Part shown: positions 1 to 64,000 of the stretch, in pieces
Layout of the letters: each line of letters begins with the position of its first letter
Numbering within the stretch: position 1 is the stretch's first letter
Source: Calothrix anomala FACHB-343
GTDB lineage: Bacteria; Cyanobacteriota; Cyanobacteriia; Cyanobacteriales; Nostocaceae
NCBI RefSeq assembly: GCF_014696435.1
Contig: NZ_JACJQG010000006.1
Location: forward strand, 124,001-188,000
Length of the DNA: 64,000 bases
Reading direction: 5' to 3'
Program-made: the position numbers and the translations under genes
Notes under the pieces: generated by a model
The model's input: the letters and a program-made list of their open reading frames with translations, nothing else
Databases searched by the model: none
Told to the model about the DNA's origin: nothing

Positions 1-80
1 ATAGCTTGTTCCGCAGCTAGTACTTCTTCTGGGCTAATTCTTCTAGCATGAGCAAAAGGAAATTCAACTCTCTTCGGCAT
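1..80 (-). CDS. Antitoxin partner of BrnT-type toxin (partial)
   Basis: Only the first 26 or so codons lie in the window; the gene runs off the left edge. It starts at an ATG at 80 that lies inside the last codons of the toxin gene (about 17 bp overlap), the usual toxin-then-antitoxin arrangement with coupled translation. The visible residues begin MPKRVEFPFAHARRISPEE, which resembles the small antitoxins found behind BrnT in cyanobacteria. The expected role, by family, is to bind the toxin and repress the shared promoter. The DNA-binding part is outside the window, so the call rests on position and the short N-terminus. Confidence 0.55.
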   Translation of the reverse strand, partial: MPKRVEFPFAHARRISPEEVLAAEQA

Positions 81-339
81 ATTGTTGACGCTCCCGTTTT
101 GTTGCAAGTCTGGTACTAATAATTCTAATCGTCTCTTCTCTCATGGTATAAACAACAACTAATAACCGACCTTGGTGAGACTCTCCAATAATCCATTCTC
201 TCTCTTCTTCAAGAGAATGTTGCGGATCGGGAGCAATTAAAGCCAAAGGATCAGTCCAAACAGTGGCAGCTTCTTCAAAAGAAACTTTGTGTTTTTGTTC
301 ATTGCGACGTTTTTTGTTCGCATCCCATTCAAAGCGCAT
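64..339 (-). CDS. brnT: BrnT-family ribonuclease toxin
   Basis: A protein of about 91 residues from the ATG at 339; an upstream ATG at 357 in the same frame would add six residues. I prefer the inner start because the family typically begins MRFEWD followed by a basic stretch, here MRFEWDANKKRRNEQKHKVS, with the conserved KH, then FEEA and a C-terminal RIISTRLATKRERQQY. BrnT proteins are RelE-fold RNases that inhibit translation and are held in check by an antitoxin encoded just downstream, which is what is seen here. A small palindrome, GTATATAC, lies at 347-354 just before the preferred start and could be an operator (inference). Confidence 0.8.
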   Translation of the reverse strand: MRFEWDANKKRRNEQKHKVSFEEAATVWTDPLALIAPDPQHSLEEEREWIIGESHQGRLLVVVYTMREETIRIISTRLATKRERQQYAEES

Positions 340-438
340 ATTTTCAGTATATACCAAAAATATACAGCCAAAAAATAGAGTTTTCTAACCTTTTTTAATT
401 ACTTGCAAATGAATAAAATTTGAATGCTCATGACTCTT

Positions 439-1404
439 TTAAGATTGAACTCCAGCACTTTTCACGCCGCTAATTTTCAACACATCACTCATTGTTACAC
501 AGTAATTTGGTAGTCCAAAACTGGCGGGATTGATAACTTTATCGTAAGTGAAATGTCGATAATTCATGCAGAATCTATCCCAAGCAGCCATCTGAATGCG
601 GAAGACAGCAATAATCAAATTTGCTAATGATAGGGATAGAGGAATGCGAAAATATATCTTTTTACCTAGATAAGTACAGACTTGTTCTACTGCTTGGTTG
701 ACTGTTAATTGTTCTTGACCTAATACAAATCTGCGAGGTTCCCGTTCTGTGGGAGGATTATCTATTAAATAGCGGATTGTGGTGGCTATATCTTTTCCGT
801 GAATAAAGTGAAAACTGCCATCAGCTTGCAAAAACTTAATTAAATTTACATATTTTGTAACTTCAGGAATCCCAGATGTTACAGCAGAATAGGGCTTGTT
901 AGCATCGCCGCCTAATACTACAGTAGGAAAAACAGTGGTAATTTTTGGTGCGATCGCTAATTTTGGTAGTTGCTGTAAACACTGATATTTAGAACTGACG
1001 TAATCTGTGCCAATTTCCCCAGCTTCTTTGAGGGGTTGATTGTGGCGATCTAAAACACTGGCGGTAGAAAAATATATTACTTGCTGGCATTTTTCTGGAT
1101 CTAGCAGCTTCAGCAATTCTAGTGTTTTATTAACATTAATATTAAATGTTTCCTCACCGCCCCAAGCTGTCGCTGTTAGCACCGCAGTATCAATTGTTGA
1201 TAGCAAGTCAGCAAACTGGTTAATTTGCAACATATCACCTTGCAATACGGTGATACCAGAACGCCCCTGAGTATTAACTGTTAGCTTGTTTGGATTCCTA
1301 ACTAGTAAATATAATTCGTAATCTGTTTCTTGAATTAAGGCTTCAGCTATGTAGTGACCGATACAACCACTTGCACCAGTCACTAAAATCCGTTTCTGGG
1401 TCAT
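439..1404 (-). CDS. NAD(P)-dependent epimerase/dehydratase-like reductase
   Basis: A protein of 321 residues of the extended short-chain dehydrogenase type. The N-terminus has the nucleotide-binding glycine motif TGASGCIG at about residues 10-17. The acidic position of the cofactor site follows the second strand (GDML region), and a YxxxK-type catalytic pair appears in DYVSSKY around residue 135. The C-terminal third carries the substrate domain of nucleoside-sugar epimerases and related reductases. It lies downstream of hemE on the same strand but 215 bp away, with a palindromic repeat between them, so it is probably transcribed separately. The substrate cannot be read from the sequence; a role in sugar-nucleotide, isoprenoid or chlorophyll-related metabolism would be a guess. 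Confidence 0.75.
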   Translation of the reverse strand: MTQKRILVTGASGCIGHYIAEALIQETDYELYLLVRNPNKLTVNTQGRSGITVLQGDMLQINQFADLLSTIDTAVLTATAWGGEETFNINVNKTLELLKLLDPEKCQQVIYFSTASVLDRHNQPLKEAGEIGTDYVSSKYQCLQQLPKLAIAPKITTVFPTVVLGGDANKPYSAVTSGIPEVTKYVNLIKFLQADGSFHFIHGKDIATTIRYLIDNPPTEREPRRFVLGQEQLTVNQAVEQVCTYLGKKIYFRIPLSLSLANLIIAVFRIQMAAWDRFCMNYRHFTYDKVINPASFGLPNYCVTMSDVLKISGVKSAGVQS

Positions 1405-1589
1405 AGATAATTTTAAGTTTTATTTATTTAAGTTTATTTATATTAGTTGCTGCTAATGAATTTTTAGTTCCCAATGGAGTTATTAATTAAGGAGTGAATG
1501 AAAAGCATAAATACGTCAATCATCAGTTGTTAATTATCAACTAACAACTGACAACTGACGACTGTACGCGATTAACCGCAGATTGTACA

Positions 1590-1607
1590 GACGCGATTAA
1601 TCGCGTC
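1590..1607. repeat. 18-bp palindromic repeat, copy 1
   Basis: A perfect palindrome, GACGCGATTAATCGCGTC, embedded in a longer partly conserved context (GTACA before, TCTCTAACAACTGAC after). It lies 13 bp beyond the hemE stop. The same palindrome occurs at 5777, 22892 and 26725. A degenerate copy lies just upstream, around 1564. Most copies follow a stop codon closely, so it may act as an RNA hairpin at mRNA ends, or it may simply be an intergenic repeat. Confidence 0.85.
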
Positions 1608-1619
1608 TCTAACAACTGA

Positions 1620-2672
1620 CTAAACCAATACATTCAGTTGCTTTGCGGTTTCAAAGAAGAAAGCGACATTTTCTTCTGGAGTTTCTGGTAGTACACCATG
1701 ACCGAGGTTAAGAATATGACCCCAATTACCAGCTTTGCGAACGGTATCGAGAATGCGATCGCGGATAAACGCTTTAGAACCAAATAATACACCAGGGTCA
1801 AGATTTCCCTGTACTTTCACGTGTTTACCCAATCTGGCTCTAGCATCTGCCATATCTACAGCCCAGTCTACAGTCACAACATCTGCACCAGATTTTGCCA
1901 TTCTCTCTAATACACCAGCACTACCGCTAACCAGCAAAATTAACGGTGTATCGGGATGGGTTTGTTTGACTTGTTCAAACACCCGTTTTTGATAGGGAAG
2001 GGCAAAGGTGTCATAATCTTGAGGACTTAATTGACCAGCCCAAGAGTCAAACATTTGCACAACTTGAGCGCCACAGTCAATTTGGTAGCGGGCGTAAACA
2101 GCGATCGCATCTGCGAGTTTTGCTAAAAACTGATGCAGAATTGTCGGGTCAGAAAACGCCATATTCTTGATAATCGAGTAGGTTTTAGAACCTTTACCCT
2201 CGACTGCGTAAGCAGCTAATGTCCAAGGCGCACCGACAAAGCCTAATACCGTTGATTCATTCCCTACCTCTTGACGCAATGCCTGCAATATGGTTTTGAT
2301 AAACGGCAGGGATGCTTCAGGCTCGAAGGGACGCAGGTTATCAACTTGTTCTTGAGTGCGAATGGGCGAGTGAATAATTGGCCCTTTACCTTCAGCAATG
2401 TCCATGTCAATGCCTAAACCAGGCAATGGCGTTACAATGTCGGAGAATAAAATTACCCCGTCTGGTTGAAAGGCTCTCCAAGGCTGTAGGGATACCTCAA
2501 TTGCTACTTCGGGAATTTCTGAGCGATCGCGGAAAGAAGGATACTTCTCCCTTAAATCTCGATATGCTTTCATGTATCTTCCCGCTTGCCGCATCATCCA
2601 TACAGGAGGACGGTCTACTATTTCACCGCGAGCTGCCATGAGGAGTCTAGGAGCTGTTGAGGAAACACCCAT
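1620..2672 (-). CDS. hemE: Uroporphyrinogen decarboxylase
   Basis: A protein of 350 residues, the normal length for HemE. It removes the four acetate carboxyls of uroporphyrinogen III to give coproporphyrinogen III, a shared step of heme, chlorophyll and bilin synthesis in the cytoplasm. The signature [12 protein letters not shown] is at residues 22-33 and supplies the two active-site arginines (28 and 32). The catalytic aspartate lies in [14 protein letters not shown] (Asp78). GAPWTLAAY and the C-terminal [12 protein letters not shown] with its conserved histidine are also intact. It is a single gene with no sign of decay. The 212-bp gap to the divergent gene at 2885 should hold both promoters. 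Confidence 0.97.
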
Positions 2673-2884
2673 TTAACACTTCATCCTAAGTCACTTTTTT
2701 ATGCCACTGTTTAGCTTATCATTCCGAGATTACGCTTTTTCAGGAAGCTATCTCACCTAAGAGATGCCAACTCAATCATTCCATCATTGAGAACCTGCAA
2801 CAGCCGAAAATCAAAGTCTTTTGACTTTTAATTTTTCTCAAGCGGTATTAGTCTCTGCTTAACTTAACTTTATATATCAGTTAT

Positions 2885-3640
2885 ATGTCAGCTGATTCCC
2901 CAACTTCCGCTCCTGCTCCAGCAAATCAGAACGCTACCAAACTTGGAAAGTTTTTGATCCCGCGTTCTCAAACTCAAAATTTCCTGATTAAGTTTACCTG
3001 CATCACCTGTTTGGGATGGGTTGTAGGTGGCTTTGCTAGTATAGCTGCGGAAAATCTGCTCAATCAATTATCACCAGATTTTCTTCCAGATCCGCAAATC
3101 TGGAATTTTTTAGTCAGCTTTGTCAGCAGCATCGTCTTTGCTTTAATTTTCGCCGCCGATCAAGCGCTGGTAATTCGTACCTATATCCCCGGTTGGTGGT
3201 GGTTACTAGCTACCACCATCGGTTGGCAAATTGCGAGCAGCGTCTCTACAGGCTGGATTAACTATATCAACTCTATTGCTGCATCCTTTAACGAAAATTT
3301 CCCTCCGGAAGCTGTGGTGATTGTCGGTGGTTTATCTACACTGGCTTATATTATTTCTGGCGTTTGGCTGGGATTTTGTCAGTGGCTAGTGTTGCGGCGC
3401 TATACCCTCAACTGTTGGTGGTGGAATTTTCTTCCAGCCGTTTGCTTCTTCTTCATCAGTACTTTAATTTGGCTGCTTTCTTTATTGCAAAATTTTATTC
3501 CCGAAGCTAGCCGGACTTCGATATTGTATTGGAATGGGCAAGGATTTACAGCTTTTATTCTGGGATTTATTCCCGCAATTGGCTTGTGTACTTTAAAAAG
3601 AAAGCAAAACCCCAAATCTGTAAATTCTAGCTCATCTTAA
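2885..3640 (+). CDS. Multi-pass membrane protein, function unknown
   Basis: A protein of 251 residues that I do not recognise. After a polar, proline-rich N-terminus of about 35 residues it has roughly five hydrophobic segments (near residues 35-58, 78-98, 105-125, 145-170 and 180-250 in two spans), rich in tryptophan and aromatic residues. Motifs such as GWWWLLATTIGW and WLGFCQWLVLRR recall the WQ-containing repeats of uncharacterised cyanobacterial membrane proteins. The C-terminus ends in a basic stretch (KRKQNPK). The prolyl-oligopeptidase gene begins 36 bp downstream on the same strand, so the two may be co-transcribed. No catalytic motif is visible. Confidence 0.7.
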   Translation: MSADSPTSAPAPANQNATKLGKFLIPRSQTQNFLIKFTCITCLGWVVGGFASIAAENLLNQLSPDFLPDPQIWNFLVSFVSSIVFALIFAADQALVIRTYIPGWWWLLATTIGWQIASSVSTGWINYINSIAASFNENFPPEAVVIVGGLSTLAYIISGVWLGFCQWLVLRRYTLNCWWWNFLPAVCFFFISTLIWLLSLLQNFIPEASRTSILYWNGQGFTAFILGFIPAIGLCTLKRKQNPKSVNSSSS

Positions 3641-3676
3641 GCTTACTAAGCAGTCAATTGCTGCCGATCATCGATC

Positions 3677-5746
3677 ATGTCTCAGGATAATTTTGTACCC
3701 AATATTACTAAACCACCAGTTGCCAACAAACAGCCAGAGGAGTTGGAGTTACATGGCGATCGCCGCATTGACAACTACTTTTGGCTGCGGGATGATGAAA
3801 ATCCCCAAGTTATTGCTTATTTAGAAGCCGAAAATACTTATACCGCAGCGATGATGCAACACACGCGATCGCTGCAAACTAAACTTTATCAGGAAATGTT
3901 GGCACGGATTAAAGAAACTGACCTTTCAGTGCCATACCGCAAAGATGAATACTACTATTATATCCGTACAGAAGAAGGTAAAGATTATCCGATTTATTGC
4001 CGCAAATACGGTAGTTTAGAAGCCGCAGAAGAAGTACTGTTAGATGAAAATGAACTCGCCAAAGGACATGAGTTTTTTAGCTTAGGTGTATTTGAGATTA
4101 GTCCCAATCATCAAATTTTAGCTTACTCAGTTGATACCTGTGGCTCTGAGCAATATACGCTGTATTTTTTAGATTTAAATACTCGTGAATTAGCCGCCGA
4201 AACTATTCCAGATACTTATTTTTCTGTGGCTTGGGCTAACGATAATCAAACAATATTTTATACTACACTTGATGATGCTAATCGTCCTTATCAGCTATTA
4301 CGCCATACTTTAGGAACTGATGTCGAAGACGATGTATTAATTTATGAAGAACTTGATGATATTTACCATTTATATGTAGATAAAACCCGCAGTCAAGCTT
4401 ATATTTTCATGCTGTTAAGAAGCAGCATCACCACAGAAGTACATTATTTAGATGCAAATCATCCTGACGGCGATTGGCAGTTAATTCATCCCCGCACTAC
4501 AGGGATGGAATATGAAGTCGATCATCACAGCGATTACTTTTATATTGTAACTAACGATGAAGCTACCAATTTTAAATTAGTCAAAACATTAGTAACTGCA
4601 CCCAGTAAAGAAAATTGGCAAACTGTAATTCCTCATCAAGCAGATGTATTATTATCGGGAATTAGTTTATTTGCCAATCATTTAGTAATTTATGAACGAA
4701 AAGGTGGTTTAGAAACTGCCAGAATCAGAAACCTAGCGACGGGTAAAGAAAGTAATATTACTTTTCCTGAACCTACCTATGAATTTTACGAAGGTAGTAA
4801 CCCAGAATTTAAGACAAATATTTTACGTTTCCATTACACCTCATTTATTACCCCCCAATCTGTTTTCGACTACAACATGGAAACACATGAGCGGGAGTTG
4901 CAAAAAGAAACCGAAGTATTGGGAGGTTACGACAGAACCCAATATCAAAGCGAATGGCTAATGGCTACTGCTGAAGATGGTACAAAAGTTCCCATTTCCA
5001 TTGTTTATAAACGAGGAATTAAAAAAGACAGTACAAATCCCCTGCTACTAACAGGTTACGGTGCTTACGGTTCTTCTTACCCGGCTACCTTTTCCTCAAA
5101 TCGTCTGACATTGTTAGACAGAGGTGTAATTTTTGCCATTGCGCATATCCGGGGTGGCGAGGAAATGGGACGACAATGGTATGAAGACGGGAAATTTTTA
5201 CAGAAAAAGAACACCTTTACAGATTTTATCGCCTGTGCTGAGTATTTAATCCAAGAAAATTGGACAGCGAGCGATCGCCTAATTATTACAGGCGGTAGTG
5301 CTGGTGGTTTATTAATGGGAGCCGTTGTGAATCTGCGTCCTGAATTATTCAAAGCAGTAGTTGCTCACGTTCCCTTTGTCGATATAGTCACGACAATTCT
5401 AGACACTTCCTTACCCCTATCAGCAATGGAATGGGAAGAATGGGGTAATCCCAACGATCCAGTGTATTACGAATACATGAAATCTTATTCGCCCTACGAT
5501 AACGTTGAGGCGAAAGATTACCCAGATATGTTAATTACCGCCGGTTTAAATGATTCTCGCGTTAAATATTGGGAGCCAGCAAAATGGACAGCTAAACTCA
5601 GAGAACTCAAAACAGATAACAATATTCTCCTATTAAAAACCAACATGGGTGCAGGACATAGCGGCGCATCTGGACGTTATGAAAGCTTACGCGAACTAGC
5701 TTTTGAATACGCCTTTATTTTAGATAGGTTAGGTATAACAGAGTAA
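3677..5746 (+). CDS. ptrB: Oligopeptidase B (S9A serine peptidase)
   Basis: A protein of 689 residues, the usual size of oligopeptidase B, which cleaves short peptides after basic residues. The N-terminal beta-propeller half (about residues 80-410) restricts access to the C-terminal alpha/beta-hydrolase half. In the latter, the oxyanion region GYGAYGSSY is followed by the nucleophile motif TGGSAGG (Ser541), the aspartate motif GLNDSRVKYWEP and the histidine motif GAGHSGASGRYE. No signal peptide is present, so it acts in the cytoplasm or is released on lysis. The start ATG lies 36 bp after the preceding membrane-protein gene. The 3' end faces the convergent binding-protein gene, with the 18-bp palindrome between them. 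Confidence 0.95.
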   Translation: MSQDNFVPNITKPPVANKQPEELELHGDRRIDNYFWLRDDENPQVIAYLEAENTYTAAMMQHTRSLQTKLYQEMLARIKETDLSVPYRKDEYYYYIRTEEGKDYPIYCRKYGSLEAAEEVLLDENELAKGHEFFSLGVFEISPNHQILAYSVDTCGSEQYTLYFLDLNTRELAAETIPDTYFSVAWANDNQTIFYTTLDDANRPYQLLRHTLGTDVEDDVLIYEELDDIYHLYVDKTRSQAYIFMLLRSSITTEVHYLDANHPDGDWQLIHPRTTGMEYEVDHHSDYFYIVTNDEATNFKLVKTLVTAPSKENWQTVIPHQADVLLSGISLFANHLVIYERKGGLETARIRNLATGKESNITFPEPTYEFYEGSNPEFKTNILRFHYTSFITPQSVFDYNMETHERELQKETEVLGGYDRTQYQSEWLMATAEDGTKVPISIVYKRGIKKDSTNPLLLTGYGAYGSSYPATFSSNRLTLLDRGVIFAIAHIRGGEEMGRQWYEDGKFLQKKNTFTDFIACAEYLIQENWTASDRLIITGGSAGGLLMGAVVNLRPELFKAVVAHVPFVDIVTTILDTSLPLSAMEWEEWGNPNDPVYYEYMKSYSPYDNVEAKDYPDMLITAGLNDSRVKYWEPAKWTAKLRELKTDNNILLLKTNMGAGHSGASGRYESLRELAFEYAFILDRLGITE

Positions 5747-5776
5747 AGTTTTTTGTTGACGGTTGACAATTGTACA

Positions 5777-5794
5777 GACGCGATTAATCGCGTC
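5777..5794. repeat. 18-bp palindromic repeat, copy 2 (between convergent genes)
   Basis: The same perfect palindrome as at 1590, with the same flanks (TTGTACA before, TCTCTAACAACTGAC after). It sits in the 60-bp space between the stop codons of ptrB and the convergent binding-protein gene. A hairpin here could serve as a two-way transcript end, but it has no clear T-run, so this is inference. Confidence 0.85.
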
Positions 5795-5806
5795 TCTAAC
5801 AACTGA

Positions 5807-7129
5807 CTAATTACCCCAAATTAAATCTAACCGCTCTTGCTCCTTTTTTAGGGCGACTTCCGCAGTTGATTTACCCATTAATGTAGACTCAATTGCTCTA
5901 CCTAAACTATCAGAAAGACGACTATAACCAGCAATAGTAGGCCGCATAGATGCTGTCTGCATCTGCTCAAAAAACACTTTTAACCAAGGTTTTTGTTTGA
6001 GATATTGCTGATAAACTTCACTTTCAGATGCTTTCATGTTCACAGGTAAAAAACCTGTACCAATACTAAATTCTCTTTGAAATTCTTCACCTACAACATA
6101 CTCTAAAAACTTGAGTGCAGCTTTTTCTCTTTCTGGTGTAGTCTTCATCACAAACAAATTCGCCGCGCCAATCACTGTAGCTTGATTCACATTTGCCGGG
6201 ATGGGAAATACACTATAATCAACATTTGATTTAGTAATAAAAGTCCAGGGGCCTGTAATTTGCATCGCTACACGACCGGTAATAAAAGCATCCTCTTCAT
6301 AACCTCGTTCTGGTGGAGAAAGAGTAGCAGAACCATCTTTCATCAAATCTTGCCAAAATTTTAAAGCCTTAATAGCTCCAGGATTGGTTAAATTGGGTCG
6401 GTTATTTGTGACAACTTCTCCCCCAGCACTCAATAAGAAGGGAAACCAACTAAAAACAGTCCATTCTGCTTTACCTAAGGGTAATAACATCCCGTACTGT
6501 TCTGGTCGCTTGTCACCATTGCTATCTATTGTCAATTTTTTGGCAACTTTTCGTAATTCTTCCCAAGTCTTAGGAGTTTCTGTAATTCCCCCAGCTTTAA
6601 ACAGCTTAGGACGGTAAAAAATGCCAATATTGCTAGTATAAAGTGGGGCTGACCACAGGTGACCGTCTAATTTCAATTCTTCCAGGGAATTAGGATTAAT
6701 TTCTGATTTGATGGGCAATTTTTCCAACCAATCATCTAAAGATTTCACAGCCCCTAATTCTACTAATTGTCCCGTAATTTGCGGATAAAACGCCAAAATA
6801 TCTGGAGATGAATTACCAACAAATGCTGCTAATATTTTTGGTAATTGTTGTTCATATCCGCCAGCAAAAATAGAATCTACCTGAACATCAGTATGAGTCT
6901 GATTAAATTTAGCTACCAGTTTTTGAAATACTTCCCGATTTACTGGTGGATTGATTCCTTGCCAAAGTGTCACATGAATTACATTATTATCTTTCTTGAC
7001 TGGACTTTGACAACTAGATAAAAATACTAGACATAAACAAAAGGCAAAGGCGATAATTGAAAGCCGTCGAGGAGAAGCAATAAATTCGCCCAAGAAACTC
7101 CTGATTGAGGAAATAATATTAATTATCAT
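5807..7129 (-). CDS. ABC transporter substrate-binding lipoprotein, sugar type
   Basis: A protein of 440 residues of the family 1 extracellular solute-binding proteins (maltose/glycerol-3-phosphate type). It has a signal sequence with a lipobox ending LSSC at Cys40, so it should be lipid-anchored on the periplasmic face of the inner membrane. Family features include the N-terminal ITLWQG-like strand (HVTLWQGINPP), FNQTHTDVQVDS, PDILAFYPQ, the WELRKVAKKLT helix and the ITGPWTFI strand. No permease or ATPase genes lie beside it. The only neighbour on this strand is the glycosyltransferase 9 bp upstream, which suggests co-transcription but not the sugar bound. The partner permease must be encoded elsewhere. 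Confidence 0.88.
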   Translation of the reverse strand: MIINIISSIRSFLGEFIASPRRLSIIAFAFCLCLVFLSSCQSPVKKDNNVIHVTLWQGINPPVNREVFQKLVAKFNQTHTDVQVDSIFAGGYEQQLPKILAAFVGNSSPDILAFYPQITGQLVELGAVKSLDDWLEKLPIKSEINPNSLEELKLDGHLWSAPLYTSNIGIFYRPKLFKAGGITETPKTWEELRKVAKKLTIDSNGDKRPEQYGMLLPLGKAEWTVFSWFPFLLSAGGEVVTNNRPNLTNPGAIKALKFWQDLMKDGSATLSPPERGYEEDAFITGRVAMQITGPWTFITKSNVDYSVFPIPANVNQATVIGAANLFVMKTTPEREKAALKFLEYVVGEEFQREFSIGTGFLPVNMKASESEVYQQYLKQKPWLKVFFEQMQTASMRPTIAGYSRLSDSLGRAIESTLMGKSTAEVALKKEQERLDLIWGN

Positions 7130-7138
7130 GTCCAGTAG

Positions 7139-7801
7139 TTAACTAGATGGGGAAATATCTTTATAAACGGTCTTAGTAATGCTATCTTCTGCTCTTGTAT
7201 AAATATAAGTTTGCGGTTCTTCTAGTTTTTGAGTTTTAAAAATTTTTTCTGCTCTGTCCCAAAATTCTGTATCCTCTGCAAAGTGAAGATTCTTAAATCC
7301 TTGTAACTCAAAATAGACGTATCGCTTGCCAAAAAAAGTTGGACCTAAAATGCAGTCTCGCAGATTAATTATTTTTCCTGGTTGAAAATAATCTTCAAAA
7401 AAAATGTTGTCATCAGCGACAAACCCACCTTCAATTAAGTCAAGTTCTGGGTTGGCTTTCATATATGCTATTCTTGATTCTAGATGATTAGTTTTATAAA
7501 CATCATCGCTATCAATAAACGTAATATATTTACCAAAAGATGCCTGAATTCCAGCATTTTTGGAATAACCTAGTTTTTTATTTTTATGTTTTAGATACCG
7601 AATATTATTAAATTTTTCTAGGTAGGAATTGACAATTTCAAAACTACTATCTTGACTGCCATCATCAACTATAATCAATTCCCAATCTGTAAAGCTTTGG
7701 TTAATGACGCTATTAATAGCGTTGTTTAAATACTGGGCGCGATTGTATGTACATAAAATCACAGATATTTCTGGATTTATGTCAAAATTAATAGGACTCA
7801 T
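7139..7801 (-). CDS. Family 2 glycosyltransferase
   Basis: A protein of 220 residues with the GT-A fold hallmarks. The N-terminus ISVILCTYNRAQYL is followed by the nucleotide-binding IIVDDGSQDSS, and the metal-binding DxD motif appears as FIDSDD near residue 97. It is short for the family (most are 250-350 residues) but has no obvious break. It should transfer a sugar from an activated donor to an unknown acceptor on the cytoplasmic side. The gene ends 9 bp before the binding-protein gene. Upstream lie a MITE and a decayed FkbM methyltransferase on the same strand, so this was probably part of a larger glycan-modification cluster that has been eroded (inference). Confidence 0.88.
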   Translation of the reverse strand: MSPINFDINPEISVILCTYNRAQYLNNAINSVINQSFTDWELIIVDDGSQDSSFEIVNSYLEKFNNIRYLKHKNKKLGYSKNAGIQASFGKYITFIDSDDVYKTNHLESRIAYMKANPELDLIEGGFVADDNIFFEDYFQPGKIINLRDCILGPTFFGKRYVYFELQGFKNLHFAEDTEFWDRAEKIFKTQKLEEPQTYIYTRAEDSITKTVYKDISPSS

Positions 7802-7972
7802 AATGAGGATTGCTCCGGGTTTGAATCAGAAGATTGAGAGGGAAAATCTACCATTATTTTACAGAAGATTTAGCTTAATTTTTCAGCTATAAGACAAGTA
7901 GCTACGGAATAGTCTGCATGAAAAGCATCTAGTTATTCTGTCGTCAGCTTTTCAACTACGATTCTATAATAA

Positions 7973-8114
7973 TAGGACTTACGCAGTGTCAGATATTTTT
8001 CATGCTTTTTGTCAATGGTCAATAGTCCATAGTCCAAAAACATGAATTTTGACCATTGACTTTTGACTTTTGACCATCCTTGTGAGGGTTTTGTTGTTCG
8101 GTGCGTAAGTCCTA
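7973..8114. mobile_element. MITE-like element, copy A
   Basis: About 142 bp bounded by inverted ends TAGGACTTACGCA and TGCGTAAGTCCTA. The interior carries short direct repeats of the GTCAATGGTCAATAGTC kind and no coding capacity. A full second copy lies at 30282-30423 in the opposite orientation, and a half copy at 16771-16821. The TA at the outer ends suggests a TA target, as for IS630/Tc1-related elements (inference). It lies just downstream of the broken FkbM gene. Confidence 0.85.
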
Positions 8115-8140
8115 GATAAATAGCGATCGCAGTTATGAGA

Positions 8141-8292
8141 TTACCATAAACAATATGAATTTAATCCTTGCTTGGTAGATTGATAAACTTCAGAATTCGC
8201 CTCAACACTAACAACTTTAAAACCTTTTTTAGGTAAAATTCTGTATCCTGACCTCTAGGGATACCAACGTCAATAATTAAATTTTTATCCAT
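8141..8292 (-). pseudogene. FkbM-family methyltransferase remnant, frameshifted
   Basis: Reading leftward from an ATG at 8292 gives MDKNLIIDVGIPRGQDTEFY, the S-adenosylmethionine-binding start typical of FkbM methyltransferases (VIDVGxNxGQDTxFYLxxG). After a run of six A residues the frame slips. The next frame continues KKGFKVVSVEANSEVYQSTK, exactly the expected second strand ending in the acidic cofactor residue (VEAN). A stop then ends it at 8141, where a normal gene would continue for about 200 more residues. The lost part abuts the MITE at 7973-8114. It was probably a sugar or glycan O-methyltransferase working with the neighbouring glycosyltransferase. Confidence 0.75.
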
Positions 8293-8515
8293 AAATTTTT
8301 ATTGAGAAATGACTTAAAGATATCAATCGTCTACACGGCGTAAGATGCTTGAGTGATGGTACTTGACATCACAAAGTCCCAGACGATCGCGATAATTGTT
8401 GAGTTTTTTTACAAAAGATTTCCTACACTATTGCAGTTTGTAACTATTTTGTGCAACCCCAAGGACTATTCCTTTAGACTGAATCTCAATTGCAGAAAGA
8501 TTGGGATCGAGACAA

Positions 8516-8842
8516 ATGCATTCGGTAAATATATTTTGTCACGAATTTGTAGTTGCTGTTTCCTTTGTGGCTTGTATTGTTGGTCTGTTGTTACTATGGG
8601 ACAGTAAGCAGCAAACACAAAAAAATGAATTAGAAGAAACAGAAGAGATTTTATTGAGAATGAGCTTTTCTTACTGGCTAGTTTACTGTGTTGCTTTTGG
8701 CGTAGAAAAAGTCATGCTACCTAGCTGGGAACCGATGCTCATGACTTTGAAAATTACTACAGCTTTGTCATATTTTTTAACGTTTTCTTGTATTCTCAGT
8801 TTGCCTTTAAACAGATTTGCAGTACATCAAGTCGAAGACTAG
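8516..8842 (+). CDS. Small membrane protein, unknown
   Basis: A protein of 108 residues from the ATG at 8516 (a TTG at 8501 would add five). It shows a hydrophobic segment near the N-terminus (VVAVSFVACIVGLLLLW), a polar, acidic linker (KNELEETEEILLR), and two further hydrophobic stretches. I do not recognise a family. The promoter side is not obvious, and the overlapping 84-residue frame at 8353-8607 looks less protein-like. Its existence rests on the membrane-like pattern and length, so confidence is moderate. Confidence 0.45.
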   Translation: MHSVNIFCHEFVVAVSFVACIVGLLLLWDSKQQTQKNELEETEEILLRMSFSYWLVYCVAFGVEKVMLPSWEPMLMTLKITTALSYFLTFSCILSLPLNRFAVHQVED

Positions 8843-8905
8843 ATAAACAGTGCATAGTCGATGACCGATGGACTATAGACTATGGACTATTAACCGTTGG
8901 CACGA

Positions 8906-9199
8906 TCAAAGTTTCATGGCGATCGCGATCGCTTCTAACAGACTATTTTGATCTAAAGTGGTCAAAATAAAAACTTCTTGCACTGTCTTACCTTGTCGGG
9001 CGATTACTTTATAACCGCCACGAATCGGTACAGACACACGCAATTGCATTTTGGGAGCATGACCTTTAACTCGGCCAATTACGCCTGGTGTCACAGTTTG
9101 AATTCCTGGTTGCTGACACAGGCGCTCTAAAATTGGGATGAGTCCATCGATGTGGGTCGAGTGATTCCAGACTAGTCTACCATCATTGGGTTTGCCCAT
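8906..9199 (-). CDS. DUF2103 protein (predicted metal-binding)
   Basis: A protein of 97 residues matching my memory of the cyanobacterial DUF2103 family, which starts GRLVWNHSTHIDGLIPILE and continues with the IQTVTPGVIGRVKG strand. The conserved histidines of the NHSTH stretch are what suggests metal binding. It starts 5 bp after the clpS stop, so the two are co-transcribed and perhaps translationally coupled. That conserved pairing hints at a link with N-degron selection or Clp proteolysis, but no function is established. Confidence 0.75.
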   Translation of the reverse strand: MGKPNDGRLVWNHSTHIDGLIPILERLCQQPGIQTVTPGVIGRVKGHAPKMQLRVSVPIRGGYKVIARQGKTVQEVFILTTLDQNSLLEAIAIAMKL

Positions 9200-9204
9200 T
9201 ATAG

Positions 9205-9498
9205 TTAAGCTGCCTCTAGAGGAGCCATTGTCAAACCCGCCCGTCGTAGTTGTTGGTGATATAGTTCTGCTGGTTCTTGGGGCCCTACCCAGACAATCGC
9301 TTGACCTTCAAAATGTACTTGGTTAGTTAAATCCCAAGCATGGTCGCTAGTCATTCCGGGGATATACTTCATCAGACACTCAGCTACATGCTGAAATGTA
9401 TTAAAGTCATCATTTAGCACAATCACTTTGTAATTGGGATACTGCTTGCGCACAACTTGAGTAGACTTTGTTGGTGCTACAGTCGGTGTGGCGCTCAT
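9205..9498 (-). CDS. clpS: ClpS adaptor, second cyanobacterial type
   Basis: A protein of about 97 residues from the ATG at 9498 (MSATPTVAPT). An in-frame ATG at 9549 would add 17 residues not expected in the family, so I use the inner start. The core VIVLNDDFNTFQHVAECLMK holds the ClpS NDD motif, followed by GMTSDHAWDL and the C-terminal VHFEGQAIVW. ClpS delivers N-degron substrates to the ClpAP-type (in cyanobacteria ClpC) protease. The NDDFNTFQHV sequence and the long hydrophilic N-terminus fit the paralog often called ClpS2, which is reported to have altered N-terminal residue choice. Confidence 0.9.
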   Translation of the reverse strand: MSATPTVAPTKSTQVVRKQYPNYKVIVLNDDFNTFQHVAECLMKYIPGMTSDHAWDLTNQVHFEGQAIVWVGPQEPAELYHQQLRRAGLTMAPLEAA

Positions 9499-9549
9499 CC
9501 TATAAACATCTGCTGAAAGTCTGGTTAGCATAAAACAGTTAACCATCAA

Positions 9550-10008
9550 GATTTTACAAAACTACATTCACAAATAACTAGTTTAGTCTATCTTCTGGAG
9601 TCCAGATTTGCTCTGTTAACTTTTTGTACAGGGAATTTTCCCCAACAAGGTCAGTTAACACCTCATCTCTCAACTATGCTCGCTCGCTGAGATGCATTCT
9701 TGACAGGTTAAGATTATCGGCAATTTGTCAATCAGTAATATTGCTGAAATTATTAACGAAATCGGGGACAGTAAACAGAATTTTTCGTTTTTGTGCTGCT
9801 AAAGGCTAAAAGTCACTCTACTTCTACACCTAACTAAAAAAGCATCACTCATTCTCACTGAGACCGTCCAAAAATATTTAATTTTTACCTAACCCCTAAT
9901 CGCCTTAATCGCGTCACTACTAAATGACAAAACTAATTGAGTCTTAACCTGTCGTGAATGATATGTCGCCGCAATTTTAATCCTACGACTGAATGAGAGA
10001 AGCACACA
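9550..10008. other. Non-coding stretch between clpS and pnp
   Basis: No convincing gene is seen here. It should hold the clpS promoter (leftward) near its left end and pnp 3' sequence at its right. The 61-codon frame at 9624-9809 has no recognisable features and looks accidental. Confidence 0.6.
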
Positions 10009-10058
10009 GCGATGCCTTGCCCTAAGGCATCGCGGATTTTAGATTCAATCTAAAATCC
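10009..10058 (-). terminator. Two adjacent hairpins downstream of pnp
   Basis: Two perfect inverted repeats lie back to back just after the pnp stop: GCGATGCCTTG with CTAAGGCATCGC at 10009-10033, then GGATTTTAGATT with AATCTAAAATCC at 10034-10058. The order suits transcription from pnp leftward. There is no strong T-run, so this may be an RNA-processing or stabilising structure rather than a classic intrinsic terminator. Confidence 0.55.
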
Positions 10059-10067
10059 TCAATCGTT

Positions 10068-12224
10068 TTAACGATTAACTGCTGCTGCTTCCCGCGCTGC
10101 AGCTGCTTGGTCAGGATGGATACCTAAACGTGTGAGATTAATTCGACCTTTGTTGTCAATCTCGCGCACTTTGACAATCACTTCATCACCAACAGCTACT
10201 TCATCCTCAACTTTGCCTACACGGTAGTCTGCGAGTTGAGAGATGTGAATCATACCTTCTTTACCAGGCAAAAATTCCACGAACGCGCCTATGGGTATAA
10301 TTCGAGTCACGCGACCCACGTAAACATCACCTTCGTGTAATTTACGGGTCATGCCTTGGACGATATTTCTCGCTCTCTTGGCCTTGCTTTCATCCACAGC
10401 AGAAATCGTGACGGTGCCATCATCTTCGATGTCAATTTTGGCACCAGTTTCTTCGGTGATGCCTTTAATTGTCTTACCGCCAGGGCCAATCACTAGACCA
10501 ATCATGTCAGGATCGATCTTAATGGTGAGCAAGCGTGGGGCATAAGGTGAGGTTTCCGTGCGGGGTTGGTCGATGGTTTGCAGCATTTTATCTAAAATGT
10601 GCAACCTTGCCGATTTCGCTTGATGGATAGCTTGGGCGATAATATCCAAGGACAAACCGGAGATTTTCATATCCATTTGTAAGGCTGTAATCCCCGAATC
10701 TGTACCCGCGACTTTAAAGTCCATGTCGCCTAAAAAGTCTTCGATACCTTGAATATCCGTGAGAACCCGGACTTCATCGCCTTCTTTAATCAGACCCATC
10801 GCTGCACCGCTAACAGGCTTGATAATCGGTACGCCAGCATCCATTAAGGCGAGGGTGGAACCACATACGGAACCCATTGAAGTGGAACCGTTGGAAGAAA
10901 GTACTTCCGATACTACGCGAATTACGTAAGGGAATTGTTCTTTCGGTGGTAGCACTGGTAACAGTGCCCGCTCTGCTAAAGCACCGTGACCAATTTCCCG
11001 TCTACCGGGGGCGCGCATGGGCTTAGTTTCGCCAACGGAGAAGGGTGGGAAGTTGTAATGGTGCAAATAGCGTTTGGATTGGTCTGTTTGCAGGTCATCA
11101 TTGAGGTTTTGGGCGTCGCCAGGTGTACCCAAGGTACAGGCAGATAATACTTGGGTGAGTCCCCGATTAAACAAGCCACTTCCGTGAACTCGCTTAGGTA
11201 GAACATCAACTAAACAAGAAACAGGACGCACTTCGTCAAGTTTCCGCCCATCAACCCGAACGTTGTCTTCGACGATTTGACGGCGCATGAAGTGCTTGGT
11301 AATTTCTTTAAAGGTGTTACCAAGGGCTTTGCTGTTAGCGGTTGTGGCTAGGCGGATGGGATCTTCTTCGGGAAGTTCCGCGATCGCATTCGCTATACTT
11401 TCCTTAACGACATCCAAAGCTGCATCTCGCTCTGGCTTAGTTAATTCAAACTGCGCGAGAATTTTCTTAATTTCTGCACTAGCGCGATCGCTAATAAACT
11501 GGTCTAAAGTTGGGTCTACTTCTGGCGGTTCGCCTTTGACAATTTCTAGACCGAGTTCTTGAACTAAATCTAGTTGCGCCTGGATTAAATCCCTAACAGC
11601 TTCGTAGCCAAAATCAATCGCCTCGATAATATCGCGTTCTGGCAACTGATTGGCTCCCGCTTCCACCATAATTACCCCATCTGGCGAACCCGCAACCACC
11701 AGATCCAAATCGCCGGCTTCAATTTCTGCGTAGGTAGGGTTAATGACAAAATCATCACCTACTAAGCCTACTCTAACTGCTGCCATTGGGCCGTTAAAAG
11801 GAATTTGGGCAATCAAGGTAGCAATTGAAGCACCTGTAACAGCGAGCACATCGGGCGGTACTTGCTCATCCATTGACAACGTCAAAGCGACAACTTGCAA
11901 GTCATCCCGCAACCATGAAGGGAACAAAGGACGCAGGGGACGGTCTATCAGACGGCTAGTAAGAATTGTTTTTTCTGGGGGACGACCTTCACGCCGCATG
12001 ATCCCGCCGGGAATCCTACCCGCAGCATACAGTCTTTCTTCGTAATCTACTGTGAGGGGAAGAAAATCAATGCCTTCTCTGGCTTGCGATCGCGTAGCCG
12101 TCACCAAAACAGCTGTATCCCCCGATTGTATCAAAACTGACCCACCAGCTTGGGGTGCTAGCAGGCCTACCTTCAGTCGAATATCCCGTCCGTCAAAGGA
12201 TATTGACTTATCAACTTCTGTCAT
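10068..12224 (-). CDS. pnp: Polynucleotide phosphorylase
   Basis: A protein of 718 residues, the normal size. It degrades RNA 3' to 5' with phosphate and can also add heteropolymeric tails, which in cyanobacteria replaces poly(A) polymerase. Two RNase PH domains (about 1-215 and 315-540) flank a helical domain. The second carries the FFRR-loop equivalent, [17 protein letters not shown], and the catalytic aspartates of the [10 protein letters not shown] stretch. A KH domain ([16 protein letters not shown], about 565-620) and an S1 domain ([11 protein letters not shown], about 630-700) end the protein. It is a single gene reading away from the mobile debris to its right. Confidence 0.97.
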
Positions 12225-12299
12225 TCAGTTTTTTTTCCTTCTATGCACGCTATTCTCTCTCTGTGGCAATCCTAACATTTATGCCCTCTAGCTGGCTTC

Positions 12300-12741
12300 A
12301 GGTACATACAAAGTTGACATTCCTCTACCTGATTAAATTTCGCTATGCTCATTTAATCGGAAAGGCAGGGGATTCTTGGTTCGTCCAGCAAGCCGTAAAC
12401 CTTTGTGTCCCTATTCCCAACGCTGTTAGTACACGGGCAGTACTTAACCAAGCATCCGCTACTACTGTACGAAATGCCGAGCCAATTCACAAAAGACCTA
12501 GAGGGCATCTGTCCCCAAGCTTTCAGGTACTTTACCGAGAGTGTCTTAAGAGTCTGTTTCTCTCTTTTCCCTATGTTCTCCTGTGCCCCAGGATACATTG
12601 TGTTTGAAGTTGTTTTCTTTTCTAGGTTCACGCGCAACTTGTTAGGTTACGACTGGGTTTTTCAGGTGGACTTTCCCTACCCACCGAGCATTACTACTTT
12701 CTAGCCAGTCGTGTGGAGACACCCCAGGTTTGTATAGTCAC
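12300..12741 (-). mobile_element. Group II intron-like ribozyme fragment / mobile-element debris
   Basis: A GC-richer, non-coding stretch whose minus strand shows segments typical of group II intron RNA: a GTGAC-type start at 12741, AACCTAACAAG, CAGGAGAACATAGGGAA, CTTGGGGACAGATGCC and TTTCGTACAGTAGTAGCGG. These occur in the same order as in domains I-III of LtrB-type introns. No reverse-transcriptase gene or domain V follows. Instead the element ends in a hairpin (AATCCCCTGCC ... GGTAGAGGAATGTCAAC, about 12299-12370) that looks more like the right end of an IS200/IS605 element. It may therefore be a truncated intron, a tnpB omega-RNA end, or a composite. Overlapping frames here carry no known protein motif. 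Confidence 0.45.
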
Positions 12742-12800
12742 GTGCTAGCGGTTTTTCAGCCTGTACTCTATATTTAAATAGTACGTACAATCCGCCGTAT

Positions 12801-12950
12801 ATTTCAAGGACTAAAAGACTCGAAATTCGCTTATCTCAATACGAACTGATGCAACTACAGCAGGAGGCACAGAAGCAGGGATCTTCTATGGCTGATTTGC
12901 TCAGAAAGTATATTTCTAAACTGCCAAAGCCAAAGATTGACCGCAATTAA
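12801..12950 (+). pseudogene. Ribbon-helix-helix-like small protein remnant
   Basis: An open frame of 49 residues reads TKRLEIRLSQYELMQLQQEA, then KQGSSMADLLRKYIS, and ends at a TAA at 12948. The strand followed by two amphipathic helices is the pattern of small CopG/ribbon-helix-helix accessory proteins that accompany some insertion sequences. There is no ATG where one is expected: the codon before SRTKRLEIRL is ATT at 12801. Either ATT is used, or the start codon has mutated. The frame is followed by a strong hairpin, so it is probably the leftover end of a transposable element. Confidence 0.5.
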
Positions 12951-12958
12951 AATTGCCG

Positions 12959-13001
12959 TTGGCACTATATCCCCGGTCTAAAGACACAGGGATATAGTGC
13001 A
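12959..13001. mobile_element. Probable IS200/IS605 right-end hairpin
   Basis: An imperfect palindrome, GCACTATATCCCC with AGGGATATAGTGC, sits 10 bp after the ribbon-helix-helix-like frame. Long subterminal hairpins like this mark the right ends of IS200/IS605-type elements in cyanobacteria. It also faces the end of the convergent acetyltransferase gene and could terminate its transcript. Confidence 0.5.
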
Positions 13002-13028
13002 TATCGGAAAGTTTTATAAACAACCTTG

Positions 13029-13574
13029 TCAACTTAAGGCACGATACATCATTAATGCCCCGACCGTTTGCCCGTCGGCTAGTTTGGCGGCTTGGGGAAT
13101 GCGGCCGATAATCTCAAAACCCAATGTTTGCCACAGGTTAATTGACGGTATATTAGTTTCAAAGACCAAATTAAACATGACTGCTTCGTAGCCTAATTGA
13201 GCTGCGATCGCTAACATCGACTCTCCCATCAACCGTCCTATGCCTTGACCCCGCGCGGCTGGTTGTACAATAAAACCAGCGTTGCAAATATGGCTACACC
13301 GACCGGGAAAGTTGGGTTTTAAATAAAATGCCCCTAATATATCTTTGGGTTTGTGTGTAGTACCCGGCTCAACAGCCCTAACAACAAAGGCGTCCTGATT
13401 CAACCAGTAAGCTGCAAATTCTGCTGGTGACAAGGGTTGCTTTTGCTGATAGGTTTTCCCTTCAAGAATGACTAGATTGAGTAATGCCCTGACTACCTCC
13501 TGTTCTTGCGGATGCATGTAATCTAGTTCTACTTTTATGCCATTTTTTGTTTGTTGAGTTATGGGAAGTTGCAT
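13029..13574 (-). CDS. GNAT-family N-acetyltransferase
   Basis: A protein of 181 residues with the GNAT acetyl-CoA-binding motif A visible as GFIVQPAARGQGIGRLMGESML (Q/RxxGxG/A = ARGQGIG, near residue 110). Motif B follows as VFETNIPSINLWQTLGFEIIGRIP. It transfers an acetyl group from acetyl-CoA to an unknown amine. The N-terminus contains no membrane segment. It stands alone, with mobile debris downstream and 313 bp of non-coding DNA upstream. Confidence 0.85.
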   Translation of the reverse strand: MQLPITQQTKNGIKVELDYMHPQEQEVVRALLNLVILEGKTYQQKQPLSPAEFAAYWLNQDAFVVRAVEPGTTHKPKDILGAFYLKPNFPGRCSHICNAGFIVQPAARGQGIGRLMGESMLAIAAQLGYEAVMFNLVFETNIPSINLWQTLGFEIIGRIPQAAKLADGQTVGALMMYRALS

Positions 13575-13887
13575 TTATCAAGAATTTAATTTATGACTAT
13601 TCATAATAGTAAATATTATTATATTTTGTAAGGATAAAATTGTATATAGATGTGCAAAATGCCCAATAATTTTAATGGATTGAACCGCCAAGGACGCCAA
13701 GGACGCCAAGATTTATTAGATGAGTCAGTTAATGAAATAGGAGTTTTTAAGAGATTTAGAAAGCAAAATATGTAAATATATAGTGATTTCTCATAAAATC
13801 ATAAACTTATTGTTACGAAAAGACATATATTTACGAATTAATTATTGTTGGCTGTAAACAAATTAGTAGCGTATCGGTAGTTGGAAA
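13575..13887. other. Non-coding stretch with short direct repeat
   Basis: An AT-rich intergenic region between divergent genes. At 13683-13712 it contains AACCGCCAAGGACGCCAAGG followed by ACGCCAAG, a direct repeat of the GGACGCCAA type that is common in cyanobacterial intergenic DNA. Promoters for the acetyltransferase and the helicase gene must lie here, but no clear -10/-35 pair stands out. Confidence 0.6.
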
Positions 13888-16782
13888 ATGGCAATTTTAC
13901 ACGGGATTTGGTTAAATAAAAAACAAAATAACTGTTTATTTATTTGGGGAGAAACTTGGCGTTCTGCACAGGTAAATGCTGATATTAGTGACGCTGAGAT
14001 ACCATCACATCCCTTGGCGATGACAGCACAGGAGTTAAGTGAATGGTTAAGTTCCCGTAACCTGAAAATTGCTAACTTTATCCAACAGCCGCAAGTAGCT
14101 GTTACTGCGGGACGCAAACGTCAAAGTACAGCAGTCAAAGAAGTACCTTTACCCAGCCAAGCGCAAATTATTGCTTTACCAACTCAAATATCAGTAAATA
14201 GTATTTCGCCTATACATTCTGCTGTTGAGTCAATAGATTCCCAACCATATCTACATCCTTGGAAAGTCGAGGGTTTTTGTCTTCAGCCTAGTGTTGCTAT
14301 CAAATTTTTAGCTTCTCTTCCATTAAGTAATATTAGCGGCAAGGATGCATTTATAAGTGGAGATTTACGCTTTTGGTCGCAGGTAGCTAGATGGAGTTTA
14401 GATTTAATTTCTCGTTCTAAGTTCTTGCCTATAATTCAACGAGAAACTGATAAATTAATTGCTAGCTGGCAAGTACTTTTAGATAGTGCGGTAGATGGTA
14501 CAAGATTAGAAAAATTCTCTCAGTTAATGCCTTTAGGTTGTCGGACATATCAAACAGCAATTGAGTCTGAAGAATTTACCCCATCTCAATTATATGTAGA
14601 CTTACCTTTACCGCCGCAGGAATTAATTTTAGGATTTCTCAACAGTACAATTGATGTACAAGTGCGAGAAATGTTAGGTTCTCAAGCAATAATTGAACCG
14701 AGAATGATGGCGGCGTTACCTGCTGGAGTGCGTCAGTGGTTGCAAGGTTTAACGACTGAATCGCCAACAATTAATGCAGATGCAATTGGTGTAGAAAGAC
14801 TGCAAGCCGCATTAACAGCTTGGACTTTGCCGCTACAATATCAATTAACTCATAAAGCTTTATTTCGGACTTGTTTTGAATTGCGATCGCCTGAAGCGGG
14901 AGAATCGGCATGGAAATTAATATATTATCTCCAAGCTGCGGACGATCCAGCGTTTCTAGTCGATGCAGCAACAATTTGGCAACATCCTGTTGAGCAATTA
15001 GTTTATCAAAATCGCACCATCGAACAACCCCAGGAAACTTTTATGCGCGGTTTGGGGTTAGCTTCGCGATTATATCCCGCGATCGCGCCCAGTTTAGAAA
15101 CAGAATATCCCGAATCTTTGAGTCTCAACCCCATACAGGCTTACGATTTTATTAAATCTGTAGCTTGGCGCTTAGAAGATAGCGGTTTAGGCGTGGTTTT
15201 ACCAGCGAGTTTAGCAAACCGGGAAGGCTGGGCAAACCGTTTAGGCTTAAAAATTACCGCCGAAACCCCAAATCAACAGCAAGGGCGATTAGGCTTACAA
15301 AGCTTACTCAATTTTCAATGGAAATTAGCGATTGGCGGACAAACAATTTCTAAAGCCCAATTTGACAGGCTGGTAGCCTTAAATAGCCCCCTTGTAGAAA
15401 TCAACGGCGAGTGGGTAGAGTTACGTCCCCAAGATATTAAAACCGCCCAGTCCTTTTTTGCTTCCCGTAAGGAAAAAATGTCCTTGTCCTTAGAAGATGC
15501 TTTGCGTTTAAGTACAGGGGATACCCAAGCCATCGAAAAATTACCAGTAGTTAGCTTTGAAGCCTCTGGTGCATTACAAGAATTAATTGGGGCGCTAACT
15601 AATAATCAAGCGATCGCACCTTTACCCACACCTGCTAACTTTAAAGGAGAATTGCGACCTTATCAACAACGCGGTGCAGCTTGGCTAGCCTTCCTCGAAC
15701 GTTGGGGTTTAGGCGCATGTCTCGCAGACGACATGGGTTTAGGTAAAACCATTCAGTTCATCGCCTTTCTACTACACCTCAAAGAACAGGATGCACTAGA
15801 AAAACCCACCCTACTAGTTTGCCCGACTTCTGTATTAGGTAATTGGGAAAGAGAAGTGAAAAAATTTGCACCCACAATCAAAATTTTACAATATCACGGT
15901 GATAAACGTCCTAAAGGTAAGACATTTACAGAAACAGCAAAAAAATACAATATAGTCGTCACCAGTTACTCATTAATTCACCGCGACCTCAAATCATTGC
16001 AGACGGTTGATTGGCAAGCCATAGTATTGGATGAAGCCCAGAATGTGAAAAACTCTGATGCTAAACAATCCCAAGCAGTTAGACAATTAGAAGCAACATT
16101 TCGTATCGCTTTAACAGGTACGCCAGTAGAAAATAGACTGCAAGAACTTTGGTCTATTTTAGATTTTCTCAATCCCGGTTATTTGGGGAATAAGCAATTC
16201 TTTCAAAGACGGTTTGCAATGCCGATTGAAAAGTATGGCGATTCCGCTTCTTTAAATCAATTGCGTTCCCTAGTTCAACCCTTTATTCTGCGGCGACTGA
16301 AAACAGATAAAGATATTATTCAAGACTTGCCAGAAAAGCAAGAAATGACTGTATTTTGCGGACTTAGCCCCGAACAAGCGACGCTTTATCAGAAAGTGGT
16401 AGAAGAATCTTTATCTGAGATTGACACCGCTACAGGATTGCAACGTCGGGGAATGATTTTAGCTCTATTAATTAAGCTTAAACAAGTCTGCAATCATCCA
16501 GCCCAATATTTAAAAGCAGACTCGCTAGATAAATATAATTCTGGTAAACTTCAGCGCTTGGACGAAATGCTAGAAGAAGCAATAGCAGAAGGCGATCGCG
16601 CTTTAATCTTCACCCAATTTGCCGAATGGGGTAAATTACTTAAACCGCACCTAGAAAAACAGCTAGGACGAGAAATATTTTTCTTGTATGGTAGCACTAG
16701 CAAAAAACAACGTGAGGAAATGATCGACCGTTTCCAACAAGACCCCCAAGGGCCGCCAATTATGATTCTCTTTGACCATTGA
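13888..16782 (+). pseudogene. SNF2-family helicase, 3' end lost
   Basis: The remaining 964 residues cover the long cyanobacterial N-terminal region (about 1-590) and most of a SNF2/Rad54-like ATPase. Motif I is DDMGLGKTIQ, motif Ia LVCPTSVLGNW, motif II LDEAQNVKN (DEAQ) and motif III ALTGTPVENRL; HPAQYLK and LIFTQFAEWG belong to the second RecA lobe. The frame then runs into a half-MITE at 16771 and stops after FDH. The expected continuation, with motifs V and VI (arginine finger) and about 100 residues, is absent from the window. ATPase coupling should be lost. The usual partner, a SWIM zinc-finger gene, now lies 4 kb downstream, so a caspase/STAND block was inserted or replaced the missing piece. 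Confidence 0.85.
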
Positions 16783-16821
16783 CAAAAAGCATGAAAAATA
16801 TCTGACACTGCGTAAGTCCTA
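16771..16821. mobile_element. Half copy of MITE-like element (copy B)
   Basis: The 51 bp from TTGACCATTGACAAAAAG to TGCGTAAGTCCTA match one end of the full elements at 7973-8114 and 30282-30423; the other end is missing. The left limit of the match coincides with the point where the SNF2 coding sequence is cut. This marks a deletion or recombination breakpoint rather than a simple insertion. Confidence 0.85.
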
Positions 16822-16865
16822 TTTAATAGAAAATAATATACCTTTATTCTCTAGACTCTACGATT

Positions 16866-17879
16866 ATGTCTAACCAATTTGCCCACGGTTATGCTTTGTT
16901 AATTGGAGTTGGTGAAACAGCCGAAACAAAATGGTCATTACCCGTTACAGTCAAAGATGTGCAAGCACTAAAAACCGTGCTAACCGATGCAAACTTGTGT
17001 GCCTATGATTCCGCAAATATTCGCTTATTGCAGAATGAGCAGACAACACGTAGCGCAATCATCGCTGGATTAACCTGGTTACAAGAAAAAGCAGCAAGCG
17101 ATCGCAATGCGACAATAGTAGTTTATTACTCCGGTCATGGATGCTTTGACCAAAAAAGCCAGTGTTATTACTTACTGCAACATGACTTCAAATACTCAGA
17201 TATTGCTAACACCGCACTATCTGCCGCAGAATTTACACAAGCCTTGCGACAAATTCAAGCCAAGCGCTTGTGGGTAGTAATTGATAGCTGTCATGCAGAA
17301 GGTATGGCTACTTCCAAAGGCGAACTACCAGCCGATTTTATCGCCACAGCCTTACCCAAGGGTGTGATAGATGACTTAAAGCAAGGAGAAGGAAGGGCAG
17401 TATTTACATCATCCAGAGGTAATAAGAGTTCTTGGATACGCCCCGATAAAACCATGAGCCTCTACACTTATCATCTCATCGAAGCATTGCAGGGAGCCGC
17501 TAACAAGCCAGGAGACACCACAGTTATGCTCTCAAACCTCATCAATCATTTAGGGAAAACTGTGCCAGAAAGCGCTAGAACCCTGTGTAGAAAAGAACAA
17601 ACGCCATTTTTTGATACAGCAACAGAAGATTTCCCCATCGCCATGTTGCGCGGCGGAAAAGGACTAGCAGACTCAACCCCAAACTCGTCTAAAATAATGA
17701 CGGATCAAGAAGTCGTCACACCTGCACTCGCAAGAGCAAAACGAGCATTAGCTATTTTAGAAGAACAAGCCGCTTCCTATGGAATCAGGATTCCAGTAGA
17801 TTTGCAGATTGAATTGGAAGAAAAACGCCGCCAAGTAATTGAATTAGAATCCCGCCATCAAACAACCGGATTAGATTAA
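16866..17879 (+). CDS. Caspase-like (C14) protease with C-terminal adaptor domain
   Basis: A protein of 337 residues. The caspase/metacaspase p20 region carries the catalytic histidine in YYSGHG (His91) and the catalytic cysteine in VIDSCHAEG (Cys142), so both dyad residues are present. After the protease (about 8-260) comes a linker, then a small helical domain (286-331) with RAKRALAILEEQAASYGI and PVDLQIELEEKRRQVIELE. Almost the same domain opens the STAND ATPase gene 660 bp downstream. By analogy with effector-associated (death-like) domains of bacterial conflict systems, the two proteins probably meet through it. There is no signal peptide, so it is cytoplasmic. Its start lies 45 bp after the half-MITE. 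Confidence 0.88.
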   Translation: MSNQFAHGYALLIGVGETAETKWSLPVTVKDVQALKTVLTDANLCAYDSANIRLLQNEQTTRSAIIAGLTWLQEKAASDRNATIVVYYSGHGCFDQKSQCYYLLQHDFKYSDIANTALSAAEFTQALRQIQAKRLWVVIDSCHAEGMATSKGELPADFIATALPKGVIDDLKQGEGRAVFTSSRGNKSSWIRPDKTMSLYTYHLIEALQGAANKPGDTTVMLSNLINHLGKTVPESARTLCRKEQTPFFDTATEDFPIAMLRGGKGLADSTPNSSKIMTDQEVVTPALARAKRALAILEEQAASYGIRIPVDLQIELEEKRRQVIELESRHQTTGLD

Positions 17880-17937
17880 TTAAAGTACAACAATGCCCAT
17901 TGGTTTTAATTTAACTTCTCTGACTTACCCAACAGAA

Positions 17938-18075
17938 CGCCCACAGGCTATAAGCCTGGGGCTAACGCTACATGAGCTTACCTCCGTGGGCTAAGAAAAT
18001 CTAGCCCACAAAGGTGGGCTTTGTTCAATTAGCCGCACCCTTCCAGGGTGACGGCGGTTTATTGGGTAAGCGAGG
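17938..18075. other. Structured intergenic repeats between caspase and STAND genes
   Basis: Several hairpins lie in tandem: CCCACAGGCT with AGCCTGGGG near 17940-17962, AGCCCAC with GTGGGCT at 18003-18020, and GCCGCACCC with GGGTGACGGC near 18033-18053. These look like dispersed cyanobacterial intergenic repeats and could act as an mRNA structure within a caspase-STAND transcript. Confidence 0.6.
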
Positions 18076-18170
18076 GATTAGGGGTGAGGATAAAATCTCA
18101 TCAACCAAAAGGGTTTCACGTTAAGTTGACACAAATAGGCAATCCCATGCCCTAAAAATTATATTGACTT

Positions 18171-18410
18171 CCGAGAAATTTACACCAACCTTCGCCTTCC
18201 GAACACCAAGCGCCGAGAAATTTACACGAACTTTCGCCTTCCAAACACCAAGCGCCGAGAAATTTACACGAACTTTCGCCTTCCAAACACCAAGCGCCGA
18301 GAAATTTACACGAACTTTCGCCTTCCAAACACCAAACGCCGAGAAATTTACACCAACCTTCCCCTTCCAAACACCAAACGCCGAGAAATTTACACGAACT
18401 TTCCCCTTCC
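18171..18410. repeat. 42-bp tandem repeat, about 5.7 copies
   Basis: Copies start at 18171, 18213, 18255, 18297, 18339 and 18381, an exact 42-bp period. Each begins CCGAGAAATTTACAC and contains CTTCGCCTTCCAAACACCA with a few substitutions. Because 42 is a multiple of three, frames stay open on both strands, which explains the repetitive open frames here. No start signal or protein family supports translation. There are no unique spacers, so it is a minisatellite and not a CRISPR. Confidence 0.95.
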
Positions 18411-18537
18411 AGGGATGCCGTGAAAAACTTATACAATCAAATGAGATAAAAATCTTCCCTAACCAGCCACTCAAATAAACTAAAAAGCTAATTTAATCAT
18501 AATTAATCGCATATTTTTATATTATTGATATAACTCT

Positions 18538-20748
18538 ATGGAAAATCGAGAATCACTAGAGCGCACTCTCAACCGTGCCCGTCGCGCCCTCCAGATAATA
18601 GAAGAAGAAAAAGCTGGTTATGGCATTCGAGTTCCAGTAGATTTGCAAATTGAACTTGAGGAGAAACAAAAAGAAGTAGCTAGCCTAGAAGCGCGATTAA
18701 ATCAGTTACAGGGAAAGCGCACCGTAACAGTACCCGATAACCTTCCCCGCAACACCGATGTATTTGTCGGACGCAAAGCCGAAATTGCCCGTTGCATGGA
18801 AGCACTTTCACCAGAGGAGCGGGGCTGGGGTGTAGCGATTGATGGTATTGGCGGAATGGGCAAAACAGCCTTAGCCCTGGAAGTAGCCCACAAAGCCCGT
18901 AAGCAAGCGCTGTTTGATGCTTATCTATTTGTTTCTGCCAAGACTACCTGGCTGACAACTGAGGGAGTAAGACAAGAAACCCTCGCCCTATCTTCCCTCG
19001 ATAGCTTCTGCCGAGAATTTGCCAAAGGCTTAGGGCAAACAGATATTGTAAATATCACTAATAGCACCGAACGCCGCCGCGCCCTGTTAGATTGCCTGCG
19101 GGGAAGGCGTGTCTTGCTAATTTGGGACAACCTGGAAACACTAAATACAGAAGAACGCGAGATGATTGCCGAGTTTCTGCGGAAACTGCCCACCCCCAAT
19201 AAAGCTATTATCACCAGCCGTCGCCGTACAGGAGAAAGCGCCCTCACCATCCGCTTAGATCGTCTCTTGAAAGAAGAGGCTTTAGAATTAATGCGCGAGA
19301 AGGGACGGTTATATCCTCGCCTAGCCCAAGAATTAAACGCAACCAAACCAGAAATATTGACCGCTTTATATGAAGCTGCTGGTGGTAACCCCCTAGCTTT
19401 GGACTGGACTCTCGGACAGGTGGCACACAAAGGCTACTCGATCCATTTTGCCCTAGAACGATTGCGGAATGCTGCCAATTCCGCCGATCTTTACGGCTTT
19501 CTGTTTGCCGACGCTGCCAAAACTCTCACTAAAAATGACTGCACAGTGTTGTCTGCCCTAGCTGTATTTCGCACACCAGCAACAAAAGCAGCACTGGCAG
19601 ATGCTACAGATTTAGCCCTCACTGAAATCCAAGTTGCTGTTGAACAGTTAGTTACTTTATCTTTGGTGAATGACTTGGATGGCGAACGGTTTGGACTCCA
19701 CCCCCTTACCCGCACCTATATTCGCGCAGCTATCAGTGGCACAGATACTATAGGAACACAGCCCCTTGGTCAAATTTTCTTTGACTCTGCTGCTCAACGC
19801 AAAGTCCTGCGCTACTGGGTGGACTACGCTCAAAAGTATGGGGGTGACGGCAAAGATACCTACAAAACCTATGACAAGTTGGAAGCCGAATGGCAAAACC
19901 TAGAGAGTGTGGCAACAACCTTACGGGAAATAGCAGGTATCCCTGGTACGCTGAAAGATCAACAGGCTGCCCAGATGCTCATCGATTTGCAAAGTGCTTT
20001 GTATAACTTCCTCTGGTTTCGCGGTTACTGGGATGAGGTGGTGCGCTTGAGTGAGTGGCGATATCAGGCAGGAAAGGCGCTGAATCAGTGGAGCGATGCT
20101 GGTTGGGGTGCGTACAATGTTGCCTTTATTTACTACAATCGCGCAGAGACAGAACGGGCAGCAAGTTGGGCAGCACAGATGGCAGAGGCTATGGAACGGG
20201 GTGGTAGCCGTCGGGATCAGGGTGCTGCAATTCAGTTTCAAGGATTAATTGCAGAGCAACGCCAGAATTGGGCGGAGGCGGAGCGGCTGTATCAGGAGGA
20301 CTTAGCAATTTCGCGAGAGTTGGGGGAGGAAGAAGATGAGGCGATCGCTCTCAGCGATCTGGGAGGAGTTGCGCGATCGCAGGGACAATACGATCGCGCA
20401 GAATCCTACTACAAGCAAGCACTGGCAGTAGACGCAAAACTAGGAGATAAAGAAGGACAAGCAACTTATTGCGGCAACTTGGGAGAACTCGCCCTTGATC
20501 GCAACCAACCCACAGCAGCCCGCCCCTGGTTCGAGCATGAATTAGCCTTAGCGCAGGAAGTGGGACGTCAAGACTTGGTGGCTGATGCTCAAGCGGGGCT
20601 GGCGAGAGTTCTGGAAGAGGAGGGGCGCTACACAGAGGCGCTACCCTTGGCACAGGCTGCTCTGGAAATTAGGGAGCGTCTACGCGATCAAGACTTGGAT
20701 AGGACGCGCCAATTGGTTGAACGGTTACGGCACAAAGCAGGGGAATAA
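18538..20748 (+). CDS. STAND NTPase (NB-ARC) with TPR repeats and adaptor domain
   Basis: A protein of 736 residues with three parts. Residues 8-58 form a helical domain (RARRALQIIEEEKAGYGI, PVDLQIELEEKQKEV) nearly identical in pattern to the C-terminus of the upstream caspase-like protease. Residues 70-400 are an NB-ARC-type ATPase: VFVGRKAEI, P-loop GIGGMGKT (103-110), Walker B RRVLLIWDN, sensor-like AIITSRRR and AAGGNPLALDW, the GxP motif before the winged helix. Residues about 470-736 are TPR-like repeats, for example AEAERLYQEDLAISRELGE and GQYDRAESYYKQAL, likely the ligand sensor. By family knowledge, ligand binding would drive ATP-dependent oligomerisation and recruit the protease in a cell-death or defence response. 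Confidence 0.9.
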   Translation: MENRESLERTLNRARRALQIIEEEKAGYGIRVPVDLQIELEEKQKEVASLEARLNQLQGKRTVTVPDNLPRNTDVFVGRKAEIARCMEALSPEERGWGVAIDGIGGMGKTALALEVAHKARKQALFDAYLFVSAKTTWLTTEGVRQETLALSSLDSFCREFAKGLGQTDIVNITNSTERRRALLDCLRGRRVLLIWDNLETLNTEEREMIAEFLRKLPTPNKAIITSRRRTGESALTIRLDRLLKEEALELMREKGRLYPRLAQELNATKPEILTALYEAAGGNPLALDWTLGQVAHKGYSIHFALERLRNAANSADLYGFLFADAAKTLTKNDCTVLSALAVFRTPATKAALADATDLALTEIQVAVEQLVTLSLVNDLDGERFGLHPLTRTYIRAAISGTDTIGTQPLGQIFFDSAAQRKVLRYWVDYAQKYGGDGKDTYKTYDKLEAEWQNLESVATTLREIAGIPGTLKDQQAAQMLIDLQSALYNFLWFRGYWDEVVRLSEWRYQAGKALNQWSDAGWGAYNVAFIYYNRAETERAASWAAQMAEAMERGGSRRDQGAAIQFQGLIAEQRQNWAEAERLYQEDLAISRELGEEEDEAIALSDLGGVARSQGQYDRAESYYKQALAVDAKLGDKEGQATYCGNLGELALDRNQPTAARPWFEHELALAQEVGRQDLVADAQAGLARVLEEEGRYTEALPLAQAALEIRERLRDQDLDRTRQLVERLRHKAGE

Positions 20749-20750
20749 TT

Positions 20751-20778
20751 TGTAATTCGTAATTCGTAATTCGTAATT
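20751..20778. repeat. Heptanucleotide tandem repeat
   Basis: Four copies of a GTAATTC-type unit sit directly after the STAND stop codon. It is a short tandemly repeated sequence of the kind scattered through heterocystous cyanobacterial genomes. Confidence 0.85.
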
Positions 20779-20831
20779 ATTGCCTTTTCCCCTTTAACCA
20801 AAAAATCAAATTGTCAACTTGAATATTAATT

Positions 20832-21671
20832 ATGACTAACTACACCCTACAAGCAAGCCGTGAATGGTGGTCACAAAGATGGCTAGATTTATTAGATTCC
20901 TATCGTTTCAAAAAACGCTTAGAACGCGCCAGAAATTATTCGCGCCAGGGAAATGTTCTCAGCATTGAATTTAAAGGTGCCAAAGTATTAGCCAGGGTAC
21001 AAGGTAGCGAACCAGAACCTTATAAAGTTTCTCTTTCTTTAGAACCATTCACTGATGAAGAATGGGGTTATGTAATTGAAACCATGTCCAAAAAAGCGAT
21101 TTTTGCTGCTAAATTACTAGCTGGAGAAATGCCGCAAAATATCGAAGAAGTCTTCACTGCTAATGGACTGTCGTTATTTCCCTTTACCCTGTCAGATGTC
21201 CGCAGTAAATGTTCCTGTCCTGATAAAGCTAACCCCTGTAAACATGTAGGTGCAGTATATTATCAGTTAGGCGATAGATTCAGCGAAGACCCCTTTGTCC
21301 TGTTCAAATTACGCGGACGTACCAAAGAGCAAATTATCAGCGACTTACGCCAATTACGCAGCACCAAAATTGACCTTTCTACAACCCAAGAATCAGATAT
21401 TCAACAGCCAATTACTACAAATCAAAACACAATTAAACTTGACTCATTCTGGCATTACACCGAACCACTAGATTCTTCCTTAGTAGTAATTGCACCTAGC
21501 GCCAGCGAGACAGTATTAGATGTATTAGGGGCAATACCCTTAGGTAAAGAAGAAGAAACAGTAGTAAATATTACTTCCGGCGATGTAGTCATGAAGTATT
21601 TAGAGACTGTTTACCAAGATGTCAGACAGAAAGCTGTATTAGCTGCAATGAATGTAGGAGAAGCTTCATAG
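20832..21671 (+). CDS. SWIM zinc-finger protein
   Basis: A protein of 279 residues. The SWIM motif is clear: CSCPDKANPCKHVGAVYY around residues 125-142 gives the CxC...CxH zinc ligands. The N-terminal region (WWSQRWLDLLDSYRFKKRLERARNYSRQG) is the standard start of the cyanobacterial SWIM proteins encoded directly after SNF2 helicases. The two together are thought to act on DNA or chromatin-like complexes. Here its normal partner is truncated and displaced by about 4 kb, so its promoter context has changed. The C-terminal half (about 190-279) is an uncharacterised extension. Confidence 0.88.
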   Translation: MTNYTLQASREWWSQRWLDLLDSYRFKKRLERARNYSRQGNVLSIEFKGAKVLARVQGSEPEPYKVSLSLEPFTDEEWGYVIETMSKKAIFAAKLLAGEMPQNIEEVFTANGLSLFPFTLSDVRSKCSCPDKANPCKHVGAVYYQLGDRFSEDPFVLFKLRGRTKEQIISDLRQLRSTKIDLSTTQESDIQQPITTNQNTIKLDSFWHYTEPLDSSLVVIAPSASETVLDVLGAIPLGKEEETVVNITSGDVVMKYLETVYQDVRQKAVLAAMNVGEAS

Positions 21672-21736
21672 CAATTTTAGACTTTAGCGCCAGTGGGTTT
21701 AATTGCTATGCTCATACCACCCTACCGAGTAGAGGC

Positions 21737-21816
21737 GTAGGTTGGGTTGAGGAACGAAACCCAACACCCGAAAACTTTGGTATTGTTGGGTTTCACGACC
21801 TTTAATCCAACCTAAA
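21737..21816. repeat. Dispersed inverted repeat, GTAGGTTGGGTT family
   Basis: The sequence opens GTAGGTTGGGTTGAGGAACG, passes through AAACCCAACA, and closes with a complementary ATCCAACCTAA. Related copies lie at 22738-22842 and 30578-30651. It is a non-coding, foldable intergenic repeat. Confidence 0.8.
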
Positions 21817-21962
21817 TTTATCCAGCCTACTGAGTAGCCTGTAGGGTAATTGAGGATGAAACATTTTTATCCTCAAAAGCGACAACTAAATTTTGTATTA
21901 ATGGTTGTTTTTATTACAAGTGATTGAATGGTATAAATGCATAGTAATTCTTTCAAACCCAC

Positions 21963-22319
21963 ATGGAAGCGCAAAATAAAGTTATTTCCGTAGAACTGTC
22001 CGATGGTACAAATGTCAGAGTTGAAGCCACGCTAATTGGCGAACGCAAATTAAGTACTCCTACCCGACCTTTTAGAGAGGTAACCGTTGCAATTGAATCT
22101 TTAACTAAAGAAATCGCCGAAGCAATCCAAAAAGTCAAGCCAGATAGGGCTAGCGTCAAATTTGGTGTAGAAATTGCCCTAGAATCAGGTAAATTAACGC
22201 CTGTACTAGTCAAAGGTACTTCCACAGCAAATTTAGAGATTACTTTAGAATGGGGTCAGCATTCTACTGGAGAATTCAAAATTCAAGCAGGAAGTGCCAT
22301 CAATAAATATTCTCCCTAA
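21963..22319 (+). CDS. CU044_2847-type (Trypco1-like) small protein
   Basis: A protein of 118 residues. The pattern fits, from memory, the CU044_2847 family, also called trypsin-co-occurring domain 1: an N-terminal beta strand, a central RPFREVTVAIESLTKEIAEA helix, KPDRASVKFGVEIALESGKL and a final beta-rich ANLEITLEWG. Such proteins have no known activity and are encoded next to trypsin-like, caspase-like and STAND genes in bacterial conflict systems. Its closeness to the caspase and STAND genes, with only the SWIM gene between, is consistent with that. No Shine-Dalgarno sequence is obvious before the ATG. Confidence 0.65.
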   Translation: MEAQNKVISVELSDGTNVRVEATLIGERKLSTPTRPFREVTVAIESLTKEIAEAIQKVKPDRASVKFGVEIALESGKLTPVLVKGTSTANLEITLEWGQHSTGEFKIQAGSAINKYSP

Positions 22320-22390
22320 AATTAAGTGTAAAATCATTTTTTTCAGTCAACCGTTAACCGTCAACCGTCAACATTATTTCCAGTTAATAG

Positions 22391-22576
22391 TTACTGTCCA
22401 AATTCCAGCCTTGCTTTTTCCACCAAATCTGCTGTAATCACATCTTGCTTTGCTTGACGCGCTAATTGCTCGATTCTGGCTTTTGCTTGCGTGCGGACAA
22501 AAAAGGGAATATTTTTGAGTTTTTCTTTCGCTTCTGCTGTCCATCCCAAAGCATCGGAAAAATTAGCGTTACTCAT
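22391..22576 (-). CDS. PCP_red-domain mini-protein
   Basis: A protein of 61 residues preceded by an AAGGAA ribosome-binding site. The core [20 protein letters not shown] and [11 protein letters not shown], ending with a D[11 protein letters not shown] stretch, matches the small C-terminal helical domain of the light-independent protochlorophyllide reductase B subunit (PCP_red). Free-standing copies are known in cyanobacteria and phototrophs. With none of the iron-sulfur or nucleotide sites it cannot be a reductase by itself. It may assist tetrapyrrole or photosystem biogenesis (inference), and it lies near the psbDC operon on the same strand. Confidence 0.78.
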
Positions 22577-22737
22577 CTTGAATATTCCTTAATTAATTAC
22601 TGTTTTTTGTAGCAATAAAAATTAATTAACTTAATTTTTGAAATCTGTTGCTGATTTTGATTGTGTCATATTGCAGCAACACGAACTATTAACAATTTCT
22701 AAAAATAATACCAATTTGAAAAATAATCGCTACAAAT

Positions 22738-22842
22738 GTAGGTTGGGTTGAACGGAGTGAAACCCAACAATTACACGACTTTAGGATGTTGGGTTACCCT
22801 ACGGGAAGCCGCTCCGCGTCTACGTTCCTCAACCCAACCTAC
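22738..22842. repeat. Dispersed inverted repeat, GTAGGTTGGGTT family
   Basis: A longer member of the family seen at 21737 and 30578. The outer arms GTAGGTTGGGTTGA and TCAACCCAACCTAC are perfectly complementary. The inner part contains ACGGGAAGCCGCTCCGCGTC, another common cyanobacterial repeat motif that has evidently been inserted or merged. Confidence 0.85.
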
Positions 22843-22891
22843 ATCCACATCATATTTTTTGTGAAATGGGATGACAACTGACAATTGTAGA

Positions 22892-22909
22892 GACGCGATT
22901 AATCGCGTC
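22892..22909. repeat. 18-bp palindromic repeat, copy 3
   Basis: GACGCGATTAATCGCGTC again, flanked by TGACAATTGTAGA and TCTACTACTGACA. It lies just beyond the psbC terminator in the direction of psbC transcription. Confidence 0.85.
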
Positions 22910-22934
22910 TCTACTACTGACAGGTACAACGCAA

Positions 22935-22964
22935 TAAAAAAGCTCTTGCTTTTACACAAGAGCT
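22935..22964 (-). terminator. Rho-independent terminator of psbDC
   Basis: On the minus strand the stem AGCTCTTG ... CAAGAGCT (arms 22957-22964 and 22941-22948, 8-nt loop) is followed by TTTTTTATT. It stands about 40 bp after the psbC stop and is the clearest intrinsic terminator in the window. Confidence 0.85.
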
Positions 22965-23003
22965 AGAGACATCAATTGTCAGTGATGAAAGAAGACTGAC
23001 GAA

Positions 23004-24383
23004 CTAGTCGAGTTCGGTCATAGACATAGCTGGTTCGTTCTCACGGTCAATACCTTTCTCGAAACCACCTGCTGCTGCTCTAGCGCGACCAGCGTGCCAC
23101 AAGTGACCAATGAGGAAGAAGAAACCTAGTACGAAGTGAGAAGTTGCCAACCATGCACGAGGAGATACATAGTTGAAAGAGTTGATTTCGGTAGCCACAC
23201 CACCTACAGAGTTCAAAGAACCCAGAGGAGCATGTGTCATGTATTCAGCAGCACGACGAGCTTGCCAAGGCTGAATATCGTTCTTGATTTTTTCTAAGTC
23301 AAGACCGTTAGGCCCGCGTAGAGGCTCTAACCAAGGGCCGCGGAAATCCCAGAAGCGCATGGTTTCACCACCGAAGATGATTTCACCTGTAGGAGAGCGC
23401 ATCAAGTATTTACCCAGACCGGTGGGGCCTTGAGCAGAACCAACGTTAGCACCTAAGCGTTGGTCACGAATTAAGAAGGTTAAAGCTTGTGCTTGTGAAG
23501 CTTCAGGGCCAGTGGGGCCGTAGAATTCACTGGGGTACACGGTGTTGTTGTACCAAACCATACAAGAAGCGATGAAGCCCATTAAGGACAAAGCGCCCAA
23601 GCTGTAGGACAGGTAAGCTTCACCAGACCAGATGGAAGCACGACGAGACCAAGCAAAAGGCTTGGTGAAGATGTGCCAAATACCACCAGCAATACAGATG
23701 AAGGCAATCCAGATGTGACCGCCGATCACATCTTCCATGTTATCTACGCTGACAATCCAGCCGTCGCCACCAAAAGGAGACTTGATCAGATAACCAAAGA
23801 TAACTGCGGGGTTCAATGTTGGGTTGGTAATAACGCGAACGTCACCACCACCAGGTGCCCAAGTATCATAGACACCACCAAAGAACATTGCCTTCAGTAC
23901 CAACAACAGCGCACCGCATCCTAAGATGATCAGGTGGAAGCCGATGATGTTGGTCATCTTGTTCTTGTCTTTCCAGTCATAACCAAAGAAGGAAGAGTAT
24001 TCTTCTAAGGTTTCTGGGCCGCGAACAGCGTGATAAATACCGCCAAGACCCAGCACAGCTGAGGAAATTAAGTGCAGTACACCAACTACAAAGTAGGGGA
24101 AGGTGTCGATGACTTCACCACCAGTACCAACGCCCCAACCTAAGGTAGCGAGGTGAGGTAGTAGAATTAAGCCTTGTTCGTACATAGGCTTTTCCGGGAT
24201 GAAGTGAGCAACTTCAAATAAAGTCATTGCTCCAGCCCAGAAGACAATCAAACCAGCATGGGCAACATGTGCGCCCAGTAGTTTGCCAGAAAGGTTGATT
24301 AAACGAGCGTTACCAGACCACCAGGCAAAACCTGTTGATTCTATGTCACGTCCACTGCCCAATCTATTAGAGAGCGTTACCAC
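23004..24383 (-). CDS. psbC: Photosystem II CP43 core antenna protein
   Basis: A protein of 459 residues from a GTG start at 24383. It binds chlorophyll a and carries energy to the PSII reaction centre. Its large lumenal loop also supplies a ligand to the oxygen-evolving cluster through the [11 protein letters not shown]-GLGxxx region, with the essential [14 protein letters not shown] motif. The longer open frame would begin at an ATG inside psbD, but the conserved N-terminus [13 protein letters not shown] fixes the GTG. The start lies inside psbD, overlapping its last 17 bp in a different frame, so translation is coupled. All six membrane spans and the C-terminus MSMTELD are intact. Confidence 0.97.
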
Positions 24384-25422
24384 GAGGTAGAACCTCCTCA
24401 GGGAATACAAATTGTTCGTGGGGCTGATCTTGAGGTGCCATCCAAGCACGGATACCCTCGTTCAGCAAAATGTTTTTGGTATAGAATGTTTCAAATTCTG
24501 GGTCTTCAGCAGCCCGTAATTCTTGGGATACGAAGTCGTAAGCCCGCAGGTTCAGTGCGATCCCAACGATGCCTACTGCTGCCATCCACAGTCCAGTTAC
24601 TGGTACAAACAACATAAAGAAGTGTAACCAGCGTTTGTTGGAGAAAGCAATCCCGAAAATCTGTGACCAGAAGCGGTTTGCTGTCACCATTGAATAGGTT
24701 TCTTCTGATTGGGTGGGGTTGAAGGCGCGGAAGGTGTTTGCTGCTTCGCCGTCTTCAAATAGGGTGTTTTCTACTGTTGCTCCGTGAATCGCACAAAGTA
24801 ATGCACCGCCCAATACACCTGCTACACCCATCATGTGGAAGGGGTTGAGGGTGAAGTTATGGAAACCTTGAACAAACAGGATGAAACGGAAAATTCCGGC
24901 TACACCAAAGCTGGGTGCAAAGAACCAGCTCGATTGTCCCAAGGGGTACATCAAGAAGACGCTAACAAATACTGCGATGGGCGCAGAGAATGCCAAAGCG
25001 TTATAAGGGCGAATTCCCACTAGACGGGCAATTTCAAATTGGCGTAACATGAAGCCGATTAAACCAAAGGCTCCGTGTAGCGCTACGAATGGCCATAAAC
25101 CGCCAAGTTGACACCACCGGGTAAAGTTTCCTTGAGCTTCCGGGCCCCAGAGCAATAATAGGGAATGTCCCAAACTGTCTGCTGGAGTGGATACGGCTAC
25201 GGTGATGAAGTTACAGCCTTCTAAATAAGAAGATGCTAAACCGTGGGTGTACCATGACGTGACGAAGGTTGTACCTGTCAGCCAACCGCCTAGTGCTAGG
25301 AAAGCGCAGGGGAATAATAAAATTCCTGACCAACCTACAAACACGAAGCGATCGCGCTTCAACCAGTCGTCAAGAACGTCAAACCACCCTCTACTGGGGG
25401 CGCGTCCAACTGCGATGGTCAT
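24367..25422 (-). CDS. psbD: Photosystem II reaction-centre D2 protein
   Basis: A protein of 351 residues, the standard length of D2. With D1 it binds P680, the pheophytins, the quinones and the non-heme iron in the thylakoid membrane. The start [20 protein letters not shown], the lumenal [17 protein letters not shown] and the C-terminal [20 protein letters not shown] are canonical. The gene leads the psbD-psbC operon. A GAGG ribosome-binding site lies about 12 nt before the ATG. The 674-bp gap to the divergent ycf4 should hold the light-responsive promoter, though I could not assign its boxes. Many cyanobacteria carry a second, solo psbD elsewhere. Confidence 0.98.
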
Positions 25423-26096
25423 TGAACTAGAATCCTCTTTTTTACTAAAATTTCAGCGTTTCTGAGGAATTAACGTTTTTTTTGACAATTTTCAGCAGCC
25501 TAAAAACCACTGATATTCTGAGAATTCACAGTCTGTTTAGTCCGGATTTCTCAGGGTTATGCCATTACCCGTACCATTGGCTAGTAATCTAGTTTGTGGT
25601 AGCTTAATGATTCTTAACTTATCACATTCCTCCGGGTTTTTGACCGATCCACGCAAGTGAATCAGGTGATTTCACACGAAGCTATTAAATATTATGAATA
25701 TCAGAAATTTTACAATCTGACACAAGTTTTCTCAGAAATCTAAACAATTGGTATTAAAAATTGGGCATGGGGCATTGGGCATGGGGCATGGTGAACAGAC
25801 AAGGGAGACAAGGGAAGGGGGACAAGGGGGACAAGGAGGACAAGGAGGATAAGGAATTTTAAATTTTGCGAAAAGTCGGAGCGCCAACTTCCGGCGCTCT
25901 GCATTTTTCAAGCTAGATTTGCGATTCGTGGATTCTAATCTAAAATCCAAAATCCAAAATTGTTTCTATACCCAATGCCCAATGCCCAATGCCCAATGCC
26001 CAATGCCCAATGCCCAATGCCCAAAATCAACTTGCAATAGATACTGCTCCAATGGCAGACTTTTAAAGGGTATATGTCACAGGCCAAGGTAGTTCT
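25423..26096. other. psbD/ycf4 divergent intergenic region with short repeats
   Basis: 674 bp without a gene. The part next to psbD is AT-rich and includes a T8 tract followed by TTGACA-like sequence on the plus strand. The part next to ycf4 is packed with low-complexity repeats: GGGCATGGGGCATT units at 25763-25791, GGGGGACAAGGAGGACAAGG units at 25801-25852, and a CCCAATG heptamer array at 25971-26025. The 72-codon minus-strand frame here is an artefact of the repeats. Confidence 0.75.
25971..26025. repeat. CCCAATG heptanucleotide array, nearly 8 copies
   Basis: A run of tandem CCCAATG units ends in CCCAAAA about 70 bp before the ycf4 start. Such arrays mutate in copy number by slippage. Confidence 0.95.
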
Positions 26097-26690
26097 ATGA
26101 CGGCATCAACAATTAATAAAGGCGATTCATCTAATGGCGATCGCTCTAAGGCAAGTGTTCTAAATCAAAAAGTTTTAGGTTCTCGTCGGTTGAGCAACTA
26201 CTGGTGGGCAACGGTCGTTACCCTTGGAGCTACAGGCTTTGTATTAGCTTCGGTCTCTAGTTACCTTAAAGTTAATTTACTCATAGTTACCGACCCCACA
26301 CAACTGATATTTGTCCCTCAAGGTTTGGTTATGGGGTTATATGGGGCGGCTGGCTTACTTTTAGCTCTATACCAATGGTTAACGATTTTATGGGATATAG
26401 GCGGCGGGTATAACGAATTTAACCAAGAAGCCGGCACAGTCAAAATTTTTCGTAATGGATTTCCTGGGAAAAATCGCCGCATTGAACTAGAAAATCGGAT
26501 TCAAGATGTGCAATCGGTACAACTCACCGTGAAAGACGGACTCAATCCCCGTCGCGCTCTCTATTTGCGTGTTAAAGGCAGAAGAGATATTCCCCTAACC
26601 AGAGTCGGTCAACCTTTACCCTTAAAAGATTTAGAAATTCAAGGTGCAGAGTTAGCTCGGTTTTTGGGCGTACCTTTAGAAGGTTTGTAA
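26097..26690 (+). CDS. ycf4: Photosystem I assembly protein Ycf4
   Basis: A protein of 197 residues, a little longer than the usual 185-190 because of an N-terminal extension of polar residues. Ycf4 is a thylakoid membrane factor that scaffolds photosystem I assembly. Two hydrophobic hairpin segments (about 39-58 and 77-100) are followed by the conserved cytoplasmic part WDIGGGYNEFNQEAGTVKIF, RNGFPGKNRRIEL and RGRRDIPLTRVGQPLPL. It diverges from psbD. Copy 4 of the 18-bp palindrome lies 35 bp past its stop. Confidence 0.95.
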   Translation: MTASTINKGDSSNGDRSKASVLNQKVLGSRRLSNYWWATVVTLGATGFVLASVSSYLKVNLLIVTDPTQLIFVPQGLVMGLYGAAGLLLALYQWLTILWDIGGGYNEFNQEAGTVKIFRNGFPGKNRRIELENRIQDVQSVQLTVKDGLNPRRALYLRVKGRRDIPLTRVGQPLPLKDLEIQGAELARFLGVPLEGL

Positions 26691-26724
26691 AAAATATTAA
26701 CAATTGATAATTGTCAGTGGTAGA

Positions 26725-26742
26725 GACGCGATTAATCGCGTC
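26725..26742. repeat. 18-bp palindromic repeat, copy 4
   Basis: GACGCGATTAATCGCGTC 35 bp beyond the ycf4 stop, flanked by GTCAGTGGTAGA and TGTACAATTGTCAGTTGTC. The flanks are those of the other copies in reverse orientation. Confidence 0.85.
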
Positions 26743-26898
26743 TGTACAATTGTCAGTTGTCAGTTGCCCAAAAGCTAAGAAGCAATAATTTATTTACAGT
26801 TTTCTGGCTTTTTGCCTAATCAAGCCCTCAACCAGTAGATTCAAAATCTATAATCGTCAGGAAACGATAAGATACTCAGGTTGAGTCAGTAATTGGTA

Positions 26899-27696
26899 AT
26901 GCGGTTAAAATTTCCACAATTTTTGGTTGCACTTGTAATTATTGGAGCTTTGGCTTTAGGTGGATGTTCAACACAGCAAGCTGTTTCTCCCTCTTCTCCA
27001 GCAGCAACAGCTAGCTCAACAGCAACCGAGACTAGCGGCAGTACAAGCACTGAGGCAACGTCTGTATCACAAACTACTAGTGAGAGTATTCCAGGAATGA
27101 AAGATTTACCACGGCTCGAAGGTCAGGCTACAGTGGTGATGACGGTGAAAGGCTCACCAATTACTATCGAGTTAGACGGTACCAATGCCCCAATTACAGC
27201 AGGCAACTTTGTTGATTTGGTACAAAAAGGTGTATATGATGGCACAGCTTTTCATCGTGTAGTCCGCGATCCCCAACCATTTGTAGCTCAAGGGGGCGAT
27301 CCTCAAAGTAAAGATCCGGCAGTTCCGGCTAATAGATTAGGAACAGGTAGCTTTATTGACCCTGATACCAAAAAAGTTCGCTATATTCCCTTAGAAATTA
27401 AGCCCAAAGGCGCAGCTGAACCGCTTTACAACAAAACATTTGATGCTAGTTCTCAAGCCGTTGTCTTACCTCATAAACAGGGTGTAATTGCAATGGCGCG
27501 ATCGCAACAACCAGACTCTGCATCTTCTCAGTTTTACTTTGCACTAGCAGATCTCAGCTTTTTAGATGGTAACTATGCAGTATTTGGCAAAGTTACCGAA
27601 GGCTTTGATGTAGTCAACAAGATTCAGCAAGGCGATCGCATTGATTCTGCTAAAGTCACCAAAGGCGCAGAAAACTTAAAAGTCCCTGGTAAATAG
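26899..27696 (+). CDS. Cyclophilin-type peptidyl-prolyl isomerase lipoprotein
   Basis: A protein of 265 residues from the ATG at 26899; a TTG two codons earlier is less likely. The N-terminus is a lipoprotein signal, [13 protein letters not shown], with Cys23 as the lipid anchor. A Ser/Thr-rich spacer of about 50 residues follows, then the cyclophilin domain. Cyclophilin motifs include [19 protein letters not shown], the FVAQGGDPQ loop, [17 protein letters not shown] and [15 protein letters not shown]. It should catalyse prolyl isomerisation of exported proteins in the periplasm or lumen. The synthase gene follows 41 bp downstream on the same strand. Confidence 0.93.
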
Positions 27697-27710
27697 TTAG
27701 CAATTGGGTA

Positions 27711-27739
27711 ATGGGTAATAGAATTTGCTTATTACCCAT
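27711..27739 (+). promoter_or_regulatory. Inverted repeat over the ketoacyl-synthase start
   Basis: ATGGGTAATA and TATTACCCAT are separated by nine bases. The second arm contains the preferred start codon of the downstream gene. In the mRNA the hairpin would bury the start, so it could lower or regulate translation. No Shine-Dalgarno sequence is visible outside it. Confidence 0.5.
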
Positions 27740-28949
27740 GACCAATCCTCAATCCCAAATTCACAACTCTCCATTGGTTCAGGTTGTCGTCACTGGTATC
27801 GGTTTAGTTTCAGCTTTAGGAGAAAATTTAGCAACTAGCTGGCAGAATTTGATAGCGGGTAAGTCTGGAATTAAATTGCAGCAAGTATTTCCAGAATTGT
27901 CACCTCTGCCTCTAGGGTTGATTGGGCAAAAACCAACTTCGTTAGAAATACTGAGAGAATTGGTAGTCAAAGCTGCCTTAAAAGATGCTGGTTTATCATC
28001 GCCTTTAGCTGATTGTGCGGTGGTTATCGGCTCAAGTCGCAGCTATCAAGCTGAGTGGGAAATGCTAGCAAGCAAAATTTATAGTAGCGATCGCTTGTCA
28101 TCCCCTCTCCCCAACGGGGAAATGGCGAACTGGTTAGAGACATTACCCCACATGAATGCGATCGCCACAGCCAGACAAATTGGCTCGGTAAGCACTGTAT
28201 TAGCACCTATGACAGCCTGTGCTACCGGAATTTGGGCGATCGCTCAGGCTACAAGTTTAATTCAAACTGGACAATATCAAAGAGCGATCGCGGGTGCAAT
28301 TGAAGCTCCAATTACACCCTTAACTTTGACAGGATTTCAGCAAATGGGTGCTTTGGCAAAAACTGGCGCTTATCCCTTTGATTTACACCGCGAAGGCTTG
28401 GTTTTAGGGGAAGGTGCAGCTGTATTTGTCCTGGAATCGGCAGAATTAGCCAAGCAGCGTCAAGCGAAGATTTATGGTGAAGTTTTGGGTTTTAGTTTAC
28501 TGAACGACGCCTATCACCCAAATGCACCCAATCCAGAGGGAAAAACTGCGATCGCATCCATTAAGCAATGCTTAGAGCGTAGTTATCTCGCGCCCAGTGA
28601 TATTGATTATATTCATGCTCATGGTACAGCTACACAAATCAACGACCTTGTAGAGAGCAAGGTAATTAAGCATCTATTTCCGCAAAAAGTTGCAGTCAGT
28701 TCCACCAAAGGAGCTACAGGACATACTCTTGGTGCATCAGGAGCTTTAGGGGTAGCTTTTTCCTTGCTAGCTTTAAAACAGCAGATTTTGCCGCCATGTG
28801 TAGGATTACAGCAACCAGAGTTTGATTTAAATTTAGTAAGAGTGGCAAATCAACAAAAGATTCAGTATGTCCTTTGTTTGAGTTTTGGCTTTGGCGGACA
28901 AAATGCTGTGATTGCTTTAGGTAAAAATTGTGATGAACACAAAAATTAG
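27738..28949 (+). CDS. Beta-ketoacyl-ACP synthase (FabF-like)
   Basis: A protein of about 403 residues from the ATG at 27738; an ATG at 27711 would add nine. It has the Cys-His-His triad of condensing enzymes: APMTACATGIWAIAQA (cysteine), IHAHGTATQINDLVE (first histidine) and KGATGHTLGASGALG (second histidine). LSFGFGGQNAV closes the thiolase fold. It would extend acyl chains from malonyl-ACP in fatty-acid synthesis. Divergence from housekeeping FabF, such as NDLVE where most have ND..E, suggests a secondary paralog. Both candidate start codons fall in the arms of a perfect 10-bp inverted repeat. Confidence 0.85.
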   Translation: MTNPQSQIHNSPLVQVVVTGIGLVSALGENLATSWQNLIAGKSGIKLQQVFPELSPLPLGLIGQKPTSLEILRELVVKAALKDAGLSSPLADCAVVIGSSRSYQAEWEMLASKIYSSDRLSSPLPNGEMANWLETLPHMNAIATARQIGSVSTVLAPMTACATGIWAIAQATSLIQTGQYQRAIAGAIEAPITPLTLTGFQQMGALAKTGAYPFDLHREGLVLGEGAAVFVLESAELAKQRQAKIYGEVLGFSLLNDAYHPNAPNPEGKTAIASIKQCLERSYLAPSDIDYIHAHGTATQINDLVESKVIKHLFPQKVAVSSTKGATGHTLGASGALGVAFSLLALKQQILPPCVGLQQPEFDLNLVRVANQQKIQYVLCLSFGFGGQNAVIALGKNCDEHKN

Positions 28950-29431
28950 ATATTTGCTCGCCTCAAGGCTAAATTTTTGTGTAGGTAAGATATTTTGCTC
29001 TCTCTCAATTATCGAACATTAACGGACTTGAGTTCCTCGCTGGTGTAGTATTTAACGGGAACAATACTCATATGTTTTCGACTGATATCACAGGTAACAT
29101 CTGTCTTCAGGTAATACTATATTTTATTTAGCTTCCCAATAGTTCAGTACTTTTATAGTCTAAGCTAATGCGCGTTTAAATTGCATAACTACTATCAGGG
29201 CTGTTAACTGTTGTACGGGCGGGTTCATGGATATCCGCGTCGATCAACAAAGATCTAAATCAACTCGCCCCTACGGTCAACGGTCAACAGTCAACAGATC
29301 TCACAATGGATTGTGCAACTTAAAAGCAGAATAGCTTATTGATTGTTTCAGTTAATAGCTGCCAGACTCTTAGTTGAGCAACAACTAAAGCAATTATATG
29401 GTTATATAACTAATTGAGAGGAGATTCCGGA
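28950..29431. other. Non-coding stretch before the DUF928 gene
   Basis: 482 bp with no convincing gene. It contains a dispersed inverted repeat at 29213-29274 (GTACGGGCGGGTT with AACTCGCCCCTAC), related to the copy at 62294-62353, and a short GGTCAACGGTCAACAGTCAA array just after it. The DUF928 promoter should be within the last 100 bp. Confidence 0.65.
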
Positions 29432-30232
29432 ATGAAGTGGATCAAGCAATCTATCAGTTTAGTAGCATTTTCAATACCAGTATTTTTGGAACTTGCTACT
29501 ATTCCTACTATAGCAACACAGGCACAAGCTCAGGTTAACTCAGGATCGCTGACTCAACAGCCAACACAGTCTTTGCTCATTAGTCAAGCATTCAAACCAC
29601 CACAGCGCGGATCGGCTCCTCCCAGTGCTGGTGGTGCTACCCGTGGCTCCTCTTATTGCGTACAAAAAAATCAGTTATTGACCAACTTACTACCAAAAGA
29701 AAATACCGGCTTAACTTTTTCAGAACGTCCCAGCTTTTTTTGGCATGTGCCTAAAGATACAGTTAAAACAGCGCAATTTTCCATCTTGGTAGAAGGCGAT
29801 GAGAATAGCATAGAAGATGATGTAGTTTATGAAACAACTTTAAATGTGCCAACTCAACCAGGGATTATGAAATTTACCCTGCCAGAGAATAGCCCTCCTT
29901 TAAAAGTAGGTAAGCGTTACCACTGGTATTTGACTTTAGTTTGCGATCGCCAAAATCCCCCGAAAAATCCGAGTCTAGAAGGATGGGTTGAACGAGTACA
30001 ACCAGAAGCAAAACTATCAAAAGCTTTAGAACAAGCGGATTTACGCAAGCGCCCAACTCTGTATGCAGATGCAGGAATTTGGCATGAAGCAATAACTAGT
30101 TTAGTTGCCTTACGTTGTGCTGAACCAAATAATTTTAAGGTTACAGCTGATTGGCGAAAATTCTTTCAATCGGTTAATTTAAGTCAGTTTGCATCCGAAC
30201 CCATCCTTGATTGTTGTAGCAGTAAGCAATAA
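29432..30232 (+). CDS. DUF928 secreted protein
   Basis: A protein of 266 residues from the ATG at 29432, preceded by AGAGGAG; a TTG at 29414 is in frame but lies before the ribosome-binding site. A signal peptide (SLVAFSIPVF ... TQAQAQ) is followed by a low-complexity stretch and the DUF928 domain: NTGLTFSERPSFFWHVP, GIMKFTLP, LKVGKRYHWYLTLVCDR and the final GIWHEAITSLVALR. The family has no known activity and is predicted to be periplasmic. In cyanobacteria it is often encoded near CHASE2 and CHAT proteins, as here. Confidence 0.85.
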   Translation: MKWIKQSISLVAFSIPVFLELATIPTIATQAQAQVNSGSLTQQPTQSLLISQAFKPPQRGSAPPSAGGATRGSSYCVQKNQLLTNLLPKENTGLTFSERPSFFWHVPKDTVKTAQFSILVEGDENSIEDDVVYETTLNVPTQPGIMKFTLPENSPPLKVGKRYHWYLTLVCDRQNPPKNPSLEGWVERVQPEAKLSKALEQADLRKRPTLYADAGIWHEAITSLVALRCAEPNNFKVTADWRKFFQSVNLSQFASEPILDCCSSKQ

Positions 30233-30281
30233 TTTTTAATACATTACTGGTGAATTAGGCAGTCAGGTATAAAGATAATCA

Positions 30282-30423
30282 TAGGACTTACGCACCGAAC
30301 ACAAAAACCCTCACAAAGGTAGTCAAAAGTCAAAAGTCAATGGTCAAAATTCAAGTTTTTAGACTATGGACTATTGACCATTGACAAAAAGTATGAAAAA
30401 TATCTGACACTGCGTAAGTCCTA
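30282..30423. mobile_element. MITE-like element, copy C
   Basis: A full element with ends TAGGACTTACGCA and TGCGTAAGTCCTA, inverted relative to copy A, with the same internal GTCAAAAGTCAATGGTC tracts. It lies in the gap between the DUF928 and cyclase genes and disrupts nothing visible. Confidence 0.88.
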
Positions 30424-30577
30424 AATCATTAGGGCACAATATGTTGTGCCCTTTCTTATCTGTGTTGAAATATAATAAGCTTTGCAAAGAAAATAAACAT
30501 AAAAGACTGATACTGGTGACTCTAGATTTTTGATGATGCAAAATATTGTTTGCTAGTGTTATATATAATTCACATCT

Positions 30578-30651
30578 GTAGGTTGGGTTGAGGAACCAAA
30601 CCCAACATTTGCGCGAGTTTGTTGAGTTTCACTACGTCCAAACCAACCGAC
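30578..30651. repeat. Dispersed inverted repeat, GTAGGTTGGGTT family
   Basis: A third family member. GTAGGTTGGGTTGAGGAACC is followed by AAACCCAACA, with a decayed right arm (AAACCAACCGAC). Confidence 0.75.
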
Positions 30652-30763
30652 AATTTATCCTTAACTGAATAATATTGGTATTTATCTAGTAGAAAATTAA
30701 GTAAGAAAAAAATTTCATCAGTGCAATATTTAACTAATTAAAACTCAGGAATCAGGATTAAAT

Positions 30764-33016
30764 ATGATGGGGGCAAAGCTAAAACATCTAATATGGCAAT
30801 GGCGCGGAGTTTTGCTAGCAGTACCTAATGTCACAGCTATTGTGATTGCGCTGCGCTTTACAGGATTGCTGCAATTATTAGAGTTAGCAACCCTAGATCA
30901 GTTTGTGATTTTACGCCCTAGAGAAGCTATTGATGAACGGATTGTTATTGTTGAGATTAATGAACCAGATATTATTAAATTGAGAGAATTTCCCATATCT
31001 GATGCTGTGTTTGCTAAAGTTATTAATAATATTAAACAGCAAAAACCTCGAGCTATTGGTCTGGATATTTATCGAGATTTACCTGTAAATCCTGGACATC
31101 AAGATTTAGTGAAAATATTTCAGACTACACCTAACTTAATTGGAGTGCAAAAGATATCGCATACATCTGATAGCTTTGATGTGGCAGCACCTCCAGAATT
31201 GAAAAAACTCCAACAAGTAGGCGCAAATGATTTACCTTTAGATAGTGATGGCAAAATCCGCCGAGGTTTGCTATACGTAGGTTTACAAGATAACAGTATT
31301 ATAGAAAGTTTTGCCTTGAAACTGGCATTATTATATTTAAAATCAGAAGGAATTACGGAAAAGCCATCAAAAAGAAACCCTAATTACTTACAACTTGGTA
31401 AAGGTACTTTTCCCATTTTTGAACCCAATGATGGGGGTTATATGGGTGCTAATGCCAGTAGTTATCAAATTGTTTTAAACTATAGAGGAACGATGAATCA
31501 GTTCCGTAAGCTCTCTATAAGTGATGTTTTAGAGAACCGCATCCCCCCCAACTTGATGCAAGGTAAAATCGTTTTAATTGGTTCGACTGCGGAGAGTTTA
31601 AAAGATTTATTCTGGACGCCATATAGTAGTAATTTATTTTCCTCTCCTGAACGGATGGCTGGGGTAGTAATTCATGCTAATTTAATTAGTCAAATATTAA
31701 GTTCAGCTTTACAAGGACGCTCAGAAATTAAAACTTTACCTGAAGAGTTAGAGTGGTTATGGATTTTATTGTGGTCAATTTTTGGTGCTACTTGGTGTTG
31801 GCAACAAAGACATAGTAGTACTGAGAAAAGACATATACCTTTTATCGCTAATGGTACTGGTAGCATCTTTATTTTCAGCGCCTGTTTACTGGGTGGAAGT
31901 TACCTGGCGTTTCTTTTTTCTTGGTGGATTCCTGTAGTACCCTCGCTGTTAGCTTTAACAGGATCGGCGATCGCAGTTACTCAGTATATCGCCCGTAGCG
32001 CTGCGGAAATGCGCCGTACCTTTGGGCGTTATGTAACAGATGAAGTAGTGTCAAATTTACTCGAAACTCCTTCAGGGTTGAAGCTAGGAGGAGAAAGACG
32101 GAAAGTAACTGTGCTGATGTCTGATTTAAGAGGTTTTTCCGCCGTATCTGAACGATTAGCCCCAGAACAAGTAGTAGCCATTCTTAATGTCTATTTAGGC
32201 GCAATGGCGGATGTAATTAATCAATACAATGGCACAATTAATGAATTTATTGGCGATGGGATCTTTGTCATGTTTGGTGCGCCAGTTAGCCGCGAAGATG
32301 ATGCTCAAAGAGCGATCGCTTGTGCAATTGCAATGCAATTAGCGATGAAGCCTGTAAACGAACATAACCAGCAAATGAATTTACCACTGTTAGAAATGGG
32401 AATTGGGATTCATACAGGCGAGGTGGTAGCTGGTAATGTTGGCTCGCAAAAACGTGCTAAATATTCTGTTGTTGGTAGTCATGTAAATCTTACCGCTCGG
32501 ATTGAATCTTATACCGTGGGCGGTCAAATTCTGATTTCTGAAGAAACCATTAAAGACGCTAATATTGACTTAAGAATTGATGGCGAATTGCGAGTAGAAC
32601 CAAAGGGAATTAAAGCCCCAATTACTATCTATGATATTGGCGGTATTGGTGGTAAATATAATCTTTACATACCGCAAGCTGAAGAAAATTTCTTGCATTT
32701 ATCAGAGGAAATTCCCCTAGAATTTATCATTTTAGAAGGTAAACATGCTGTAGGCACCATATTTACAGGCGAGCTTTTTTGCTTGTCAGATAATGGCGGA
32801 CAATTGCGATCGCAGCATTCATTAGAACCTTTAATGAATCTGAAAATGAAATTGGTAAATGCTCCCGAAATTGCGCCGGGAGATGGCGATATTTATGCCA
32901 AGGTGCTGAAAAAATCTCCTGAACATGAACAGCATTTTCAAATTCGGTTTACAGCTGTTCCTCCCAAGGTAGCAGCCATACTTGATACCATACGCAAATC
33001 GGCAGTTAGTCATTAA
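30764..33016 (+). CDS. CHASE2-domain adenylate/guanylate cyclase
   Basis: A protein of 750 residues. A first membrane segment (about 15-35) leads to an extracytoplasmic CHASE2 sensor (about 40-315; DQFVILRPREAIDERIVIVEI, IGLDIYRDLPV, GKIVLIGSTAESLKD). Three membrane spans follow (about 325-405), then a class III cyclase domain (about 440-620). The metal-binding aspartates are in MSDLRGFSA (Asp454) and IGDGIFVMFG (Asp498). The C-terminal 110 residues include LSDNGGQLRSQ and resemble a PilZ-like module, which I call tentatively. It would turn an outside signal into cAMP or cGMP. It stands between a DUF928 and two CHAT genes, a recurring cyanobacterial neighbourhood. Confidence 0.92.
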   Translation: MMGAKLKHLIWQWRGVLLAVPNVTAIVIALRFTGLLQLLELATLDQFVILRPREAIDERIVIVEINEPDIIKLREFPISDAVFAKVINNIKQQKPRAIGLDIYRDLPVNPGHQDLVKIFQTTPNLIGVQKISHTSDSFDVAAPPELKKLQQVGANDLPLDSDGKIRRGLLYVGLQDNSIIESFALKLALLYLKSEGITEKPSKRNPNYLQLGKGTFPIFEPNDGGYMGANASSYQIVLNYRGTMNQFRKLSISDVLENRIPPNLMQGKIVLIGSTAESLKDLFWTPYSSNLFSSPERMAGVVIHANLISQILSSALQGRSEIKTLPEELEWLWILLWSIFGATWCWQQRHSSTEKRHIPFIANGTGSIFIFSACLLGGSYLAFLFSWWIPVVPSLLALTGSAIAVTQYIARSAAEMRRTFGRYVTDEVVSNLLETPSGLKLGGERRKVTVLMSDLRGFSAVSERLAPEQVVAILNVYLGAMADVINQYNGTINEFIGDGIFVMFGAPVSREDDAQRAIACAIAMQLAMKPVNEHNQQMNLPLLEMGIGIHTGEVVAGNVGSQKRAKYSVVGSHVNLTARIESYTVGGQILISEETIKDANIDLRIDGELRVEPKGIKAPITIYDIGGIGGKYNLYIPQAEENFLHLSEEIPLEFIILEGKHAVGTIFTGELFCLSDNGGQLRSQHSLEPLMNLKMKLVNAPEIAPGDGDIYAKVLKKSPEHEQHFQIRFTAVPPKVAAILDTIRKSAVSH

Positions 33017-33276
33017 TGGGCATGGGGCATTGGGCATTGGGCATAAAAATTCGCTGATTTCTGCTCTCTGTCTTTTTTAAGGAGTTTCATAAAGTCCTTC
33101 TGCCCTTCGGGTTCGCCACTTGCTTTATGCCGGGGAACCCGTCCACCGCAGTGGCTCACCTCCTGCCCTCTGCCTTTCTTGATAAAGTATTAAAACAATA
33201 GCTAGTATATGTGATTTTACTGGTATTATATTCCGGTAAACGTGTTTTAGCTATGAATGGAATGGAGTGCCTGTAA
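33017..33276. other. Intergenic repeats between cyclase and CHAT genes
   Basis: The stretch starts with GGGCATTGGGCATTGGGCAT units. A dispersed inverted repeat follows at about 33108-33160 (CGGGTTCGCCACTTGC ... GCAGTGGCTCACC), of a type widespread in filamentous cyanobacteria. A leftward or rightward promoter is not evident. Confidence 0.6.
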
Positions 33277-36200
33277 ATGCAAAGGCGATTTTTGCAGGGT
33301 TTTAGTAGCCGCACTCTGACTGTATTACTCACCTTGATATTTTTGTCTGAATCGGTAGTGTCAGCAGGTGGTAAGAACCTCCAACTAGCCCAAACAAACA
33401 CACCTGCAAACCAAAATACCCAGACAGAAAACCAAAAAGCTGCTCAACGAGTTCAAAAACTCTTTGAGGAAGCAGAACAACTCAGTAAACAACAAACCCC
33501 AGATTCACTACAACGGGCAATGCAAAAGTATGAAGAAATATTGCAAATTGCTCGTAAATTAGGCGATCGCTTATTAGAACATAACACTCTTTATCTCATA
33601 GGTAGTGCTTATTCTGAGCGCAGCGAACACGAGAAAGCGCTGACATATTATCAGCAAGCCCTAAATATTATTCAAGAACTGAAAAAACCCATACCACAAG
33701 CGAGAACTCTGTGGTCAATCGCCACCAGTTACTCTTATTTATGGCAAAAGCAAAAAGCACTAGAATATTACAACCAAGCTTTATCCATATTTCAAGCCGA
33801 GAAAGCTAATGATATGGTTGCGATCGCTCTCTTAACTATGGGTATGGTTTATGAAAATATAGGTGAAAGCAAAAAAGCGTTGGATTATGTCAATCAAGCT
33901 TTAACTATTCAACGCAGTCAAAACGATAGTCAAGCTCAGACTACAACCTTCTCTATTTTAGCAGGAATTTACAATTCTCTAGGTGAAAAGCAAAAAGCAC
34001 TCTCTTGCTTAAATCAAGCTTTAGAGATTCACCGTCAAAGAAATAATCTCGATGGTCAAGCTGATATTCTCACTAAAATGAGTACAATCTATGTCTCCTT
34101 AGACGATTATCTCCAAGCCAGAGAATTATTAAACCAAGCACTGCAACTCAATCAAAAAGGTTCTCAAAGCAATTTAGTAAATCAGGTAACTATTTTCCTG
34201 AGCTTAGGTGTAATTTATGTTTTTGAGGGTAATTATCAGCAAGCTTTAAATTACTATAATCAAGCGCGATCGCTATCGCAAAAAATAGTCAGACCAGATT
34301 TAGAAGCTACTGTACTTTCTCAAATCAAACATATTTACGAATCATTAGGACAGCTAGATGAAGCATTGGCTTATTTAAAAGCAGCACAAAAATTACAGCA
34401 GAAAATTAACGATCGTTCAGCAGAAGCCAGCACCTTAAACTCAATTGCCAAGCTTTATCAATCTCAGGGTGAATATCAAACAGCGCTGAATATTTATAAC
34501 CAAGCTTTAGAGATACAACGTCAGATTAAAGACATACCCCAGGAAGCTAGAACTCTGGGTAATATAGCTTATCTTTACAGATTATTAGGTGAATATCAAT
34601 TAAGTTTAGATAACTATAACCAGGCGCTCAAAATATTTGAAAAAATAGAAAATAATAGAGATATAGCCCAAATTATGACAGAAATTGGCTTGACTTACTT
34701 GACAGCCAAAGATTATGATAATGCGCTGAAATATTATAACCAAGCGCTACCTTTATGGCGGCAACAAGGGCAAATTGATGGTGAAATACTCACGCTAATT
34801 GGCCTCACTAAAACCTATGATTATTTAAAGGATTATCAGCAAGCATTGTCAGCAGCTAATCAAGGATTGTCTTTAGCAAGAGAGAAAAATAATCTTGCTT
34901 TTGAGGTGACTATGCTTGGTTATCAAGCAACCGCTTACCAAAGATTAGGCGATTATCAAAAAGCGCTTTCTTTAGCTCAAGAAGCTGTGACTAAATCGCA
35001 AAAAGTAGGCGCGCGTCAAGTGCAAGCGAATGCTTTATATGGTTTGGGCGATGCCTATAAGGATTTAAAAGAGTACCAAAAAGCTATAGACGCTTATAAA
35101 CAAGAACTGACTATCAGACAAGAAATAGGCGATCGCAATGGACAAGCCCATACATTATATAGAATTGCACAGACCGAACGCGATCGCGATCGATTAGCAT
35201 CCGCCCGCAGTCAAATAGAAGCTGCAATCGCAATTTTGGAAAATATCCGCACCCAAGTTACCAGCCAAGACTTACGCACCTCATACTTTGCCTCAGTCCA
35301 GAGATATTATGAGTTATACATTGACTTATTGATGCAGTTGCACAAACAGCAACCATCTCAAGGCTATCATGCCCTAGCATTACAAGCTAGCGAACGAGCT
35401 CGCGCTCGCACCCTCTTAGAGTTGCTCACAGAAGCTAATGCAGATATTCGTCAAGGTGTAGATCCGCAGCTACTAGCAGCAGAACGCAACTTACAACAAC
35501 AGCTAGATGCTTTAGAAAAACGGCGGCTAAAATTACTAAGCGGTAAATATACTCCTACCCAAGCGCAAAACTTGGAACAAGAAACCGCATCAATTCTCGA
35601 ACAGTATCGCCAGCTGCAAGCCAAAATTAGGGCTACGAGTCCTCGTTATGCAGCTCTTACACAACCGCAAACCCTCTCATTGCAACAAATTCAGTCTGCT
35701 GTACTGGATGAAAATACCTTACTACTAGAGTATTCTTTGGGTGAAGAACGCAGTTACCTTTGGGCGGTGACGAAAAACAGCATTAGCAGTTACGAACTAC
35801 CCAAACGCGCAGAAATTGCGGCTGCGGTGGAAAAATTGCGCAATATTGTCACTGTAAGAATTCCCAGAAAAGGAGATAAAGAAGCTAAAGCTCTATCAGA
35901 GTTGATATTAGCACCAGTCGCCCAGCAATTAGGACAGCGCCGTTTAGTTATCGTTGCTGATGGGGTTTTGCAATATGTACCGTTTGCGGCTCTCCACACA
36001 CCTAACTCTACTAAAAACAGCTATGAACCATTAGCCGTCAACCATGAGATTGTTACCCTCCCTTCAGCCTCGACAATCGCCGTACTTAGACAAGAAACTA
36101 CTACAAGCCAAACTGCTCCGAAAACATTAGCTGTAATTGCCGATCCGATTTTTTCAGCTAGCGACGAACGAGTCAAGGGAACAACGCCAAGTCAACAAAA

Positions 36201-36840
36201 CAACAATCAAAACCTCGACTTACAACAACTGAGCAAGTCAGCACGCACAGCAAACATCGAATTCCGGCGCTTACCATTTACCCGCCAAGAAGCTGAGACT
36301 ATTTTGTCTTTAGTACCAGAACGAGAGCGCAAACAAGCCTTTGATTTTGCGGCGAATCGAGCTACAGCTACCGATGGGGAATTGAGTCAATATCGTATAG
36401 TACATTTTGCCACTCATGGCATTCTCAACAGTGAAAATCCAGAATTATCAGGGGTAGTGCTGTCGTTGTTTGATGAAAATGGTAAACCCCAAAATGGTTT
36501 TTTACGGCTGCATGATATTTTCAACCTGAAGCTACCAGCAGAACTAGTGGTACTTAGCGCTTGTGAAACTGGTTTAGGTGAAGAAGTCAAAGGAGAAGGA
36601 TTAATTGGCTTGACAAGAGGGTTTATGTATGCAGGTAGTTCCAGAGTTGTAGTTAGTTTGTGGAATGTCGATGACGAAGCTACCGCAGAATTAATGAAGA
36701 AATTTTATAAATTTATGTTAGAGGATAAATTAAAACCTGCGGCAGCGCTACGATCTGCACAGATAGAAATGTGGCGAGATCCTAAGTATCGCGCACCTTA
36801 TTTCTGGGCGGCTTTTACTCTTCAAGGTGAATGGCGGTGA
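33277..36840 (+). CDS. Secreted TPR-CHAT protease-like protein 1
   Basis: A protein of 1187 residues. An N-terminal hydrophobic signal (TVLLTLIFLSESVVSAG) predicts export. About 14 tetratricopeptide units follow (about 60-660), many with the signature KALxYYNQALxI. A coiled-coil region (SERARARTLLELLTEA, LEKRRLKLL) precedes the C-terminal CHAT domain (about 860-1187). The caspase-like dyad is intact: His1047 in HFATHG and Cys1096 in LSACETGLGE. CHAT domains are C14-fold proteases; known ones act on partner proteins after activation. Here the TPRs should be the sensor or docking part. The next gene is a full-length paralog. Confidence 0.93.
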   Translation: MQRRFLQGFSSRTLTVLLTLIFLSESVVSAGGKNLQLAQTNTPANQNTQTENQKAAQRVQKLFEEAEQLSKQQTPDSLQRAMQKYEEILQIARKLGDRLLEHNTLYLIGSAYSERSEHEKALTYYQQALNIIQELKKPIPQARTLWSIATSYSYLWQKQKALEYYNQALSIFQAEKANDMVAIALLTMGMVYENIGESKKALDYVNQALTIQRSQNDSQAQTTTFSILAGIYNSLGEKQKALSCLNQALEIHRQRNNLDGQADILTKMSTIYVSLDDYLQARELLNQALQLNQKGSQSNLVNQVTIFLSLGVIYVFEGNYQQALNYYNQARSLSQKIVRPDLEATVLSQIKHIYESLGQLDEALAYLKAAQKLQQKINDRSAEASTLNSIAKLYQSQGEYQTALNIYNQALEIQRQIKDIPQEARTLGNIAYLYRLLGEYQLSLDNYNQALKIFEKIENNRDIAQIMTEIGLTYLTAKDYDNALKYYNQALPLWRQQGQIDGEILTLIGLTKTYDYLKDYQQALSAANQGLSLAREKNNLAFEVTMLGYQATAYQRLGDYQKALSLAQEAVTKSQKVGARQVQANALYGLGDAYKDLKEYQKAIDAYKQELTIRQEIGDRNGQAHTLYRIAQTERDRDRLASARSQIEAAIAILENIRTQVTSQDLRTSYFASVQRYYELYIDLLMQLHKQQPSQGYHALALQASERARARTLLELLTEANADIRQGVDPQLLAAERNLQQQLDALEKRRLKLLSGKYTPTQAQNLEQETASILEQYRQLQAKIRATSPRYAALTQPQTLSLQQIQSAVLDENTLLLEYSLGEERSYLWAVTKNSISSYELPKRAEIAAAVEKLRNIVTVRIPRKGDKEAKALSELILAPVAQQLGQRRLVIVADGVLQYVPFAALHTPNSTKNSYEPLAVNHEIVTLPSASTIAVLRQETTTSQTAPKTLAVIADPIFSASDERVKGTTPSQQNNNQNLDLQQLSKSARTANIEFRRLPFTRQEAETILSLVPERERKQAFDFAANRATATDGELSQYRIVHFATHGILNSENPELSGVVLSLFDENGKPQNGFLRLHDIFNLKLPAELVVLSACETGLGEEVKGEGLIGLTRGFMYAGSSRVVVSLWNVDDEATAELMKKFYKFMLEDKLKPAAALRSAQIEMWRDPKYRAPYFWAAFTLQGEWR

Positions 36841-36860
36841 GAATTTAAAAGTGAAAATAG

Positions 36861-36895
36861 TGTTGACTGTTGACTGTTGACTGTTGACTGTTGAC
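36861..36895. repeat. TGTTGAC heptanucleotide array, 5 copies
   Basis: Five exact tandem TGTTGAC units lie in the 90-bp gap between the two CHAT genes, followed by TCTGAAGAGAG. They could include the ribosome-binding region or spacing for the second gene. Confidence 0.9.
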
Positions 36896-36930
36896 TCTGA
36901 AGAGAGATTTTCTCGTGAATGGCTTAGTTA

Positions 36931-39900
36931 ATGCAAAGGAACTCAAACTTCATGCCCAGGCAACTTAGATCAAATTTGAGCTATCGGACGATTGTTGTCT
37001 TTGTCAGCATGATTTTAGCGTCTGAATCTGTAGGCATGACAGCTAAGGCAATAAATCTAGAAATTGCCCAAAAACCAACAAATACAACTCAAAATTTGAC
37101 TCCGGCACAAGAAAGTGCCAAAAATCAAGCAACGCAACTCATACAAGCAGCAGATAAACTTCTAGAACAGAGAACAGCTACATCTTTACAACAGGCTGTG
37201 GCTAAATACTTAGAAGCGTTAAAAATTTGGCGGGAAATAGGCGATCGCTCTCAAGTAGCTGCCACACTGGCTAGTATCGGGAATGCCTATTATCTACAAA
37301 GCGAAACTCAAAAAGCCCTGGAATATTACAATCAAGCATTAGCGATTAGACGAGAACTCAAAGATAAATATCGCGAAGCCATGATGCTTCAGGCTATTGC
37401 TGATGTATACATGAATTTGCGAGACAATAAAACAGCACTGGAATATTACAACCAAGCTTTACCAATATTTCGCACTGAGAAACAACCTTTTTTTGAGGCT
37501 GTGACTTTGATTGGTATTGGGAGAGTTTATTTTAATACTGGTGAAACCAAAAAAGCGCTGGAATATTACAATCAAGCTTTAGAAGTTCAGCGTGCTAGTA
37601 ACAATTTAGCAGCACAAGTTTATACCCTAGAAATTATTGCTAGAGTCTACACTCAATATGGTGAGCCGCAAAAGGCTTTAGAAGTATACAATCAAGTATT
37701 AGCTATTCAGCGTCAACAAAAATCCTTGCTGGGAGAAAGCGAAACCCTCAATGCTATTGGTACGGTATATTTCTCCTTAGGTGAGAATCAAAAAGCTAAA
37801 GAATATTTCACTCAAGCTTGGGAAATACAACGCAAGCTACCAGAAGTTAGCTTAGGTAACCAAGCAATCACTGTAATGTATCTGGGGATGAGTTCCTGGG
37901 GTGTAGGTGAACATCAAAAGGGACTCGAATATTTAAACCAAGCGCGATCGCTCATGCAAAAATTAGGTAATCGTTTTGCAGAAGCAGAAATCCTCGGACA
38001 AATCAGCATTTTGCAATCTGAACTCGGACAAAAACAGTCAGCCCTCGATGCTTTAAACCAAGCACTCAAGCTACAGCAGGAAAATAAAGATCCGGCGAGA
38101 ATTGCGGCGACAATTAATAGTATTGCAGATATTCACACTTCCTCCGGCGAATATCAAACCGCTTTGGATTTTTATAACCAAGCCCTCACAATCCAGCGTC
38201 AAATAGGCGATCGCTTGGGTGAAGGACAAACCCTAAGTTACATTGCCAAGCTTTATAATTTATTAGGCGATAGTCAGTTAAGTATTGACACTGCCAAGCA
38301 AGCTCTAGAAAAATTTCGCACTGTTGGCGATCGCACTAAAGTTGCGCAAACTCTCGATGATATCGGCAATGTTTACCGAACATTAGAAGATTATCCCCAA
38401 GCATTAGATTACTATAACCAAGCACTGCAACTGTGGCGCGAACAAGGAGCGCTATTTGCTGAATTCACTACGCTCACTGGTGTGATTAGGACTTATGAAT
38501 CATTAAAAGAATATACCAAAGCTCTGGAGACTGCTAACCAAGCACTATCATTATCACGCAAACAACAAAACAGACTCCACGAAGCTTCCGCCCTAGCTTA
38601 CTTAGGTAGAGTCTACTTAGCAGCAGGTGACGAGCAAAAAGCTCTAGATATGTTGAATCAAGCTGTGTTGAGATTTCAGCAATTGAAGATTCCCAGTGCC
38701 GAAGCTAACGTATGGGGTAATATTGCTAGAGTATACAAATCCTTAAACCAACCCCAACAAGCGATCGCTAGTTACGATCGACAACTCAAATTACAGCGCA
38801 ATTTAGGCGATCGCACTGGTGAAGCAGAAACACTTTACAATATTGCTGTGAGCGATCGCGATCGCCAGAATCTAGAGGCGGCTCGGACGCAAATAGAGTC
38901 TACAATTAAAATCATCGAAGATATCCGTACCAGAGTCACCAGTCAAGAATTACGTACCTCTTACTTCGCCTCAGTCCAAAAATATTATGAATTCTACATC
39001 GACCTGTTGATGCAGTTGCACAAACAGCAACCATCTCAAGGTTACAATGCTCTAGCCCTCCAAGCCAGCGAACGCGCCCGCGCTCGCAGTCTCTTAGATT
39101 TGCTAACTGAGGCTCATGCAGACATCCGTCAGGGTGTAGATCCTCAGCTACTCGCCACCGAACGCAACCTGCAACAACAACTAGATGCTTTAGAAAAACG
39201 ACGGCTGAAATTACTGGGTGAGGAATCCAGCAAAGCGCAAGTACAACAATTAGAACAAGAAACCGCCACCATTCTCGAACAATATCGGCAAATACAAGCC
39301 AAAATTAGAGCTACTAGCCCGCGTTATGCTGCTCTCACCCAGCCGCAAACCCTCTCACTCACACAAATTCAATCCTCTGTCCTCGATGATAATACTCTGC
39401 TATTAGAATATGCTTTGGGAGAAGAACGCAGTTACCTCTGGGCTGTGACTAAAAATAGCATTACTAGCTACGAACTGCCGAAACGTGCAGAAATAGCCGC
39501 AGCAGTTCAAAGATTCCGCCAAGTTTTAACCTCACCAATTTCCCGCAGCAAACCAGGTGCTAGCGCTAATCTACTCACAAAAATGATACTGGCACCAGTA
39601 GCCCAGCAATTAGGACAACGCCGCCTAGTTATTGTAGCTGATGGAGCTTTGCAATATATACCCTTTGCTGCCTTAAATACACCCAGTCAACAAAATACTA
39701 ATAGTTATGAGCCGTTAGTAATCAACCATGAAATTGTTACCCTCCCATCAGCCTCAACAGTCGCCGTACTCCGCCAAGAAACCAATGGACGCAAAACTGC
39801 GCCGAAAACATTAGCTGTAATTGCCGATCCAATATTTTCGCCTAACGACGAGCGAGTTAAAAAAGGGGGGAACAATTCTCAAAATAGTAATCTCAACATA

Positions 39901-40524
39901 GACTTACAACAACTTAGCCGCTCTGCACGAGCCGCCAACATCAGTTTTGAGCGGTTACCATTCACGCGCCAAGAAGCTGAAACTATTCTCTCTCTAGTGC
40001 CAGCGAAAGAGCGCAAGCAAGCCTTTGATTTTGCTGCTAATCGAGCAGCAGCTACGAATATAGATTTAAGTCAGTATCGAATAATACATCTTGCTACACA
40101 TGGCATCCTCAATAGCCAAAATCCAGAATTATCGGGTGTGGTGTTGTCATTGTTTGATGAAACTGGTAAACCCCAAAATGGCTTTTTACGTCTGCATGAT
40201 ATTTTTAACCTCAAGCTACCAGCCGAACTAGTGGTACTCAGTGCTTGTGAAACTGGTTTGGGTGAAGAAGTCAAAGGTGAAGGCTTAATCGGCTTGACAA
40301 GAGGGTTTATGTATGCAGGTAGTCCCAGAGTAGTTGTTAGTTTGTGGAGTGTTGATGACGAGGCGACATCCGAATTAATGAAAAAGTTTTATGGATTCAT
40401 GTTACAAAATAACATGAATCCTGCTGCCGCACTCAGAGCAGCACAAAGAGAAATGTGGCGCGATCGCAAATATCAATCACCCTATTTTTGGGCTGCTTTT
40501 ACTCTCCAAGGTGAATGGAAGTGA
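36931..40524 (+). CDS. Secreted TPR-CHAT protease-like protein 2
   Basis: A protein of 1197 residues, a tandem paralog of the preceding gene. It has the same layout: an export signal (TIVVFVSMILASESVGM), about 14 tetratricopeptide units, a coiled-coil linker and the CHAT domain, with His1057 in HLATHG and Cys1106 in LSACETGLGE. An ATG at 36952 is an alternative start. The TPR halves differ clearly, whereas the linker and CHAT parts are nearly the same (for example GLIGLTRGFMYAGS in both). This points to duplication with the sensor part diverging, or later gene conversion of the catalytic part. A solitary tnpB follows 234 bp downstream. Confidence 0.93.
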   Translation: MQRNSNFMPRQLRSNLSYRTIVVFVSMILASESVGMTAKAINLEIAQKPTNTTQNLTPAQESAKNQATQLIQAADKLLEQRTATSLQQAVAKYLEALKIWREIGDRSQVAATLASIGNAYYLQSETQKALEYYNQALAIRRELKDKYREAMMLQAIADVYMNLRDNKTALEYYNQALPIFRTEKQPFFEAVTLIGIGRVYFNTGETKKALEYYNQALEVQRASNNLAAQVYTLEIIARVYTQYGEPQKALEVYNQVLAIQRQQKSLLGESETLNAIGTVYFSLGENQKAKEYFTQAWEIQRKLPEVSLGNQAITVMYLGMSSWGVGEHQKGLEYLNQARSLMQKLGNRFAEAEILGQISILQSELGQKQSALDALNQALKLQQENKDPARIAATINSIADIHTSSGEYQTALDFYNQALTIQRQIGDRLGEGQTLSYIAKLYNLLGDSQLSIDTAKQALEKFRTVGDRTKVAQTLDDIGNVYRTLEDYPQALDYYNQALQLWREQGALFAEFTTLTGVIRTYESLKEYTKALETANQALSLSRKQQNRLHEASALAYLGRVYLAAGDEQKALDMLNQAVLRFQQLKIPSAEANVWGNIARVYKSLNQPQQAIASYDRQLKLQRNLGDRTGEAETLYNIAVSDRDRQNLEAARTQIESTIKIIEDIRTRVTSQELRTSYFASVQKYYEFYIDLLMQLHKQQPSQGYNALALQASERARARSLLDLLTEAHADIRQGVDPQLLATERNLQQQLDALEKRRLKLLGEESSKAQVQQLEQETATILEQYRQIQAKIRATSPRYAALTQPQTLSLTQIQSSVLDDNTLLLEYALGEERSYLWAVTKNSITSYELPKRAEIAAAVQRFRQVLTSPISRSKPGASANLLTKMILAPVAQQLGQRRLVIVADGALQYIPFAALNTPSQQNTNSYEPLVINHEIVTLPSASTVAVLRQETNGRKTAPKTLAVIADPIFSPNDERVKKGGNNSQNSNLNIDLQQLSRSARAANISFERLPFTRQEAETILSLVPAKERKQAFDFAANRAAATNIDLSQYRIIHLATHGILNSQNPELSGVVLSLFDETGKPQNGFLRLHDIFNLKLPAELVVLSACETGLGEEVKGEGLIGLTRGFMYAGSPRVVVSLWSVDDEATSELMKKFYGFMLQNNMNPAAALRAAQREMWRDRKYQSPYFWAAFTLQGEWK

Positions 40525-40758
40525 GGTTGTTTTTCCTCTTTGTTCCCTAAGTTGGTGTCAATAAACCAAACTATATTACGAAACGTAAATAGGCTTGAAC
40601 TCCTTACCAATGACTAATGACAGCCCTCTGACCAATATTGAGCGTCAGCGAAATCAGGGAAGAGGGCATGGAGGAAACGAACAAAATATTTGTTTAAGTT
40701 GCGATATTTTTAACTAGTTCTGTTACCATGAAAAAGTAAACACGGTAAGGTCGATACC

Positions 40759-41997
40759 ATGTATAGAGCAATTAAAGTTAGAATTTATCCCACTGACGAG
40801 CAAGAATCATATTTAGCTCAATGTTTTGGTAATACCCGTTGGTTGTGGAATTATATGCTCAATGCTACAACCACAGCATATAAAGAAACAGGGAAAGGGC
40901 TTTCCAAAGCTGCAATGGACAAATTGTTGCCAGGATTAAAGAAAGAATATGAATGGTTAGGACTTGCATACTCTCAAGTATTGCAACGAGTAACATTCAA
41001 TCTTTCAAGTGCGTTTGTCAACTTCTTTGAAGGTCGTGCTAAATACCCTAACTTTAAATCTAAACATGGTAAGCAATCGATTCAATATCCCCAAAATGTG
41101 AAACTGATGCCAGATGACTCTGTGATTAAGTTTCCTGGAAGTTTGGGATTAATGAAAGCTGTGTTTCACAAACAATTGCCTGATGCTAAATTCACAACTG
41201 TAACAATATCGAGAAATGCAGACGGTAAATATTATGCTTCTATTGTGTTTAATCAAGAGGATGAACCAGTAACCGCAATCAACAAGGCTATTGGTGTTGA
41301 CCTGGGTTTAAAGAATTTTGCAATCACTTCCGATGGTTCAAAATATGATCTACCTAAGAGGCGATTAGCAAAACTAGAAAAGAATAGAAAGCGTAAACAG
41401 AAAAAATTAGCAAGAAAGAAGGATAAAACATCTAATAAACGACAAAAGGCTAGACGCTTAGTAGCTAAAATCTCTAGCAAAATACCTAGAGTCCGTGAAG
41501 ACTTTCTACACAAGCTATCTCGCAAAATAGCATACGAAAATCAAGTAATTTGTGTAGAGGACTTGGCAGTTAAGAACATGGTTAAAAATCCCAACTTGGC
41601 AAAAGCTATCAGTGACCAAGGGTGGGGAATGTTTCTAACCATGCTTAAGTACAAAGCTGAGAGATTTGGTCATACCTACCAAGAAATAGGACGTTTCTTC
41701 CCATCATCTCAGCTTTGTAGTGAAACTCTACTCCCAATACCAGTGCTGCAAAACGGTTATGATTCATTAGGTGTTAGGTTTGTATATTGTCCGCACTGCC
41801 AAAAGCAGCATGATAGAGACATCAATGCTGCAATAAATATTAGAAATGAAGGTTTGCGACTTTTGGAGTTAGGAACTAGCTCTTCTGCCCTTGGAGGGGA
41901 TGTAAGACCAAAATCTTCGGGACGTAAAAAATCCACAAAGGTCGAGGCAATCCCCAATGAATTGGGAAGCCTACACTCACCCGTCAGGGGAGTGTAG
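40759..41997 (+). CDS. tnpB: TnpB (IS200/IS605 OrfB, RNA-guided nuclease family)
   Basis: A protein of 412 residues. The N-terminal domain MYRAIKVRIYPTDEQESYL ... TRWLWNYML is typical. The RuvC triad is present: Asp181 in GVDLGLKNF, Glu267 in CVEDLAVKNM and Asp354 in DRDINAAINI. TnpB proteins are RNA-guided DNA nucleases that keep their element by cutting the donor-joint site. The zinc-ribbon looks altered: a single cysteine (LCSETLLPIP) stands where a CxxC is expected, though the second pair (YCPHC) is intact. No tnpA transposase gene is adjacent. The stop codon lies inside the right-end hairpin, so mRNA and guide RNA share sequence. Confidence 0.93.
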   Translation: MYRAIKVRIYPTDEQESYLAQCFGNTRWLWNYMLNATTTAYKETGKGLSKAAMDKLLPGLKKEYEWLGLAYSQVLQRVTFNLSSAFVNFFEGRAKYPNFKSKHGKQSIQYPQNVKLMPDDSVIKFPGSLGLMKAVFHKQLPDAKFTTVTISRNADGKYYASIVFNQEDEPVTAINKAIGVDLGLKNFAITSDGSKYDLPKRRLAKLEKNRKRKQKKLARKKDKTSNKRQKARRLVAKISSKIPRVREDFLHKLSRKIAYENQVICVEDLAVKNMVKNPNLAKAISDQGWGMFLTMLKYKAERFGHTYQEIGRFFPSSQLCSETLLPIPVLQNGYDSLGVRFVYCPHCQKQHDRDINAAINIRNEGLRLLELGTSSSALGGDVRPKSSGRKKSTKVEAIPNELGSLHSPVRGV

Positions 41998-41998
41998 G
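41970..41998 (+). mobile_element. Right end of the tnpB element
   Basis: The hairpin CCTACACT ... AGTGTAGG, with a CACCCGTCAGGGG loop, is followed by TAGTTCAC, an end sequence familiar from cyanobacterial IS200/IS605 elements. The guide part of the omega RNA would be read from the flank after it. The left end probably lies in the 100 bp before tnpB, where GTTACCATGAAAAAGTAAAC and CGGTAAGGTCGATACC stand; I could not fix it. Confidence 0.7.
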
Positions 41999-42763
41999 TA
42001 GTTCACTTAACCTTATTGAAATTTAGAGGGAGGAGAGGCCATCAGCTACCAGATGCATCTTCAAAACAGAGGGAAGAAAAAAGGTTAATTGTTTGTCGAT
42101 GAGAAAAACAACATCCCACGACGAGAGCGTAAAAATCAATGCATAATAGCCTCTTTATTCAACATCTATTCAGGTTTAGCAGCTGTTTCCTTATATCTAG
42201 GCTCGACAGGCGATCGCCTAGACAATACTTGTATTAATAAAGACAAAAATGGAAATACATGAGAAAGTTAAAACCAACAGTATTTATTATTTTTTAGTAG
42301 CATTTTCCTATCATGTGATAACTCAACTGCCAGATCGTAAACTTTAACTAAGCGATCTGAGCGGACACAATGAATATTTAATAATTAGGTATAAATAAAT
42401 CAATAATCATTTAAAATAGTGTAAGCAAAGGTACAGCCTTTAATCCTTGACTAAATCGTCCAACTAGCGGCCATAAGCGGAAAGTAAAGATTCGTAAATG
42501 TAGTTAAAAAAATTAATATGGTGTTATAAATACAATCGGTGAAAGTTACTGTCAAAATTTAATATTTACTTTATAAATTACTGAGCGTGAGCGAGGGTTG
42601 GTCATTAGCTCATATATTAGTAATTAGATATTTAGTAATTAATGCTACAAATATTTCTTGCTTATATCCGGTTGTTTTTGACAAAAATCTACGTGTTATT
42701 GCTGTTTGAATCGTATATAATCTACAACACTAATGTAAAGCATTTAATTAATTCAGAAAAACA
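41999..42763. other. Non-coding stretch after tnpB
   Basis: 765 bp, strongly AT-rich in the right half. No recognisable protein, RNA gene or long repeat was found. An 82-codon frame at 42642-42890 overlaps the start of the RTX gene in another frame and has no features. The RTX promoter should lie within the last 200 bp. Confidence 0.65.
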
Positions 42764-44404
42764 ATGGCAATTATTAATGGTACTTCGGGGATTGATGAAT
42801 TACTGGCAACAGGAAGTGGTAATACTCTCAATGGTTTACAAGGAAACGATATCATTGATGGTAGCAGTGGAGAAGGCAATAACATCCTAGAAGGAAATGA
42901 AGGCGATGATGAGATATTCGCCAAGACCAACGATACAGCTAAAGGTGGATCGGGGAAGGACACTATACAGTCAATAGAGGGGATGAATATCCTCTATGGT
43001 GGTGATGACGACGATCTAATTTTTCCTTACCTCAAAGATCAAGTTTTTGCTGAGGCTGGTAATGACACCATTTATGCAGGTCTTGGTGATAGTACTTTAA
43101 CAGGAGGTTTAGGAAATGATATTTTCTGGATCGCTAATAATGAATATTTACAAGCACCAAATATAATTGCGGATTTTGATCCCACCGCAGATAGCCTAAA
43201 GGTGGAATTAGAAGGCGTTACTAGAATTGCTGATCTGACCTTACAACAGCAGGGTAGTGATACCTTAATTAGTAAAAATAGTAAAGCACTAGCTATTGTT
43301 AAAAATACAAATGTTGATGATATTTTAAATGGTGGAAATTCGCAAAATATTAAAAAATTATTAGTTGACAGTGATAATATTTTCACCGTATCGGCTACTA
43401 GGAATACAAAAATTAAACTCAAAGCAAAATTAATTAGTAACCAAGCTAATTCAGTTAACGAAGTAGGTTTTTTTGTAGTCAAAGATAACAAAGGTACAAT
43501 TATTGATAGCACGGGTAAATCCTATACCCCTGCTGATGGTGATGTTTACATTCAAGTAGCCTTAAAACAGTCTTTAAGTTTATTTTCATCAATTACAAAT
43601 CGCCCAAACGGCTTTAACAATATCGATATTTCCCGCATCATTGAGAAAGTAGGAGGCGATCGCTTAGTCTTCTATTTTATCGAAAATGGCACTACTGATG
43701 GTGCTGTCAAGGGGCGCATACCTCTAAGTCGAGTGACTCTAGGCTCAAAGTTTGGTAATGGTAGTTCCGATCAATTCAAAGTTAATGACCTGGGCAATAA
43801 TCAATTTAATCTCGCTTGGGGTCAAGATAAGATGGTACTGAGTTTCTCACTGACCGATGAGTCAGTTCCACTAGGTACCAATCTCCAAGGTGGTAACCCT
43901 GCAGAATTAATTGATTTGCGCAACGTAGCAGGAACCGTCAAAGCTGATTTCTCTGTATTCCGCGAAGCAGCATACAACAATGAAGTATATTTCTATAAAG
44001 TTGATAATGCAGACGGTCTGATCGGTAATATCGATCCAGCTAATGCCACTACAGCAAATTATCTCCAAGCAGCAATTAACAATCTCATTAAAGACCAAAT
44101 CACAGGTGAATTGATTAAACTAGCTACCCCCAATCAAGGTACACAGACAACTAAAGCGACTGTTGCAGCAGGTTCAATATTAGCTCCCTTAATTGTGATT
44201 AATGGTAGCCTATCGCAACTGACAGACGTTAACACCAACAACGATCCTCAAGTTTATTTTCCCTACTTAGGAGTCAATGCGGATGGTGTTGACCACATAC
44301 GTTTATTAGGAAATAACACCTTTGGTTTTGAAGATTTACCAGGTGGTGGCGATCTAGACTATAACGATGTCATTATTAACATTAATTTTTCCACTAATAC
44401 TTAA
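42764..44404 (+). CDS. RTX calcium-binding protein with DUF4114 domain
   Basis: A protein of 546 residues with no classical signal peptide, as expected for type I-secreted RTX proteins. The N-terminal 135 residues hold glycine/aspartate-rich repeats (NTLNGLQGNDIIDGSSGEG, GNEGDDEIFA, GGLGNDIFWI) that bind calcium after export. A middle region (about 200-330) follows. The C-terminal domain (about 440-546) ends PGGGDLDYNDVIININ, the signature of DUF4114, which is found on extracellular cyanobacterial proteins. The gene converges with the cupin/RTX gene, and the two share themes (RTX blocks), so they may be surface or matrix proteins made together. Confidence 0.85.
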   Translation: MAIINGTSGIDELLATGSGNTLNGLQGNDIIDGSSGEGNNILEGNEGDDEIFAKTNDTAKGGSGKDTIQSIEGMNILYGGDDDDLIFPYLKDQVFAEAGNDTIYAGLGDSTLTGGLGNDIFWIANNEYLQAPNIIADFDPTADSLKVELEGVTRIADLTLQQQGSDTLISKNSKALAIVKNTNVDDILNGGNSQNIKKLLVDSDNIFTVSATRNTKIKLKAKLISNQANSVNEVGFFVVKDNKGTIIDSTGKSYTPADGDVYIQVALKQSLSLFSSITNRPNGFNNIDISRIIEKVGGDRLVFYFIENGTTDGAVKGRIPLSRVTLGSKFGNGSSDQFKVNDLGNNQFNLAWGQDKMVLSFSLTDESVPLGTNLQGGNPAELIDLRNVAGTVKADFSVFREAAYNNEVYFYKVDNADGLIGNIDPANATTANYLQAAINNLIKDQITGELIKLATPNQGTQTTKATVAAGSILAPLIVINGSLSQLTDVNTNNDPQVYFPYLGVNADGVDHIRLLGNNTFGFEDLPGGGDLDYNDVIININFSTNT

Positions 44405-44480
44405 AATCTGTTGCCGAATTTCTTGGTTAATCTGTACTGAAAACTTGCTGATAATTTCACACAATAGTCAAATATAACAA

Positions 44481-44512
44481 ATTAATTCCCCTAATTAAAA
44501 AGGGGAATTAAT
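44481..44512. terminator. Bidirectional hairpin between the two RTX genes
   Basis: The inverted repeat ATTAATTCCCC ... GGGGAATTAAT encloses a 10-base A/T-rich loop, midway between convergent stop codons. The AT-rich arms give T-runs on both strands, as expected of a shared terminator. Confidence 0.75.
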
Positions 44513-44545
44513 CTTTGATGGCATTGGATCGCTCAATTAATTGGG

Positions 44546-46945
44546 TTAAGCAAACACAAAGTCACTAGCTTTCAATTCATTGAACAAGACACCTGAGAGA
44601 TTTACCAGAGAAATTTCGGAGTTATCACTATCTCCGGGGGCCTTAACTCTAGCAACAACACTGGTACTTCTGATATCACCAAAAGCTGGTAGTAGTTTCA
44701 AATCATCAAAAGAATCGATATGGGCAATATTTTTAATGGCAATTTTGTCAACACCGATTTCAAAGTCCATAATCGTATTCTTTGTGTCTGTTAATTGTGG
44801 CAGACCTAAGAAGGTTAATTGTCTACCTTCAATCACCGCATCCGGAAATTCGCCGTTGGCAATCTCGAACCTGTCTACCCCAGAACCACCGTACAGAAGA
44901 TTATCTCCACCACTACTAATGACTAAAGTATCATTTCCTTCTCCACCAAGCAGTTCGTCGTATTTACCCGCTATGAGCGTATCGTTACCATGTCCGCCAT
45001 CAAGACGGTTGTAACCATCACCCCCAGAAGCATCAAGCAGATCGTCTCCTTCTTCACCAAAGCCGCGATCGTTATGATGGAGGATAATTTCATCATTGCC
45101 ATTTCCTCCGTAAAGACGATTTCCCCCTGCTCCACCAGAAGCATCGAGGAGGTCATCGCCATCTTTACCAAAGGCGCGATCGTCTTGGTTAACGATAATT
45201 TCATCATTCTCTTTGCTACCGTAGATTCTTCGGCGACTACCACTAGTATCGCCAAATATATTGCTCTGGCTGCCAAGAAATTTAATTTCGTTAGGCACAA
45301 CACCACCTTGAGGTGTTAAAGGCGATGGTACTGTTGCTGGTACTACTTGTGGTGAGTCTACCGAGACTGCGAGAGATTCTACTTGTTGAGTGCCAAAGTT
45401 GCCAAATGAGTATGTGCTTCCTGGTCTAACGTAAACAAAAGTGTTAGCCTCTGCTAACCTAACTTCATCATTGATTTTGAATGATAATGTACCTTCCCTG
45501 ACATAAAAAGCTTCATGGTTTTCCGCTTTAATCGCAGTGGGAAAGTCATTAGTACTGCGAGCTATTTGACCCCTAATTTCGCCACTAGGATTCCCTTTAG
45601 TGTGAACCTGAACATAAAAGTCGCTTTCTTCTCCAGGTAAGCCACTATTATTCAGAAAAGTATTTAGAAGTGATGGAATTGGTTGCTCTGTCTGATTCCA
45701 AACACCGCTAAGAGTGGCGCTTCCCCCTTGATTTAAGGTAATTTTTAAATCTGTCTCATCCTGTTCGGTTGCATCCAAAATATTGAACACATGCTCACCA
45801 CTACTACCCCTTTTACCCGAATGGATATGAATAGCGGTGACATCATCCTTAGTATCAGCAGTCTGAGGTGTACCTGCTGGTAAGAATGAACCAAAATCTA
45901 AGCCGTTTACGGTCAAGCTATACTCAATCTCGCCTTGAGTGTTGAGTTTTAAATTAGCAATCCCAGTGGCTGATGATTCATTAGATGATAATACTTGAGT
46001 GCCATTTAAGAAGGCTTGGGTAAAAACATTAGTTACTTGTGGCGCTAGGGAAAAACTATTGTAGGAGAGTTTGTTACCTAGATTATCTATTGTTTCATCA
46101 AAGCTACTCAAAGAGGTATATTCGATGCCAAACGGGCCAGTAACTTTAGGACGCTGACTATAAGTTGAGATGGTAAAACCCTCAACTCCACCCACCTGGG
46201 ATTGTATTTGATCTTTTAGCGTCTGAGGTGCATTATCTGGTAACACCAATACATAATTAGGAGTACCGGCAGGAGGTTTATAACCATTAAATGCAACACC
46301 ACCACCGGTTCTTTGTCCAAATTCTAATTGTTTAGGATCAATTCCTGGAGGCGGTGGTGGGATGGGATTATTCCTGTTAGTTACTGCTTTACCTGCAAAT
46401 TCAAAGAGTAGATCTAATCCTCCAGGAGTGGTTATGGAGAGAATCCTAGCTCCGGTATTTGGCCCTGATTGTGCTTCTGTTGAGTTGGGGTTAGCAAAAC
46501 CGTGAGGTCTCAATCGAGGGCCAAAAACAAAAGTACCTTGAGGTAATCCCTGCAAGATAAATTCTTCTTTGCCAGGATCTCCAGATGGGATATCAAGTGC
46601 TCCAGCCTCATTTCCGACAAAAAAGTTAACTTGTCCTTCTTCTACAAAGAATGCTTCGTGTTCATAGTTGTGAATATGTGGTGGTGGCCCGCCCCCTGTA
46701 GGCACAAAGAAATCAAAAGCATTCATCCCAAAGTTAGACTCTTTGGTTGTCACCAAAAAGGTATACAAGTCACCGGAAGTATAAATGGCAGGACGGTTAG
46801 GATCGTCTTGAGGTGAAATTACATACTTACCTACACTTGTATCAAATACGGAGTAATCTTTAGGTTCGCTAGACCCAGTACTACCTGTTCCTGGGTTGGA
46901 TGTATTACCAGGCAAAGTCCCTATTGGATGTGTCATATTATTCAA
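44546..46945 (-). CDS. Cupin-CHRD-cupin-RTX extracellular protein
   Basis: A protein of 799 residues with an unusual domain order. A first cupin (about 70-180) shows the metal-site pattern PPPHIHNYEHEAFFVEEG. A CHRD domain (about 300-465) has TAIHIHSGKRGSSGEHVF and VHTKGNPSGEIRGQI. A second cupin (about 470-545; ENHEAFYVREGTLSF) follows. RTX calcium-binding repeats (about 575-700; GKDGDDLLDASGG, GGNGNDEI, GGEGNDTLVISSGG) and a C-terminal secretion-type region end the protein. The cupins could be dioxygenase-like (quercetinase-type) or merely ligand-binding. The protein is probably exported by a type I system. The name must stay descriptive because no substrate can be read. Confidence 0.85.
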   Translation of the reverse strand: MNNMTHPIGTLPGNTSNPGTGSTGSSEPKDYSVFDTSVGKYVISPQDDPNRPAIYTSGDLYTFLVTTKESNFGMNAFDFFVPTGGGPPPHIHNYEHEAFFVEEGQVNFFVGNEAGALDIPSGDPGKEEFILQGLPQGTFVFGPRLRPHGFANPNSTEAQSGPNTGARILSITTPGGLDLLFEFAGKAVTNRNNPIPPPPPGIDPKQLEFGQRTGGGVAFNGYKPPAGTPNYVLVLPDNAPQTLKDQIQSQVGGVEGFTISTYSQRPKVTGPFGIEYTSLSSFDETIDNLGNKLSYNSFSLAPQVTNVFTQAFLNGTQVLSSNESSATGIANLKLNTQGEIEYSLTVNGLDFGSFLPAGTPQTADTKDDVTAIHIHSGKRGSSGEHVFNILDATEQDETDLKITLNQGGSATLSGVWNQTEQPIPSLLNTFLNNSGLPGEESDFYVQVHTKGNPSGEIRGQIARSTNDFPTAIKAENHEAFYVREGTLSFKINDEVRLAEANTFVYVRPGSTYSFGNFGTQQVESLAVSVDSPQVVPATVPSPLTPQGGVVPNEIKFLGSQSNIFGDTSGSRRRIYGSKENDEIIVNQDDRAFGKDGDDLLDASGGAGGNRLYGGNGNDEIILHHNDRGFGEEGDDLLDASGGDGYNRLDGGHGNDTLIAGKYDELLGGEGNDTLVISSGGDNLLYGGSGVDRFEIANGEFPDAVIEGRQLTFLGLPQLTDTKNTIMDFEIGVDKIAIKNIAHIDSFDDLKLLPAFGDIRSTSVVARVKAPGDSDNSEISLVNLSGVLFNELKASDFVFA

Positions 46946-47797
46946 TATCCCATAGTAAAAATGCTAATAGCTTAGAAAACTGGAAGAGCAAAAAAATTAG
47001 GGGGTGCAAGCTGAAAAGGCAATATGCTTAACTTCATATAAATTTGATTAGTTATCTCATATCTTACATCTCTAGAAATAGATGTCAAAACAAAAACTAA
47101 GTGTTGGCGTAATTAAACGCTAGGTAGTCAATACAAGAGTAAGTACAATAAAATAAAAGAAAATTCTGGGAAATTCTCAATTACTGGGCAGTTTCTACAG
47201 CATCACCTCGATCGGGTAGTGATGGAAAATGAATAGAGATTGAGTTTAGCGACCTGCAAGTATGCAGTTAGAAACACGATTAACTCTAGAAACTGGAAAA
47301 GCCTTGGCGATCGCAATACTGGATGATGCTTTAGCCGCTCCCTACATCTTGTAGTTTTTTGAATTTATCTATGTAAGATAAATGTGTATTTTGATTATTA
47401 TGTCAATTCTCTGTATTTAATACTTGTCCTTCATCTAACGTCACATTCTGCTACTCTTGATTGCCTTTGGATAGATTCTAAAATATCCAAGTTGAGACTG
47501 ATGAGGAAATCATATCTCCATTTTCAAGATTTTGGAAGAAAGTTGATGTATCTCAAGATGGCTCGTACAAATCAAGATGCTACTCAGGCAAACACATCTA
47601 CATTTTGGTAATTTACACTTATATTAAGCAGCAACTATAAGTCATTAATATTACAACATAATTATCTTGTAATAAACAATGCAGTTTTATAGTTATTGAG
47701 TAATATAGAATACCCAACAGCAGCATTTACTACTTAAATTGGCTAAAAATGATATTCTGATTTTCAAAGTAAAACGACTCTAGTAAGGATTTAGGCA
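46946..47797. other. Divergent non-coding region upstream of cupin and SDR genes
   Basis: 852 bp, AT-rich. A short frame at 47262-47354 reads MQLETRLTLETGKALAIAIL and then stops; it resembles the start of GlcG/HbpS-type heme-binding proteins and may be a decayed remnant (low confidence). The 75-codon frame at 47384-47611 shows no family features. Promoters for both flanking genes must lie here. Confidence 0.55.
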
Positions 47798-48532
47798 ATG
47801 ACAAAATTAACTGGAAAAGTTGCACTTGTAACAGCTTCATCCCGTGGTATTGGCAGAGCAGTTGCCAAACGTCTAGCAGCAGATGGTGCCGCAGTTGTCG
47901 TAAACTATGTCTCTTCACCAGAAAAAGCCGAGACTGTAGTCAAAGAAATTGTAGATGGAGGCGGAAGAGCGATCGCAATTCCCGGTAGTGTGGCGAATAA
48001 AGCAGACGTACTGCGATTATTTGACGAAACAGAGTCTAAATTCGGTACCATCGACATTGTTGTCAATGTTGCGGGCGCATCCGTGTTTAAACCTCATATC
48101 GAATTGACCGATGAAGACTTTGACAAAGTATTTTTAGTGAATGCTAAAGGTGCAATGTATATATTGCAAGAAGCCGCAAAGCGCATTAAAGATGGCGGTC
48201 GCATAGTACAATTTTCTACCGGAGGTACAATGATGCCCGTACCTACTGGTGGTATTTATGCTGCCAGCAAAGCGGCAGGTGAACGATTCGCCTTTGCCCT
48301 TGCCAAGGAACTTGGGCATCGTCAGGTAACGGTAAATGTAGTATCCCCAGGCGTGACAAATACGGATGGGTTGATTATGCCGAAAGAAGCTGTAGATCAA
48401 CTGATTCAGCAAACACCTCTGGGAAGACTAGGACAACCAGAAGATGTAGCCGATGTAGTGGCTTTTTTAGTTAGCGATAATGCTCATTGGATGACAGGAC
48501 AAAACATCCAAGCTAATGGGGGCATTTTGTAG
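47798..48532 (+). CDS. Short-chain dehydrogenase/reductase
   Basis: A protein of 244 residues, a classical SDR. The cofactor motif TASSRGIGRAVAKRLA (TGxxxGIG with the first G replaced by A) is near residue 12. The NVAG motif is followed by a serine in STGGTMMPV and the catalytic YAASKAAGERF (YxxxK, about residues 151-155). VSPGVTNTDGL and the C-terminal MTGQNIQANGG are typical of 3-oxoacyl-ACP reductase-like enzymes. It should reduce a ketone or oxidise an alcohol with NADP(H). It stands alone between long gaps, though the multi-domain array 3.7 kb to the right could include its substrate (inference). Confidence 0.9.
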   Translation: MTKLTGKVALVTASSRGIGRAVAKRLAADGAAVVVNYVSSPEKAETVVKEIVDGGGRAIAIPGSVANKADVLRLFDETESKFGTIDIVVNVAGASVFKPHIELTDEDFDKVFLVNAKGAMYILQEAAKRIKDGGRIVQFSTGGTMMPVPTGGIYAASKAAGERFAFALAKELGHRQVTVNVVSPGVTNTDGLIMPKEAVDQLIQQTPLGRLGQPEDVADVVAFLVSDNAHWMTGQNIQANGGIL

Positions 48533-49124
48533 TTTTCACAATTTCCAACCTAATTCACAGCCACCATCTTTCACTTTGCTTTTGGCATACCTGCTGATAA
48601 CGCGGCAAGGTAACAAAGTTACTGTATCTTAGAGATTTCTTGAATAGTTCTCAAAGGTATACCACTACTAGACAATGTGAATTGGTTGAACTCAAGTTAA
48701 TTAGGGGCTTCCAAGTAAGAAATATTTCATTGCTATTGTTCGCTATTGACTGTTGATTATTGACAGGAGACAATCAAATCTCCCTGGCTAGAAGCGGAAT
48801 AATTTATTGTTGGAAGTTCCCTGATTTATCCATCTGTGTTCTGCTGTTTATTAGTTCGCTACCCCACGGAGTATTGCAAAAACGAATACAGTCTGGATTT
48901 TTGAGTTTTGTGGTGGCATATCTCCAGCCAGAATATGGACAATAATCAATTGCTCAACTGGAGTAAGTTGCTTAGATATTAGCTCTTAACCAACTCCCAA
49001 AACCTGAAACTTATTACCCATCAGTGGGAAAGCACTGCCAACTTTTTATGCCAAAAGCTTGGATATTCCAGGTGTGAAGTTTAACATAACTATATTTATA
49101 TCCTGACCCAAATACTGAAAATCC
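48533..49124. other. Non-coding stretch between SDR and porin genes
   Basis: 592 bp with no convincing gene. A short TATTGACTGTTGATTATTGAC tract at about 48743-48763 resembles the other heptanucleotide repeats. The 61-codon frame at 48760-48945 has no features. The porin promoter is expected near 49080, where TTTAACATAACTATATTTAT provides an AT-rich box. Confidence 0.6.
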
Positions 49125-50999
49125 ATGAGAAGTTTAAAATTCCTTGGCAAGCATCGTTCTGTTTACAGACAGATACTGCTGACAATCTCAGCCATCCTGG
49201 TTTACCAAATACTGCCAACTTCGATTCAGGTACTAGCTAAAGAAGTCAATCAGGATGCTACCCAGTCAGTTACAGAGCAAAAAGCTTTAGATGGCCAAGG
49301 AATAGATGAATTGTTATTTTTCTCATCCCTATCGACAACTGTTAATTCTAGCCAAACAGTTTCTCAAGGACAAAATCGGCAGAAAATTATTGCTCAAACT
49401 ACTAGCGAGTCGCCAACAACCCCAAAGCCAAGCTCCTTGCCTGCATTGGATTCTAACCTATTAGAGCCAGCCAACGCAGATGAACAAGAAAACGATCCAA
49501 TGGCTCAAGTCACCAACATTTCTCAGTTGCAGGATGTGCAGCCAACAGATTGGGCCTTCAGCGCTCTACAATCTTTAGTTGAGCGCTATGGTTGTATTGC
49601 TGGTTATCCTAATGGTACATTCCGTGGCGATCGCGCTTTGACTCGTTATGAATTTGCTGCTGGCTTAAATGCTTGTTTAGACCGGATTAATGAACTAATT
49701 GGTACGGCTACTCAAGAGTTAGTGACCAAACAAGACCTAGAAACTTTAAAACGGTTACAAGAAGAATTTGCTACTGAACTGGCTACCCTACGGGGTCGGG
49801 TAGATGCTTTAGAAGCACGCACTACAGAATTAGAAGCCAATCAATTCTCTACTACAACCAAACTATTTGGTAATTTAAGAGTTCAAACTAACGCTTACTT
49901 TTCGGGTGATGGTAATCCTCAAACCAACATACAATACAATTTCTTCCTCGGACTGCTGACTAGCTTTACAGGCCGAGATTTGTTATTTACCGGTCTTGGC
50001 GCTACAAGTACTGCATTTCCTGAGCTAGCAACTAACAATAATGGTAGAGATGTTGGTTCTACAAGAGAAGGTTCCAGCGATACCACGGGTTCCGGCGATA
50101 GTTTCAGCAACGTCAGAATACTGGGATTAGAATATCAATTTCCCATCGGTGACAATTTATTGATCAATGTTATTGCTGCTAATAGATATCGTTTTAGCCC
50201 AGTTCTCTTGTCTCAGTTTCTGCCTTACTATACCATTGGTCGCGGGCCTATTAGTGCTTTTGCTGAGGCACCCCCTATTTATTTAGTGGGAGCAGGGACT
50301 GGCATTTCTGCAAGTTATAAGATTGTAGACTCGACAGTACTAACTTTGACTTACCAAGGAACTTTTGCCAACGAGTCCCAAGCCGGAGGTTTGTTTAATG
50401 GAGACTATGTTGCTGCCGCTCAGGTTAACTACAATCCCAATCCCGGTTTATTCTTGCAGGCTTTATATCAACACGGCTACTTTAATCCTGGCAATTTTGG
50501 CTTTCACAGTGGTCAAACGTTTAGAGGCAATGGTTTTGTAGGTAGTGCGCTGGCCAATCGTTTTGATGATGCTGGTGTTTTGTTTGATGAAGCATCAGCA
50601 GTTAGTACTAATGCTTATCAGATTGGTGGCTATTTTGCAATTAGTCCTAAGGTAGTAATTGGTGGTTGGGCTAATCTCATCCAAGCCAGACTCATCGGCA
50701 AAGGAGATGCTGATATTTGGACTTATTCAATTCAAGCTGCCTTTCCTGATTTGTTTAGAAAAGGCAATCAAGGAGGGTTAATTGTTGGTATGGAGCCGAC
50801 TCTGACTGGTGTCAGAACAAGTTTGCCTTATGCACAATTCAAAAACGATACCTCATTACATATTGAAGCTTATTATCGGCATCAGCTTTCCGAGCAAATC
50901 TCTATTAGTCCTTCTGTGATTTGGATTACATCACCCAACCAAGATGCTAATAATGAGGATATTGTCATTGGTGGTATCAGAACTACTTTCAACTTTTAG
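49125..50999 (+). CDS. Iron-uptake-type porin (SLH, OprB-like)
   Basis: A protein of 624 residues with an export signal (RQILLTISAILVYQILPTSIQ). An SLH domain follows (about 140-200; VQPTDWAFSALQSLVERYGC, GYPNGTFRGDRALTRYEFA). A coiled-coil helix (about 205-250; LKRLQEEFATELATLRGRVD, ALEARTTELE) comes next, then an outer-membrane beta-barrel (about 255-624) ending in the aromatic TTFNF. This is the standard layout of cyanobacterial outer-membrane porins, in which the SLH domain binds the cell wall and the barrel lets small solutes, including inorganic iron, through. The long serine/threonine-rich N-terminal spacer is larger than usual. Confidence 0.92.
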   Translation: MRSLKFLGKHRSVYRQILLTISAILVYQILPTSIQVLAKEVNQDATQSVTEQKALDGQGIDELLFFSSLSTTVNSSQTVSQGQNRQKIIAQTTSESPTTPKPSSLPALDSNLLEPANADEQENDPMAQVTNISQLQDVQPTDWAFSALQSLVERYGCIAGYPNGTFRGDRALTRYEFAAGLNACLDRINELIGTATQELVTKQDLETLKRLQEEFATELATLRGRVDALEARTTELEANQFSTTTKLFGNLRVQTNAYFSGDGNPQTNIQYNFFLGLLTSFTGRDLLFTGLGATSTAFPELATNNNGRDVGSTREGSSDTTGSGDSFSNVRILGLEYQFPIGDNLLINVIAANRYRFSPVLLSQFLPYYTIGRGPISAFAEAPPIYLVGAGTGISASYKIVDSTVLTLTYQGTFANESQAGGLFNGDYVAAAQVNYNPNPGLFLQALYQHGYFNPGNFGFHSGQTFRGNGFVGSALANRFDDAGVLFDEASAVSTNAYQIGGYFAISPKVVIGGWANLIQARLIGKGDADIWTYSIQAAFPDLFRKGNQGGLIVGMEPTLTGVRTSLPYAQFKNDTSLHIEAYYRHQLSEQISISPSVIWITSPNQDANNEDIVIGGIRTTFNF

Positions 51000-51528
51000 A
51001 TAAATCTATTGCCGTCACAGACAGCTTTTATAGTGTTTTTCTGAATCCAGATGTAAAAAGTTATTAAATTCAGGGTAATGAAAAAATAGAGTCATGCCAA
51101 TATCTTAGTAAGAAGTACACATAAAGCAAGCGTCAAGCTTGTTAGCCCTGTATTTGCCATCGGGGCTGAAACATTGTACTTAAAATTCAAGCTCACCAGC
51201 AGTAAAATGTCAGTGAGATTCAGAGTCAGCAAACCCCGACTGTCTGTGGGTTATTCAGTCAAAACTTAAACCCACAGCAAAACTGCGAATAGATACTGGA
51301 GATCCTCATTTATTCATCATTTATTCAGTTAGGGTTCTATAGCTACCTAAGCGATCGCCCTTAACTCGATATATATGAAATATTAGCTTAATAACGATAA
51401 AGTGATGATTAAGTTTTGCTGCATAAATCTTTAGATTTGCTGCATAAACACTTAATCTCTCCCAGGCAAGAAGTTATAGTTGACACAGTTCATAACCACT
51501 ACTGAGAAAATTAGGGAAAAGTTGGGTA
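51000..51528. other. Non-coding stretch before the CMD gene
   Basis: 529 bp. One clear hairpin, AAGCAAGCGTCAAGCTTG at about 51125-51142, may end the porin transcript. No gene is visible. The promoter of the multi-domain array presumably lies in the last 150 bp. Confidence 0.6.
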
Positions 51529-51867
51529 ATGAAATACGAAAATGCGGTTTTAGATGACAAAGAACTACAAAAAGCTTTAATACAAATCAATCCTAAATTT
51601 GGTGACTTTGTCACCAGGGTTGCAGGTGAAGCTTGGGGTTTACCGCTCATTGACCAAAAAACCAAAGCGCTGATCACAATCGCTATTGACGTAGTCAATC
51701 AAGACCAGGTAGGGCCGGGTAACCCCTTTGGCGCGCACGTGAATATGGCACTCCAGCAGGGAGCAACTAGGGAGGAGATTGAAGAACTATTATTATTCCT
51801 GTGTGTTTACGCAGGTTTTAATAAAGTGGCAGGTTGTTTTGGCACGCTCAACGAAATTCTCAAGTAG
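51529..51867 (+). CDS. Carboxymuconolactone-decarboxylase-like protein
   Basis: A protein of 112 residues, a single CMD/AhpD-like domain (NPKFGDFVTRVAGEAWGLPL, DQKTKALITIAIDVVNQD, AHVNMALQQGATREEIEELL, LFLCVYAGFNKV). The CxxC pair of AhpD peroxidase partners is absent, so it is closer to the decarboxylase-like or uncharacterised branch. It begins the one-strand array of small-domain genes. Its sequence is nearly repeated as the first 112 residues of the 1210-residue protein at 54055, so the two are tandem duplicates. A 629-bp gap separates it from the EthD gene. Confidence 0.88.
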   Translation: MKYENAVLDDKELQKALIQINPKFGDFVTRVAGEAWGLPLIDQKTKALITIAIDVVNQDQVGPGNPFGAHVNMALQQGATREEIEELLLFLCVYAGFNKVAGCFGTLNEILK

Positions 51868-52496
51868 AACACAGGGGCAAATTTCCGAAATCAGTATATT
51901 CCGCATTGTAGCCCTACAAAGTAGCTCTGGTAAGGTATAGATAGAGAGAGATTCCCAAGACTTCTTCTTGATATCGCCTAGATAGATGTTATTCCTCTAT
52001 ATATGTAGAGAATAATAAGTACAAAAGGACAAACACCAACCTTCAGGTGGCACAGGATCGAAATCTTAGAGCATAAGAGCTTGAATTCTTTTGTCTTGTT
52101 GTACTACAGAGATAGTTGTTGTGCGATCGCATTTGATAAATTAACTGACAAGGTTTTTAGAGCTGGAGTCAGTAAAAAAAGTAGGCGTAACTAGCAAAGA
52201 TCGCTCACTTGCAACCTGAGAAATTCAGGATCGCACAAGAAATATTTCTTCAATCCATCAAGAGTAGCGATCGCCTAAAAAACAAAATCATCTCTGGATA
52301 ATCATCATGGCTGATAGCTATTCTGAGCATCAGATTGTTTTACCACGCTTTTCGGCACTATCTGCTTAAAATCAGGTAATATATAGCAAAAACCTTAATT
52401 TTCCCTAAAATTCAGCTTTCTTGGTTACCTAAAGTGACATAAGTAGAGTGTGATATCACCAGAGAACAACCATAGTGTGGACAAAGGACAGCAAGC
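51868..52496. other. Gap between CMD and EthD genes
   Basis: 629 bp with no recognisable gene. It contains two GCGATCGC-type sites. The stretch just before the next start, GGACAGCAAGC, has a counterpart (GGACAGCAGCA) inside the fused gene at 54422-54432. That marks the old boundary there. Confidence 0.65.
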
Positions 52497-54053
52497 ATGG
52501 TTTCAACCATCAACAAGGCGGCAAAGGTTGACTATTCAGCACGGGATAGTAAAGGAAAAGTAGCCTTCTACGTCCTCCTGTGGAAACGACAAGGAATCTC
52601 CTTAGAGATTTTTGATGACTACTGGAGAGACGTACATGGCCCGGTCTGTGCTAGATTGCCAGGTCAATATCAATACTGGCAGTTTCATGTGGCTCATAAC
52701 GAAGGGGGTTTATGGCCAGAAATTCCCGGTTTAGATTATAGATGGGAAAATGACGATAACTTTGATGGCATTGCAGAATTAACCTTTGAAAGTGATGCAG
52801 ACCGGCAAACATGGTTTAAAGCGTCAGCCATTCTCATGGATGACGAACACAACCTGTTTCGTAAAGCCATCGGTTACAACAGCAGCCCCGGTAATTCCAT
52901 CACTTATATAGATCGTATCCCCACAGGCGATCCCAACGGCGAAGTTGGAGCCATCAAATTCCATGTTTTAATCAAAAAAGCTGATGGTGCAAGTACAGAA
53001 GCTTTCCGCCGCTATCTGACAGAGACATTTGCCCCCAAAGTCAGCAACAATGATGTAGTACTTAAATTACGCTTGCATTTATTTGAAGAAGTCGATAATT
53101 CTCGCCCAGATGCAGCCGGGGTGAGTCATTATGAACCACCAGCCAAGCAATATCATGCAGCTTTTGAAATTGCTTTTTTAACTCATCTGGACAGAGAAAA
53201 GTTTTTCGCCTCTGCTGATTATGCAGCAGCAGTGCAAGATGCAGCTAAATATCTCAAACAAATTCAACCATTCCCCGAAAGGTCGGCTTATACCTTTGTA
53301 TACAACAGTCAGATGACTTTAGCCGGTCAACGTAGTTCTTCAGTAGCCGAACTGATCACAGACATCGGTGCAGTTAATCAACTTCAAGAGGACATAACAT
53401 CTCTCATGCTCAATTACAATCTTTACAGCTCTCCAACCAACGGTTATGCTTCGGCTCAAGCTACCCAAACCCAGCCAAAACCTGTGAAAAAGCGCGTAAA
53501 TTATTATCAAGGTTTGTCAGCTGACTATTCTCGTCCGGGACTTGTTAGCCCCTATGTAGCCAAAAAGCTAATTGAGGATGCAGAAAAAATTGTGGCAATG
53601 AAAGAACCGAGATTGCCAGAAATCAATTCTTATTACACATTAGAACAAATTGAACGGGAAAACAGAGAATGGTGGCCGACACATTGTGAAGCCTTGAGAC
53701 AAGGAAGAGGCGATATCTTAACTGGAGAGTACCGCGACGATTTAGTTTATTTTTGTCAAGATGGCCCCTACCAAGGCTTAGAACAGCAAAAAGAAAGAGA
53801 AAAACATTGGTGGGCATTAATTGCTCAACCAGGAGTCACCATGTGCTGGCCCATCGTCATGTTTTATGGCGAACACACATACTTTGAATGGAAGTGTGTA
53901 GACGACGAAACCAACGAAACTTTAGCCAAAGGTAATGTCACCTGGGTACGCCGAGGGCACCGTGGTGCTTGCTATTTAAAAACAGAACAATTGACTTTCT
54001 ACCGCGATGTATTTGCTCCCAATGAACTCCTGAACTTGATCACCACAGCTTAA
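52497..54053 (+). CDS. Tandem EthD-domain protein with NTF2-like C-terminus
   Basis: A protein of 518 residues. The N-terminal half holds two dimeric alpha/beta-barrel EthD-like domains. The first (about 20-140) has KVAFYVLLWKRQ, YWRDVHGPVCARLPG and the W/F-rich end. The second (about 150-285) has GAIKFHVLIKKADGAS, RRYLTETFAPKV and LDREKFFASADY. A linker leads to an NTF2/SnoaL-like region (about 355-515; EREWWPTHCEALRQGRGDIL-like, ending GHRGACYLKTEQLTFY). EthD and SnoaL-type folds commonly cyclise, oxidise or degrade aromatic or polyketide-like compounds without cofactors. The exact reaction is unknown. The next gene starts 2 bp after its stop. Confidence 0.8.
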   Translation: MVSTINKAAKVDYSARDSKGKVAFYVLLWKRQGISLEIFDDYWRDVHGPVCARLPGQYQYWQFHVAHNEGGLWPEIPGLDYRWENDDNFDGIAELTFESDADRQTWFKASAILMDDEHNLFRKAIGYNSSPGNSITYIDRIPTGDPNGEVGAIKFHVLIKKADGASTEAFRRYLTETFAPKVSNNDVVLKLRLHLFEEVDNSRPDAAGVSHYEPPAKQYHAAFEIAFLTHLDREKFFASADYAAAVQDAAKYLKQIQPFPERSAYTFVYNSQMTLAGQRSSSVAELITDIGAVNQLQEDITSLMLNYNLYSSPTNGYASAQATQTQPKPVKKRVNYYQGLSADYSRPGLVSPYVAKKLIEDAEKIVAMKEPRLPEINSYYTLEQIERENREWWPTHCEALRQGRGDILTGEYRDDLVYFCQDGPYQGLEQQKEREKHWWALIAQPGVTMCWPIVMFYGEHTYFEWKCVDDETNETLAKGNVTWVRRGHRGACYLKTEQLTFYRDVFAPNELLNLITTA

Positions 54054-54054
54054 A

Positions 54055-57000
54055 ATGAAACAGGAAAGAGCATATAAAAATGCCGTCCTAGATGACCAAG
54101 AACTGCAAGAAAGTTTAAAACAAATCAATCCCAAGTTTGGTGACTTTGTAATTCGGGTAGCAGGTGAAGCCTGGGGTTTGCCACTTATTGACCAAAAAAC
54201 TAAGGCTCTGATTACCATCGCTATTGATGTCGTCAATCAGGATCATAGAGGTGCTGGCAACCCTTTCGCGGCCCATATAAATATGGCTCTCAAACAGGGA
54301 GCCACCCGCGAAGAAATTGAAGAGCTGCTGCTGTTCTTATGCGTTTATGCGGGTTTTAATAAAGTTGCGGCTTGTTTCGGCACCCTGAACCAGATTTTTG
54401 ACAATTTAAATAGCATACCAAGGACAGCAGCAATGCTTTCAGCAACCAAAGAATCAAACCAAGCTGATTATTCAGCACGGGATAGTCAAGGAAAAGTAGC
54501 CTTCTACGTCCTCCTGTGGAAACGAGATGCCATTTCCCTAGAGCTGTTTGATAATTACTGGAAAGATGTACACGGCCCAGTCTGTGCTAGATTACCCGGT
54601 CAATATCAATACTGGCAGTTTCATGTGGCTCGTAACGAAGGGTGTTTATGGCCAGAAATTCCCGGTTTAGATTATAGCTGGGACATTGAAGATAACTTTG
54701 ATGGGATTGCAGAGTTAACCTTTGAAAGTGACGCAGACCGGCAAACCTGGTTCCAAGCGTCAGCCATTCTCATGGATGACGAACACAACCTGTTTCGTAA
54801 AGCCATTGGTTATAACACCAGTCCTGGTAATTCCATCACTTATCTAGATCGTATCCCCACAGGCGATCCCAACGGTGAAGTCGGAGTCATCAAATTTCAT
54901 GTTTTAATCAAAAAAGCTGATGGTGCGAGTACAGCAGCTTTTCGCCGCTATCTGACAGACACATTTGCCCCCAAAGTCAGCAATAGCGATGTAGTACTCA
55001 AATTGCGCTTGCATCTATTTGAAGAAGTTGATAATTCTCGCCCAGATGCAGCCGGGGTGAGTCATTACGAACCACCAGTCAAGCAATATCATGCAGCTTG
55101 TGAAATTGCTTTCTTAAATCCGTTGGACAGAGAAAAGTTTTTCGCCTCTGCTGATTATGCAGCAGCATTGCAAGATGCCGCTCAATATATCAAACAAATC
55201 CAACCTTTTTCCGAAAGGTCGGCTTATACCTTTGTATATAACAGTCAGATGACTCTCGCCGGTCAGAGGAGTGCCAAGGTAGCCGATTTAATTACTAAAA
55301 TTGGAGCTGCTAACCAAATCCAGAATGATATTGTTTCACTAATGATTAATGGTCAGACTGATTACGCAAACGGCAAAGTTTTAGCTCAGAATGGTCAAGC
55401 TGCTCTGCAAAACCACCAGCCAGTTAATAGTTCTGGATTAGGTCATTTATTGCAAGGCGTGCAGCACGTTGGTGTGACAATTCATGACATGGCTAAATCC
55501 CTCGAATTTTATACAGAAGTATTAGGAGGGAAATTAGTTGTTGGGGAAAGCGAGTTAGTAGGTGATGTCATCCAAAATACGCTGTTTCAAAAAGAAGAAT
55601 TGGAAGCATTAGCTCAAGGAATCGATCCGGAGAAAGCCGATATTCCTCATTTGCGAAGTGGCAAACAAGACGCTTTAGATGTCAAATTTATTTCTTTTGG
55701 CAATACTGTCGTTGAACTTATTTATGTGAGAGAAGCTGGCAAAGCTAACGCTCCTTATGGTTCAAGAACAAGTATTCCTTCTCACATTGGTCATGTTAAT
55801 GCCATGCACATTTCATTCAACGTTAAAGAAGGCGTTGATTTGAATGAATTTGCCAAAATCTTGGAAGAAGAATCTCACAGAAGAGGTATGAAAAATGTGG
55901 TTTGTAACCGCGTGATTCATGTCAAATCTGAAGCCGAAAGAAGAGCAGTTGCGCTGAGATACAATTCTTTTAAATTTTGGAATGAACCAGAAGCTATAGC
56001 AGCAGGCGAACCAGAAGTAGACTGGAGCAAAGACCCGATGGAAGGCTGGTCTTTGTTTTACTGCAAAGGGCCGAATGGCGAACAGTTAGAATTTAACCAA
56101 GTTACCCGCAAGGTGAAAACTCGCTTCCAAGAATCGATGGAGGAATATAACCAAGCTAACGGTACATCCTTCATTTTTCCCGACAATCAAGTTGCCAATG
56201 ACATTCTCAAAGCCAGAAGTTTTCAGCAAGTTTTAAATGGCCAAAGTTCAGGCAAGACAGGGCTATATTTCACATTTAGTATTCCTGTATATGCTGCTTG
56301 GGATATTGTTTGGGATGTCGTAAAAGACAAGATTGAAAATACATCACGATATAATCCTGAAGCCCAAGCACCGCAGATTTTGGCGAGATTCCACGATGGG
56401 ATGCTGCGACAAATGAATGCCCTGGGAATGGTTGTCAAAGAAAGAATAACTATAGATGAAAAATTAGGCTCAATCACCCATGATTTAGTAGATAATCCAC
56501 TGTTCAAGGGCAGAATAATTAACACAGTTGTCCGAGCCAAAGAGCCTCATACCCCTGTAAGTATTAGCTACACACTGAACTGGGAACCAGTGAATGCAGA
56601 AGCTATAAAAATGGTTCCAAAAATTGAAGAAAAACTTCACCAAGCAATTGAAAAATCTGTATTGCTTGCCAAAGAAGTTGCCGAAAATCAAGCAGCACAA
56701 AAAAAAGACAATTTCCAACTACAAGCGTCAACTAATAGAGGAAACTTAATGTCCAACAACTTGCCGGGAACAAATACAGACCTAGTAAAACGTTTGTTCT
56801 CCAGAGGCGAAGCATTTGATTCGGAAGGGTTCGTGACCTTTTTTACAGACACACCAGTATATCAGTTCGGCAACTTCGATGTCTGTTTAGATAAAGAGTC
56901 GATCAAAAAATCAGCCGATGCCTTCTTTAGTAAAATCGATGCCGTTTACCACGAGATCAAGAATATCTGGGAAGCAGGAGATGTGGTATTCGTAGAAATG

Positions 57001-57687
57001 GATGTGCTTTATTGGCGCAAAGACGGCTCAATGATTGCACTGCCGTGCAGTGATATTTTCCGGGTTGAAGGAGATAAATTCAGTGAACTGAGGATTTTCA
57101 TGGATGTGAATCCTGTATTTAATCCGAGAATCTCCGTACCCCAATCTGCTTCAGTACTGACAGTGAGCAAAGGGCAACGGTTGATTCCTCCGGGAACCAT
57201 GAGAAAACACTTTGCGGAGCATCCCGAAGGGAAAGAAAGAGTAGCCCAAGGATATGTGCCTAAATGGGCAACTGCTGGCCCTAAATGGTCTATAGGTAGC
57301 GAAAACGGCAGAGTAGCCTCCTCAGAACAATTAAAAGCCGTTGGGGAACTATCCCAGGCAATTATGGCCGAAGATTGGGCAAAAGTAAAAACTTATTTGA
57401 CCGATGACCTATTGTACAAAGTCGGTTCAGGTGAACCGATGTATGGCCCCAACGCTGTGGTGGATTTCTTCAAACAGACCTTTAAAACTACCGCCAAGTT
57501 TTATGGTCATGATGCCAGAAAAATTTGGGTAGAACCAGACATCATTACCATCGAAATGGATGCGAAATACGAACTGGTTCACAACAAAAAGCATGTGAAG
57601 GTTGCTTGCTGCGACATCTACCGGATGCGTGGTAACAAGGTCAGTGAATGGCGAGTTTATGCTGATATGACCCCTTGGCAAAACTGA
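54055..57687 (+). CDS. Giant fusion: CMD-EthD-EthD-VOC-SRPBCC-NTF2-NTF2
   Basis: A protein of 1210 residues made of small domains in series. They are CMD (1-118), two EthD domains (about 140-410), VOC/glyoxalase (about 461-700) and an SRPBCC/START-like cavity domain (about 734-880; FSIPVYAAWDIVWDVVKD). Two NTF2/SnoaL-like domains end it (about 905-1040 and 1086-1208). VOC metal ligands are visible in VQHVGVT, NAMHISF and GEQLEFN. Two ATG codons inside the frame, at 54433 (after GGACAGCAGCA) and 56749 (after AGAGGAAAC), look like the starts of once-separate genes and could still be used. Each part has a separate homolog nearby. By the families, it is likely a cytoplasmic enzyme complex on one small hydrophobic substrate (inference). 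Confidence 0.82.
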   Translation: MKQERAYKNAVLDDQELQESLKQINPKFGDFVIRVAGEAWGLPLIDQKTKALITIAIDVVNQDHRGAGNPFAAHINMALKQGATREEIEELLLFLCVYAGFNKVAACFGTLNQIFDNLNSIPRTAAMLSATKESNQADYSARDSQGKVAFYVLLWKRDAISLELFDNYWKDVHGPVCARLPGQYQYWQFHVARNEGCLWPEIPGLDYSWDIEDNFDGIAELTFESDADRQTWFQASAILMDDEHNLFRKAIGYNTSPGNSITYLDRIPTGDPNGEVGVIKFHVLIKKADGASTAAFRRYLTDTFAPKVSNSDVVLKLRLHLFEEVDNSRPDAAGVSHYEPPVKQYHAACEIAFLNPLDREKFFASADYAAALQDAAQYIKQIQPFSERSAYTFVYNSQMTLAGQRSAKVADLITKIGAANQIQNDIVSLMINGQTDYANGKVLAQNGQAALQNHQPVNSSGLGHLLQGVQHVGVTIHDMAKSLEFYTEVLGGKLVVGESELVGDVIQNTLFQKEELEALAQGIDPEKADIPHLRSGKQDALDVKFISFGNTVVELIYVREAGKANAPYGSRTSIPSHIGHVNAMHISFNVKEGVDLNEFAKILEEESHRRGMKNVVCNRVIHVKSEAERRAVALRYNSFKFWNEPEAIAAGEPEVDWSKDPMEGWSLFYCKGPNGEQLEFNQVTRKVKTRFQESMEEYNQANGTSFIFPDNQVANDILKARSFQQVLNGQSSGKTGLYFTFSIPVYAAWDIVWDVVKDKIENTSRYNPEAQAPQILARFHDGMLRQMNALGMVVKERITIDEKLGSITHDLVDNPLFKGRIINTVVRAKEPHTPVSISYTLNWEPVNAEAIKMVPKIEEKLHQAIEKSVLLAKEVAENQAAQKKDNFQLQASTNRGNLMSNNLPGTNTDLVKRLFSRGEAFDSEGFVTFFTDTPVYQFGNFDVCLDKESIKKSADAFFSKIDAVYHEIKNIWEAGDVVFVEMDVLYWRKDGSMIALPCSDIFRVEGDKFSELRIFMDVNPVFNPRISVPQSASVLTVSKGQRLIPPGTMRKHFAEHPEGKERVAQGYVPKWATAGPKWSIGSENGRVASSEQLKAVGELSQAIMAEDWAKVKTYLTDDLLYKVGSGEPMYGPNAVVDFFKQTFKTTAKFYGHDARKIWVEPDIITIEMDAKYELVHNKKHVKVACCDIYRMRGNKVSEWRVYADMTPWQN

Positions 57688-58880
57688 GATAATCTTAGGA
57701 GATAGTAATGTCGCAGAAAGTACTCAATCTTTTACAAGCAGCTTTTGAACAGCCAAATCTACAAGAAAAACTTCATGCTGCTGATACAGCTGAGCAATTC
57801 GTCAAGATTGCTAAAGAGAACGGCTATGAATTAACTCAACAAGAATTGGCATCAGCACTTGGGAAAGTCCATGTGGTTTTTGGCCAAGTCGTCCAGTCAA
57901 TGATGGATGAGTTGGTATCACAAGCACCAAATCAAAACGGAAAAGGCCCAGTAATAGAAAAGATTTCCGGAACAAATACAGACCTAGTAAAACGTTTGTT
58001 CTCCAGAGGCGAAGCATTTGATTCGGAAGGGTTCGTGACCTTTTTTACAGACACACCAGTATATCAGTTCGGTAACTTCGATGTCTGTTTAGATAAAGAG
58101 TCGATCAAAAAATCAGCCGATGCCTTCTTTAGTAAAATCGATGCCGTTTACCACGAAATCAAGGTGATTTGGGAAGAAGGCGATGCGGTATTCGTCGAAA
58201 TGGATGTGCTTTATTGGCGCAAGGACGGCTCGATGGTATCACTTCCTTGCTTCGATATCTTCCGGGTTGAGGGGGATAAATTCAGTGAACTGAGGATTTT
58301 CATGGATGTGAATCCTGTATTTGACCCGACTATCCCAGTTCCTGAATCCGCTTCTGTGCTGACAGTCACCCAAGGAAAGCATGTTCTGCCGCCAGGAACC
58401 ATGAGAAGACACTTTGCGGAGCATCCCGAAGGGAAAGAAAGAGTCGCCCAAGGATTTGTACCTAAATGGGCAATTGCTGGGCCTAGATGGTCTATCGACA
58501 GCGAAAATGGTAAAGTAGCCTCCTCAGAACAATTAAAAGCCGTTGGGGAACTATCCCAAGCAATTATGGCTGAAGATTGGGCAAAAGTGAAAACTTACCT
58601 GACCGATGACCTATTGTACAAAGTCGGTTCAGGCGAACCGATGTATGGGCCTAATGCCGTAGTGGATTTCTTTAAACAGACCTTTAAAACTACTGCCAAG
58701 TTTTATGGACATGATGCCAGAAAAATTTGGGTAGAACCAGACATCATCACCATTGAAATGGATGCTAAATACGAGCTGGTTCACAATAAGGAACATGTGA
58801 AGGTTGCTTGCTGCGACATCTACCGGATGCGTGGTAACAAGGTCAGCGAATGGCGAGTTTACGCTGATATGACCCCTTGG
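56767..58880 (+). repeat. Duplicated NTF2-NTF2 module, 1202-bp offset
   Basis: The segment 56767-57678, the end of the giant fusion, recurs at 57969-58880 in the next gene. The offset stays 1202 bp at both ends, so I see no net insertion or deletion. The first 190 bp or so are identical except for one base (C at 56871, T at 58073). The similarity is high enough to indicate a recent duplication or ongoing gene conversion. Confidence 0.9.
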
Positions 58881-59228
58881 GGTGCAGCTGATGGCAAAGT
58901 AGTTGCTCTGGACAAGAAAAAAAGTTCAGAAGTGTTTCCAGTAATCGTTGTTTTCCAAGTCGAAACATCAAAACAGCAGGAACTTTTGGATCACATCGTC
59001 GAGTATATGGAAACATATGTGAAGCACCAACCTGGCTTCATATCCTCTACTCTCCACAAGAGTGTGGACGGTACAAGGGTTGTCAACTATGCCCAATGGG
59101 AAAGCCCGGAATTCTTCAAAGCCTCAATTAGCGGTAAGATGCGATCGCTTGAGCCGAAGATCTTCCAGCAGTTATCACCAGATGGGCATATGTACGAAAT
59201 TTATCACCAAGCTACTACTCCGTCTTGA
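57708..59228 (+). CDS. Nif11-like leader domain fused to two NTF2 domains and ABM
   Basis: A protein of 506 residues, 20 bp after the giant fusion and with a TAGGAGA ribosome-binding site. Residues 1-65 match the Nif11/nitrile-hydratase-like leader pattern: NLLQAAFEQPNLQEKLHAAD, EQFVKIAKENGYELTQQELA. Two NTF2/SnoaL-like domains follow (about 88-215 and 270-390), copies of those ending the upstream protein. An ABM (antibiotic biosynthesis monooxygenase) domain (about 404-505; VIVVFQVETSKQQELLDHIV, QPGFISSTLHKSVDGTRVVN) ends it. Nif11 domains usually act as leader peptides of modified peptides; a fusion with enzyme-like domains is odd. No double-glycine cleavage motif is seen. Confidence 0.8.
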   Translation: MSQKVLNLLQAAFEQPNLQEKLHAADTAEQFVKIAKENGYELTQQELASALGKVHVVFGQVVQSMMDELVSQAPNQNGKGPVIEKISGTNTDLVKRLFSRGEAFDSEGFVTFFTDTPVYQFGNFDVCLDKESIKKSADAFFSKIDAVYHEIKVIWEEGDAVFVEMDVLYWRKDGSMVSLPCFDIFRVEGDKFSELRIFMDVNPVFDPTIPVPESASVLTVTQGKHVLPPGTMRRHFAEHPEGKERVAQGFVPKWAIAGPRWSIDSENGKVASSEQLKAVGELSQAIMAEDWAKVKTYLTDDLLYKVGSGEPMYGPNAVVDFFKQTFKTTAKFYGHDARKIWVEPDIITIEMDAKYELVHNKEHVKVACCDIYRMRGNKVSEWRVYADMTPWGAADGKVVALDKKKSSEVFPVIVVFQVETSKQQELLDHIVEYMETYVKHQPGFISSTLHKSVDGTRVVNYAQWESPEFFKASISGKMRSLEPKIFQQLSPDGHMYEIYHQATTPS

Positions 59229-60122
59229 AGGAGCGAGCAAACTGTCTATTGAGAGAATTCCTCGCTTTGCGATCGCTTGAGGTAAATTATTCAGATTTGT
59301 CATCAAGATATTTCTCAGGATAACTTTACCTCTTTGATTTCATAATTACGGGATGGCGTGAAAATAAAGTTCAAGATTAGGTGACGTAAACTGCTACTTG
59401 ATACCAAATTTTTGGGAATGAAAATCCGAAATTTTGCTAATATTGCCCATACTTAATTTCTCAAATAATCAAGGATTTAAAACATGACATCTGAGAAAAA
59501 AGGAGCTAATGGTAAAGTAGTTGCTCTGGACAAAGAAAAAAGTTCAGAAGTATTTCCAGTAATCGTTGTTTTCCAAGTTGAAACATCACAACAGCAGGAA
59601 CTTTTGGATAACATCGTCGAGTATATGGAAACACATGTGAAGCACCAACCTGGCTTCATATCCTCTACTCTCCACAGAAGTGTAGATGGTACTAGGGTTG
59701 TCAACTATGCTCAGTGGGAAAGTCCGGAGTTCTTCAAAGCCTCAATTAGTGGTCAGATGCGATCGCTTGAGCCGAAGATATTCCAGCAGTTATCCCCAGA
59801 CGGACACATGTACGAAATTTATCACCAAGCTATTACTCCATCTTAAAAGACGGAGAACAGTCTCTATTGGGAACATTCCTCTAGAGCTACCGACTGAAGT
59901 AAATTATTCAGATTTATCATAAAGATATTTCTCAGGATAACTTTACCTCTTTGATTTAATAATTACGGGATTGTGTGAGAATTAAGTGCTAAATTAGTTG
60001 ATCCACAATCCTCATTTATGGCAAATTCTTAGGAATTAAAACCGGAAATTTTGCTAATATCGACCATACTTACTTTCTCAAATAATCAAGGATTTAAAAC
60101 ATGGCATCTGAGAAAAAAGGTA
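58887..60122 (+). repeat. Tandem duplication spanning ABM domain and DJ-1 promoter
   Basis: The unit 58887-59504 (the ABM coding end, its downstream gap and the start of a new gene) is repeated as 59505-60122. The ABM parts align with a 618-bp offset, and the two start codons at 59484 and 60101 with 617. The intergenic parts (CAGATTTGTCATCAAGATAT and CAGATTTATCATAAAGATAT) and the TCAAATAATCAAGGATTTAA leader match as well. Confidence 0.9.
59484..59846 (+). CDS. Stand-alone ABM-domain protein
   Basis: A protein of 120 residues. Residues 1-7 (MTSEKKG) match the start of the downstream DJ-1 protein (MASEKKG), while the rest is a copy of the ABM domain that ends the preceding 506-residue protein. 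It is a dimeric alpha/beta-barrel monooxygenase-type domain; members oxidise quinone-like or heme-like substrates, but no cofactor site is evident here. The upstream 100 bp match the DJ-1 leader, so both genes should share regulation. The gene therefore looks like a product of the tandem duplication, with a start taken from its neighbour. Confidence 0.85.
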   Translation: MTSEKKGANGKVVALDKEKSSEVFPVIVVFQVETSQQQELLDNIVEYMETHVKHQPGFISSTLHRSVDGTRVVNYAQWESPEFFKASISGQMRSLEPKIFQQLSPDGHMYEIYHQAITPS

Positions 60123-60736
60123 AAATTGGTGTACTTATTGAAGAACATTTTGATGCCACTGAATTTCGTCGATTCAATGAGTATTTCCCAGAAAAAGGCT
60201 ATGAAGTTGAGTATATTTCTCATCTTTGGGGTAACAAAGAACTACGCTTTGGTTCTAATCCAGAAAATGATGAAATAGAATTTCATGTCACAGTTACCAC
60301 AGAAGTTAACGATATTGACCCGACTGATTATAAAGGCATAATTTGCATTGGCGCTTATGCAATGGATCGCCTGAGATATCAAGTAAATGTGAAAAAGGGT
60401 CAAAAAAATCAAGCTCCAGCAGTTGCTTTTCTGCGGAAAGCAATGGCAACAGATAATGTGAAATTAGGGACAATTTGCCATAGTTTGTGGTTGTTCTGTG
60501 CCGATCCAGATTTAATTAAGGATCGCAAAGTCACTTGTGCCCATAACATTATTTGTGATGTAGAAAATGCTGGAGCAGATGTGGTTTATGAAAACGATGT
60601 GACAGCCGATCTAGTGATCGATGGCAATCTGATTACAGGTAAACATCCGGGAATGGTAGATCAATTTATGGAAGAGTTTGTTAAGGAAATTGAGAAAACT
60701 AGCTCTCGGAATCCAGAATTAGCTCAACAAGTTTAA
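60101..60736 (+). CDS. DJ-1/PfpI-family protein
   Basis: A protein of 211 residues with the class I glutamine-amidotransferase-like fold of DJ-1/PfpI. The start KIGVLIEEHFDATEFRRFNE holds the family's conserved acidic residue, and the nucleophile elbow GTICHSLWLFC carries a Cys-His pair. DKRKVTCAHN-like (DRKVTCAHNIICDVENAGAD) and GNLITGKHPGMVDQFM complete the domain. Members act as glyoxalases, deglycases, chaperones or isonitrile hydratases, so the reaction is open. It is the last gene of the one-strand array, followed by a strong hairpin. Confidence 0.88.
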   Translation: MASEKKGKIGVLIEEHFDATEFRRFNEYFPEKGYEVEYISHLWGNKELRFGSNPENDEIEFHVTVTTEVNDIDPTDYKGIICIGAYAMDRLRYQVNVKKGQKNQAPAVAFLRKAMATDNVKLGTICHSLWLFCADPDLIKDRKVTCAHNIICDVENAGADVVYENDVTADLVIDGNLITGKHPGMVDQFMEEFVKEIEKTSSRNPELAQQV

Positions 60737-60769
60737 TTTAAAGGCGATCAATATGAGTAATGGAGCAAA

Positions 60770-60795
60770 TTCGGTTGTGTGTTTACACAACCGGA
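60770..60795. terminator. Hairpin between convergent DJ-1 and LtrA genes
   Basis: The stem TCGGTTGTGT ... ACACAACCGGA with a four-base GTTT loop, centred on 60782, stands in the 66-bp gap between the stop codons. It is a strong candidate for a shared terminator, though T-runs are short. Confidence 0.7.
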
Positions 60796-60802
60796 TATCC
60801 AT

Positions 60803-61990
60803 TTACTCCTCAGACAAAATTGGCTGTCGGCTCCTGCTCCATAAATCTAGGGCAACTGTAACCACACAAGCCACCGCAATTAGTGTAGTTAATAATATGG
60901 GAGATAAATTTGTCCCAGCAATAGCTAGGACTAAGACAAATCCTGCAGATGCTAAACGATAAATGCTTAAAATTCTACCTTGGCGGTATTTCTCCAAAAT
61001 ACAGGTTGTGAAGTTAATTAAAGCTAAAATTAGCAAGCAAAGTGTGACAGCACCACAAAGTAACCAACGGTCTTTTTCTGGGATGACATTCTCGGTACTT
61101 GTGAAAATTATATGCTCAACACCTACGCCTGTAGCCACTAGAGAAATAGCTAGGAGGAGGTGAGCATAAAGCCAAGTAATAAAGGTAGTGATTTTACCTG
61201 ACTTCATTGTCTCTAATGGCGAACCATCAATGCTATCAAAGTACAGCCACCAAAAGCTAAAAGCAATGCTCATTCCCATTAAAGCGGTGACGATGGATGA
61301 AATATTCCACTCCTTTTCAACTACACCCTTAACGACGGCGACGACCGACTCACCTAAGACTATCATCGTAAAAAGTCCCAGTCGCTCTGGCATGTGAGAA
61401 ATATCTGGGGTGATTTGAGTAGCTAAATGGCCAGTTCCCACAGGAGCTACAAAGTCTATAAACAGTCCCAAGGCCCACAGTGCAAACCGCCAAGGAGGGG
61501 GAACAAACAGCGATAATACCCAACAACAAATACCAAGACCAAAACCGTAAATATAGCGGTTAAGTAAGGGACGAGCTAAAGGGACATGATATTTAGCGAT
61601 GAGAAATTGAACAATGAGAATACTGCGAGCACCGATGTAAGCAATTGCAAAACCAATAGAAGATTTACCTAGACCGTGATGCACATTTATTGCTAAAGCG
61701 GCAATTAGCATCATCTGTACAAAAGTTAGCAAGCGATCGGCTAAATCGTCAGTATCAAACAAATTAGCGTAAAAAGTGGCACCTAACCAACAAAACCAAA
61801 TGGGGATAAAAAGAGCAACGTAGCCGATCACACCTAGTACAGTAACATCTTTACTGAGATTGTGAGCCAATTCCGCGATCGCTACCACAAATATCAAATC
61901 GTAAAACAGCTCTAGCCAAGTAGCGCGTCTTTCTTCACCAGTATCTTCGCCAATACGTAATCTTGGCGGTTGCCATAATTTTTTGTTCAT
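60803..61990 (-). CDS. Low-temperature-requirement A (LtrA) family membrane protein
   Basis: A protein of 395 residues from the ATG at 61990; an ATG six codons earlier is less likely. The family signature RRATWLELFYDLIFVVAIAEL is near the N-terminus. About ten to eleven hydrophobic segments follow, with FIPIWFCWLGATFYANLFDTDD and MPERLGLFTMIVLGESVVAVV, the conserved ERLGLFTIIVLGE motif. LtrA proteins are poorly characterised inner-membrane proteins named after a Listeria low-temperature mutant. It converges with the array and is probably a separate unit. Confidence 0.9.
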   Translation of the reverse strand: MNKKLWQPPRLRIGEDTGEERRATWLELFYDLIFVVAIAELAHNLSKDVTVLGVIGYVALFIPIWFCWLGATFYANLFDTDDLADRLLTFVQMMLIAALAINVHHGLGKSSIGFAIAYIGARSILIVQFLIAKYHVPLARPLLNRYIYGFGLGICCWVLSLFVPPPWRFALWALGLFIDFVAPVGTGHLATQITPDISHMPERLGLFTMIVLGESVVAVVKGVVEKEWNISSIVTALMGMSIAFSFWWLYFDSIDGSPLETMKSGKITTFITWLYAHLLLAISLVATGVGVEHIIFTSTENVIPEKDRWLLCGAVTLCLLILALINFTTCILEKYRQGRILSIYRLASAGFVLVLAIAGTNLSPILLTTLIAVACVVTVALDLWSRSRQPILSEE

Positions 61991-62008
61991 TAGAACCGTA
62001 ATATCCAC

Positions 62009-63129
62009 TACTCATGGAAAACTATTTTACGAGGTTCGTTTCACATCTGAGTTAGGTAATTTATGCAAATTCTGCTTGAACAATCATTATGTAGGTTTGT
62101 GTAACTACTTTGCTGTCATCAGTTTTACGAGAATCGCTACATTTTTTGATACTCAGTCCGTCAAAAACATGTAGAATGTCTCTTGTTCTTAGCCAGTCAA
62201 ATTTACAGAATTCATCTTGATATATGTCAGGAACCTCAGCCTAAAGGCATGAGGCTTGAAAGAGTAATCGACAAGCCATCCTGACCAGCCTAAGTAGGGG
62301 CAGGTTGACCGAGATCATCATTAATAGTTGAATATTGGTAAACTCGCCCCTACTATGTTTTTTGAGTCACGACACCAAAGAATGCGAAGCTAGTTCTTTG
62401 CTCTGTCGCTGAGGGTTAAGGGACTTCCAGAAAATAAATTATCCAATTTCCGAGAGAAGATATTTTTATTTTTCCCCCTGCTCCCTGCCCCCTGCCCCCT
62501 GCCTACACAGTGATAGTATATTTTTTTAGTTGGAAGTCCCTAAACAGTTCTAAGGTCACTGGAACAGTGCTTTCAGCCGAACAAGCTCTTAAAACCTTGG
62601 CGTTAGCGCAGCGTTAGCGAGGCACGAGCGTCAGCTAACATTACCCCTTTTGGGAGGCACAACAAAGTGCAAAACACTATGTGTACAGGGTTGCAAGATT
62701 TGAAGTGGTAATTGTCCCATTGAAAGTGCATTACAAAAGTACACCGATTCAAGCAACCCCAAGGCAGTAGTGAAAACTATCAAGCCGTCCTATAAGGACG
62801 GGGTTTCTACCCATTTTTCTGATGAGTGTCGAGACAGTTAAAGCGTTCCCAGCCATAAAAACAGCAATGCTTTTTGATAGTCGAACTAGATATTGATAAA
62901 TTCCAGGACTATTACAAACAATTACTCTGACGATGCAACAAGTAATAAATCTGCGAAATTAAATTAAATAGATGACATACGTCAAAATTTAGATTTCGCA
63001 ACAAAATAGACGGGCACAAAATCAGAAATATCAACCGCCCACGACGCTGAGAACACAAAAACATCGAGTTTCACAGGATACCGACGGAAGTCCGACAATA
63101 TCTATCCTTTTATTTCTGTAACAACAAAG
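62009..63129. other. Long non-coding region with element remnants
   Basis: 1.1 kb without a gene. It holds an inverted repeat at 62294-62353 (GTAGGGGCAGGTT with AACTCGCCCCTAC), a CCCTGCCCCCTGCCCCCTGCC tract near 62484-62503 and, at about 62600-62815, a probable IS200/IS605 end. The last 150 bp, before the epimerase-like gene, are AT-rich and should carry its promoter. Confidence 0.65.
62600..62815 (+). mobile_element. IS200/IS605 right-end / omega-RNA remnant
   Basis: The stretch ends in the hairpin CCGTCC ... GGACGG at 62785-62801 followed by GGTTTCTACCC. This matches, from memory, right ends of cyanobacterial tnpB elements, and the preceding 150 bp (GGGAGGCACAACAAAGTGC ... AAGCAACCCCAAGGCAGTAG) resemble the 3' part of a tnpB/omega-RNA region. 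No open tnpB frame remains, so it is a solo end. Confidence 0.5.
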
Positions 63130-64000
63130 ATGAACAAACTCAACTTCTCAATCTCAGATACAATCACTGGTTACGTCACTGACTTTAACCCCAGTGATAA
63201 GTCTTTTGGTATTAAAACCTCAGGCGATCAAGAATACAGAGCATACCTCACACCCACAGTTTATGCCAGAATTGCCCAAAACCTAGAAGAGCCTTATAGA
63301 GACTGTACTGGTCAAATTGAACAACTTCTAGTACCAGGGCAACATGTATTCGTCTACGGGATTTATTATCCCCAAGGAGATGGATACAAATTTGAAGCTA
63401 AGTCCCTAGTCTTCCCCAACGACAAACCCGGTTCCTATCGCCACGAAGAACCAGACTGGTGGATTAAGCAAATCCGTTCCATTGCTGATAGTTACCTCAA
63501 ATGGCAGTTTAACTATCCCGATCGCGAAATTGATTACCACGAATATCGTACATATTTACACTTGGCTGGTGGTAAGAAACGCGACGACTTCTTACAAGAA
63601 ACTGATACCATTTCTCGTCTTGTTTATGGTTTTGCTTCAGCGTTCCTGTTAACCGGTGAAGACCGCTTTCTCCAAGCAGCAGAAAGAGGCACAGATTACC
63701 TGCGCGAACACATGCGCTTCTACGATCCTGATGAAAACCTCATTTACTGGTATCACGGTGTAAAAGTTACCGGACGCAGAGAACAAAAACTACTCACCTC
63801 CGAGTTTAGCGACGACTACGACGCTATCCCCGCCTACGAACAAATTTACGCCTTAGCCGGGCCAATTCAAACCTACCGGATTACAGGCGATCCGCGCATT
63901 CTCAAAGATGCAGAGATGACTGTGGATTTATTTGATAAATTCTTCCTGGATAAAGACGGTGGTGGCTATTTCTCCCACATTGACCCGATTACCCTCGATC
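63130..64000 (+). CDS. N-acylglucosamine 2-epimerase-family protein (5' part)
   Basis: The gene starts at the ATG at 63130 and runs off the right edge after 290 codons. The first 110 residues (ISDTITGYVTDFNPSDKSFG, FVYGIYYPQGDGYKFEAKSL) are an N-terminal extension of beta-type sequence. The (alpha/alpha)6 barrel of the AGE family follows, with SRLVYGFASAFLLTGEDRFL, EHMRFYDPDENLIYWYHGVK, YDAIPAYEQIYALAGPIQTY and a GGGYFSHIDP stretch. AGE proteins interconvert N-acetylglucosamine and N-acetylmannosamine or act on related sugars. The extension is a known cyanobacterial variant, but the substrate is uncertain. Confidence 0.85.
   Translation, partial: MNKLNFSISDTITGYVTDFNPSDKSFGIKTSGDQEYRAYLTPTVYARIAQNLEEPYRDCTGQIEQLLVPGQHVFVYGIYYPQGDGYKFEAKSLVFPNDKPGSYRHEEPDWWIKQIRSIADSYLKWQFNYPDREIDYHEYRTYLHLAGGKKRDDFLQETDTISRLVYGFASAFLLTGEDRFLQAAERGTDYLREHMRFYDPDENLIYWYHGVKVTGRREQKLLTSEFSDDYDAIPAYEQIYALAGPIQTYRITGDPRILKDAEMTVDLFDKFFLDKDGGGYFSHIDPITLD

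Follow-up and report, generated by a model that had tools for sequence, protein, structure and literature searches.

A seven-domain fusion protein linked to icfG-type genes in Calothrix anomala and its occurrence among cyanobacteria

Does a single reading frame that joins seven domains yield one protein or several, and what could the joined domains do together? These questions are raised by a gene in a stretch of 64,000 nucleotides from Calothrix anomala FACHB-343 (hereafter, the window), which encodes CMD, EthD, EthD, VOC, SRPBCC-like, NTF2 and NTF2 domains in one uninterrupted frame, and in which sequences resembling translation starts occur within the linkers (Table 1). A sequence-only reading had proposed that all seven domains are fused in a chain of 1210 residues acting as an assembly-line-like multifunctional enzyme, or as a scaffold on which one substrate moves between pockets. 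The fused frame itself was confirmed, as it is intact and the domains were identified; a sequencing or assembly artefact was ruled out because many other assemblies hold intact fusions. In this work, we propose, with about an even chance of being right, that the gene encodes a genuine operon-derived multi-enzyme fusion, which acts as a tethered enzyme set in the context of an icfG-like gene cluster.

Table 1. Coordinates of the fusion gene, its parts and its neighbours in the window
Feature	Position	Strand	Remarks
Stand-alone CMD gene	51529..51867	+	112 aa; 86% identity to fusion residues 7-115
EthD-EthD gene with C-terminal NTF2-like domain (ESnoaL)	52497..54053	+	518 aa
Fusion gene	54055..57687	+	1210 aa, 136 kDa
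CMD domain, residues 7-116	54073..54402	+	Pfam / domain parsing
AAGGA + ATG in CMD/EthD linker (Met127)	54420..54435	+	Reminiscent of a former EthD gene's ribosome-binding site and start codon; could be an internal start
EthD domain a, residues 142-285	54478..54909	+	
EthD domain b (EthDb), residues 292-430	54928..55344	+	
VOC domain, residues 463-710	55441..56184	+	Putative metal ligands H471, E554, H585, E679
SRPBCC-like domain, residues 737-881	56263..56697	+	Aromatase/cyclase-like fold
GAGGA + ATG in SRPBCC/NTF2 linker (Met899)	56738..56751	+	Former or possible internal start
NTF2/SnoaL domain a (NTFa), residues 908-1023	56776..57123	+	
NTF2/SnoaL domain b (NTFb), residues 1100-1207	57352..57675	+	Limonene-epoxide-hydrolase-like fold
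Nif11-NTF2-NTF2-ABM gene	57708..59228	+	506 aa; NTF2 pair 87% identical to fusion residues 878-1208
Stand-alone ABM gene	59484..59846	+	120 aa; tandem copy of the preceding gene's ABM part, 92% identity
DJ-1/PfpI gene	60101..60736	+	211 aa; common neighbour in relatives
AGE (GlcNAc 2-epimerase)-like gene	63130..64000	+	Start only in the window; ends at 64956

The operon also encodes unfused versions of both ends of the fusion, namely the CMD, EthD-EthD-NTF2-like and Nif11-NTF2-NTF2-ABM proteins. Residues 1-324 of the 518-aa protein share 82% identity with fusion residues 127-448, and the fusion ATG begins 1 nt past the stop codon of this upstream gene, whose C-terminal part has no solved-structure relative by sequence search at E 1 and whose NTF2-like end, ESnoaL, occurs in 24 of the 377 genomes sampled from the phylum. 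At the DNA level, the tracts repeated between the fusion and its paralogues are 77.5-90.6% identical, and the extra ABM gene is explained by a 618-base tandem repeat of 87% identity. Past the window end, the contig continues through the AGE-like gene into STAS and GlgX genes. Elsewhere in the window, at 27711-28949, there is a ketosynthase-like gene whose neighbours are Ycf4 and a cyclophilin-like gene. As a polyketide synthase partner of the fusion it was rejected and left unlinked, because no ketosynthase was found, by eye, among the 16 families recurring in at least three of 33 compared loci.

Related loci were collected to establish where else this architecture occurs. Fusions, in which EthD is joined to VOC, SRPBCC or two NTF2 domains, were found in 30 of 56 parsed cyanobacterial loci, a fraction that counts loci rather than genomes and is no frequency, since the loci were picked by similarity to the fusion. 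The expectation that such domains are nearly always separate proteins thus fails within this similarity-picked family, and the search for the same architecture elsewhere succeeded: all seven domains in the same order occur in nine loci (the window, L005, L006, L007, L008, L009, L014, L015 and L103). The fused CMD is shortened in L009, L014 and L103, which counts against its intactness everywhere. In the remaining fused loci, SRPBCC, CMD or VOC is missing, or VOC is present twice (L010). VOC is joined to EthD in 25 of the 32 loci having it. Twelve architectures were distinguished. They reduce to ten if NTFa and NTFb share one label and a faint additional EthD match (13-16 bits) is merged, and among the ten that of L117 is truncated where its contig ends. 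Separate genes for such domains occur in L018, L020, L022-L026 and L028-L032, with the set incomplete in individual loci. Ten loci were omitted from the parsing (eight copies of loci already included, and L129 and L130 from the window's own contig), L126 and L128 were further dropped from the architecture count as copies, and four proteobacterial plasmid loci and short genome-search loci stood outside it. With members that pass by degrees from separate genes to chains of seven domains, the family provides natural material for the question of why pathway enzymes become fused in bacteria.

Across 84,980 species genomes of bacteria and archaea, a scan identified at least 32 loci, all of them in cyanobacterial records by title; this number is a lower bound because six peptide patterns were used. 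Matches to the fusion were found in at least 38 of 388 genomes of the order (E 1e-100) and in four of nine genomes of the genus (E 1e-30), the window's own genome counted, and the distribution within both is patchy. A further scan matched at least 114 of 386 genomes, most of them by weak CMD-like matches alone; this tally and that for the order are lower bounds, with up to two candidates per genome scored among the matches listed. In none of 25 matching plasmid records is 80% of the query covered at a single site, and the relatives seen among plasmid records outside cyanobacteria are single parts (EthD pair, 36% identity; VOC, about 40%); six matching plasmid regions, two of them cyanobacterial, were inspected. 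In the literature searched, a coverage that leaves most subscription journals outside, no title or abstract beginning names this fusion.

Comparison with ten relatives gave dN/dS values of 0.03-0.3 for the domains, where these were well aligned and dS was unsaturated, whereas the linker values were mostly above those of the domains, reaching 1.5, with a few of 0.10-0.27; judged by these ratios, the fusion domains are under purifying selection. In the CMD tree, 15 of the 17 fused copies and one single copy fall, among those listed, into a supported set of 16, and a recent duplication confined to this genome was rejected, as fused CMD copies cluster across genomes. EthD copies, unlike CMD copies, have been homogenised within some genomes: the dS between the window's two copies is 0.43, versus 0.93-1.01 to L015, L013 and L006, and same-genome copies are each other's nearest relatives in the tree for the window (100/98), L013 (100/98) and L012 (100/99), and less firmly in L006, L015 and L007, while elsewhere eight fused EthD copies form their own group (96/87). 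The VOC domain of the window groups with those of L127, L013, L098, L101, L107, L014, L009 and L103 (100/98), yet L006 and L015, the window's nearest relatives by CMD, carry the other VOC type. A single fusion inherited unchanged was therefore rejected, and the conflict between the VOC and CMD trees indicates that modules were exchanged between species. Partial domains, including the shortened CMD of L009, L014 and L103, had been removed by a length filter before the trees and residue counts were made.

The linkers, with their high content of Lys, Arg, Gln and Gly, suggest how the fusion arose. The sequence upstream of Met127 is CCAAGGACAGCAGCA, that upstream of the stand-alone EthD gene is AAAGGACAGCAAGC, and AAGGACAGC from the leader of the latter is found again before Met127 in the window; the codons CCA AGG before Met127 are identical in all seven fusions compared. 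Among 29 fusions, a Shine-Dalgarno-like tetramer precedes 32 of 53 linker Met codons versus 55 of 522 internal Met codons outside the linkers (Fisher odds ratio 12.9, p 7e-16, the p value being overstated by related sequences and uncontrolled codon make-up). By junction, the motif occurs in 12 of 20 CMD/EthD, 8 of 16 SRPBCC/NTF2, 5 of 10 VOC/NTF2 and none of 23 EthD/VOC cases. Because the linkers contain sequences like ribosome-binding sites together with start codons, the fusion looks as though adjacent genes had been read through into one frame, and shorter products could be made. L011 and L112 show an overlap of 43 nt between the CMD gene and the fusion frame, counted from the frame's first possible start, an arrangement that plausibly represents a pre-fusion state. 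No Shine-Dalgarno-like motif precedes the own ATG of the window's fusion, and 13 of the 28 fused genes having a domain-bearing gene upstream start 1-2 nt after its stop, which suggests translational coupling. Unfused neighbouring homologues in related genomes, together with selection on the fused frame, mark the gene as an operon-derived multi-enzyme fusion.

The same motifs before linker Met codons would fit a frame that is largely a polycistron in disguise, in which the working products begin internally, at Met127 and Met899, and read-through gives the complete chain as a minor form; we consider this unlikely. It is favoured by the CMD/EthD junctions, where Met is present in 19 of 20 cases and the motif is frequent, and by the linker at residues 119-140, whose dS (13-22 aligned codons only) is 0.14-0.41 versus L006, L015, L013, L098 and L101, below the CMD (0.33-0.98) and EthD (0.93-1.32) values for these loci, and 0.52-0.67 versus the other five relatives. 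When seven fusions are compared for codon identity, moreover, codons 121-129 come third among 420 windows. However, Met is present in 2 of the 23 EthDb/VOC junctions and the motif in none, so VOC cannot be made alone by an internal start, and the linkers' basic, Gln- and Gly-rich composition weakens a comparison of Met codons that leaves codon make-up uncontrolled. The duplicated tract of the EthD genes begins at window position 52481, 16 nt before the ATG, so that gene conversion alone can copy the motif; the low linker dS and the codon identity could reflect either an internal start that works or a gene conversion in which the leader was carried along.

VOC metalloenzymes have four metal ligands in the pattern H, E, H, E, and the four putative ligands of the fusion (Table 1) occupy these positions and are invariant in all 26 full-length fused copies; CMD residues E38 and H74 are conserved in 17 of 17 full-length ones. 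With catalytic assignments that we take from the respective families, the conserved positions appear to fit working pockets. The PcaC equivalog model TIGR02425 was matched with 37.2 bits against a cut-off of 155.7, which does not identify a 4-carboxymuconolactone decarboxylase. The SRPBCC part matches polyketide aromatase/cyclases, and proteins that share this fold without being cyclases match almost equally well. In the 518-aa protein, the EthD pair matches an anthrone-oxidase-like protein and bacterial chalcone isomerase, and its single EthD domains match 4-methylmuconolactone methylisomerase. Matches of the NTF2 domains comprise limonene epoxide hydrolase and SnoaL-like cyclases, and also Lsd19 and MonB, which are tandem proteins. 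Limonene-1,2-epoxide hydrolase uses a catalytic Asp-Arg-Asp set, of which the WRD aspartate is replaced by Val in NTFb (WRVYAD), and this replacement lowers the case for such an activity in the domain. Together, the folds suggest a chemistry of cyclic compounds that may be cyclisation, isomerisation, decarboxylation or cofactor-free oxygenation.

The proposal of an assembly-line-like enzyme was only partly sustained. Its multifunctional part is well supported by the recurrent frame, the selection on it and the invariant VOC ligands, but an assembly line of the PKS/NRPS type is not, as a Pfam scan of the 1210-aa protein (E 0.01) found seven families and no carrier, ketosynthase or condensation domain. 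A structure model of the whole chain reached a pTM of 0.39 with low-confidence linkers; the domains are predicted to fold separately with flexible linkers between them, in no fixed arrangement. Without a carrier domain or a predicted arrangement, the assembly line is unsupported, and it is further undercut by architectures varying between species and by unfused gene sets elsewhere.

The genomic context ties the fusion to icfG-type genes. PfpI, AGE, STAS and GlgX genes are all present in 33 of 68 distinct loci, many of whose stretches are partial, and, within the stretches examined, in 19 of the 30 fused loci (DJ-1/PfpI in 23); the window's contig, followed beyond the window end, shows this linkage as well, and 11 loci that were copies or the window's other stretch were omitted from the count. 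Genes like those for the IcfG phosphatase and the Slr1861 kinase are seen in L007, L013, L156 and L165; the window's contig (190175 bases) ends too soon for such genes to appear. The gene order in the unfused loci L156 and L165 is ESnoaL-CMD-PfpI-AGE-STAS-GlgX-STAS-PP2C-RsbW. For the Synechocystis PCC 6803 cluster, we take slr1854 to belong to the PfpI family, and slr1852, from gene order alone, would be an NTF2-like ESnoaL.

In the available parts of the published descriptions, this cluster comprises the AGE-type epimerase Slr1855, the STAS-type antagonists Slr1856 and Slr1859, GlgX (Slr1857), the IcfG phosphatase and the Slr1861 kinase, and is tied to carbon regulation (PMC12329169, PMC8670252). 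This tie, and the linkage of the fusion to AGE, STAS and GlgX genes, with PP2C and RsbW-like genes in some loci, would also suit ligand-sensing pockets that feed the partner-switching regulators (STAS, kinase, phosphatase) of the icfG-like genes, with catalysis secondary. Such a role appears distinctly unlikely given that the putative metal and catalytic positions are conserved, that two of the linked genes encode enzymes, namely AGE and GlgX, and that the Pfam scan finds no signalling domain in the chain. A stress or detoxification set, in which VOC, DJ-1/PfpI, ABM and CMD act against reactive aldehydes, quinones or hydroperoxides rather than in biosynthesis, would agree with the frequent DJ-1/PfpI neighbour. 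It would agree also with the available parts of the reports that describe slr1854 as a butanol-induced general stress protein (PMC3726282) and that list it with the CMD gene slr1853 in an ethanol transcriptome table at ratios of 1.6-2.7 (PMC3564720). The Nostoc NIES-3756 cluster contains DoxX and NmrA genes, which fit this role too. The Synechocystis operon, containing the Slr1855, Slr1856, GlgX and IcfG genes, is nevertheless salt-repressed in the part of the report available (PMC8670252), and the cyclase-like folds point elsewhere, so that we regard detoxification as quite improbable.

The chain most likely works as a tethered enzyme set, and internal initiation deserves to be taken seriously as an addition to this mode. 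The fusion would have arisen by in-frame read-through of neighbouring, tandemly duplicated operon genes, in an operon that extends into the AGE, STAS and GlgX genes belonging to a carbon-regulation cluster of the icfG kind, and it would be translated in coupling with the upstream gene. Each domain would form its own catalytic or binding pocket: CMD may be decarboxylase- or peroxidase-like, the EthD pair an isomerase, cyclase or cofactor-free oxygenase, VOC a metal enzyme, and SRPBCC and NTF2 a cyclase, dehydratase or isomerase. Such pockets, of the polyketide-cyclase or muconolactone-isomerase type and flexibly tethered, would be held in one chain at a fixed ratio and high local concentration, and a small cyclic compound, probably aromatic, quinone- or lactone-like, could be processed by diffusion between them, with the operon's EthD-EthD-NTF2 and Nif11-NTF2-NTF2-ABM proteins acting alongside. 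Internal starts may yield some of the protein as shorter isoforms. A bolder version, which we hold doubtful, is a carrier-free mini-megasynthase with pockets of the cyclase, isomerase and decarboxylase type, modules swapped between species, internal ribosome-binding sites that give both the chain and sub-enzymes, and a metabolite tied to icfG-type carbon regulation.

Several known systems resemble parts of this arrangement. The aromatase/cyclases TcmN, ZhuI and WhiE-VI differ from the fusion by a sequence identity of only 13-16%, and the recurrent neighbours of the fusion show no polyketide synthase. The LEH-like polyether epoxide hydrolases Lsd19 and MonBI/MonBII likewise have paired NTF2-fold domains (Foldseek E 3e-9 to 5e-8) but resemble only the tail of the fusion, with 8-10% identity and an rmsd of 17-19 A. 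In the natural fusions PcaCD and PcaDC, CMD is also joined to another enzyme; their NCBIfam models, however, match only the CMD part, with 43.7 versus 390 bits for PcaDC and 24.4 versus 430 for PcaCD, and the partner domains are other ones. The available descriptions of Synechocystis slr1852-slr1862 mention no EthD, VOC, SRPBCC or seven-domain fusion and, in those parts, leave the roles of slr1852-slr1854 unexplained. The genes linked to the fusion in the window's contig and in relatives resemble those of this icfG cluster, and the fusion family attaches a metabolic gene set to a carbon-regulation locus.

The two VOC domains of the fusion at L010, one of the cyanobacterial loci compared, were placed as sisters in the VOC tree with a support of 100/100. 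The ketosynthase-like gene of the window was not seen in the set of genes that recur beside the fusion. The two TPR-CHAT genes of the window encode proteins of 1187 and 1197 aa, and on the Nostoc NIES-3756 plasmid (L056), which carries a version of the fusion locus, one gene each of the CHASE2 and DUF928 types also lies close to that locus. The plasmid interval from the fusion to GlgX contains aldose epimerase, SDR, VOC, DoxX, NHL-repeat, NmrA and AGE genes; for the EthD-EthD-NTF2 frame, the feature table has only a 567-base hypothetical at the frame's end.

Features of the window and of the compared loci
Feature	Locus	Coordinates	Description
Ketosynthase-like gene	window	27711-28949	412 aa; adjoins Ycf4 and cyclophilin-like gene
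DUF928, CHASE2-cyclase, two TPR-CHAT genes	window	29414-40524	consecutive
IS605 OrfB/TnpB-like gene	window	40759-41997	412 aa
Nif11 leader-like domain	window	57708-57938	
Tandem repeat	window	58886-60120	618-base, 87% identity
Fusion	L010	7911-11933	1340 aa; two consecutive VOC domains
Plasmid-borne fusion locus	L056	9995-26037	
EthD-EthD-NTF2 frame	L056	10419-11975	

Downstream of the fusion in the window, the tandem repeat comprises the ABM part and the spacer following it, and a 20-base leader is identical between the stand-alone ABM gene and the PfpI gene. The Nif11 part matches the model TIGR03798 (35.5 bits, above the cut-off of 32.3) and is joined to NTF2-NTF2-ABM as a single protein, an unusual combination, since the role known for Nif11 is that of leader to peptide natural products.
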